A DNA stretch of 35,146 nucleotides, taken from Geobacteraceae bacterium (GTDB lineage Bacteria > Desulfobacterota > Desulfuromonadia > Geobacterales > Geobacteraceae). Of this stretch, positions 1-35,146 are shown piece after piece. Numbering within the stretch: the stretch's first letter is position 1; every line of letters starts with the position of its first letter. Under the pieces are notes generated by a model that worked only from the letters and a program-made list of their open reading frames with translations, did no database searches and was not told the origin of the DNA. A program made the position numbers and the translations under genes. The stretch covers positions 1 to 35,146 of the forward strand of contig JANXYN010000152.1 in NCBI GenBank assembly GCA_025356035.1. Reading direction: 5' to 3'.

Positions 1-332
1 CAGTTCACCTGGCCAACCGGAAGAAGAAGAGCATGAAACCAAGAGAATGGGCCTGGTTCAAGAGGCGAAGTGCCATCGAACCGATCATTGGTCACACGAA
101 GTCAGACCACCGGATGGATCGCAACTACTTGAAGGGCGAAGGAGGCGACAAAATCAACGCCATCCTGGCCGGATGTGGTTTTAACCTGAGGAAGCTCCTG
201 AGAGCTATCCTTTTGTGGCTTTTCAAAGAGCGGTTCAGGGGCAACACTACCAACATTACGACCCTGATCGAGAGCCTCAGCTTGAAATATCAACTCACCT
301 GAGACGGTTTCAGGACTTTTTCAGGGACGACT
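1..332 (+). mobile_element. Right end of an IS5-like insertion sequence (partial)
   Basis: The window opens inside an insertion sequence. The transposase reading frame is open from base 3 and stops at 302. About 30 bases of T-rich and GA-rich sequence follow before the AT-rich leader of the pilus cluster. The left end lies outside the window, so terminal inverted repeats and the target duplication cannot be checked, and the right boundary near 332 is a guess. The element ends just upstream of the first pilus leader, so it may have displaced that operon's original promoter or may supply a new one. Confidence 0.6.
3..302 (+). CDS. IS5-family transposase, C-terminal part
   Basis: Only the last 99 or so residues are present; the frame enters from upstream of the window. 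The segment around AIEPIIGHTKSDHRMDRNYL matches the end of the DDE transposase domain of IS5-type elements, where the glutamate of the AIEP motif is the last catalytic acid. The stretch GGDKINAILAGCGFNLRKLL, just downstream, is the typical helix after the active site. The frame stops cleanly at TGA 300-302 with no sign of decay, but whether the whole gene is intact cannot be judged here. The family call rests on motif recall; the exact IS name is not assigned. Confidence 0.8.
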   Translation, partial: VHLANRKKKSMKPREWAWFKRRSAIEPIIGHTKSDHRMDRNYLKGEGGDKINAILAGCGFNLRKLLRAILLWLFKERFRGNTTNITTLIESLSLKYQLT

Positions 333-357
333 AATTATTTACTTGTAATTTACCGCG

Positions 358-385
358 AGCTATGCAATTAATGCATGGCTTTTTT
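358..385 (+). terminator. Terminator-like hairpin in leader of first pilin gene (copy 1)
   Basis: AGCTATGCA pairs with TGCATGGCT (one G-T wobble) around a 5-base ATTAA loop, followed by a run of Ts. It lies upstream of the pilin start at 438 rather than after a gene on the same strand, apart from the IS transposase, so it may act as an attenuator. A nearly identical hairpin recurs at 1108-1135 before the next unit. Confidence 0.55.
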
Positions 386-437
386 CTTTTCTGGTCATCA
401 CTGCCGCTGGACAAACTATGCTCTTGGAGGAAGGGAG

Positions 438-1022
438 ATGGCAGACGGGAAGAGGATTTCGCAGGGGACTTGTTGGGAGAGTCATGGCAGCCAAGGCTTT
501 ACCCTGCTGGAATTGATTATAGTCGTCGCTGTCATGGGCCTTTTGTCGGCCATCGCCATCCCGGCATTCAGCAGCTTTTACGGGAAATGTTGTGTGGAAG
601 CGGTAGCAGCGGAGATCACCGGTATGATCATGGAGGGGAAGCAAAACTTCCTGGAGGGGCGAGACTCTGCCATTATCTTCGATCCCGACAAGGGGAAGAT
701 TTCGCTGCATTCATGGAAGGGGGAAGATGACCAATGGAACACAGCTGATGACAGGTTGGTGAGGTCTTTCCGCTTTGCGGACAAAGGGGGTGGTCTCAGT
801 TTTGGTTATGGCAACTATGGGCCGATCGACGGCTACGGTGTAACAGCGGACGGTATAACCTTCCAGAATAACAGACTGGTATGTAACCCCGAATTAACTG
901 GAAATGCCGGGACGGTTTACCTCAGATCGTCATCAGGAGCAGCCATTGCCATCACCGTGAATTCAACCGATTTAGGATACAAGGTGCGTTCCTGGGAAGG
1001 CAGGAAGTGGGTAAGACGGTAG
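438..1022 (+). CDS. Type IV minor pilin, GspH/FimT type
   Basis: A 194-residue prepilin. A short leader ends in a prepilin peptidase site, G20|FTLLE, with the conserved Glu at position +5. A hydrophobic helix of about 20 residues follows, then a globular GspH/FimT-like domain. Minor pilins of this type are cleaved and methylated by PilD and prime pilus assembly at the inner membrane. I chose ATG 438 because a strong GGAGGAAGGGAG ribosome site sits just before it; an upstream ATG at 375 would add 21 residues without such a site. Two adjacent Cys follow the helix (GKCCVE). The gene is separated from the other minor pilins by dsbC-like and pilY1 genes, so the cluster holds two FimT-type pilins. 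Its exact role is inferred. Confidence 0.8.
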   Translation: MADGKRISQGTCWESHGSQGFTLLELIIVVAVMGLLSAIAIPAFSSFYGKCCVEAVAAEITGMIMEGKQNFLEGRDSAIIFDPDKGKISLHSWKGEDDQWNTADDRLVRSFRFADKGGGLSFGYGNYGPIDGYGVTADGITFQNNRLVCNPELTGNAGTVYLRSSSGAAIAITVNSTDLGYKVRSWEGRKWVRR

Positions 1023-1107
1023 GCGTATTTTTGTGTGATGCCACTAGAGGTATACCCTAGGCCGATATTTTTTGTTTTCTCAATGCTGATGGCTATCGGT
1101 TAATCTA

Positions 1108-1135
1108 AGCTATGCAATTAATGCATAGCTTTTTT
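1108..1135 (+). terminator. Terminator-like hairpin in leader of dsbC-pilY1 unit (copy 2)
   Basis: A perfect 9-bp stem, AGCTATGCA/TGCATAGCT, with an ATTAA loop and a following T run. It matches copy 1 (358-385) in all but one base of the hairpin. It may end the upstream pilin transcript, or act as the expression platform of a regulated leader for the dsbC-like gene, whose start lies 145 bases downstream. Confidence 0.6.
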
Positions 1136-1138
1136 GTT

Positions 1139-1245
1139 GGGAGTAAAGCAATATAGCCCCAACCATCCGAAAGGACAGGAGTATTAAACCGAAGGTTGCT
1201 CGGCATTGAAATTGCACATAGACCTGTAATGCTAAGTTTACTCAG
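1139..1245 (+). other. Candidate structured 5' leader, no known family recognised
   Basis: Nested complementary segments could form a three-way junction. The outer stem pairs GAGTAAA (1141-1147) with TTTACTC (1237-1243). One arm pairs CAACC (1160-1164) with GGTTG (1194-1198) and encloses TCC-GAAA-GGA, a GNRA tetraloop. The other arm pairs GCATT (1203-1207) with AATGC (1228-1232). Each stem is short and could arise by chance. I do not see the conserved core of the GEMM-I riboswitch. Confidence 0.25.
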
Positions 1246-1279
1246 TCCAGTCGCCGGTTTCGTCAAGAAAGGGAGTTGC

Positions 1280-2068
1280 ATGCAAAAGTCGATAGTATTA
1301 GCCATTCTTCTGTTGGTTTGTTCGTCTTCCACCGTGTTTGCCACGAAGGAGTGTGGCGACAGCGGCGTTGATTGCGCAAAGTGTCATTCATTGACGATCA
1401 AGGAGGCTAATGATTTGTTAAAGGCTATCGGGGGGGGAGTCAGGACTGTCAAGCTGGCGCCAGTAAAGGGCCTCTGGGAGCTGAGCCTGGAAAAGGATGG
1501 TCGACAGGGGCTTGCCTATATTGATTTTGCTAAAAAGTACATTCTGGCTGGTCCCGTTTTCCGGATTGATTCCTTAAAACCAGAGTCCCCGGCCCCGGCC
1601 CAAGGCCCGCAGCGGAAAGTGGATAAAGTTGACATCACTACCATCCCGCTGGCCAACTCCATCGTCATGGGGAACCCCAAGGGAAAGAAAAAGCTTTTTG
1701 TCTTTACCGATCCCGATTGCCCGTACTGCGCCAAGCAGCATGCCGAGCTGAAAAAACTGGTGGAGTTGGATAAAGATCTCCTGGTGTACGTCAAGTTCTT
1801 CCCGCTGGTTAGCATTCATCCAAAAGCCTATGACAAGTCACGGGTGATCCTGGAGCAAAATTCCCTTGAGATCCTTGACAAGGCCTTTGCTAAAACGCTT
1901 CCTGAGCCAGCAACGAAAGCTCCAAGCAAGGGGGTCGATGAGACCATGAACCTTGCGCAATCGATCGGCATCGATGCCACACCGACCCTGATACTCCCCG
2001 ACGGGAGGATAATGCCGGGTTACAGGGATGCGGAGACGCTGTTGAAAATGCTGACTGGCGATAAATAA
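1280..2068 (+). CDS. DsbC/DsbG-like periplasmic thioredoxin-fold protein with CxxCH motif
   Basis: A 262-residue exported protein, probably a thiol-disulfide isomerase or reductase. An N-terminal signal peptide ends near VFA (residue 21). A small N-terminal domain follows, then a thioredoxin fold with the active site CPYC at residues 147-150 (TDPDCPYCAKQ) and a TPT segment that should carry the cis-proline. This layout fits DsbC/G. Unusually, the mature N-terminus holds CAKCH at residues 32-36, the signature of covalent c-type heme attachment, though it could simply be a second redox Cys pair. I chose ATG 1280 for its signal peptide and GGGAG site; an earlier frame start at 1196 has neither. 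The gene lies directly upstream of a Cys-rich PilY1, a likely folding client (inference). Confidence 0.8.
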   Translation: MQKSIVLAILLLVCSSSTVFATKECGDSGVDCAKCHSLTIKEANDLLKAIGGGVRTVKLAPVKGLWELSLEKDGRQGLAYIDFAKKYILAGPVFRIDSLKPESPAPAQGPQRKVDKVDITTIPLANSIVMGNPKGKKKLFVFTDPDCPYCAKQHAELKKLVELDKDLLVYVKFFPLVSIHPKAYDKSRVILEQNSLEILDKAFAKTLPEPATKAPSKGVDETMNLAQSIGIDATPTLILPDGRIMPGYRDAETLLKMLTGDK

Positions 2069-2109
2069 TAAGCAAGCTACGGCAGTTTTCACGGAAGGAG
2101 AGTGCAGCA

Positions 2110-2412
2110 ATGAAAAAATGTGCCTTATTAGTTCTTTTCCTTGTTTGGTGTTTGGGCGGCGGGGTTTACGCGCTGAGCGTTCACTATTACTTGAATGGCA
2201 GGGTGAATGCGGTGTCAGATAATTCCATCACCGTTGACGGAAGAGTATTCAAAATAGTTCCTCGTGCCAGGGTAGCCATTCAAACGGAACGCAATGGCGC
2301 ATTTTTTGAGGACCCTGCGAGAATATCCAATATCAGCCGGGGTGATTCAGTAAATGTCCGGGTGACAGGCAATACGGTGGACGATATACAGATTGAGAGG
2401 TGGAAGCGATGA
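2110..2412 (+). CDS. Small exported protein upstream of pilY1
   Basis: A 100-residue protein with a signal peptide (residues 1 to about 22, ending VYA) and a mature part of about 78 residues. The segment NGRVNAVSDNSITVDGRVF has the alternating pattern of a small beta barrel, like the OB-type DUF5666 domains, but I cannot assign a family with confidence. A strong GGAAGGAG site precedes the start. Its stop overlaps the pilY1 start (ATGA at 2409-2412), so the two are probably translationally coupled. It may help pilY1 export, folding or localisation; this is inferred only from position. Confidence 0.7.
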   Translation: MKKCALLVLFLVWCLGGGVYALSVHYYLNGRVNAVSDNSITVDGRVFKIVPRARVAIQTERNGAFFEDPARISNISRGDSVNVRVTGNTVDDIQIERWKR

Positions 2413-5400
2413 TAGCCCAAAACTTACCTCGGAAAATTTCCTTCATAAGTGCGTTGGTCGTGCTTGTTGTTATGGCCATGCTTCAGGAGCAGGCAGATGC
2501 AGCGACCATGAACGACTACTGCGTCAATCCACCCTTTATCGCCCAGTCTGCCCCCCCCTTGGTCATGTTTGAGGTGGGGCGGGAACACAAGCTTTACTAC
2601 CAGGCGTATAATGACGCATCTGATCTGGATAATGACGGGCAGATTGATGCGGCGTACAAGCATTCCATCGACTATTATGGGTATTTTGACCCCTACAAGT
2701 GCTATACCCATAGTGGAGGTTCAGGTGCAACTGACAAGTTCACGCCGGTTTCCACCACCGCCGACAAATTCTGCTCGGCCGGGCAGTGGAGCGGCAATGT
2801 GCTGAACTGGTTGACCATGGCCCGGATTGATGCCCTACGCAAAGTTCTTTATGGTGGCTACCGGAGTGCTGACAGCGGTACTTCCACCGTGCTGCAGAGG
2901 GTGTACGTCCCCCAGGACGCCCATAGCTGGGGCAAGGAGTTTACCGGACGGCTCTGTTACAACGGCAGCGCCGCCGATCCCAATAAATACAACTATACCT
3001 GTACCATCGACTCCGACTGTGGTGCCGGGTACAGCTGCCTCGACAAATCCCAGAACCTGATCGGCATCGCAGCGGCGCTGGCACCGAACACCTGCTCGAC
3101 CAGTACGGCGGTCAGCTGGGGTACCACCGGCAAGATTCTCGTGGTTGATTATAACCATGACAGCTCGTTGGCAGCCGATACCCTCTGCGGCGCAGATCAC
3201 ACCAATCTGATTCTTTCCTATAATCCTTTGGCAGCCTCACCTCTGGGGTATACCACCCATTATTACGTCAATGATTTCAACGATACGACGCTGGCGCCCG
3301 GGAATCACCACAACGATTATTATAACATCTTCGCAGTTACCGAATTCAACGTGTTGAGCAGCAAAAAAGGCGACTGGCAGTTTGCCATCGGTGGGGATGA
3401 CGGCGTTGAGGTGGAGGTGGATGGGATCGTGGTTGCCTCGGGTTATGGCTGCCATTCAAGTACCGGCGGCCAGGACAACTTTGGCACCGTTACCCTGAAC
3501 ACCGCCGGCTACCATCGGCTGATCGTTAGGCATACCCAGAAAACAGGGCAGGATGGGGTGAAGGTCTGGTACAAAAAACCGGGCGACGCATCCTGGACCA
3601 TTTTTGGCAGTACCCTGACGCTGCGGGCGCCTACGATTACTTCATCAGGGCCCGATAACCGCTGTACCATCAAAACCGACGACTTCATCCAGACCGGCAC
3701 GCCAACCATCGGCACTACGGCCAGGCGGCATCTCTTCTGTAGTACGACACTCTCCGCTGATGGTACCCCCATCCTCCGCAAGCTGGAGAACATGACCAAC
3801 CGGGTCTGGGAGTGGTCCGCCAAGGAACGGCCGGTCTGTGACAATTCCCTTGGCACGCCGACCGATTACACGGTGGCGGTTGAGGTGTGCAAAGCCGGCC
3901 TCCTGGAGACAAATTGCAAGAATTATGGGGGGAATTACAAACCGGTCGGGCTGTTGCAAAAATATGGCGAAGGGGACGGTTCAAAGGTCTGCTCGAAGAC
4001 CTTCTCCGCGGCATGCACAACCGACAACGATTGCGGGGGGGGCGAAGGGCTTTGCGTCAATCGCGTCCCCATGTTCTTCGGCCTGATGACCGACACCTAC
4101 ACCAAGAACCTTAGTGGCGGGGTGCTGCGCAAAAACCCCGGGAGCATCCTGGATGAAACGAATGCCAACAATGGCCAGTTCCAGACCTCGGAGAATGTCC
4201 AGGGGAACATCATCCACACCCTGGATCGGCTGAAGGTCATCGGCTACCGGTATTCCGATTATTCGTATCAGGACTCGGTCGGCGGCTCGTGTGGCTGGAT
4301 CGAAACCCGGCCGCTGCAGGAGGGGGAATGCCGGATGTGGGGGAACCCCATTGCGGAGATGATGTACGAGAGTATGCGCTATTTTGCCGGCAAAGGGGCT
4401 CCCACTGCCGAATTTGATTATTCGACCAGCGCCGATTCAAGCGTGAACCTGTCCAAACCGAGCTGGGGTTACCCCAAGGGGAGTAATACCTATCAACCCT
4501 ATGACATATTCCCGTCCTGCTCCAAGCCATTTATCCTGATTCTGAGCGATGTCAACACGAGTTACGATTCCGACCAGATCCCCGGCAGCTCTTTTAAAAA
4601 AACCGACGGCACCTATTTCGCAGAAGATGCGCTTGCCCCGCACCTGGGACTTGGGGATGTCACCAGTGGCGTTTCGCTCCTTAACCAGCTCGCTGAAACC
4701 ATTGGTGCCAGTGAAGGAATTATCGGCAGCAACTGGTTCATCGGCGAGAATGGCACGATCAAAGACTTCATCTGCTCCTCCAAAAACGTAACAAAATTCA
4801 GTCTGCTGCGCGGCATGTGCCCGGAGGAGCCGACCAAGCAGGGGAGTTTTTACGCGGCTGCGGTCGCCTATTATGGACATTCGTACATGCAGGCAAAAAC
4901 AGGGAAACCTAACGTTACCACCTTTGCCGTGGCGCTCTCCTCACCGTCTGCCAATCTGAAGTTCAGGGCCGGGAGCCACATGGTGACAATCGTGCCAGTC
5001 GGCAAATCGGTGAGTGGCGCTGCCGGTGTATACGGGCAATGCGCCGCCAAGTGCACGCTTAGCTCGGACAGTGACGGGCTGCACATCAGTAGCTGCGCTG
5101 CCGATGCCTTCTGTCCTTCCAACCAGATCGTCAACATGTTTGTACAGCAGTTCGAGTATAACGCCGCCGGTGAAGCCATCTATGCAAAATTCAAGATCAA
5201 CTACGAGGATTCGGAGCAAGGGGCGGACCATGATATGGACGCCATCGTTTCCTATGAGATCTGCACCCAGGCAGCCAAGGATAATAGCCTGGGGAGCTGC
5301 GGTATCGACTTGGTCAACAGTATCCAGGTGAAAATGACCTCGGATTACGGCGCCGGCGGAATTGACCAGGTACTCGGTTTCGTCATTTCCGGGACCACCT

Positions 5401-8180
5401 CCGATGGCGTCTATTTGCCGGTGAAAGACAAAGACGTTCCTGGCACTGCAAATGCCACCACACCGACCGTCGTCGCCAACCTGCCGCTGAGCTGGTCGAA
5501 AACTTTTCCCACCACCGGCCTGCCGGCCGGATTCATAAACAATCCGCTCTGGTATGCGGCAAAGTGGGGTGGCTTCATCGATATGAACGGCAATGACAAG
5601 CCAGACCTGTCAGCCGAGTGGAACAAGAACGGCAGCGGCGACCCGGATAACTATTTCCTCGTGCAGAATCCCCTTGAGCTGGAGAGGCAGCTCGACAAGG
5701 CGCTCTCTGAAATTCTTGCACGGGTCTCCTCAGGTACAGCGGCATCCATTCTCAGCGATAGTTCCGGCAGTGGCGCCAACCTGATCCAGGCGGTGTTTTA
5801 TCCGAAAAAGATCTTCGGCGCGACGGAGATCAGTTGGACCGGCGAATTGCAGGATCTCTGGTACTATATCGATCCATTCCTGAAATACAATAATATCCGG
5901 GAAGATACGGATGGGGACAGAATCCTCAATCTCAAAAACGATTTGATAACCCAATTTGTTTTCGATAATGCGGCAAAACAGACCAAAGTGATCAGGAGAC
6001 AGGATTCCGACGGCAATGGAGCGCCGAACATCGGCCCCTACCTGGACAAGATCGACCCTGACGATACCAACAGCCTCTGGAAGGCGGGACGGCTGCTCTG
6101 GGGACGGACATCCTCCTCAAGGCACATCTTCACCACCACGGATGTGGGGAGTTATGCAGCCCCGACATCGCCGTACTATGGCACGTTGATGAACTTCTCC
6201 GCCACCAATGCTGCTTCGCTACGGCCGTTCCTTCAGGCAGGCGATGCAACTGAAGCGACCAATATCATCAACTATATTCGCGGGACGGAGATTACCGGCT
6301 ACCGGGGCCGGACCGTCACCATCGGCGGGAGTAGCGGTGCATGGAAACTGGGAGACGTCATCTCCTCCACCCCCAAAATGCTCACCTCGGGGCGTATCAA
6401 TACCTACGACACCGATTACCCGATACCACCGGGTACTTCTCCGTACTTCAGCTATTATAATTCGGATGATTACAAAAACCGGGGGATGGTATACGCCGGG
6501 GCCAACGACGGGATGCTGCACGCATTTAACCTGGGGCTCCTCAGGGAAATTGTGGATCCCTTTCAAAAGGCGCAGCTTCTCCCCCCCGCTAACGGCGGGT
6601 CGATCGGCGAAGAGGCATGGGCCTTCGTGCCGAAAAACGTTCTTCCCTATCTGAAATATCTGTCGGACAACGATTACTGCCATCTCTATTACGTGGATGG
6701 GGCTCCCTACCTGGTAGATGCGAGCATCGAGACTGTCTCGACCTGCGGGTCCTCGGATTATGCGGCGTGCCCGTCGCAGGCGAAATACCTGCTCGGGACA
6801 AACAAGCTTGATCTGGCCAATACCAGCTGGCGGACCGTCATGATCGGCGGGATGGGGCTGGGTGGCGCCTCGACAAAGACTACCGACTCCACCTGTACGG
6901 CCGGCGCTGCCGGGACCTGTGTGAAGACGCCGATCATGGACCCTGCGGATGCAACCAAAGCGGTTGGCTACTCATCCTATTATGCCCTGGATGTGACCGA
7001 ACCATATGACTCAACAGAAACGGATGCAACCAAGCGCTACCCAAAACTTATGTGGGAGTTCACCGACCCCGACCTGGGATATTCCCTTTCCGGCCCAGCC
7101 ATAGCGAGGGTGGTGGGGACCACTTCGGATAACGGCAAATGGTTTGCGGTTTTTGGTTCCGGGCCGACCGGCCCCATCGACACCACTGCCCACCAATTTC
7201 TGGGGCAATCTGACCAAAACCTGACCGTCTTTGTCCTGGATCTGAAGAGTGGCGCACTGCTGCGGAAATTTGACACCTTGAAGGATGGGACAAAGCTTGC
7301 CAATGCCTTTGCCGGATCGCTGGTCAACAGCACGATAGAGCTGCAGAAAGGGACATTAGACTCTGGATATTACCAGGATGATGCCATCTATTTCGGCTAT
7401 ACCCAGAAAAACGCCACGACCGGCCGCTGGACCGATGGTGGGGTGTTGCGACTGGCCACCAATCAGGATCAGAACCCGGCTAACTGGGAACTGACCAAAC
7501 TGATGGACGGTATCGGTCCGGTCACCAGTTCAGTGACGAATATGTTAGCAGCGAGTACTTCTAACGCAATTTTAAGAGACATCTGGCTCTATTTCGGCAG
7601 CGGCAGATACTTCTACAAAACCGGCAGCGAAATTGACGATGCCGGTGGCCTGCGTGCCCTTTATGGGGTTAAGGATCCCTGCTACAACCGCACCAATAAG
7701 CTGCTGGATCTGTCATGCACCGGAACAGCAGCCGGTAAGGTGGCGGCAGGGTCCCTGACCAACCAGACCACTAGCGTCACCAACATCAAGGGTACTGCTG
7801 CCACCGGCTGGGTCATTAACCTGCCAGGCTCCACTCCCGGTTATGCGGCGGAACGGGTGATAACCGACCCGGTGGCAGCTCCGCCCGGCCTCGTTTATTT
7901 CACCTCATTCAGGCCAACTGCAGATATTTGCTCTTCCGGCGGCGATTCATTCCTGTGGGCCTTAAGTGCTTGGACCGGCGGATCAGCCATTACCCAGGGG
8001 CAGGCTGTGCTCCAGGTTTCCACCGGCAGTTTTGAAGAGATTGATCTGACCAGCGCTTTTACTGCCGAGGGGGGGAGAAAAACGACGGCAATGACCGGGG
8101 TGCCGCCAAAGGCCCAGGGGTTGTCACTCATGGTGAAACCGCAGCCGAAGAAAAAAATCCTGCAGATAATGGAAAAATAA
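2409..8180 (+). CDS. pilY1: PilY1-type pilus tip/adhesin protein
   Basis: A 1,923-residue exported protein, larger than the roughly 1,160-residue Pseudomonas PilY1. A signal peptide ends near residue 32. The region around 300-400 resembles a PA14/fibro-slime beta domain (GDWQFAIGGDDGVEVEVDGI). A VWA-like strand, FILILSD, lies near residue 710. Calcium-loop-like motifs DTDGDRILN (about 1167) and DSDGNGAPN (about 1199) precede the C-terminal PilY1 beta-propeller, recognised by GMVYAGANDGMLHAF near 1360. I count 38 Cys, many in short CxxDxDCG-like repeats near 200 and 540. PilY1 proteins work with minor pilins to prime assembly, control retraction and bind surfaces. I chose ATG 2409, which overlaps the previous stop, over a GTG at 2400. 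The dsbC-like gene upstream fits a disulfide-rich product. Confidence 0.92.
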   Translation: MIAQNLPRKISFISALVVLVVMAMLQEQADAATMNDYCVNPPFIAQSAPPLVMFEVGREHKLYYQAYNDASDLDNDGQIDAAYKHSIDYYGYFDPYKCYTHSGGSGATDKFTPVSTTADKFCSAGQWSGNVLNWLTMARIDALRKVLYGGYRSADSGTSTVLQRVYVPQDAHSWGKEFTGRLCYNGSAADPNKYNYTCTIDSDCGAGYSCLDKSQNLIGIAAALAPNTCSTSTAVSWGTTGKILVVDYNHDSSLAADTLCGADHTNLILSYNPLAASPLGYTTHYYVNDFNDTTLAPGNHHNDYYNIFAVTEFNVLSSKKGDWQFAIGGDDGVEVEVDGIVVASGYGCHSSTGGQDNFGTVTLNTAGYHRLIVRHTQKTGQDGVKVWYKKPGDASWTIFGSTLTLRAPTITSSGPDNRCTIKTDDFIQTGTPTIGTTARRHLFCSTTLSADGTPILRKLENMTNRVWEWSAKERPVCDNSLGTPTDYTVAVEVCKAGLLETNCKNYGGNYKPVGLLQKYGEGDGSKVCSKTFSAACTTDNDCGGGEGLCVNRVPMFFGLMTDTYTKNLSGGVLRKNPGSILDETNANNGQFQTSENVQGNIIHTLDRLKVIGYRYSDYSYQDSVGGSCGWIETRPLQEGECRMWGNPIAEMMYESMRYFAGKGAPTAEFDYSTSADSSVNLSKPSWGYPKGSNTYQPYDIFPSCSKPFILILSDVNTSYDSDQIPGSSFKKTDGTYFAEDALAPHLGLGDVTSGVSLLNQLAETIGASEGIIGSNWFIGENGTIKDFICSSKNVTKFSLLRGMCPEEPTKQGSFYAAAVAYYGHSYMQAKTGKPNVTTFAVALSSPSANLKFRAGSHMVTIVPVGKSVSGAAGVYGQCAAKCTLSSDSDGLHISSCAADAFCPSNQIVNMFVQQFEYNAAGEAIYAKFKINYEDSEQGADHDMDAIVSYEICTQAAKDNSLGSCGIDLVNSIQVKMTSDYGAGGIDQVLGFVISGTTSDGVYLPVKDKDVPGTANATTPTVVANLPLSWSKTFPTTGLPAGFINNPLWYAAKWGGFIDMNGNDKPDLSAEWNKNGSGDPDNYFLVQNPLELERQLDKALSEILARVSSGTAASILSDSSGSGANLIQAVFYPKKIFGATEISWTGELQDLWYYIDPFLKYNNIREDTDGDRILNLKNDLITQFVFDNAAKQTKVIRRQDSDGNGAPNIGPYLDKIDPDDTNSLWKAGRLLWGRTSSSRHIFTTTDVGSYAAPTSPYYGTLMNFSATNAASLRPFLQAGDATEATNIINYIRGTEITGYRGRTVTIGGSSGAWKLGDVISSTPKMLTSGRINTYDTDYPIPPGTSPYFSYYNSDDYKNRGMVYAGANDGMLHAFNLGLLREIVDPFQKAQLLPPANGGSIGEEAWAFVPKNVLPYLKYLSDNDYCHLYYVDGAPYLVDASIETVSTCGSSDYAACPSQAKYLLGTNKLDLANTSWRTVMIGGMGLGGASTKTTDSTCTAGAAGTCVKTPIMDPADATKAVGYSSYYALDVTEPYDSTETDATKRYPKLMWEFTDPDLGYSLSGPAIARVVGTTSDNGKWFAVFGSGPTGPIDTTAHQFLGQSDQNLTVFVLDLKSGALLRKFDTLKDGTKLANAFAGSLVNSTIELQKGTLDSGYYQDDAIYFGYTQKNATTGRWTDGGVLRLATNQDQNPANWELTKLMDGIGPVTSSVTNMLAASTSNAILRDIWLYFGSGRYFYKTGSEIDDAGGLRALYGVKDPCYNRTNKLLDLSCTGTAAGKVAAGSLTNQTTSVTNIKGTAATGWVINLPGSTPGYAAERVITDPVAAPPGLVYFTSFRPTADICSSGGDSFLWALSAWTGGSAITQGQAVLQVSTGSFEEIDLTSAFTAEGGRKTTAMTGVPPKAQGLSLMVKPQPKKKILQIMEK

Positions 8181-8181
8181 T

Positions 8182-8655
8182 ATGTGCCAGCGCGGATTTA
8201 CACTTATTGAACTGATCGTGATTATGCTTATTATCGGCTGCCTGATAGCTATCGCCGCCCTTGACTTTAGGACTTGGATTATAAAATCGCAGATCGAAAG
8301 CCAGGTAAGGACGATGCATGCAGACCTCACGAGTGCCCGGGTGTCGGCGATGAATAACAAAAGAGTCCATAACGTTACTTTCAGCGGCAAACAATATCGG
8401 ATAGATGACGATACTCCAGCTTTAGTGACGACGATGGCACTGAAGTACCCCATTACCTTTCCCGGAGGGGCCACTGTCACTTTTGACACCAGGGGGGTTG
8501 CCACGGACGCTGTTCCGGACAGGGCTATCTGCGTTAATTCTACTGTCAGGGCTTCTTACGACAGCATTGTTATTTCGCAGACTAAGATCAATATCGGCCA
8601 GACCATTACAATCGGGGGTGCTTGTGACGTTGCCAATATTCAGATCAAAGAATAA
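8182..8655 (+). CDS. Minor pilin, FimT/FimU (GspH) type
   Basis: A 157-residue prepilin with a very short leader, MCQRG|FTLIEL, the conserved Glu at +5, a hydrophobic helix, and a GspH-like C-terminal domain. It starts one base after the pilY1 stop, so it is surely co-transcribed. FimU-type minor pilins join the PilV-W-X-Y1 complex that starts pilus polymerisation. Gene order in Geobacter pilus clusters supports a FimT/FimU role. The exact symbol is uncertain because a second GspH-like pilin lies at 438-1022. Confidence 0.85.
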   Translation: MCQRGFTLIELIVIMLIIGCLIAIAALDFRTWIIKSQIESQVRTMHADLTSARVSAMNNKRVHNVTFSGKQYRIDDDTPALVTTMALKYPITFPGGATVTFDTRGVATDAVPDRAICVNSTVRASYDSIVISQTKINIGQTITIGGACDVANIQIKE

Positions 8656-9013
8656 GGGGTTTACCCTGATTGAGTTGCTGGTCGCCATGGTCATCATGAT
8701 CGTGGGGCTTTTAGGCCTGTTGCAAGCAGTTAATGTGGCGGTCAGTCACAATCTCACCAATCAGTTACGGGATGAGGCTGTTATGGTAGCCGAGCAGCAG
8801 ATGAATGCGGAGAAGAGTCTCTCTTTTGACATGATTATCGACGGTATAACTAACGCTGTAATTCAAAGAAATGTCAGAAATTATATCGAGAATTACTCGG
8901 TCAATCAAACAGTTACTACCATGGGAAATACAAAAACCATCAATGTTGTGGTTACCTGGCAACACAAGGGTAACAGTTATCAGCATATGGTATCCACATT
9001 GAAAAGCAAGTAG
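8624..9013 (+). CDS. pilV: Minor pilin PilV
   Basis: A protein of about 129 residues with a prepilin cleavage site, KNKG|FTLIELL, and a helix rich in Val, Met and Leu with the PilV-type stretch MIVGLLGLLQAVN. The frame overlaps the end of the preceding pilin gene. No ATG lies close before the cleavage site, so the start must be GTG or TTG; I prefer GTG 8624, a few bases after a GGGGG run, but GTG 8618 and TTG 8630 are also possible. PilV belongs to the minor pilin complex with PilW, PilX and PilY1. The short length is normal for this family in Geobacter-type clusters (recall). Confidence 0.85.
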   Translation: MTLPIFRSKNKGFTLIELLVAMVIMIVGLLGLLQAVNVAVSHNLTNQLRDEAVMVAEQQMNAEKSLSFDMIIDGITNAVIQRNVRNYIENYSVNQTVTTMGNTKTINVVVTWQHKGNSYQHMVSTLKSK

Positions 9014-9061
9014 GGTCCTTCGGTAGAGGCCTGCGGTAGTCATTTATTACAAGGATGTGTC

Positions 9062-10318
9062 ATGCTTAGAAAATCTAATGGTTTCAGTCTCGTTGAAATG
9101 CTTGTGGTAATGGCGATATTTTCCATTGTGATTGCTTTAGCGGGAAGCGCCTTCAAGTCCCTGCTGGGCCAGTCCAATCTCCAGACGAAGTCCGCGGTAA
9201 GCCAGATTGGGGGGATCATAGGTCTCGAGCTGCAGCGCCGTGACCTGGAGCTTGCGGGACTTGGCTTGCCTACAGCCATTAGTCGCAGTATTTCATATAC
9301 CGAGGCTGTATCGTTTCCGGCAAAAGCATTCAATGACGGCAACGGTGCTCCTGGAGTGGTGCCGCCCAGGGCTGTTGTTAGCGGCGATTACGATAAGGCA
9401 ACCAACAAGCTTGTCAATTCGAGCGGCGTCAGTGTTGACGCAGGCACCATTCAATCAGATTACCTCGTGGTTAAGGCAACTGTGCTCGGCAGCGACACCA
9501 CCGCCCAGAAGTGGACCTATATACATTACAGCTCAGCAACTAAGGCGGCGCCGCATGTTTGGGACTCCAACAATCTCGGCACCCCGGCCGCGGAGATGGT
9601 GACGGTAGTTAAGCAGTATTACGAGTCGGGTAAATACATAAAGGAGCTGGTTGTCACTCCCGCTGGTGTGTATGCCGGGGAATTCAGCAGCACCGATGTA
9701 CCTGCGGCGCTGGCAACCGGAGTTACTGCCTTGCCAAGCGACCTTTATTTTATCTACGGCTTAGCCAGACCGGGCAGTGCTGTGAAAATGCCGTTCAACC
9801 GTGCCGATTACTTTGTCGATAAAGCTGCCGATTCCAAGAACATTCCGCTCAGATGCGCTCCCAATACGGGGATACTCTATAAGGAGCTGTTTAATCAGGA
9901 CGGCACATCCACCAAGTTCGCGCTCCTCGATTGTGTGGGGGACATGCAGGTGCTTTACAGTCTGGATATGAATGAAGATGGCACCCCAGGAACCTTTGCC
10001 AACGCCAATGGCAGTACTGTCGCGGGGCCCGAATTGGCAACTGCCGCTTCTGTCCAGGCCACATTGAATGATGCCCAACTTCTCAGCAGCCGCTTGAAAG
10101 AGATCAGGTTGTTTTTTCTCACCCATGAAGGAGGGCAGGACCGGCTCTATGATTTCACCAGGGATTCAATCCTGGTAAGTGATGTTTTATATGGGGCTCT
10201 TGGCCGAACTTGGAATATAGCTGACATGAGTGCCAGGTTTGGCAGTAATTGGCGGAACTATCGCTGGAAGGTCTATGCGATGTCGGTTAAGCCCAGGAAT
10301 TTGGGAAATCAGAATTAA
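9062..10318 (+). CDS. pilW: Minor pilin PilW
   Basis: A 418-residue prepilin beginning MLRKSNG|FSLVEMLV, with Glu at +5 and a helix MAIFSIVIALAGSAF. The long C-terminal region after residue 40 is typical of PilW, the large minor pilin that bridges PilV, PilX and PilY1. An AAGGATG ribosome site precedes the ATG. The C-terminal part includes a short run rich in Asp and Gly (DMNEDGTPG, near residue 302) that could bind a metal, which is a guess. Spacing of 48 bases from pilV and 24 bases to pilX fits a single operon. Confidence 0.88.
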   Translation: MLRKSNGFSLVEMLVVMAIFSIVIALAGSAFKSLLGQSNLQTKSAVSQIGGIIGLELQRRDLELAGLGLPTAISRSISYTEAVSFPAKAFNDGNGAPGVVPPRAVVSGDYDKATNKLVNSSGVSVDAGTIQSDYLVVKATVLGSDTTAQKWTYIHYSSATKAAPHVWDSNNLGTPAAEMVTVVKQYYESGKYIKELVVTPAGVYAGEFSSTDVPAALATGVTALPSDLYFIYGLARPGSAVKMPFNRADYFVDKAADSKNIPLRCAPNTGILYKELFNQDGTSTKFALLDCVGDMQVLYSLDMNEDGTPGTFANANGSTVAGPELATAASVQATLNDAQLLSSRLKEIRLFFLTHEGGQDRLYDFTRDSILVSDVLYGALGRTWNIADMSARFGSNWRNYRWKVYAMSVKPRNLGNQN

Positions 10319-10342
10319 CAAACGAACCGTGGGTGGTGCTCT

Positions 10343-11047
10343 ATGAGACATTTTAGAAACGATCAAGGGATTGCGCTTGTTACAGCATTGATGATGACCC
10401 TAATCTCCATGGTTATTGTCATGGCGGTCCTCTATCTTGTGACCGCGGGGACAAGGGTATCCGCCAGTCATAAAAGGTATATGACTGCGCTCGAAGCAAC
10501 CTATGGTGGTGCGGAGTTTGTTAGCAAAGACCTTATTCCGCAGCTGTTTGCCAAGGGCGCTTCGCCATTCGTTGTAACTTTGCAGGGTGCTTATGCCGGC
10601 ATTAGTCTGCAATTTCCCAACGCCGATGTTGCTGCTAAAGAGGCCTGCCTGCGGGACAAGCTGAACAAAGGGACCAGTAACTGGGGAAACTGTTCCGCTG
10701 CCAGTAAAAGCCTCGATCCTGGTGTCGAGCCTGATGTGAAGTTTACTTTAGCTGGTCTGGCAATGCAGCCAGGTTTTGCCGTCTTCGCTAAAATAGTCGA
10801 TTCGATTCCGGGCAATACGGATACCAGCGGCGCCGGTGCTAAAGACCCCAGTGGCGATGGCGGTACTATGATAAATGGCGGCGTGGTGTGGGGGTCCATG
10901 ACCTCAAAAGGCGATTCTGGGGGGAGTTCCGCGGCCGGGGTGTTCACGCCCATGTCAATTCCGTTTATCTACAGAATCGAAATGATAGGGCAAAAAGAGA
11001 CAAGGCCGGTCGAGCGCCCTAATATTTCTGTGATATATGCGTATTAG
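10343..11047 (+). CDS. pilX: Minor pilin PilX-like protein
   Basis: A 234-residue protein with the PilX N-terminal pattern: a short polar start (MRHFRNDQG), then a hydrophobic helix IALVTALMMTLISMVIVMAV. PilX proteins lack the classic FTLIE pattern but are processed by the same peptidase, here probably after Gly9. The mature part is rich in Gly and Ser near residues 155-195. It is the last gene of the pilY1-fimT-pilV-pilW-pilX block and ends about 140 bases before a new promoter. In Pseudomonas and Neisseria, PilX works in aggregation and PilY1 assembly; the role here is transferred from those families. Confidence 0.85.
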   Translation: MRHFRNDQGIALVTALMMTLISMVIVMAVLYLVTAGTRVSASHKRYMTALEATYGGAEFVSKDLIPQLFAKGASPFVVTLQGAYAGISLQFPNADVAAKEACLRDKLNKGTSNWGNCSAASKSLDPGVEPDVKFTLAGLAMQPGFAVFAKIVDSIPGNTDTSGAGAKDPSGDGGTMINGGVVWGSMTSKGDSGGSSAAGVFTPMSIPFIYRIEMIGQKETRPVERPNISVIYAY

Positions 11048-11106
11048 GGGGAACTGACCTCAGCTACTTTTCGTGTCTGCTGATGCGGAGTCAAGGACGA
11101 ACCTGA

Positions 11107-11138
11107 AACCGGGAGACCGCTGATTACGTCGCCCGGTT
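11107..11138 (+). other. Inverted repeat downstream of pilX
   Basis: AACCGGG (11107-11113) can pair with CCCGGTT (11132-11138) across an 18-base loop. No T run follows, so it is a poor intrinsic terminator, but it is the only stem between pilX and the next promoter. Confidence 0.2.
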
Positions 11139-11186
11139 CCATACGTTTATTGTCCCTTACCTTAGTAGTACGTTATACAAAATTGC

Positions 11187-11214
11187 TTGACATTTGTCTC
11201 AATTATAGTAAATT
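11187..11214 (+). promoter_or_regulatory. Sigma-70-type promoter for HTH-pilMNOPQ
   Basis: TTGACA at 11187-11192 is a perfect -35 box. After a 16-base spacer, TAAATT at 11209-11214 is a plausible -10. Expected start of transcription lies about 20-25 bases before the HTH start at 11245. The surrounding DNA is AT-rich compared with neighbouring coding sequence. Confidence 0.55.
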
Positions 11215-11244
11215 CCCTTCAAAATGTTTATTAATGGGAAGACT

Positions 11245-11445
11245 ATGAAATACAAAAATAACGTCAGGAAAATCAGGGAAGAAAAGCTGATAAGCAAGGC
11301 GGAGCTGGCGCGGCTGGCCGGCGTGGCGCCGGCCACCATCGAGAGGATTGAAAGTGGAGCAGAGTGCCGCATGGAAACCAAAAGAAAGATTATTCTAGCT
11401 TTTGGTTTTTCTTTGTCTGAAAGAGAAAAAGTCTTTCAGGATTAA
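11245..11445 (+). CDS. Small XRE-type helix-turn-helix protein
   Basis: A 66-residue protein that is almost entirely one HTH_3/XRE DNA-binding domain: KIREEKLISKAELARLAGVA followed by the recognition helix ATIERIESG. I chose ATG 11245 because GGGAAG lies five bases upstream; the in-frame ATG at 11224 has no ribosome site and would add seven residues. It is the first gene after a strong promoter and lies 21 bases before pilM, so it probably regulates its own pilM operon or the adjacent minor-pilin operon. As I recall, a small HTH gene at this place is conserved in Geobacter pilus clusters. The target sites are unknown. Confidence 0.8.
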   Translation: MKYKNNVRKIREEKLISKAELARLAGVAPATIERIESGAECRMETKRKIILAFGFSLSEREKVFQD

Positions 11446-11466
11446 TAGCCAGACAGGATTGACTCT

Positions 11467-12516
11467 ATGTTCATGTCAAAGAAAGAAATAATCGGTATCG
11501 ACATCGGTTCCAGCTCGGTCAAACTCGTTCAGCTCAAGGAGCAGCGGGGGACCTATGTGCTGAAGAATGTGGGAATGCTTCCCCTTCCTGCAGAGGCCAT
11601 TGTTGACAATGCCCTGATGGACACCTCTTCGATTGTGGAAACTATCAGGTCTCTTTCGAAAAGCCTGGGGGTGAAAATCAAGGATGTTGCCTGCTCCATC
11701 TCCGGGAATGCGGTGATCATCCGTAAAATAAGCCTTCCCGCCATGAGCAGTGAGGAGCTCGAAGACCAGATCCAGTGGGAAGCGGAACAATATATTCCAT
11801 TCGATATAAATGACGTGTTTCTTGATTTTCAGATCCTCGGCCCTGACCAAATGGATCCATCCAAAATGCAGGTGCTACTGGTGGCGAGCAAAAAGGACAT
11901 CATCAACGACTATGTGGCAGTCTTTAGCGAGGCTGGGCAGCGGCTGTTGGTCGTGGATGTAGACTCTTTTGCTGTGCAAACCGCCTTCGAGCAGAATTAC
12001 AGCCCCGGCGAAGACGAGATGGTGGCTTTGATCAATATCGGCGCCAGCATTATGAACCTGAATATCGTCAGGGGAGGAGTGTCGCTCTTTACCAGGGACG
12101 TGCAGATGGGAGGCAATGCCTACACAGAGGAGTTGCAGAAGCAGGTAGGCATCAGCGGCGAAGAGGCGGAGCGGCTGAAAATCAGCGGAGAATACGCGGC
12201 GCAGTCCAAACTGCGCGATGTGATTGCCCGGATCAACGACACGCTGGCCCAGGAGATGAGACGGTCCCTCGATTTTTATATCTCGTCCGCTGGAGATGAA
12301 AGGGTGAGTAAGGTTTACCTGAGCGGTGGTTGTGCCAAGATCGGTCAGCTGGTCGAGACGGTAAATCAGAAGCTCGGGGTACCGGTTGAAATACTGAACC
12401 CATTTCGCAAACTCAAGGTCAACGAAAGGGCCTTTGACCCTGAATACCTTCAGCAGATCGGGCCGCTGATGACAGTCGCGGTAGGACTTGCTACCAGGAG
12501 GGTGGGGGATAAATGA
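11467..12516 (+). CDS. pilM: Type IV pilus assembly ATPase-like protein PilM
   Basis: A 349-residue cytoplasmic actin-like protein. The phosphate-1 motif GIDIGSSSVKLVQL is at residues 10-23, phosphate-2 INIGASIMNLNIVRGG near 189, and the adenosine motif VYLSGGCAKI near 283, all in the expected order and spacing. PilM binds the cytoplasmic tail of PilN and links the PilNOP inner-membrane complex to the assembly motors. AGGA eight bases before ATG 11467 supports that start over an in-frame ATG at 11473. It overlaps pilN by ATGA, so the stoichiometry is probably coupled. Length fits the family. Confidence 0.95.
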   Translation: MFMSKKEIIGIDIGSSSVKLVQLKEQRGTYVLKNVGMLPLPAEAIVDNALMDTSSIVETIRSLSKSLGVKIKDVACSISGNAVIIRKISLPAMSSEELEDQIQWEAEQYIPFDINDVFLDFQILGPDQMDPSKMQVLLVASKKDIINDYVAVFSEAGQRLLVVDVDSFAVQTAFEQNYSPGEDEMVALINIGASIMNLNIVRGGVSLFTRDVQMGGNAYTEELQKQVGISGEEAERLKISGEYAAQSKLRDVIARINDTLAQEMRRSLDFYISSAGDERVSKVYLSGGCAKIGQLVETVNQKLGVPVEILNPFRKLKVNERAFDPEYLQQIGPLMTVAVGLATRRVGDK

Positions 12517-13091
12517 TAAAAATAAATTTATTACCCATCCGGGCTGTCAAAAAAAAGGAAACTGCCAAGCAGGAGATCTCCATCTTTTTCCTATGCTTGG
12601 TGGGTACTCTGCTGATCTGTGGCGCCTTGTTTTATCAGCTATATATGAAGATCAATGCTACCAGGAACGATATTGTCAAGTCGGAGGCTGACCTTGCCCA
12701 GTTGAAAACAACCATCGGTGAGATTGAAAAAATAAAGAGCCTGGAAGCGGATGTGCAGAAAAAACTTGATATTCTGAATCAGCTGCGCAAGGGAAAGACC
12801 GGCCCGGTGCACAGGCTTTCTACTCTGGGTGATATAACCCCGGAAAAACTTTGGTTGACCAAATATGAAGAGAAAGCTGACAGTGTGAGCATTAGTGGTG
12901 TCGCACTTTCAGAGGACCTGATTGAGACGTTCCTGAACAATATGAAAGGGTCAGAAGATTTCACTGAAGGGGAGTTGTTGGTTAGCGAGCAGTTAATTCA
13001 AGCAGGGTTAAAGGCAAAGCGGTTCGATATTAACAGTAAGCTGAAAACGGCCAGAAAGATGGAACCGCCGCAATTGCCAGTCAAGAAATAA
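12513..13091 (+). CDS. pilN: Type IV pilus inner-membrane protein PilN
   Basis: A 192-residue bitopic membrane protein. The N-terminal INLLPIR motif (residues 4-10) is the known docking peptide for PilM. One transmembrane helix (about residues 21-43) follows, then a periplasmic coiled coil (about 45-95) and a small alpha/beta domain. It forms dimers with PilO in the alignment complex. Its start overlaps the pilM stop. All family features are present and length is normal. Confidence 0.94.
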   Translation: MIKINLLPIRAVKKKETAKQEISIFFLCLVGTLLICGALFYQLYMKINATRNDIVKSEADLAQLKTTIGEIEKIKSLEADVQKKLDILNQLRKGKTGPVHRLSTLGDITPEKLWLTKYEEKADSVSISGVALSEDLIETFLNNMKGSEDFTEGELLVSEQLIQAGLKAKRFDINSKLKTARKMEPPQLPVKK

Positions 13092-13128
13092 ACCGATACT
13101 GTACAGGACCCCCTTTAAGGATTAACTT

Positions 13129-13713
13129 ATGGATCCGATAGTTGACAAGATTTTAAAACGCCCCAAACAGCAAAAAATATTTATTCTCATGGGTGTGATG
13201 GCCGTGATTGTTGCGGGCTTTTATTTTGGCCTGTATGCGCGTTTTCAGAATGAGTATTCTTCATTACGGGACCAGCTTACAAAGCTGCAGGATGAGATCC
13301 AGAAAGACCGCGATATTGCCAACAATCTCCCTCGACTCAGGGAGGAGCAAGAAAGGCTCAATCAGGAGCTGAAAAAAGCCCTCACCGAGCTTCCGGACCA
13401 GAAGGAGATTCCATCACTGCTGACCAGTATCAGCAGGGCAGGTAAAGGTGCCGGTCTCGATTTTATCACGTTCCGGCCGAAACCGGAGACCCCTAAGGAC
13501 TTCTACTACGAAATTCCGGTGGACATTGTTGTTTATGGAGATTATTACAGCCTGGCAAATTTCTTCGTCGCCGTGGGGAACCTGCCGCGAATCATCAATA
13601 TCACCAATCTGTCTTTTTCCGGCATAAAGAGCGACCCAGGTGGCCGGACCACGTTTTCGGTCAGCTGTCTGGCAACAACGTTCCGATTCATGGAAAAGAA
13701 AGAGAAAAAATGA
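13129..13713 (+). CDS. pilO: Type IV pilus inner-membrane protein PilO
   Basis: A 194-residue bitopic protein with a short cytoplasmic N-terminus, one transmembrane helix at about residues 18-38 (IFILMGVMAVIVAGFYFGLY), a periplasmic coiled coil (about 40-85) and a ferredoxin-like C-terminal domain. The stretch PSLLTSISRAGKGAGLDF is typical of PilO. It pairs with PilN and binds PilP. It lies 37 bases after pilN and overlaps pilP by four bases. Confidence 0.94.
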   Translation: MDPIVDKILKRPKQQKIFILMGVMAVIVAGFYFGLYARFQNEYSSLRDQLTKLQDEIQKDRDIANNLPRLREEQERLNQELKKALTELPDQKEIPSLLTSISRAGKGAGLDFITFRPKPETPKDFYYEIPVDIVVYGDYYSLANFFVAVGNLPRIINITNLSFSGIKSDPGGRTTFSVSCLATTFRFMEKKEKK

Positions 13714-14279
13714 TAACAAGAACACCATTATACAGAATATTGCCAGTTGTTTTGTTTGTGGCACTGTTTTTTGCAGTGCTTGGCTGCAAGATCGAAGGTG
13801 TGCCCAGTCAACAACCTAGCCAAAAGGCTGTAGAAGCACCCAAGAATGCCCTGCAACTGCAGAAGCAAGTGAGTTCTGCTCGGACTCCAGTGGCTCCGAC
13901 ACCCATTAATTTTGCGAAAAAGAAAGACCCGTTCCGGCCTTTTGTTTTACCGACAACTGTGGTGTCGAAGGCCGGAACAACAAGCACAATCAGGTCCAAA
14001 AAACTCAGCAATTTACCAATTCATAGCTTTGATGTTAGTCAGTTCAAGGTGAATGGCATTATCACCGGGCTTCGCGAGAATCGAGCGTTGATTGTTGACC
14101 CTAATGGCAAGGCGTATGTGATAAAAGTGGGGATGACTGTCGGTGTGAATGAAGGTCGAGTCACCAGGATCAACCCGGCGTCCATCGAGATAACCGAGCA
14201 GTTTAGCGATGACCGCGGCAACAAGAGGAAACAGGTGGTCAAGCTCTATCTCCCCAAGATACAGGAGAAAATTAAATGA
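13710..14279 (+). CDS. pilP: Type IV pilus lipoprotein PilP
   Basis: A 189-residue lipoprotein. The signal sequence ends in a lipobox, AVLGC, with the acylated Cys at residue 26. A disordered linker follows, then a C-terminal beta domain starting near KKDPFRPF, the PilP hallmark, and including the stretch GIITGLREN-like turn near residues 115-125. PilP connects the PilNO complex in the inner membrane to the N-domains of the PilQ secretin. Both ends overlap neighbours (ATGA), so pilO-pilP-pilQ are translationally coupled. Confidence 0.93.
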   Translation: MITRTPLYRILPVVLFVALFFAVLGCKIEGVPSQQPSQKAVEAPKNALQLQKQVSSARTPVAPTPINFAKKKDPFRPFVLPTTVVSKAGTTSTIRSKKLSNLPIHSFDVSQFKVNGIITGLRENRALIVDPNGKAYVIKVGMTVGVNEGRVTRINPASIEITEQFSDDRGNKRKQVVKLYLPKIQEKIK

Positions 14280-17035
14280 GATCTCTTTTGAAGATAGGGA
14301 ACCTTGTGCAGTATGTGACCCTGTTGTTTCTCCTGATGGCCTTCGGCTGCGCCCAGAATGCAGCCACGGTCCAGCCGGAGGGGTTGGGTGAGCAGGCGGG
14401 TGTGGTTACCATCAAGTCGATTCAGGTAACTGGCGAGGGGGATAATGCCCAGCTCGAAGTGGTCGCCAACAAACCACTCACATACACCTCCTACCAGATG
14501 ACCGACCCGTCGCGGGCGGTTATCGATTTTTCCCAGACTGAACCGGGGCGGGTTCCTGCCAACATCGAGGTAAATGCCGGCAATATCAAAGAGGTCAGGG
14601 TGCAGAAACAGGAGCTTGCCGGGGGGGTCATCACCCGGGTCGAGCTGTTTCTGAACAAGGATACCGAATTCTTTGTCACAACCGACAGTAATGACAAGGC
14701 AAAGCTGATATTGTCGTTTAAAAAGCCGTCCGAGGCGAAGCCGGAAGAGGCCAAGGTAGAGGCCCCGCCAGCGGAACAACCGAAGCCGGTAGAGGTTGTC
14801 GCCGCTCCGGATGCAGAGCCCAAGCCGGTCGAGGTCACGCCGGCGCCGGTGGAAGAGCCCAAGCCTGCACCTGCAGTACCGGCGGAAAAGATTGTCAGCG
14901 CGGTGAATGTGGCTGATGGTGGGGTTGTGATCGTCACCGGCGGCGCAGTGGAGGAATATAAGGCCTTTACCCTGAAGCGGCCGAGCCGTCTGGTCATTGA
15001 TATCATGGGGGCTAAGAACGGCCTCAAGACGAAGATAATCCCAGTGAAGAGCTATGGCGTGGTAACCGCCAGGATCGGCACCTATCCAGACCGGGTCAGG
15101 ATCGTGTTTGACTCCGGCAAAAAGGCCTTCCCTGCCTATCAGGTGGAAAAATCCGATAACGGTCTGCAGCTTCTGCTGGCTGGGGTAAAAAAAGGGAGCA
15201 AGCCGGCAGCGGTTAAGAGCGCCAGCAAAAAAGGGGGCAGGGGCGCCATCGAGTCGGTCGATTTCATTATGCAAGACGGCGCGGCGCGGATTGCGCTCAA
15301 AACCTCCGGTAACTGCCAAGTGGGGGAGCCGGTAAAGCTTGCCACCGGCTTTGTTCTGACCGCCAGGAATTGCCAGCTGCCGAAAAAACTGGAGCGGATG
15401 CTCGACACCAGTGCCTTTGCCAGCGCGGTGCAGCGCGTTTCTCCCTACCAGGTAAAGGTGAAAGGGCGCCCCGATGTGAAGGTCCTGGTGACGCTCCGTG
15501 CCGAAACCACCTACAGCATGAAGCGTGAAGGGGACATGGTCTTTGTCGATGTCGTAACCCCTCCAGGCTTGGCGGCTCCTGCAGCGTCTATTGTACAGTC
15601 GGTTACTGCGCCTGGAGCGGTCACAGACAAGGCTGGAGCAGCCGTTGCCCCTGAGGCTGCACCGACTAAGCCAGAAGAAAAAGTAGCGCCTGCTGCGGCG
15701 GCAGCGGTTGCAGAGAAAGCTGCCGTGGAAAAACCTGTGGTCGAGGCCGTTCCTCTTGAGGAGCCGGTCAGGGATGAGGCCTTTGCCGGTATGGGGAAGA
15801 GTGCCCAAACCAGCGTTCAGCCAGGGGCCAAGAAACGCTATACTGGCCGGCGGGTGACCCTGGAGTTCGTCGATGCCGAAGTCAGGAAGATTTTCCAGCT
15901 CCTGGCCGAGGTGAGTAACCTCAACTTCCTGATTGGCGACGATGTGACCGGGACCATCACCATCAAGCTGGTCAATGTTCCCTGGGACCAGGCTCTGGAT
16001 GTAATCCTGGAATCCAAGTCGCTCGGGATGCTGCGCGACGGCAATATCGTGCAGATCCGGCCGAAGGCCAAGATGCAGAACCTCGCCGACGAAGAGCAGG
16101 CAATGAAGAAGGCCCAGGAGCGGGCTATGGAGCTCAAGACAGAGGTGTTCGAGGTGAACTTTGCCACCCTCGGTGACGTGGTCGCCCAGTTCAACGCCTT
16201 GAAGAGCGATAGGGGAAGTATTACCCCGGATGCCCGTACCAACCGGTTGATTGTCAAGGATATTGCCCCGGCTCTTGCAGATATGCAGGCGCTCCTGAAA
16301 ACCATCGATACCCCTGAAAAGCAGGTGCTGATCGAGGCGCGGATTGTGGAGGCTTCGTCCAACTTTACCCGTGATCTTGGTGTGCAGTGGGGTATTCACT
16401 ATAAGGACGCCTCTGCTTCCGTTGCCCAGATCAATCAGCTCGATACCGGCTTTGGTGGGGTAGTGACACCGCCGCCGTCTTCCGGCTTCCCGTCTTCCAC
16501 CAGTGCCGGCGGGGCCATGGGGGTATCGTTTGGCAAGCTGACCAACAATGTTCAGATTGATATGCGGCTTTCTGCTGCTGTTACCAGCGGCGATGTGAAG
16601 ATTATTTCCACGCCGAAGGTTGTTACCCTCAACAACAAGGCGGCGAAGATCTCCCAGGGTCAGTCGATTCCCTACCAGACCACCTCGGCCGAGGGGACCA
16701 AGACCGAGTTTGTCGAAGCGGCCCTCACTCTTGAGGTGACGCCACATATCACCTCGGACGGCAGCGTTTCCATGAAGATCAAGGCGTCCAACAACTCGCC
16801 AGGCTCCGGCACGCCGCCGCCCATCAACAAGAAGGAGGCGACCACCGAGCTGCTGGTGCGAAACGGTGAAACCACCGTTATTGGCGGCATCTATGTGGAC
16901 ACTGATACGGAGTCCGAGCAGGGGGTGCCGTTCCTCAAGGATATCCCGCTCCTCGGCTGGATGTTCAAGTCCAACACCAAGAGCAAGAACAAGACCGAGC
17001 TGTTGATCTTCATCACACCGAAGGTGGTGGGTTAA
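14276..17035 (+). CDS. pilQ: Type IV pilus secretin PilQ
   Basis: A 919-residue outer-membrane secretin through which the pilus passes. A lipobox-like site, MAFGC, puts Cys at residue 25. Three AMIN-like peptidoglycan-binding domains follow (about 46-145, 205-300 and 325-425), then an Ala/Pro/Glu-rich linker. Next are a secretin/TonB short N domain (about 527-595), an N1-type domain (about 622-690), and the secretin beta-barrel domain to the end. Secretin landmarks are KQVLIEARIVEA near 682, IISTPKVVTLNN near 774, and the final ELLIFITPKVV. The extra AMIN domain and linkers make it longer than the usual 700-750 residues. Being a lipoprotein might ease outer-membrane targeting without a separate pilotin, which is inference. 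Confidence 0.95.
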   Translation: MRSLLKIGNLVQYVTLLFLLMAFGCAQNAATVQPEGLGEQAGVVTIKSIQVTGEGDNAQLEVVANKPLTYTSYQMTDPSRAVIDFSQTEPGRVPANIEVNAGNIKEVRVQKQELAGGVITRVELFLNKDTEFFVTTDSNDKAKLILSFKKPSEAKPEEAKVEAPPAEQPKPVEVVAAPDAEPKPVEVTPAPVEEPKPAPAVPAEKIVSAVNVADGGVVIVTGGAVEEYKAFTLKRPSRLVIDIMGAKNGLKTKIIPVKSYGVVTARIGTYPDRVRIVFDSGKKAFPAYQVEKSDNGLQLLLAGVKKGSKPAAVKSASKKGGRGAIESVDFIMQDGAARIALKTSGNCQVGEPVKLATGFVLTARNCQLPKKLERMLDTSAFASAVQRVSPYQVKVKGRPDVKVLVTLRAETTYSMKREGDMVFVDVVTPPGLAAPAASIVQSVTAPGAVTDKAGAAVAPEAAPTKPEEKVAPAAAAAVAEKAAVEKPVVEAVPLEEPVRDEAFAGMGKSAQTSVQPGAKKRYTGRRVTLEFVDAEVRKIFQLLAEVSNLNFLIGDDVTGTITIKLVNVPWDQALDVILESKSLGMLRDGNIVQIRPKAKMQNLADEEQAMKKAQERAMELKTEVFEVNFATLGDVVAQFNALKSDRGSITPDARTNRLIVKDIAPALADMQALLKTIDTPEKQVLIEARIVEASSNFTRDLGVQWGIHYKDASASVAQINQLDTGFGGVVTPPPSSGFPSSTSAGGAMGVSFGKLTNNVQIDMRLSAAVTSGDVKIISTPKVVTLNNKAAKISQGQSIPYQTTSAEGTKTEFVEAALTLEVTPHITSDGSVSMKIKASNNSPGSGTPPPINKKEATTELLVRNGETTVIGGIYVDTDTESEQGVPFLKDIPLLGWMFKSNTKSKNKTELLIFITPKVVG

Positions 17036-17128
17036 GAGAGGTACCGCGAGCTCTTCGCTAGTACGAGATCAGCCGGCAATGTAGGCAATTTGAAACAGGA
17101 ATTGTATATTATTAAAGATGGAGGCATT

Positions 17129-17914
17129 GTGAGAAAAATTCAAAGTTTATCCCTTTTGGCCCTGTTTAGCCTGTTATTTGTTGCCGGGTGTAGCGGGGGG
17201 AAGAATGGAGCGATGACGGTCACTGCAACTAGCGAACAGTTTGTGCCCGGCATTTATCTGGTGAAAGTAACGGCGGCCTATACCAACCCCGACAGGACGA
17301 ATCTGCTGGGATTGAAAATCAGATTTGAAGCAACGGGTATGGCACCGTTTGAAGAAGAGACGAACTCTTCAGGTTCCATAACCGTCACTCTTCCATATGC
17401 ACAGACTACTAGTTCACAGGCGCTGGTGATCGTTGCTAAGGTTGATGACGTACAAGGGTACGCCACGACGAGTATTCCTGGCATCGCGCCCCCCAAAATA
17501 ACGGTTGTTCCGCCGGTGGCGGCCTCAGCAACGGGTAAAAATAGCACCAAAACGATTCCACTGACGCTGCCGCCAACCTTTGCTAAATTTGAAGATAATG
17601 GCGTAGGGCAGCTTAACGAAATCTTAACGGTGACGGCAAAACTGTTCGATGCGGATGTCACCTTTGAACAGGTAGGTTTATGCACAGGTACAGCATTCAT
17701 AAGCTCAACGGAATGTACTTTCGATTTGCCCCCAACGGATGCAAGCGGTTTCGCAGGTATCCCAGCAGGGCCTGTGAACGTGATTTTCTCCAATGTTTCC
17801 ACGGTGGCTGGCAACCAGACGAAGACCGGCACGGTGTATTGGGGCGTAGTAAATGCTGCTGCCACAACGTTTGGCAACGGCCAGACCGTAATAACTTATA
17901 CGGAGACTCCATAG
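17129..17914 (+). CDS. Lipoprotein downstream of pilQ, function unknown
   Basis: A 261-residue lipoprotein with a clear lipobox, FVAGC, and Cys at residue 21. I chose the GTG at 17129, which follows GGAGG closely, over a TTG at 17090. The mature protein is rich in Thr, Val and Ala, with segments resembling immunoglobulin-like beta domains (SGSITVTLPY, near residue 90, follows an EETNSS turn as in bacterial Ig-like repeats). No enzyme motif is visible. Its place right after pilQ and before a strong terminator suggests co-expression with the pilus genes, perhaps as a cell-envelope accessory factor. That role is inferred from position only. Confidence 0.75.
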   Translation: MRKIQSLSLLALFSLLFVAGCSGGKNGAMTVTATSEQFVPGIYLVKVTAAYTNPDRTNLLGLKIRFEATGMAPFEEETNSSGSITVTLPYAQTTSSQALVIVAKVDDVQGYATTSIPGIAPPKITVVPPVAASATGKNSTKTIPLTLPPTFAKFEDNGVGQLNEILTVTAKLFDADVTFEQVGLCTGTAFISSTECTFDLPPTDASGFAGIPAGPVNVIFSNVSTVAGNQTKTGTVYWGVVNAAATTFGNGQTVITYTETP

Positions 17915-18049
17915 GAGCGATCTGCTGATAAGTTTTAGTCGCAGGATAGGAAGCAGTCAAGCAAAAGGAGTAGATAAGGGGTCAGGTCTCAACATTTGAC
18001 AAAATTTTCTTTCTCCCCCAGGCCTTTCCCCTTTCCACCTTCCGTTTTT

Positions 18050-18101
18050 GCACAGTGGTGTAACCGGCCGGGACGCACCCGGCCGTCACACCACTGCGCG
18101 C
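18050..18101. repeat. Long imperfect hairpin between pilQ operon and DUF4124 gene
   Basis: GTGGTGTAACCGGCCGGG pairs with CCCGGCCGTCACACCAC, with one small bulge and a 5-base loop (ACGCA). Together with flanking bases the stem exceeds 17 bp. Just upstream, at 17979-18000, lies GGGGTCAGGTCTCAACATTT, which resembles sequence found near REP-associated transposases (recall). It is too GC-rich and lacks a T run, so it is not a simple terminator. Confidence 0.5.
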
Positions 18102-18126
18102 AATCGCAGCAAGAAATAGCAGGTAC

Positions 18127-18154
18127 AAAGCCAGGGACTCCCTGGCTTTTGTTT
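18127..18154 (+). terminator. Intrinsic terminator of the pilQ-lipoprotein transcript
   Basis: A perfect 10-bp stem, AAAGCCAGGG/CCCTGGCTTT, with a 3-base ACT loop, followed by TGTTTA. It lies 213 bases after the lipoprotein stop and 50 bases before the DUF4124 gene on the same strand, so it could also serve as a leader element for that gene. Confidence 0.75.
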
Positions 18155-18204
18155 ATAGGGTTTGTGCTAATTATCAGGATAGCTTTTGCAAGAGGTTCCG
18201 GCTT

Positions 18205-18750
18205 ATGCATCGAAGAAAATTTGACTGTGCCAGCCGTTCCCTGCTGATTCTGGCACTCCTCACAGGTTTTGCGGTTCAGGAGAGTGCCGCCGATTTTTAC
18301 AAATACAAGGACAAAGCTGGCATTGTGAACATGACCAATAATCTGGAGGCGGTGCCGAAACAGTACCGCGCCAAGGCCCTTGTCATAAAAGAAGAGATCA
18401 AGAAGCCGGATGTTTCAGAAGCGCTGGTTGTTCCCGGACAGGCGGCCGGAGCGATCAATGCCGAGGTAGCCACCCCTGAACCGAAAAAAGTCAGCATGGC
18501 CTCTATGCTGGCGGCTAAATACGGCACCCCGCTGCTGATTGTGTTCATCTTTCTTTCCCTGTTTATTTACATGGGTGATATCTGCAAGGTGCTGCGGGTC
18601 GGGCAGTTTGCCGGAGTCTTGCGGCTGCTCATGTTTTCCATGTTGATTGTTTATGTCTATCAGCTTGGCGTCAAGCGCATGGCTGACACGTTTGTCACCC
18701 TTAAGCAAGATGCCCTGACCATCAAAAACAATATTGAAGGAAGAGAGTAA
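18205..18750 (+). CDS. DUF4124-containing membrane protein
   Basis: A 181-residue protein. A signal peptide (about residues 1-30, ending AAD) is followed by a DUF4124 domain, seen as FYKYKDKAGIVNMTNNLEAVP, with the typical conserved Tyr, Asp and Gly. Then comes a linker and two transmembrane helices (about 112-128 and 137-155). DUF4124 occurs in periplasmic proteins of many Gram-negative bacteria and has no settled function. The membrane anchor at the C-terminus is less usual. An AGAGG site precedes the ATG. It is separated from the pil genes by a terminator and a hairpin, so it may be its own unit. Confidence 0.75.
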   Translation: MHRRKFDCASRSLLILALLTGFAVQESAADFYKYKDKAGIVNMTNNLEAVPKQYRAKALVIKEEIKKPDVSEALVVPGQAAGAINAEVATPEPKKVSMASMLAAKYGTPLLIVFIFLSLFIYMGDICKVLRVGQFAGVLRLLMFSMLIVYVYQLGVKRMADTFVTLKQDALTIKNNIEGRE

Positions 18751-18770
18751 CGTACCGATCAGATTCTGGA

Positions 18771-18786
18771 CGGCACTGCAGTGCCG
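18771..18786. repeat. Perfect 16-bp palindrome
   Basis: CGGCACTGCAGTGCCG is a perfect palindrome between the DUF4124 gene and the toxin-antitoxin pair. It could be a protein-binding site or a chance terminator stem; no T run follows. Confidence 0.3.
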
Positions 18787-18859
18787 GAGCCCAAGGAAAA
18801 TCAGTAAGATCAGGCCGATCATTAATTGCTGATTGAGAATCGGTGTGGTAAGTTAAAGT

Positions 18860-18876
18860 CCTAAATACCATTTGGG
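18860..18876. promoter_or_regulatory. Possible operator for the toxin-antitoxin pair
   Basis: CCTAAAT-ACC-ATTTGGG is an imperfect inverted repeat (6 of 7 bases) that overlaps the GGGAGGGG ribosome site of the antitoxin gene. Type II pairs commonly repress themselves through such dyads; binding here is inference. Confidence 0.3.
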
Positions 18877-18888
18877 AGGGGACAAGTT

Positions 18889-19116
18889 ATGCATGGTATG
18901 AAAGAAATAATACAGGAAGCAGAGTCCCTCCCTGTGGAAGAGAGGGCTATTGTAATCGATTCTCTGCTACGAACACTCAATCCTCCTGATGTGGGAATAG
19001 ATAAAGAATGGTTGAAGGTTGCCAAGCGCAGAGTTGTCGAGTTGCGGTCTGGCAGCGTCAACCCTGTTCCGGGAAACGAGGTCTTTTCGAAAATCCGGGA
19101 GCGCTTTGGAAGATGA
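18889..19116 (+). CDS. Antitoxin of addiction module (unstable antitoxin family)
   Basis: A 75-residue protein of the addiction-module type seen beside ParE/RelE toxins. The helical core IQEAESLPVEERAIVIDSLL, with the E-LP-EER pattern, is characteristic. A C-terminal tail rich in charged residues would wrap the toxin. A GGGAGGGG site precedes ATG 18889. Its stop overlaps the toxin start (ATGA at 19113-19116), the usual arrangement that keeps antitoxin in excess. Confidence 0.85.
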   Translation: MHGMKEIIQEAESLPVEERAIVIDSLLRTLNPPDVGIDKEWLKVAKRRVVELRSGSVNPVPGNEVFSKIRERFGR

Positions 19117-19403
19117 AATTCTCATTTCATCCCGAAGCGGAAGCGGAGTTCAACGAGGCTATTGATTATTACGAAGAGTGTGAGCCGGGGCTCGGGTACG
19201 ACTTTTCTATCGAGGTGTTTGCCAGTATTCAGAACATTGTCAACTACCCGACTGCCTGGCCGGTCATGGAAGAATACGTCCGGCGTTGTCTTGTCTATCG
19301 TTTCCCCTACGGCGTTGTCTACAGTATAGAACAGAGCGGGATTTTCATCCTAGCAATCATGCATCTGCGCCGCCATCCTGATTATTGGAAAAACAGACAT
19401 TGA
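19113..19403 (+). CDS. RelE/ParE-family toxin
   Basis: A 96-residue protein. HPEAEAEFNEAIDYYEE at the N-terminus and HLRRHPDYWKNR at the C-terminus are hallmarks of the ParE-like branch of RelE/ParE toxins. The family includes both gyrase poisons and mRNA interferases; the sequence alone does not decide which. The frame runs upstream to 19008, but ATG 19113 gives the normal family length and the ATGA overlap with the antitoxin. The frame is intact. The pair sits between pilus-related genes and aroC, a likely later insertion. Confidence 0.87.
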   Translation: MKFSFHPEAEAEFNEAIDYYEECEPGLGYDFSIEVFASIQNIVNYPTAWPVMEEYVRRCLVYRFPYGVVYSIEQSGIFILAIMHLRRHPDYWKNRH

Positions 19404-19410
19404 AAAGGCA

Positions 19411-19444
19411 AGACCTCCAAGGTTTTTAAAACCTCCGGAGGTCT
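19411..19444. terminator. Hairpin after toxin gene
   Basis: AGACCTCC (19411-19418) pairs with GGAGGTCT (19437-19444), and AGGTTTT inside pairs with AAAACCT. The stem could end the toxin-antitoxin transcript before aroC, though no long T run follows on the plus strand. Confidence 0.45.
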
Positions 19445-19503
19445 ATCAATGTGCCAACTTGAATGCAATATGGAAGAAGTAAGATCAGGATAATGGAGTA
19501 CCT

Positions 19504-20685
19504 ATGTTACGTTACCTTACCGCCGGCGAATCCCATGGTCCGCAGCTGACCGCCATCATCGAAGGCGTTCCTTCCGGGCTTAAAATTGCCGAAGAGGAGA
19601 TCAATGCCGATCTGGCCCGTCGCCAGGGTGGCTACGGCCGCGGCGGGCGGATGCAGATCGAGAAGGACGTGGTGGAGATCCTCTCCGGGGTCCGCTGGGG
19701 GGAGACGATCGGCTCGCCGGTGACGCTCTGTGTCAAGAACCGTGACTGGGTCAATTGGAAGGAAAAGATGTCCCCCTACGAGGTTCACCGGGACGACAAA
19801 ATCCGGGTGACCCGTTCCCGCCCCGGCCATGCTGACCTGCCGGGGGCGATGAAGTACAATCAGCGCGACGTGCGCAATATTCTGGAGCGCGCCAGCGCCC
19901 GAGAGACGGCGGTGCGTGTCGCGGTGGGTGCGGTGGCCCGGGCGTTTCTGGTTGAATTTGGCGTCACCGTCTGCGGCTTCGTGGTTGAATTGGGGGGGAT
20001 CAAGGCCCAGCGGCCGAAGCTCCCCCTTGATAAACTGCGAGGATTGGTGGCAAAGTCAGAGCTCTTCACCTTCGACCAGGACGCCGAAGAGCGGATGAAG
20101 GCGCTCATTGATCAGAGCCGGGAGGCGGGTGACACCGTGGGTGGCATCATAGAGGTGGCAGTGGCTGGTGCGCCGCCGGGGCTTGGGAGTCACGTGCAGT
20201 GGGACCGCAAACTTGATGCCCGACTGGCCATGGCGCTGATGAGTGTCCAGGCCATCAAGGGGGTGGAGATCGGCCTCGGGTTCGAAATGGCCAGGCGCCC
20301 CGGTTCCCAGGTCCATGACGAGATCTATTACGATTCGACCAGGATTATCGAAGGGGATTCCACCGGGTTTTACCGCAAAACCAACAACGCCGGCGGCATC
20401 GAAGGAGGGATCACCAATGGCGAGGAGCTGTTGGTGCGCGCCGCCATGAAGCCGATCCCGACCCTCTACAAGCCGCTCAAATCGGTGGATATGCAGAGCA
20501 AGGAGCAATTCGAGGCGACGGTGGAGCGGTCCGATATCTGCGCGGTGGCGGCGGCCTCGGTGGTGGCCGAAGCGGTAGTGGCCATCGAAATTGCCAACGC
20601 CTTTCTGGAGAAGTTAGGCGGCGACTCCATGGTGGAGATCCGGCGGAATTACGACGGTTATATCGACTATCTGCGGAGTTTCTAA
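19504..20685 (+). CDS. aroC: Chorismate synthase
   Basis: A 393-residue cytoplasmic enzyme converting 5-enolpyruvylshikimate 3-phosphate to chorismate with reduced FMN. The N-terminal signature LTAGESHGP is present, with the catalytic His, followed by [12 protein letters not shown] and the later conserved stretches [13 protein letters not shown] and [13 protein letters not shown]. The length fits the long bacterial form. GGAG precedes the ATG. It is followed by aroK and aroB, and aroQ lies nearby, so most of the shikimate path is clustered here next to pilQ, as I recall for other Geobacter genomes. A product of this path, chorismate, is also the substrate of MqnA encoded at 28324-29148. Confidence 0.97.
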
Positions 20686-20738
20686 ATACACATCTACCAC
20701 GGAGACACGGAGTCACGGAGAAAACAAAAAAACTTTAC

Positions 20739-20838
20739 TTAACAAGGATATTCAGGATGGACAGGATTAAAGCCTTTTTGATTTGAACCGGAAATAGATT
20801 TTTGTTTTTATCCTGTATATCCTGTATATCCTTGTTAA
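20739..20838. repeat. Inverted repeat between aroC and aroK
   Basis: Two 29-base arms (20739-20767 and 20810-20838) are reverse complements with three mismatches and are separated by 42 bases. Each arm contains an internal tandem of the type CAGGATATA. The flanks include ACGGAGACACGGAGTCACGGAG (20700-20721 region). Both motifs resemble intergenic repeats common in Geobacter and related genomes (recall). The copy number cannot be checked here. Confidence 0.65.
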
Positions 20839-20906
20839 AATGCTTTTGCTTGTTTTTCTCGTTATTCTTCGCGTCTGTGTTTAGCAGGTTTACAGGTTTC
20901 CGCTTG

Positions 20907-21416
20907 ATGAAACACAAAAACATCATCCTGACCGGCTTCATGGGGACCGGCAAGAGCAGTGTCGGCAAGCTGCTGGCCGAGCGGCTCGGCTACCAGTACT
21001 GCGACCTTGATGCGCTTATCGTCGCTGCAGCGGGGTTCTCCATCAACGAGATTTTTGCTCGCCACGGCGAGGCCCACTTCCGGCGGATCGAGGCGGAGAT
21101 GGTGCGGTCCATTGCCAACCGGTCCGGGCTGGTGGTCGCCACCGGCGGCGGCGCCGTACTCGACCCGGAAAACCGGCGGCAGCTGCGGGCCGTCGGTTTT
21201 ATTGTCAACCTGACTGCGCCTGCAGTGGAGATTCTTAAGCGCCTGCAGGAGGACAACGATCGACCGCTACTGAAGGAAGGGAAAACCCTGGAACAGATCG
21301 GCGCCATGCTGCAGGAGCGAGAGCCGTTCTACGCAGACGCCGACATTCGAATTGACACCACTGGGAAAAGTGTGGAAAATGTGGTGGCGGAGATCATGCG
21401 GGCGCTCGCGGCTTGA
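20907..21416 (+). CDS. aroK: Shikimate kinase
   Basis: A 169-residue P-loop kinase that phosphorylates shikimate at the 3-hydroxyl. The Walker A motif GFMGTGKSS begins at residue 10, the shikimate-binding DxD is in CDLDALI (residues 31-37), and the glycine-rich VATGGGAVL follows. A lid with DRPLL lies near residue 115. I chose ATG 20907; the open frame extends upstream to 20802, but that part is repeat DNA and lacks kinase sequence. The ribosome site is weak. The gene precedes aroB, with 30 bases between them. Confidence 0.95.
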   Translation: MKHKNIILTGFMGTGKSSVGKLLAERLGYQYCDLDALIVAAAGFSINEIFARHGEAHFRRIEAEMVRSIANRSGLVVATGGGAVLDPENRRQLRAVGFIVNLTAPAVEILKRLQEDNDRPLLKEGKTLEQIGAMLQEREPFYADADIRIDTTGKSVENVVAEIMRALAA

Positions 21417-21446
21417 ATATATAGTTATTTAAAGGATCTATCAATC

Positions 21447-22529
21447 TTGGAAACAGTCACCGTCGGCCTGGCCGAGCGAAGCTATCAGATAAGTATCGGG
21501 CAAGGGATCATGGGCACGCTCGGTCACGCCTGCCGGGAGTTGCACCTTGGCAGCAGGGTGGTGGTGGTGACCAACCCGACGGTGGGGGGGCTCTATTTCG
21601 AGGTGGTGCGCCGTTCGCTGGCGGACGCCGGCTTCAACGTCCAACTAATCGAGATTCCTGACGGCGAGGAGTACAAGAGTCTTGAGACTCTCAAGGGGAT
21701 CTACGATCTCCTCATCGCTGGCCGACTTGACCGTGGCTCGTTTCTCGTCGCCCTTGGTGGTGGGGTAGTGGGGGATATCGCCGGCTTTGCCGCCGCAACC
21801 TACCTGCGCGGCATACCCTTTGTCCAGGTGCCGACCACGCTCCTGGCCCAGGTGGACAGCAGTGTCGGAGGTAAGACCGGCATCAACCACCCGCTTGGCA
21901 AGAACCTGATTGGCGCATTTTATCAGCCGCGGCTGGTGATGATCGATCTGGATACCCTGGATACCCTGCCTGAACGCGAGTTTTTAAGCGGCTTGGCAGA
22001 GGTGGTGAAATATGGTATTGTCCTGAATAAGGATTTTTTTAACTTCCTGGCCGCCCATGCCGATGAGATCCGTACTAGGGAAAAGCATTGTCTGGCCAAG
22101 GTGGTGAAAAGCTGCTGCTCTATCAAGGCGGATGTGGTGGCGCGGGATGAGCGGGAGACGGAACTGCGGGCGGTGCTTAATTATGGCCATACCATCGGCC
22201 ATGCGGTGGAAACCCTTACCGACTATAAGCAGTTCAGCCACGGCGAGGCGGTGGCGATCGGAATGGTGCAGGCGGCAAAGATCTCCGAGGTGATGGGATA
22301 TGCCGGCAGCACCGATACCGAGCGGATTATGGCGCTTCTGGAGACCCTGCATCTGCCGGTGGAGTTGCCCCAGTTCAGCCTGGAAGCATATCTTGACGCG
22401 CTGGCGCGGGACAAGAAAGTCAAAGAGGGTGGGTTGAGCTTTGTCTTCAATAAGAGGATCGGCGATTTTACCATCGGCAAGGTGAAGGATATAGCCGCCT
22501 TGCTGGCTACCTGTGGCATCCGGGGCTGA
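21447..22529 (+). CDS. aroB: 3-dehydroquinate synthase
   Basis: A 360-residue NAD- and metal-dependent enzyme that cyclises DAHP to 3-dehydroquinate, the second shikimate step. NAD-binding is seen in PDGEEYKSLETL and the glycine-rich ALGGGVVGDIAGFAAATYLRG. The catalytic part includes PTTLLAQVDSSVGGKTGIN, and the zinc ligands are the Glu of GLAEVVKYG and the His of LNYGHTIGHAVE and SHGEAVAIGM. The start is TTG 21447, 10 bases after AAGGA; no ATG or GTG fits the expected N-terminus, so translation may be modest. It ends two bases before the TPR gene. Confidence 0.96.
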   Translation: METVTVGLAERSYQISIGQGIMGTLGHACRELHLGSRVVVVTNPTVGGLYFEVVRRSLADAGFNVQLIEIPDGEEYKSLETLKGIYDLLIAGRLDRGSFLVALGGGVVGDIAGFAAATYLRGIPFVQVPTTLLAQVDSSVGGKTGINHPLGKNLIGAFYQPRLVMIDLDTLDTLPEREFLSGLAEVVKYGIVLNKDFFNFLAAHADEIRTREKHCLAKVVKSCCSIKADVVARDERETELRAVLNYGHTIGHAVETLTDYKQFSHGEAVAIGMVQAAKISEVMGYAGSTDTERIMALLETLHLPVELPQFSLEAYLDALARDKKVKEGGLSFVFNKRIGDFTIGKVKDIAALLATCGIRG

Positions 22530-22531
22530 TT

Positions 22532-23908
22532 ATGGATCTGAGTACATCGACATTCAGCGAGATCAAAAAGTTCGAGGATCAGCTGGCCAAAGACCCCAAG
22601 TCGTACTGTTTCGCGCCGCTGGCGGACCTTTATCGGAAGCTGGGACTCCTGGATGAGGCGATCTCGGTGGCTCAACGCGGCGTCGAATTGCACCCATCCT
22701 ATGTGGGCGGGCTGGTATCGCTGGCCAAGGCCTATTTCGAAAAGGGGCAGAAACAGGAGAGCCGGGCGGTCCTGGAGCGGCTGGTGACCATTACCCCGGA
22801 AAACCTGATGGCCCAAAAACTGCTTGCGCAAACATGTCTGGATACCGGTGATATTGCCGCGGCAGAAAAGGCTTTTCAAGTGGTGCTGGCGCTTAACCCC
22901 GCCGACAGTGAGAGTCGGATCGCGCTGGACTCGCTTGCCAAGTTTACCGCACCGGCAAAGGCTGCGCCGGTTGCGCCTTCTGCAGCGGAAGCTGTTGTTG
23001 CGGTTGAGGCAGCTCCTGCTGCTTCCTTGCCTGCCCAGCCAAAGCCTATGGCTATTGCTCCTGAACCGGACGGCAGCGGTGCCAAAATGGTCGATCTGCT
23101 GGAGGGAGGCGAGTTCGATATCACCTTCGATGATGCCGACATAGTCAGTGAAGTCGCTTTTGCAGCGCCAGAGCTGACGGAGGCTGCTTCGTTCAGCTGG
23201 ACCAGCGAGGTGGTGGAGGATCAGCTGGATATCCCCGGGGCTTCCGGTCTTGAACTGGATCAGAGCGCAGAGAGCCCGGAACCTGCCGAGATTGACGGGG
23301 AAACGTTTGATTTTTCCGCACCTCCCACGCTAGTGCCTCCTCCTGCTGAATCGGATTTCCCCGTTTTTGGTGAGCTGGCGGAAGCGCTGGGGGGCGAGCA
23401 TGACCTTGACTTTTTCGGTCTTGGCGCGGCAGAGGCCGAGCCTGGACTGCAGACGACCACGTTCTTCGGCACAGGGGATGAGGTGGGGAGCGATGAAGAG
23501 CAACCTGCGTTTGTCAAATCGGAACCGGTGGGGCAAAAAGACCCCCTGACCACGGTGACCCTGGCAGAACTCTACGTTTCCCAGGGGTTTTTGACGCGTG
23601 CCCTCAACATCTATCGGGAACTGGTGGATGAAAACCCCCAGAACCAGGAACTGAAAAATCGGCTGAGGGAGCTGACGCAGCAGGTCGATGCCGCCGAGGA
23701 CAGCAGCAAGCTGGCGAACCAGGCGACTGCCGCCGAGACACAGACAGTAACAGAGATCGAGAGTAATGAGACGGTGGTGGTCACTTCCCCGATGGTTGCC
23801 CCGGTGCAGATGATGACAACCACCGCCCGCCCCGATGCTGCAGCTGTTGAGATCGCATCCCTGCAAAACTGGCTGGATAATATCAGGAGGAATCGGCAAT
23901 GTCACTGA
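22532..23908 (+). CDS. Tetratricopeptide repeat protein coupled to a roadblock protein
   Basis: A 458-residue cytoplasmic protein with no signal peptide. TPR repeats cover about residues 1-130 (YRKLGLLDEAISVAQRGVEL, then a second and third unit). A long acidic, Ala/Pro-rich linker (about 135-335) follows, and one more TPR lies at about 342-385 (LAELYVSQGFLTRALNIY). The C-terminus ends in LQNWLDNIRRNRQ, a short conserved-looking helix that may bind the downstream roadblock protein. It starts two bases after aroB and overlaps the roadblock gene by 10 bases, so the two products are probably made together and interact. Function is unknown; a scaffold role is inferred. Confidence 0.8.
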   Translation: MDLSTSTFSEIKKFEDQLAKDPKSYCFAPLADLYRKLGLLDEAISVAQRGVELHPSYVGGLVSLAKAYFEKGQKQESRAVLERLVTITPENLMAQKLLAQTCLDTGDIAAAEKAFQVVLALNPADSESRIALDSLAKFTAPAKAAPVAPSAAEAVVAVEAAPAASLPAQPKPMAIAPEPDGSGAKMVDLLEGGEFDITFDDADIVSEVAFAAPELTEAASFSWTSEVVEDQLDIPGASGLELDQSAESPEPAEIDGETFDFSAPPTLVPPPAESDFPVFGELAEALGGEHDLDFFGLGAAEAEPGLQTTTFFGTGDEVGSDEEQPAFVKSEPVGQKDPLTTVTLAELYVSQGFLTRALNIYRELVDENPQNQELKNRLRELTQQVDAAEDSSKLANQATAAETQTVTEIESNETVVVTSPMVAPVQMMTTTARPDAAAVEIASLQNWLDNIRRNRQCH

Positions 23909-24261
23909 GAGACCAGCTGAAACAGATGGTTGAGAGTGTCGGTGGCGGCATGGGCGCCGTGATTATGGGTTATGATGGGATAGCCATCGACGAATATATA
24001 AAGCCGGAAGCAACCATCGACATTCAGATGATGGCTATTGAGTACGCGGCCATGCTGAAAGAGATCAAGAAGACCATCGAGGTTCTCAACTCGGGGGCAG
24101 TCGAGGAGATATCGATCAATACCGACCGCGCCCAGGTTCTCATCAGGATCATCAATGATGATTTTTTTGTGGTCATGGCACTGCAGAGTGAAGGTAACTA
24201 TGGGAAGGGGCGTTATCTGCTGAGGGTGGAGGCGCCTGAACTGCATGCAGGTCTGCAGTAG
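23899..24261 (+). CDS. Roadblock/LC7-domain protein
   Basis: A 120-residue single-domain protein of the roadblock/LC7 family (SVGGGMGAVIMGYDGIAIDE at the start, then a long helix AIEYAAMLKEIKKTIEVL and a beta hairpin). Bacterial members such as MglB of Myxococcus act as GTPase-activating partners of Ras-like MglA in polarity and pilus-based motility. No MglA-like gene is in this window. A strong GGAGG lies nine bases before the ATG, within the end of the TPR gene. Its link to pilus function is an inference from family and distant neighbourhood only. Confidence 0.85.
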   Translation: MSLRDQLKQMVESVGGGMGAVIMGYDGIAIDEYIKPEATIDIQMMAIEYAAMLKEIKKTIEVLNSGAVEEISINTDRAQVLIRIINDDFFVVMALQSEGNYGKGRYLLRVEAPELHAGLQ

Positions 24262-24285
24262 ACGTTACGCCTGGCAGGGAGATCT

Positions 24286-24729
24286 ATGAAGATACTGGTG
24301 TTGCACGGTCCGAATTTGAACCTTCTGGGAACCCGTGAACCGGGGATTTATGGCAATATAACCCTGGCTGACCTTAATGCTGACATAAGCGCGCTAGCCA
24401 AGGAGCTTGGCATCGAGGTCGCCATCTTCCAGTCAAACTCGGAGGGGGAACTTGTCGACAAGATCCAGGGTGCCCTTACGACAGTTGACGGCATTCTCAT
24501 CAATCCCGCCGCTTACACCCACACCAGCGTCGCTTTGCGCGACGCAATTGCCGCCGTGGCCCTGCCGACAGTGGAAGTCCACCTCTCCAATATTCACAGC
24601 CGCGAAGAATTCCGCAGCACCAGCTTCATCGCGCCGGTTGCGTTGGGGCAAATCTCCGGCCTTGGCCCCGACAGCTATCTGCTCGGACTCAGGGCTCTTT
24701 TTAGTCATACTAAAAAAAATCGGCAGTAA
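24286..24729 (+). CDS. aroQ: Type II 3-dehydroquinate dehydratase
   Basis: A 147-residue enzyme of the flavodoxin-like type II class that dehydrates 3-dehydroquinate to 3-dehydroshikimate. [18 protein letters not shown] contains the conserved Asn, Arg and the catalytic Tyr22. The segment [16 protein letters not shown] and the [12 protein letters not shown] motif with the catalytic His follow. The family forms dodecamers of this subunit size. A ribosome site GGGAG lies before the ATG. It continues the aroC-aroK-aroB group after the TPR-roadblock pair. Confidence 0.96.
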
Positions 24730-24757
24730 TAAAAAAGATTGTAATAAGGGCCTGATT

Positions 24758-25831
24758 ATGTTAAAAAACAGGGTCTCGACCGCCAGAGAGTATCTGGCGA
24801 GATTTGACGCCGATTTTATCCTGTTTCTTCATATGTGCAATATCCGGTATCTAACCGGTTTTACTGGGAGTGATGCGGCCCTTCTGCTTGGCAGGGAGCG
24901 TGGCTGGTTCCTGACCGATTCCCGTTACACGACCCAGGCGGCGGCAGAAGTTGTTGGGGTTGGGGTTGAGATTGTCGAGTACCGCAGTAAGCTGGAAGGG
25001 ATAACCTCCCTGCTAAAAGAGTGCGGAGCCCGGCGGGTCGGATTCGAAGCGGAACAGATAACGGTTGCCTTTTACCGGGCCCTCAGCGAGGGGGTGCCGG
25101 AGGTGAGTCTCCTCCCCGTCGGTGCCGAACTGGAAAATCTCCGCCTGCTCAAGGATGCCCACGAGTTGGAGCAGCTGGCCAAGACGGCAGGGATCGCGTC
25201 AGCAGCGCTTTCTGGCATATTGGGGCAGATCAGGCCCGGCATGACCGAGCGTGAGTTGGCTCTGGATCTGGAATTTGCCATGCGCCGGGGCGGTGCAGAC
25301 GGCAAGGCCTTTGATTTTATCGTTGCCTCGGGTGAGCGGGGGGCGCTTCCGCACGGCAAGGCCAGCGACAAGTTGATTACCGTGGGGGAGCTGGTTACCA
25401 TCGATTTTGGCGCAGTCAGGGATGGCTACCATTCCGATGAGACGGTTACCATCGCAGTGGGAGAGCCGGACAGCAGGCAGCGGGAAATTTACCGGATTGT
25501 CAAAGAGGCCCACGACCTGGCCCTGGATGCGGTAAGGCCTGGCAAAACCCTAAAAGAGCTGGACGGGCTGGCGCGGAACTTTATTGACTCCCATGGTTAT
25601 GGCAGCTATTTTGGCCACGGCCTCGGCCATGGCGTCGGCCTGGAAATTCACGAAAAACCGGTTGTCTCCCCCCGTAGCGACGGGTTGGTCACCGAGGGGA
25701 TGGTCTTCACCATCGAGCCTGGTATCTACATCCCAGGCTGGGGTGGGGTTCGCATCGAGGATACGGTTTATGTAACCGGCGCTGGCTGCCAACTTCTGAC
25801 AAAAGTACCAAAGGGATTGTTGGTGATCTGA
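24758..25831 (+). CDS. M24B aminopeptidase P / Xaa-Pro peptidase family protein
   Basis: A 357-residue metallopeptidase with a creatinase-like N-terminal domain (about 1-125) and a pita-bread catalytic domain. The metal ligands are visible: Asp in TIDFGAVRDGYHSDET (two Asp), His in FGHGLGHGVGLE, Glu in FTIEPGIYIPGWGGVRIED and the final Glu of that stretch. It should cleave Xaa-Pro bonds at the N-terminus of peptides using two Mn or similar ions. ATG 24758 follows AAGGG; the open frame continues upstream through aroQ in another frame, which is not coding. This gene commonly precedes accB (elongation factor P is absent here). Confidence 0.92.
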   Translation: MLKNRVSTAREYLARFDADFILFLHMCNIRYLTGFTGSDAALLLGRERGWFLTDSRYTTQAAAEVVGVGVEIVEYRSKLEGITSLLKECGARRVGFEAEQITVAFYRALSEGVPEVSLLPVGAELENLRLLKDAHELEQLAKTAGIASAALSGILGQIRPGMTERELALDLEFAMRRGGADGKAFDFIVASGERGALPHGKASDKLITVGELVTIDFGAVRDGYHSDETVTIAVGEPDSRQREIYRIVKEAHDLALDAVRPGKTLKELDGLARNFIDSHGYGSYFGHGLGHGVGLEIHEKPVVSPRSDGLVTEGMVFTIEPGIYIPGWGGVRIEDTVYVTGAGCQLLTKVPKGLLVI

Positions 25832-25896
25832 TGCTGGAGTGCAAATGGCTTTAAATTGGCTGAAAATCCCAGAATTTAAAGGTAGGAGGAGAGAAC

Positions 25897-26373
25897 ATGG
25901 ATATAAAAGATCTTAAATCGTTAATAAAGATGGTCACGGAAACTGATATTTCCGAATTTGAGTTGGAAAACAGTGAGGAAAAGATCAGGATCAAGCGCGG
26001 TGGTGCTCCAGAGGTTGTCCATTATTCTGCTCCGCAACAGGTATATGCCATGCCCCAGGGTGCTCCCCAGTTTGCCGCTCCTGCAATGCAGGCCGCACCG
26101 GGCGCCGCCGAAGCCCCGGCTGTCGAAGAAAAAGGGAAGGCGATTACTTCACCGATTGTTGGCACTTTCTATCACGCCCCGGCCCCTGATGCTCCTCCCT
26201 ACGTGACAGTCGGGCAGGTGGTGGAAAAAGGTCAGGTCCTCTGCATCGTCGAGGCGATGAAATTGATGAACGAGATCGAAGCGGAATTCCGCTGCAAAAT
26301 TCTCAAGCTTTGCAAAGAAAATGCACATCCGGTCGAATACGGCGACCCCCTCTTCATCGTGGAGCCGCTGTAA
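25897..26373 (+). CDS. accB: Biotin carboxyl carrier protein of acetyl-CoA carboxylase
   Basis: A 158-residue protein. The N-terminal part (MDIKDLKSLIKMVTETDISE) is the usual AccB oligomerisation region, then an Ala/Pro-rich linker and a biotinyl domain. The biotin attachment motif VEAMKLMNE places the modified Lys at residue 122. AccB carries carboxyl-biotin between AccC and the carboxyltransferase in fatty-acid synthesis. A strong GGAGGAGAG precedes the ATG. It forms the usual accB-accC pair with a 82-base gap that holds a repeat. Confidence 0.96.
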   Translation: MDIKDLKSLIKMVTETDISEFELENSEEKIRIKRGGAPEVVHYSAPQQVYAMPQGAPQFAAPAMQAAPGAAEAPAVEEKGKAITSPIVGTFYHAPAPDAPPYVTVGQVVEKGQVLCIVEAMKLMNEIEAEFRCKILKLCKENAHPVEYGDPLFIVEPL

Positions 26374-26435
26374 CGAGAGTTTAAAGTTTCGCGTTTGAAG
26401 TTAACTCGAAACCTGAAACTTGAAACCTGAAACTA
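26374..26435. repeat. Degenerate inverted and direct repeats between accB and accC
   Basis: GAAACCTGAAACTTGAAACCTGAAACT contains a short direct repeat of GAAACCTGAAACT. The preceding stretch AGTTTAAAGTTTCGCGTTTGAAGTT is its approximate reverse complement. A long imperfect hairpin could form inside the accB-accC message. Similar AAACTTGAAACC strings are common intergenic repeats in related genomes (recall). Confidence 0.5.
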
Positions 26436-26455
26436 ACTATCGGAGATATTTACAG

Positions 26456-27796
26456 ATGTTCCATAAGGTACTTATAGCTAACCGGGGGGAGATCGCCCTC
26501 CGTATCATCAGGGCCTGCAAGGAAATGGGGATCAAGACGGTTGCGGTGTATTCCACGGCCGATAGTGAATCGCTCCATGTGAGACTTGCCGATGAGAGCG
26601 TCTGTATCGGCCCTCCGCCGAGCCTGCAAAGCTACCTGAATATCAATGCCATCATCAGTGCTGCCGAGTTGACCGATGCCGAGGCCATTCATCCTGGCTA
26701 CGGTTTCCTCTCCGAAAACGCCGCCTTTGCCGAAATCTGCGAAAACTGTGGCATAACCTTCATTGGCCCCACTTCCGAGAGCATGCGGATCATGGGGGAT
26801 AAGATCAGTGCCCGGCAGGCAGTCATCAAGGTAGACGTACCGATCCTTCCCGGTACCAAGGAGGGTGTGCATGACGTCGCCGAGGCGATCAAGGTCGCCA
26901 AAAGCATCGGCTTTCCGGTAATCATCAAAGCCACTGCTGGTGGCGGCGGCCGCGGGATGAAAATTGTCCATTCGCCGGCAACCCTCCCCAACGCCTTTGC
27001 CACGGCCAGGGCAGAGGCCCAGGCGGGTTTCGGCAATCCCGAGGTCTATATCGAGAAATACTGTGAGCAGCCGCGCCACGTGGAGATCCAGATCCTCGCC
27101 GACAAGCACGGTAACGTGATCCATCTCGGCGAGCGCGACTGTTCCATCCAGCGTCGCCACCAGAAGATCATCGAAGAGGCCCCTTCCACCGTTACTACCC
27201 CCAAGCTGCGCGAAGCGATGGGTGAGGCGGCGGTCCGGGCCGCCAAGGCCGTCAATTACAACAGTGTCGGCACCATGGAATTCCTGGTGGACAAGAACAA
27301 TGATTTCTTTTTCATGGAGATGAACACCCGGGTCCAGGTGGAGCACCCGGTTACCGAAATGGTCACCGGCGTCGACGTGGTCCGCGAGCAGATCCGCTCC
27401 GCTGCCGGCTTGAAGCTGCGCTACAAGCAGAGCGACATCAAGATCAAAGGGCATTCCATCGAGTGCCGCATCAATGCCGAGGACCCGGTGAAGTTCACCC
27501 CCTGTCCCGGCAAGATCACCGCCTATCACACCCCCGGCGGACTCGGGGTGCGGGTTGACTCCTTTGTCTACGATCAGTACAAAGTGGTTCCCCACTACGA
27601 TTCGCTCCTGGCAAAGCTGATCGTCCATGCCGATACCCGGGAGGATGCGATCAAACGGATGGCCAGGGCCCTTGACGAGTATATCATCGAGGGTATCAAG
27701 ACTACCATTCCGTTCCACAAGCGGATCATGGCCAACAAAGACTTTATCGAAGGGAATATCGATACCTCGTTCCTGGAAAAGATTGTGCTGGAGTAG
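26456..27796 (+). CDS. accC: Biotin carboxylase of acetyl-CoA carboxylase
   Basis: A 446-residue ATP-grasp enzyme that carboxylates biotin on AccB using bicarbonate. The N-terminal [18 protein letters not shown], the ATP loop [11 protein letters not shown], the [12 protein letters not shown] motif and [16 protein letters not shown] with the catalytic Glu and Arg are all present in order. Length is that of a stand-alone AccC. I chose ATG 26456, which has CGGAGA upstream, over the frame's first start at 26420, which lies in repeat DNA. It ends two bases before gcvH. Confidence 0.97.
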
Positions 27797-27798
27797 CT

Positions 27799-28185
27799 AT
27801 GGATTTTCCTGACGAGTTGAAGTACAGCAGAGAGCATCAATGGGTTCGGGTGGAAGGCGACCGGGCGGTTATCGGGCTAACCGACTTTGCCCAGCAGGAG
27901 TTGGGGATTATAAAGGCAGTGGAGCTCCCCCTGCAGGGAGATGAGTTGGAGCAGGATGACACTTTTGGCTCCGTAGAGGCCAGAAAAACCGTGGCAGAGC
28001 TCTATGCACCCCTGAGCGGAGAGGTGTTGGAGGTAAACGAAGAGCTTGAAGAAGCCCCGGAACTGATCAATGACGACCCTTATGATGGCGGTTGGCTTGC
28101 GCAGGTGAGGATAGCCGATCCGGAGGAGTTGAAACTGCTTCTTTCAGCCGATGACTATATGGAGTATATCAGCGAAAAAGAGTGA
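27799..28185 (+). CDS. gcvH: Glycine cleavage H-like lipoyl protein
   Basis: A 128-residue lipoyl-domain protein. The N-terminus LKYSREHQWVRVEGD and the region GLTDFAQQELG are typical GcvH motifs. By alignment from the following LYAPLSGEV, the lipoylated Lys is Lys63, in SVEARKTVAELY; the usual motif is ESVKA, so EARK is a variant. No gcvT or gcvP lies nearby, so this copy may serve lipoate relay or another complex, or work with a glycine cleavage system elsewhere. It starts two bases after accC, in the same operon. Confidence 0.88.
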   Translation: MDFPDELKYSREHQWVRVEGDRAVIGLTDFAQQELGIIKAVELPLQGDELEQDDTFGSVEARKTVAELYAPLSGEVLEVNEELEEAPELINDDPYDGGWLAQVRIADPEELKLLLSADDYMEYISEKE

Positions 28186-28200
28186 CGACCCATACATTTG

Positions 28201-28249
28201 CAGAAACGAGTTGAGGCGAGATGATCCATCTCGCCTCAACTCGTTTCTG
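28201..28249. terminator. Perfect 22-bp hairpin between gcvH and mqnA
   Basis: The arms 28201-28222 and 28228-28249 are perfect reverse complements with a 5-base loop (GATCC). It probably ends the acc-gcvH transcript, but T-tracts after the stem are poor, so it may instead be a repeat or a processing site. Confidence 0.6.
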
Positions 28250-28323
28250 TGATCATTGTCACTTCAAGCAATCGTTACCAGGCCTGCCATTACTACGCCT
28301 GCCAGGTTCTGGAAGGAGCCAAC

Positions 28324-29148
28324 ATGTTGCGGATCGGACAGATTGAGTACGCCAACTGTACCCCGATTTTTACTGCATTGGGTGCCCATTTCGACTGTGC
28401 CAGTTATCGGTTTGTCAAAGGCGTCCCCGCCGCCCTCAACGCCATGCTCGCCTCAGGGACCATTGAGGTTAGTCCCTCATCCTCCATTGAATACGGAAAA
28501 TCGCCGGAAAACTACTGTTTGCTCCCGGACCTCTCGATCAGCGCGATTGGCCCGGTCAAAAGCGTGCTGCTGTTTTCCCGCATCCCGATTGAGGAGTTGG
28601 ATCGCCAGACAGTCGGGCTTACCACCGAGTCGGACACCTCGGTCAATCTCTTGAAAATCTTGCTGCGTCACTACTACGGCTTTACCAACAGCTTTCAGCG
28701 TTGCGGTTTGCCGCTGGCCGAAGCCCTCCATGAGTATCCCGCACTGTTGCTGATCGGCGATGCGGCACTCAAAGGGGCCATGGCGAGCCGGGAAGGTTAT
28801 ATTTACGACTTGGGAGAGCTCTGGTATAGATTTACCGGGCTCCCTTTCGTGTTCGCCCTCTGGATTGTCAGGCGGGAAGCGGTGGCGAAGAAACGGGGAG
28901 AACTGGCACAACTGGCTACCGACCTCGTTGCTGCCAAAAAGCTTGCCTATGAATCCTATGAGGAGATTGCCGACGCCTGCCGGGAACGGGAATGGCTGGG
29001 GAGGGGGGCGCTGGTAGACTACTGGCAGACCATCTCCTATGACCTCACGACTCGCCATCTTGACGGGCTTACCCTGTTTTACCGCCATGCGGCGGAGCTG
29101 GGGATACTGGCCCGGGCGCCGGAGCTGCGGATATTTGATGCAGGCTAA
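28324..29148 (+). CDS. mqnA: Chorismate dehydratase of the futalosine menaquinone pathway
   Basis: A 274-residue periplasmic-binding-protein-fold enzyme that converts chorismate to 3-[(1-carboxyvinyl)oxy]benzoate, the first futalosine-pathway step. The start LRIGQIEYANCTPIFTAL and the segments GVPAALNAMLASGTIEVSPSS (shortened here in effect to the SPSSSIEYG core) and LLIGDAAL are typical. ATG 28324 follows GGAAGGAG; the open frame reaches back to a GTG at 28249 at the end of the hairpin but lacks family sequence there. The gene shows that this organism makes menaquinone by the futalosine route, used for anaerobic respiration. A UbiD-family gene at 34280 could act later in the path. Confidence 0.88.
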   Translation: MLRIGQIEYANCTPIFTALGAHFDCASYRFVKGVPAALNAMLASGTIEVSPSSSIEYGKSPENYCLLPDLSISAIGPVKSVLLFSRIPIEELDRQTVGLTTESDTSVNLLKILLRHYYGFTNSFQRCGLPLAEALHEYPALLLIGDAALKGAMASREGYIYDLGELWYRFTGLPFVFALWIVRREAVAKKRGELAQLATDLVAAKKLAYESYEEIADACREREWLGRGALVDYWQTISYDLTTRHLDGLTLFYRHAAELGILARAPELRIFDAG

Positions 29149-29194
29149 AGGCAATGGGCAGTCCTTTTGCCCTTAGTCTTTGGCCCTTAGCCTA

Positions 29195-29647
29195 TTATAT
29201 GGTCCCAGCCTGTTTGCGCTGCAGGTAGTCATCGAGGATCTGCCGGTGGTCGAAACAGAGGAGCGCTGGCAGCGCTGTCAGACTGAAGACCGCCAGACTG
29301 GCGGCATCGTCGGCTGCCGACGGTTTCCCTCCGCCCTTAGCCACGTAAACCGTGGAGATCGTATGCTGGCGTGGGTCCCGGCGGGGATCCGAATAGCACC
29401 CCAACAGGCGCAAATCATTGATGGTCACGGAGGTTTCTTCCCTGGCTTCCCTGATAGCTGCCTCTTCCAGCGTTTCCCCGTAATCGACAAACCCTCCGGG
29501 CAGTGCCCAGCCAAGCGGCTCATTTCTGCGCTCGATCAGGAGGATGCCCGCCGGCATCTCGATGATGATGTCAACCGTGGGAAACGGGTTCCGGTAGGAT
29601 TTCACCTTGGCCCCGCAGCTGGGGCAGGTAAGATAGGCATAAGGCAT
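29195..29647 (-). CDS. NUDIX hydrolase with N-terminal zinc-ribbon-like motif
   Basis: A 150-residue protein. The Nudix box runs from [20 protein letters not shown], fitting G-x5-E-x7-REUxEE, though the usual final Gly is Ser (REETSV). An N-terminal CPSC pair (residues 8-11, [11 protein letters not shown]) looks like half of a zinc ribbon; no second pair is visible, so metal binding there is doubtful. Nudix enzymes cleave nucleoside diphosphates linked to other groups; the substrate is not predictable. The gene is convergent with mqnA, 46 bases apart. Confidence 0.88.
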
Positions 29648-29661
29648 CTCGGTGCTCCTCT

Positions 29662-29789
29662 TAAAAAACTACTGCGGAGGCCATCAGCTGCGTTGCGCGG
29701 TGCTCGCTCCCTCGCCTATCTACTTTTGATATGTCTCGGGTGCTGCGCCCCGTGCGCCTTGCATCTGGCCTTCCTCGCTACGTTTTTTT
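29662..29789. repeat. MITE-like imperfect inverted repeat
   Basis: The ends, AAAAAAC at the left and GTTTTTT at the right, face each other, and the next 35 or so bases on each side (TACTGCGGAGGCC... and, on the other strand, GTAGCGAGGAAGGCC...) are similar, giving a long imperfect hairpin with T/A-rich tips. Such elements are frequent between genes in Geobacter-type genomes (recall). No protein is encoded. It lies just upstream of the NUDIX gene start and might affect its message. Confidence 0.55.
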
Positions 29790-29851
29790 ATCAGCCAGTT
29801 AACAGGCTGTTAAGCCGTGGCAAGGACAGCAGACTTGTGGAAGCGGCAATG

Positions 29852-29880
29852 AAAAAGGGGGAGAATGAACATTCTCCCCC
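29852..29880 (-). terminator. Intrinsic terminator of the PxxKW gene
   Basis: GGGGGAGAATG pairs perfectly with CATTCTCCCCC. Read on the minus strand the stem is followed by TTTTT, just after the PxxKW stop, so it ends that transcript. Confidence 0.85.
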
Positions 29881-29909
29881 TTGGATGCAGCACAACTAAA
29901 GTGGGCTGG

Positions 29910-30197
29910 CTACTTCTTGCCGGCGGCCGCTTTTTTCGAAGCTTTGAGCGGATTGACCTTGGTATCTTCGGTCTTAAGCTCGATCTTTACGTGGGTGGCA
30001 AAATTGCAGATGCCAGACAGCCATTTCTTGGCGGGAGCCGGATAAGCACCACACACCTTGCCGATGGTCCCATCAACAATCCTGTCGCATCCTTCGCAGT
30101 TTTCCACGACGACCTGGCATGAGCCGCTGTTGAAGCTGCAGCCCTGTTTTCCCCAAAAGGTACATTCGGTACCAGCAAGCACTGTTTGACACTGCAT
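29910..30197 (-). CDS. PxxKW-family cysteine-rich protein
   Basis: A 95-residue protein with eight Cys (residues 3, 12, 20, 27, 34, 37, 49, 64) and the family signature PAKKW at residues 55-59. A Lys/Ala-rich tail follows. No signal peptide is seen. The family is found in Deltaproteobacteria-type genomes and has no known function as far as I recall; the Cys spacing (ENCEGC) suggests metal or iron-sulfur binding, which is inference. AGGAGG lies eight bases before the ATG on the minus strand, and the gene has its own promoter and terminator, so it is a well-expressed single-gene unit. Confidence 0.85.
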   Translation of the reverse strand: MQCQTVLAGTECTFWGKQGCSFNSGSCQVVVENCEGCDRIVDGTIGKVCGAYPAPAKKWLSGICNFATHVKIELKTEDTKVNPLKASKKAAAGKK

Positions 30198-30244
30198 TGT
30201 TCAATCCTCCTGAAATTTCCGTCCCGTAGACGTTGTACAACTTC

Positions 30245-30274
30245 ACTCTAACAATTTTGAAAGAAAAAAGTCAA
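30245..30274 (-). promoter_or_regulatory. Promoter of the PxxKW gene
   Basis: On the minus strand, TTGACT (complement of 30269-30274) and TAGAGT (complement of 30245-30250) are separated by 18 bases, a fair sigma-70-type promoter. It lies about 50 bases before the start codon. Confidence 0.4.
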
Positions 30275-30306
30275 TAGGAAAAAATCCGCCAGAAAAGCCC
30301 TTTCCC

Positions 30307-30345
30307 TTGACTCACCGGGATCAATATATTAACCTAGATTGATCC
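30307..30345 (+). promoter_or_regulatory. Promoter/operator candidate upstream of phosphohexomutase
   Basis: TTGACT (30307-30312) could be a -35 box with TAACCT 17 bases on (30330-30335), a weak -10. Overlapping it, GGATCAAT (30318-30325) and ATTGATCC (30338-30345) form a perfect 8-base dyad with 12 bases between, like a dimer-binding operator. The regulator is unknown. Confidence 0.35.
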
Positions 30346-30497
30346 GGAAACGGTCTTTTCCCGCCCTGGCAGTGTTAATCGGCAGGCTTGCCTGTGGTGT
30401 ATGCCCGTGTAAGCCCCCGCGCAACCCCTCGATTTTCTTGCCAGGCAACTATCCTCGTTGCCGAATTAAAAATACAATTTAACCGATGGAGGGGTGC

Positions 30498-31913
30498 ATG
30501 CGTATATCCTTTGGCACATCTGGCTGGCGCGGAATCCTGGGTGAGGATTTCACCTTTGAGAATGTCAAGCTGGTAACCCAGGCCATTGCCGACCATGTGG
30601 CCGCCACCGGCGAGAAAGGTGGGGGGATCATCGTCGGGTATGATACCCGCTTCATGGGGGAGCGGTTTGCCAAGGAGGCGGCCCGGGTTCTTACCGGCGC
30701 CGGGCTCAAGACGTTTCTCTGCAACCGGGACACGCCGACTCCGGTGATCGCCTTTGAGATCTTGCGGCGCAAGGCTGCCGGTGCCATCAACTTCACCGCC
30801 AGCCACAATCCTCCCGAATATAATGGCATCAAATTTTCTCCGTCCTGGGGAGGGCCGGCCCTCCCGGAAACTACCCATGACATTGAACGGCGTGCCAACG
30901 ATATGGCAGGGTCGGTCTGCTACAAGGAGCGGCATCTGGACGATGCTCTGCGGGAAGGGCTTCTGACTGAGATAGATCCACAGGAGCCTTATCTGAAAGA
31001 TCTCGAGGCAAAGGTTGATTTTGCCGCGATCGCCCGGCTCGGGACAGTGGCAGTAAATGCGCTGTACGGCACTGGCCGGGGATACCTGGAGGAGCCGCTG
31101 CAGAAGCACCATGTACGGGTGAAGTCGGTTAACGCTCGGCGAGACCCCTATTTCGGCGGATTCCCCCCGGAACCGGCGGAAAAGTATATCCAGGACTTTA
31201 TCGGCACGGTCAAGGGGGACCCGGCCATCAAGCTGGGGCTGGCCACTGACGGTGATGCTGATCGCTTCGGCATCGTTGACGAGGACGGCACCTTTATCGA
31301 GCCCAATTACATTATTGCACTTCTCCTGGATTACCTGGTCAGGGTTCGCGGGATGAAGGGTGGGGTGGCGCGGAGCGTGGCCACTTCCCATCTGGTGGAC
31401 GCGGTGGCAAACAAGCATGGTATTCAGGTCTATGAAACGCCGGTTGGCTTCAAGTACATCGGCGAGCTGATCAGTCAGGACAAGATCGTGATCGGCGGTG
31501 AGGAGAGCGCCGGTCTTTCCATCAGGGGGCATGTGCCGGAAAAGGACGGCATTCTCGCCTGTTTCCTGGTGGCGGAGATGGTGGCCCATGAAGGTCTGTC
31601 GGTGAAAAAGCTCCTCGACCGTCTCTATAGTCAGGTGGGGCGGCTGGTCACCAGGCGCGAGAACATCACCCTGACGCCTGAGCTGGAAAGGGCGTTTGCT
31701 GGCAAGCTTAGCGCCGGGCCGGCAGAGCTTGCCGGAGTCAAAGTACGGGAGACGGTCACCCTCGACGGGACCAAATTCATCCTGGCTGACGGGAGCTGGC
31801 TCCTGTTCCGCAAGTCAGGCACCGAGCCGGTGGTAAGGCTGTACGGGGAGGCTGCGACGGCAGAACGGCTGGCGGCCGTCATGGCCGCCGGCCACGACCT
31901 GATCATGAAATGA
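30498..31913 (+). CDS. Phosphoglucomutase/phosphomannomutase family enzyme
   Basis: A 471-residue alpha-D-phosphohexomutase. Family motifs are in order: FGTSGWRG at the N-terminus; the catalytic loop TASHNPPEYNG with the phosphorylated Ser102; the metal loop TDGDADRF starting near Asp251; the sugar loop GGEESAGLS; and the phosphate-binding FRKSGTEPVVRLY near the end. It interconverts the 1- and 6-phosphates of glucose or mannose; the exact sugar is not determined. GGAGGGG lies just before ATG 30498; an in-frame ATG at 30486 lies inside that ribosome site, so 30498 is preferred. The gene has its own upstream promoter candidate. Confidence 0.93.
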   Translation: MRISFGTSGWRGILGEDFTFENVKLVTQAIADHVAATGEKGGGIIVGYDTRFMGERFAKEAARVLTGAGLKTFLCNRDTPTPVIAFEILRRKAAGAINFTASHNPPEYNGIKFSPSWGGPALPETTHDIERRANDMAGSVCYKERHLDDALREGLLTEIDPQEPYLKDLEAKVDFAAIARLGTVAVNALYGTGRGYLEEPLQKHHVRVKSVNARRDPYFGGFPPEPAEKYIQDFIGTVKGDPAIKLGLATDGDADRFGIVDEDGTFIEPNYIIALLLDYLVRVRGMKGGVARSVATSHLVDAVANKHGIQVYETPVGFKYIGELISQDKIVIGGEESAGLSIRGHVPEKDGILACFLVAEMVAHEGLSVKKLLDRLYSQVGRLVTRRENITLTPELERAFAGKLSAGPAELAGVKVRETVTLDGTKFILADGSWLLFRKSGTEPVVRLYGEAATAERLAAVMAAGHDLIMK

Positions 31914-31944
31914 CGGTCAGGCTCTGGATATTCAGGAAAACCGC

Positions 31945-31973
31945 TTGACTCTGGGGCGGTGGCTTACTATTCT
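31945..31973 (+). promoter_or_regulatory. Promoter of nifU-nifS
   Basis: TTGACT (31945-31950) and TATTCT (31968-31973) with an ideal 17-base spacer form a good sigma-70 promoter, about 80 bases before nifU. A short inverted repeat, GCAATC...GATTGC (31984-32005), lies in the leader and could be regulatory. Confidence 0.5.
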
Positions 31974-32057
31974 AATTAAAACAGCAATCTCAACGGTGCG
32001 ATTGCCGCGACCCAAGGCACCTGTTGATTATCATAAAATGTGAGCGGAGGTTTAACC

Positions 32058-32918
32058 ATGTGGGACTATACCGACAAAGTGAAAGAACATTTCCTTAACC
32101 CGCGGAATGTGGGGGCCATAGACGATGCCGATGCGGTTGGCGAGGTGGGGAGTCTTGCCTGTGGTGACGCGCTGAAGCTCTATCTGAAGCTCGATCCGAA
32201 CAAAGAACGGATCGTCGACGCGAAGTTCCAGACCTTTGGCTGCGCCAGCGCCATCGCCTCTTCTTCGGCGCTGACCGAGATGGTGAAAGGTAAGACCCTC
32301 GAAGAGGCGCTCCATATCAGCAACCAGGAGATTGCCGAATTCCTCGGCGGCCTCCCGGAGGAGAAGATGCACTGCTCAGTCATGGGGCAGGAGGCGCTCG
32401 AAGCGGCCATTGCCAAATATCGGGGCGAAGAGGCACCGGCCCACGACCACGACCATGAGCATGCTGTCATGGAAGGCGAGGTGGTCTGCAAATGTTTCGG
32501 CCTTACCGATGTTTTCCTGAAGAAGGTCATCGCTGCCAACAAACTGACCACCGCCGAGCAGGTGACCCATTTTACCAAAGCGGGGGGGGGATGCGGTGGT
32601 TGCATTCCGCGGATTAAGGAGCTGATCGCCGAGGTGATGGGGGCCGAGCCACAAGTGGCACCGAAACGGCCGGAGAAGCTGACCAACCTGCGCAAGATGC
32701 AGCTGATCCAGGAGACCCTGGAAAAGGAGATTCGGCCGCTCCTCTGGGCAGATGGCGGCGATCTGGAGCTGATCGACATCGACGGCGGCAAAGTCCAGGT
32801 CGCTTTCAGAAAGGCCTGCGCCGGCTGCGCCTCGTCTGGCTTCACTGTGCGGACTGTGGAACAGAAGCTGCGCGAACTGGTCTCTGCCGACATCACCGTC
32901 GAGGAGGTGGAGGGATGA
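32058..32918 (+). CDS. nifU: Iron-sulfur cluster assembly scaffold NifU
   Basis: A 286-residue full-length NifU. The N-terminal IscU-type domain has the three scaffold Cys (35 in LACGD, 62 in FGCAS, 106 in MHCSV). A His-rich linker AHDHDHEHA lies at 128-136. The central domain has four Cys (144, 146, 179, 182) that bind a permanent [2Fe-2S] cluster. The C-terminal Nfu domain has CAGC (254-257). It receives sulfur from NifS and builds clusters. GGAGG before ATG 32058 supports this start over a GTG at 32040. It overlaps nifS by ATGA. No other nif genes are near, so it probably serves general cluster assembly, as NIF-type systems do in some other anaerobes. Confidence 0.96.
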   Translation: MWDYTDKVKEHFLNPRNVGAIDDADAVGEVGSLACGDALKLYLKLDPNKERIVDAKFQTFGCASAIASSSALTEMVKGKTLEEALHISNQEIAEFLGGLPEEKMHCSVMGQEALEAAIAKYRGEEAPAHDHDHEHAVMEGEVVCKCFGLTDVFLKKVIAANKLTTAEQVTHFTKAGGGCGGCIPRIKELIAEVMGAEPQVAPKRPEKLTNLRKMQLIQETLEKEIRPLLWADGGDLELIDIDGGKVQVAFRKACAGCASSGFTVRTVEQKLRELVSADITVEEVEG

Positions 32919-34090
32919 AAGAGATCTATGTGGACAACAATGCCACCACCCGCGTAGACGACGCTGTGTTTGCCGAGATGCGCCCCTATTTCTGCGAGCT
33001 CTACGGCAATCCGAGTTCCATGCATTTTTTCGGCGGCCAGGTGCAAAAAAAGGTGGATGAGGCGCGAAAGCGGGTCGCCGCCCTGTTGGGTGCATCCCCC
33101 GACGAGATCATCTTCACCGCCTGCGGCACCGAGAGTGACAACGCCGCCATCCGCTCGGCCATCGAGGTCTTTCCGGAGAGGAAGCATATCATTACTAGCC
33201 GAGTCGAGCATCCGGCGGTGCTGACTCTCTGTCGCAACCTGGCTAAACGTGGCTATCGGGTAACCGAGCTCAATGTGGATGGCGCCGGGCAGCTTGATCT
33301 GCAGGAGCTGAAGGCTGCCGTCGACGAAGATACGGCGATTGTTTCGCTTATGTATGCCAACAACGAGACCGGCGTGGTCTTCCCGATTGAGGAGATCGGC
33401 GCCATCGTCAAGGAGAAGGGGGCGCTGTTCCATACCGACGCCGTCCAGGCGGTGGGGAAAATTCCGCTCAACATGGCTGCCTCCAGCATCGACATGCTCT
33501 CCCTGTCCGGTCACAAGCTCCATGCGCCGAAGGGAATCGGCGCCCTCTATCTGCGCAAGGGTGTGCCGTTTCGCCCTTTTTTGGTGGGAGGGCACCAGGA
33601 GAAGAATCGCCGGGCCGGCACCGAGAATACCGCTTCGATCATCGCACTCGGCAAGGCGTGCGAGCTGGCCGGCACGTTCATGGATGACGAAAACTGCCGG
33701 GTCAAGGCACTGCGTGACCGGCTGGAAAAGGAGCTGACCGCTCGCATTCCCCATGCCAGAATTAATGGCGGTGGTGCCGAGCGGCTCCCCAATACCCTGT
33801 CGCTCGCCTTCGAGTTCGTCGAAGGGGAGGCGATCCTGCTGCTTCTGAGTGAAAAGGGGATCTGTGCTTCGTCGGGGAGCGCCTGCACGTCGGGTTCGCT
33901 GGAGCCTTCCCACGTGCTGCGGGCCATGGGAGTGCCGTTCACCTGTGCCCACGGCTCGATCCGTTTCTCCCTGTCCCGCTACAATACCGATGCGGAGATC
34001 GACCTGATCATCCGCGAACTCCCTCCCGTCATCAAGCGGCTGCGCGAGATGTCGCCGTTCGGTCGGGAATTTCTGGCGGCGAGTAACTGA
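32915..34090 (+). CDS. nifS: Cysteine desulfurase NifS
   Basis: A 391-residue PLP enzyme that takes sulfur from cysteine for NifU. N-terminal VDNNATTRVDDAV, the PLP-binding Lys201 in LSGHKLHAPKG, HTDAVQAVGK, and the active-site loop ASSGSACTSGSLEPSHVL with Cys324 all fit the class I NifS/IscS family. The loop is the long, flexible type. The gene is translationally coupled to nifU and followed by a terminator, so the pair is a two-gene operon. Confidence 0.97.
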   Translation: MKEIYVDNNATTRVDDAVFAEMRPYFCELYGNPSSMHFFGGQVQKKVDEARKRVAALLGASPDEIIFTACGTESDNAAIRSAIEVFPERKHIITSRVEHPAVLTLCRNLAKRGYRVTELNVDGAGQLDLQELKAAVDEDTAIVSLMYANNETGVVFPIEEIGAIVKEKGALFHTDAVQAVGKIPLNMAASSIDMLSLSGHKLHAPKGIGALYLRKGVPFRPFLVGGHQEKNRRAGTENTASIIALGKACELAGTFMDDENCRVKALRDRLEKELTARIPHARINGGGAERLPNTLSLAFEFVEGEAILLLLSEKGICASSGSACTSGSLEPSHVLRAMGVPFTCAHGSIRFSLSRYNTDAEIDLIIRELPPVIKRLREMSPFGREFLAASN

Positions 34091-34125
34091 GCGCATCGCT
34101 CCCCGCTGCATGTGCTGGATTGAGC

Positions 34126-34170
34126 AGACCCTCTGACGACCGTATAAAAACAGGTTGTCAGAGGGTCTTT
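34126..34170 (+). terminator. Terminator of nifU-nifS
   Basis: AGACCCTCTGACGACC pairs with GGTTGTCAGAGGGTCT (one G-T pair), with an 11-base loop, followed by TT. It lies 36 bases after the nifS stop and is a good intrinsic terminator apart from its short T tract. Confidence 0.75.
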
Positions 34171-34279
34171 GCGTATGTGCCATTCTCGAATTTATGTTGA
34201 CTTGGGATCGCTGCTGTTCTAAAAGAGTCTTGACCGGTCTTTGTTTGCCGGATTTACCGAGGAAAGATGGAGAGATGGC

Positions 34280-35146
34280 ATGGGGTACCGCACGTTACAC
34301 GAATGTGTCAACGAACTGGAACGGACCGGGCAGCTGATCCGCATCGGCCAGGAGGTGGACCCGAACCTGGAGGCGGGCGCCATCCAGCGCCGGGTCTACC
34401 AGGCGCAAGGGCCAGCGCTCCTTTTCACCAACGTCAAGGGGTGCGCCTTCCCCATGCTGGGCAACCTGTTCGGCACGCTAGAGCGAACCCGCTTCCTGTT
34501 CCGTGACACCCTTGACGACATCCGCCGGCTGGTGGCGCTCAAGGTGGATCCGCTCGCCTTGCTGAAGGAGCCGTTCGGTGCGCTGGGGGTCCCCTTCGCC
34601 GCCCTTCACCTCCTCCCTAAAAAAGTCGCAAGCGGGTCGGTCCTCGCCCATACCACCAGCATCGACCGGCTCCCCCAGCTGAAGTCGTGGCCTGCCGACG
34701 GTGGTGCCTTCATTACTCTGCCCCAGGTCTATTCGGAGAGCCCGGCACAGCCAGGGGTGCGCCACTCCAACCTGGGGATGTACCGGGTTCAGCTCTCCGG
34801 CGGACAGTACCGCCCCAACGAGGAAATTGGCCTCCACTACCAGATCCACCGTGGCATCGGCGTTCACCATGCCGAAGCGCTCGAACGTGGCGTGCCGCTG
34901 CGGGTCAATATCTTTGTTGGCGGCCCCCCCGCCCTGACAGTAGCCGCGGTGATGCCGCTCCCCGAGGGGATGCCGGAGCTTGCTTTCGCAGGCCTCCTGG
35001 CCGGTCATCGGATCAGGATGGTGCAGCGTCCTGGGATGCTCCCGATCCCGGCCGAGGCCGATTTCTGCATCAGCGGCATCATCGATCTGGCAAAGACCCT
35101 GCCGGAGGGGCCGTTCGGCGACCATCTCGGCTACTACAGCCTCAGG
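34280..35146 (+). CDS. UbiD-family decarboxylase, N-terminal part (cut by window end)
   Basis: The first 289 residues of a UbiD-type enzyme; the frame runs open to the window end. MGYRTLHECVNELERTGQLI is the standard N-terminus, and SNLGMYRVQLSG and NEEIGLHYQIHRGIG belong to the prenylated-FMN binding region, followed by VFVGGPPAL-like sequence near residue 215 and GDHLGYYS at the end. UbiD enzymes decarboxylate aromatic or unsaturated acids with prenyl-FMN made by UbiX. GGAGAG precedes ATG 34280. Since mqnA lies 5 kb upstream, a role in the last decarboxylation of futalosine menaquinone synthesis is plausible but not shown. Confidence 0.88.
   Translation, partial: MGYRTLHECVNELERTGQLIRIGQEVDPNLEAGAIQRRVYQAQGPALLFTNVKGCAFPMLGNLFGTLERTRFLFRDTLDDIRRLVALKVDPLALLKEPFGALGVPFAALHLLPKKVASGSVLAHTTSIDRLPQLKSWPADGGAFITLPQVYSESPAQPGVRHSNLGMYRVQLSGGQYRPNEEIGLHYQIHRGIGVHHAEALERGVPLRVNIFVGGPPALTVAAVMPLPEGMPELAFAGLLAGHRIRMVQRPGMLPIPAEADFCISGIIDLAKTLPEGPFGDHLGYYSLR

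Follow-up and report, generated by a model that had tools for sequence, protein, structure and literature searches.

In a 35,146-nucleotide stretch of DNA from a Geobacteraceae bacterium (assembly GCA_025356035.1, contig JANXYN010000152.1; this whole stretch is referred to as the window, and it is contig 142 of a 3.40-Mb genome in 227 contigs), a gene for a tetratricopeptide repeat (TPR) protein overlaps a gene for a small roadblock/LC7 protein among genes of the shikimate pathway. A sequence-only reading of this DNA had suggested that the pair is an undescribed polarity or motility module and that a short helix ending the TPR protein docks the roadblock protein. What, then, is the pair likely to do, and what does the helix bind?

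Gene order at the locus

The gene order in the window is pilM-pilN-pilO-pilP-pilQ-aroC-aroK-aroB-TPR gene-mglC-aroQ-pepP-accB-accC-gcvH. On the forward strand, the type IVa pilus assembly genes pilM, pilN, pilO, pilP and pilQ (11467..17035) are followed by aroC, aroK and aroB (19504..22529) and by the TPR gene (22532..23908), an open reading frame for a 458-aa protein identified by Pfam and as a TPR superhelix by fold search, whose ATG start lies 2 nt past the aroB stop. The mglC orthologue, a 120-aa roadblock/LC7 gene assigned by homology (23899..24261), shares 10 nt with it, and the overlap of the two genes that had been read from the sequence is thus borne out. Downstream on the same strand are aroQ (24286..24729), an ORF containing pepP (24407..25831, true start internal, at MLKNRV), which probably belongs to the Xaa-Pro aminopeptidase family, and accB and accC (25897..27796). 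The locus extends beyond the shikimate operon in which the pair had been placed, with pilMNOPQ, pepP and accBC also in it. Between pilQ and aroC there is a ParE-toxin-like ORF of 131 aa (19008-19403; PF05016, E 1.9e-6), and upstream of minor-pilin-like genes a 1926-aa ORF (2400-8180) that, to guess from its position, might encode a PilY1-like tip protein.

An MglC match (E ≤1e-3) was found in 54 of 296 genomes of the phylum, the window's genome included. From the 53 others, 40 were fetched (all except G028, G033, G039, G044, G060, G076, G077, G087, G134, G176, G195, G235 and G290); three of these were dropped, L084 as a REC-DUF4388-roadblock fusion, L087 for lying at a contig start and L088 because it is not a roadblock protein, so that 37 fetched loci, five named contigs and the window make up the 43 usable loci. 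Using the window ORF as the pepP query, mglC was flanked by aroB and pepP in 37 of the 40 fetched relatives, and pilQ lay within 28 of the 40 stretches, as counted from the listing. The aro and acc genes likewise keep the same order in relatives, with no evident tie to polarity.

The roadblock protein is an orthologue of MglC

For the 120-aa protein, Pfam and NCBIfam scans alone were uninformative (Robl_LC7 at E 0.15, under the cut-off). Its best match in the PDB is MglC of Myxococcus xanthus (7ct3, E 2.7e-28 over residues 1-118 of 120; E 2.1e-32 with a 6-sequence profile), and by this homology it is an orthologue of that polarity protein. The assignment to the roadblock proteins, weak by Pfam and certain by homology, was therefore right, as was the association of these proteins with polarity GTPases. 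Excerpts of PMC10329633 give F25/D26/I28 (FDI) as the MglB-binding surface of MglC and K104/R106/R110 (KRR) as its RomR-binding surface. Both are present in the window protein, the former as Y25, D26 and I28, with a conservative change of F to Y and G27 likewise conserved, and the latter as K103, R105 and R109. In size, the protein is without the extra termini of MglB, which is a separate protein of 163 aa. An AlphaFold2 model built from only 6 sequences had a pLDDT of 44 and was not used further.

M. xanthus MglC (MXAN_5770; 7ct3, 7cy1) thus resembles the window protein in full-length homology, size, D26/G27/I28, the K/R/R sites and the pil-acc cluster, and differs in having F25 where the window protein has Y25; the window mglC is preceded by the TPR gene and sits in an aro cluster. 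Excerpts of the literature identify MXAN_5770 as the protein of PDB 7CY1, i.e. MglC (PMC11112851), and SgmX as MXAN_5766 (PMC7519303), and locate accBC (Mxan_5767-5768) where the pil cluster ends, the pil-acc clustering having been noted in 2008 (PMC2330069). The label "undescribed" accordingly fits the TPR protein and fits neither MglC nor the clustering of pil with acc: open-licence PMC, queried for MXAN_5771 as well as the pil-aro-roadblock cluster, yielded nothing on the TPR gene.

Two further roadblock genes were observed. A second small protein of 119 aa (L010, G000:C227) is 25% identical to MglC, its gene lying between what are presumably smc-like and ftsY-like genes. The receiver-DUF4388-roadblock fusion L084 (G007) is 376 aa long and its last domain is MglC-like; open frames of similar length occur in G044 and G076.

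Other polarity components in the genome

The mglB and mglA genes are adjacent on another contig (G000:C192), and their products match the M. xanthus structures with E 7.5e-65 and 7.5e-104, respectively. A RomR-like protein of 440 aa (G000:C111; Response_reg, E 1.3e-21) has the C-terminal sequence EKIAWEVVPDLAE, including EKIAWEVVP; the RomR C-terminus (RomR-C) was recognised by its published residues (E390, K391 and W394, with invariant Trp and Pro) and not by a RomR model. A 682-aa protein (G000:C92) is SgmX-like over two stretches (E 2.9e-48 and 2.4e-26), below the curated cut-off. The search for an MglA-like partner that had been suggested thus yields MglA together with MglB and RomR-like and SgmX-like proteins, and, judged by homology, the known polarity system including MglC is encoded in this Geobacter-like genome. 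In the draw of 296, all 43 genomes with a canonical MglA (E ≤1e-95, a cut-off chosen after a gap was seen) have an MglC match; here and in the RomR-C co-occurrence counts the G027 match (L088) is taken as positive, and from the comparison of RomR position 394 onward as negative.

Architecture of the TPR protein

The 458-aa protein matches Pfam TPR_14 (E 1.1e-17), and a fold search with its TPR model returned generic TPR superhelices only. The AlphaFold2 model, built from 5 sequences, predicts an N-terminal TPR solenoid (residues 4-139; 22541..22948, +) with a pLDDT of about 90, a long disordered linker (residues 143-337; 22958..23542, +) with a pLDDT below 50 that is unalignable in relatives, and a second TPR hairpin with a long capping helix (residues 338-405; 23543..23746, +; sequence TVTLAELYVSQG...), the last also delimited by comparison of the loci. 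An amphipathic helix (residues 434-453, with Trp447; 23831..23890, +) is modelled near the C-terminus with a pLDDT of ~79 at its centre in a tail that is otherwise disordered, and in the model it stands separate from both the solenoid and the hairpin. A short helix at this end of the protein had been proposed and is indeed modelled there, although the string quoted for it is not quite the end, which reads ...SLQNWLDNIRRNRQCH. Among relatives only three conserved islands can be aligned, split by unalignable linkers.

The hairpin is the element common to the genes upstream of mglC, being present in 43 of 43 usable loci (by eye in L055 and L062, which the regular expression missed, and in L064). 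These genes fall into four classes: 27 with the Trp helix, 5 with a Phe-type helix, 10 encoding mini-TPR proteins of 67-82 aa that have no helix, and one fusion to MglC. The hairpin-to-Trp linker measures 15 to 111 aa in 24 loci. In the fusion (L064, G080) the hairpin is joined in frame to MglC, and the linker, Trp helix and stop codon are missing; a genus-mate (L063, G149) has TPR and mglC as two genes and retains the helix. Such a fusion would speak for some physical tie between hairpin and MglC, though the helix was lost.

Several known proteins share parts of this layout. SgmX (MXAN_5766; Bdellovibrio Bd2492), a TPR protein and MglA effector in pilus formation, has the same cytoplasmic TPR-linker-TPR arrangement and in M. 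xanthus belongs to the same wider pil-acc cluster. The window protein was rejected as SgmX itself, since it scores 12.6 bits against NCBIfam NF052243 (cut-off 1800) and G000:C92 is a better match, though also under the cut-off. RomR, a protein of the same module, likewise ends in an amphipathic helix that bears a conserved Trp and follows a disordered linker; its motif, however, is EKxxWExxP, whereas that of the TPR protein is LxxWLxxI. The FimV/HubP family has a pilus or polar role, and its C-terminal TPR domain (TIGR03504) is similarly a hairpin after acidic linkers; the window protein matches it with E 0.0085, its 16.1 bits falling short of the 30.65 cut-off, and, unlike FimV/HubP, showed no LysM or membrane part in the Pfam scan.

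The C-terminal helix is conserved, in part through the mglC translation signal

The helix was described by the pattern [LIVFMY]xxW[LIM]xx[ILVM] (LxxWLxxI) within the last ~32 aa. It is found in the TPR proteins of 27 of 43 usable loci and ends one of the 315 other ORFs of at least 200 aa on the same strand (3 of 317 before two TPR proteins that had slipped past the hairpin filter were removed). A profile of the helix run against the window's genome picked out this protein alone (E 2.3e-6; next 0.58). By these counts the C-terminal pattern is more than chance, and the lack of conservation that the sequence-only reading had named as grounds for abandoning its proposal is not what was observed.

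Part of the conservation has another source. The AGG AGG at 23885..23890 (+) encodes the Arg-Arg of IRRNR at the end of the helix and doubles as the ribosome-binding site for mglC, 8 nt ahead of the ATG. In 18 of the 27 Trp-helix loci the codons downstream of the Trp contain a Shine-Dalgarno-like motif for mglC; among the Arg codons in that segment 45 of 72 are AGG or AGA, compared with 109 of 382 elsewhere in the protein. Because the ribosome-binding site overlaps and AGG/AGA is preferred, the conserved RR is partly a translation signal and not an interface; neither the Trp nor the Leu and Ile beside it are explained in this way.

Distribution of the helix and of MglC

Excerpts of PMC12719032 report that the C-terminal helix of RomR binds MglC with a KD of 2.6 nM and that W394 is required. 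The helix of the TPR protein could dock the MglC dimer directly in the same way, as RomR W394 does in cleft 1, and so link the polarity GTPase system with the TPR scaffold. This RomR precedent, the adjacent and overlapping genes, a helix modelled as free and the natural fusion in G080 would all suit such docking, as would MglC position 101 (F102 in M. xanthus, next to K104), which is aromatic in 20 of 27 helix loci and in 0 of 10 mini loci; position 101, however, is one of many lineage-sorted columns, seven others sort more strongly, and this is expected from shared descent. It speaks against docking that the helix tail and MglC cleft 1 are both basic, the charge of the tail coming partly from the overlapping ribosome-binding site.

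The helix alone was searched against the same 296 genomes and 20 extra loci were opened (the best matches, weaker ones remaining); four of them (L176, L180, L182 and L183) are unrelated proteins matched by chance. The others are proteins, about 83-253 aa long, that combine a hairpin with a Trp helix; they come from 16 genomes, spread over five families, that have no detectable MglC: the MglC profile gave 0 of 16 matches at E up to 0.1, and Robl_LC7 gave none at 1e-3 in 9 of 16. As these genomes were found via the Trp helix, they are uninformative on the frequency of helix-less hairpin genes among MglC-less genomes. Conversely, MglC stands beside a helix-less mini-TPR gene in 10 of 43 loci, and in 5 more beside the different, Phe-type helix.

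RomR provides the comparison. A RomR-C-like helix occurs in 11 of the 16 MglC-less helix genomes versus 30 of 227 other MglC-negative genomes (by subtraction, G027 negative). Position 394 was read in 85 of 86 RomR-C genomes (G167 was not fetched; loci L143-L152, L195-L208, L211 and L213-L272), three having no readable alignment. It is Trp in 45 of 45 MglC-positive genomes and in 7 of 37 readable MglC-negative ones (of 40), all 7 with a second-tier MglA match; the other 30 have Arg (22), Lys (4) or Val, Ala, Met and Gln (one each). By family, 19 are MglC-positive with Trp, 4 MglC-negative with Trp and 11 MglC-negative without, family f2 being counted twice, among the 19 and among the 11, because its member G214 has no match to MglA or MglC and carries Arg. 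Fisher p-values computed for the co-occurrence counts, the MglC columns and the families take no account of shared ancestry and should not be read as probabilities. A number of the RomR-C-like loci (L195-L202, L229, L238, L253, L258, L261 and L263) encode short proteins, with frames that span about 92-219 aa and mostly leave no room for a receiver domain as well; the genomes concerned lack canonical MglA and MglC.

The Trp of a real MglC ligand thus tracks MglC, whereas that of the TPR protein does not follow the presence and absence of MglC. Docking on the roadblock protein is, on these genome comparisons, unlikely to be the purpose of the helix, and mimicry of RomR W394 in cleft 1 was dropped as an explanation after the MglC-less helix genomes and the RomR comparison; we regard direct docking as improbable overall. 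The loose C-terminal helix, although conserved, probably has some role beyond holding MglC; the TPR protein may still touch MglC through another surface or in some lineages. Replacement of RomR by the TPR helix was also rejected, since, of the 22 genomes that have both the Trp helix and MglC, 21 also have a RomR-C match.

Persistence of the helix without MglC would also follow if its role were structural, with the helix packing on its own hairpin or in the N-terminal TPR groove, or forming homo-oligomers, and having no partner. TPR hairpins are rarely stable on their own, and the family f9 proteins (83-103 aa) are just a hairpin, a short Pro-rich linker and the Trp helix. A hairpin-to-Trp linker so variable in length and the ten mini-TPR proteins with a hairpin and no helix tell against this role, which we consider unlikely.

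The TPR gene and mglC could instead be passengers with unrelated jobs in an old aro-pepP-acc operon, and the TPR protein may serve pepP, the neighbour that its gene keeps most constantly. In the MglC-less genomes the hairpin-Trp gene is followed immediately by pepP or by aroQ-pepP, and three of these loci read pilMNOPQ-TPR-pepP; this position before pepP fits the explanation, as does the conserved aro and acc order. It is hard to reconcile with a hairpin gene upstream of every usable mglC, and with the role of pilMNOPQ and MglC as pilus and polarity genes in M. xanthus, where, in excerpts of PMC2330069, PMC11112851 and PMC7519303, the cluster also holds accBC, mglC and sgmX; we hold it to be very doubtful.

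Two observations bear on the tie to pili, which is suggested by gene order. In family f9 the hairpin-Trp gene stands by pepP and no pil gene was found within about 5 kb. G214 has kept pilM-Q, and the searches used for the 296-genome draw gave no match there to MglA, MglC or the Trp helix. The latter joint loss is also what docking would predict, and it favours a tie of the helix to MglC or MglA over one to the pili, as far as gene content can show.

Discussion

With MglC, MglA, MglB, a RomR-like protein and a relative of SgmX encoded in the genome and pilus genes adjoining, the view of the pair as a polarity or motility module is supported and the polarity reading is likely; because the pair adjoins the type IV pilus assembly cluster, such a role is our best guess. 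Our preferred explanation, which we put forward tentatively and at a little below an even chance, is that the pair belongs to a pilus and polarity locus in which the TPR protein is an adaptor whose Trp helix binds a partner that predates MglC and is more widely distributed. MglC would act as in M. xanthus, as a roadblock dimer bridging the C-terminal Trp helix of RomR and MglB, and the bridge would place the MglA switch at the pole. The TPR protein would be a cytoplasmic adaptor with its parts arranged as beads on a string, namely solenoid, long disordered linker, hairpin, short linker and tethered Trp helix, and would probably bring the polarity complex and the neighbour-encoded pilus machine together. 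Building on the gene identities, synteny, conservation pattern and predicted architecture, we infer the localisation at the pole, the control of pili and the nature of any partner.

A more specific history is rather unlikely as it stands: the hairpin-Trp protein would be an ancient adaptor of pili and RomR that predates MglC, with MglC added later, the basic residue of RomR changing to Trp, and the helix serving as a second hub. If true, the Trp helix of the adaptor would mark a second interaction hub of the polarity machinery.

The RomR comparison offers a way to distinguish, by genomes alone, a Trp that really binds MglC from one that only resembles it, and the pattern at position 394 independently supports the 2025 biochemical mapping of W394 and the published MglC-RomR interface. 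More broadly, the Myxococcus polarity hub (MglA, MglB, MglC, RomR and SgmX) is found with pilus genes beside it in Geobacter-like bacteria, where polarity control has been little studied, and the TPR protein adds to it one conserved, uncharacterised component.
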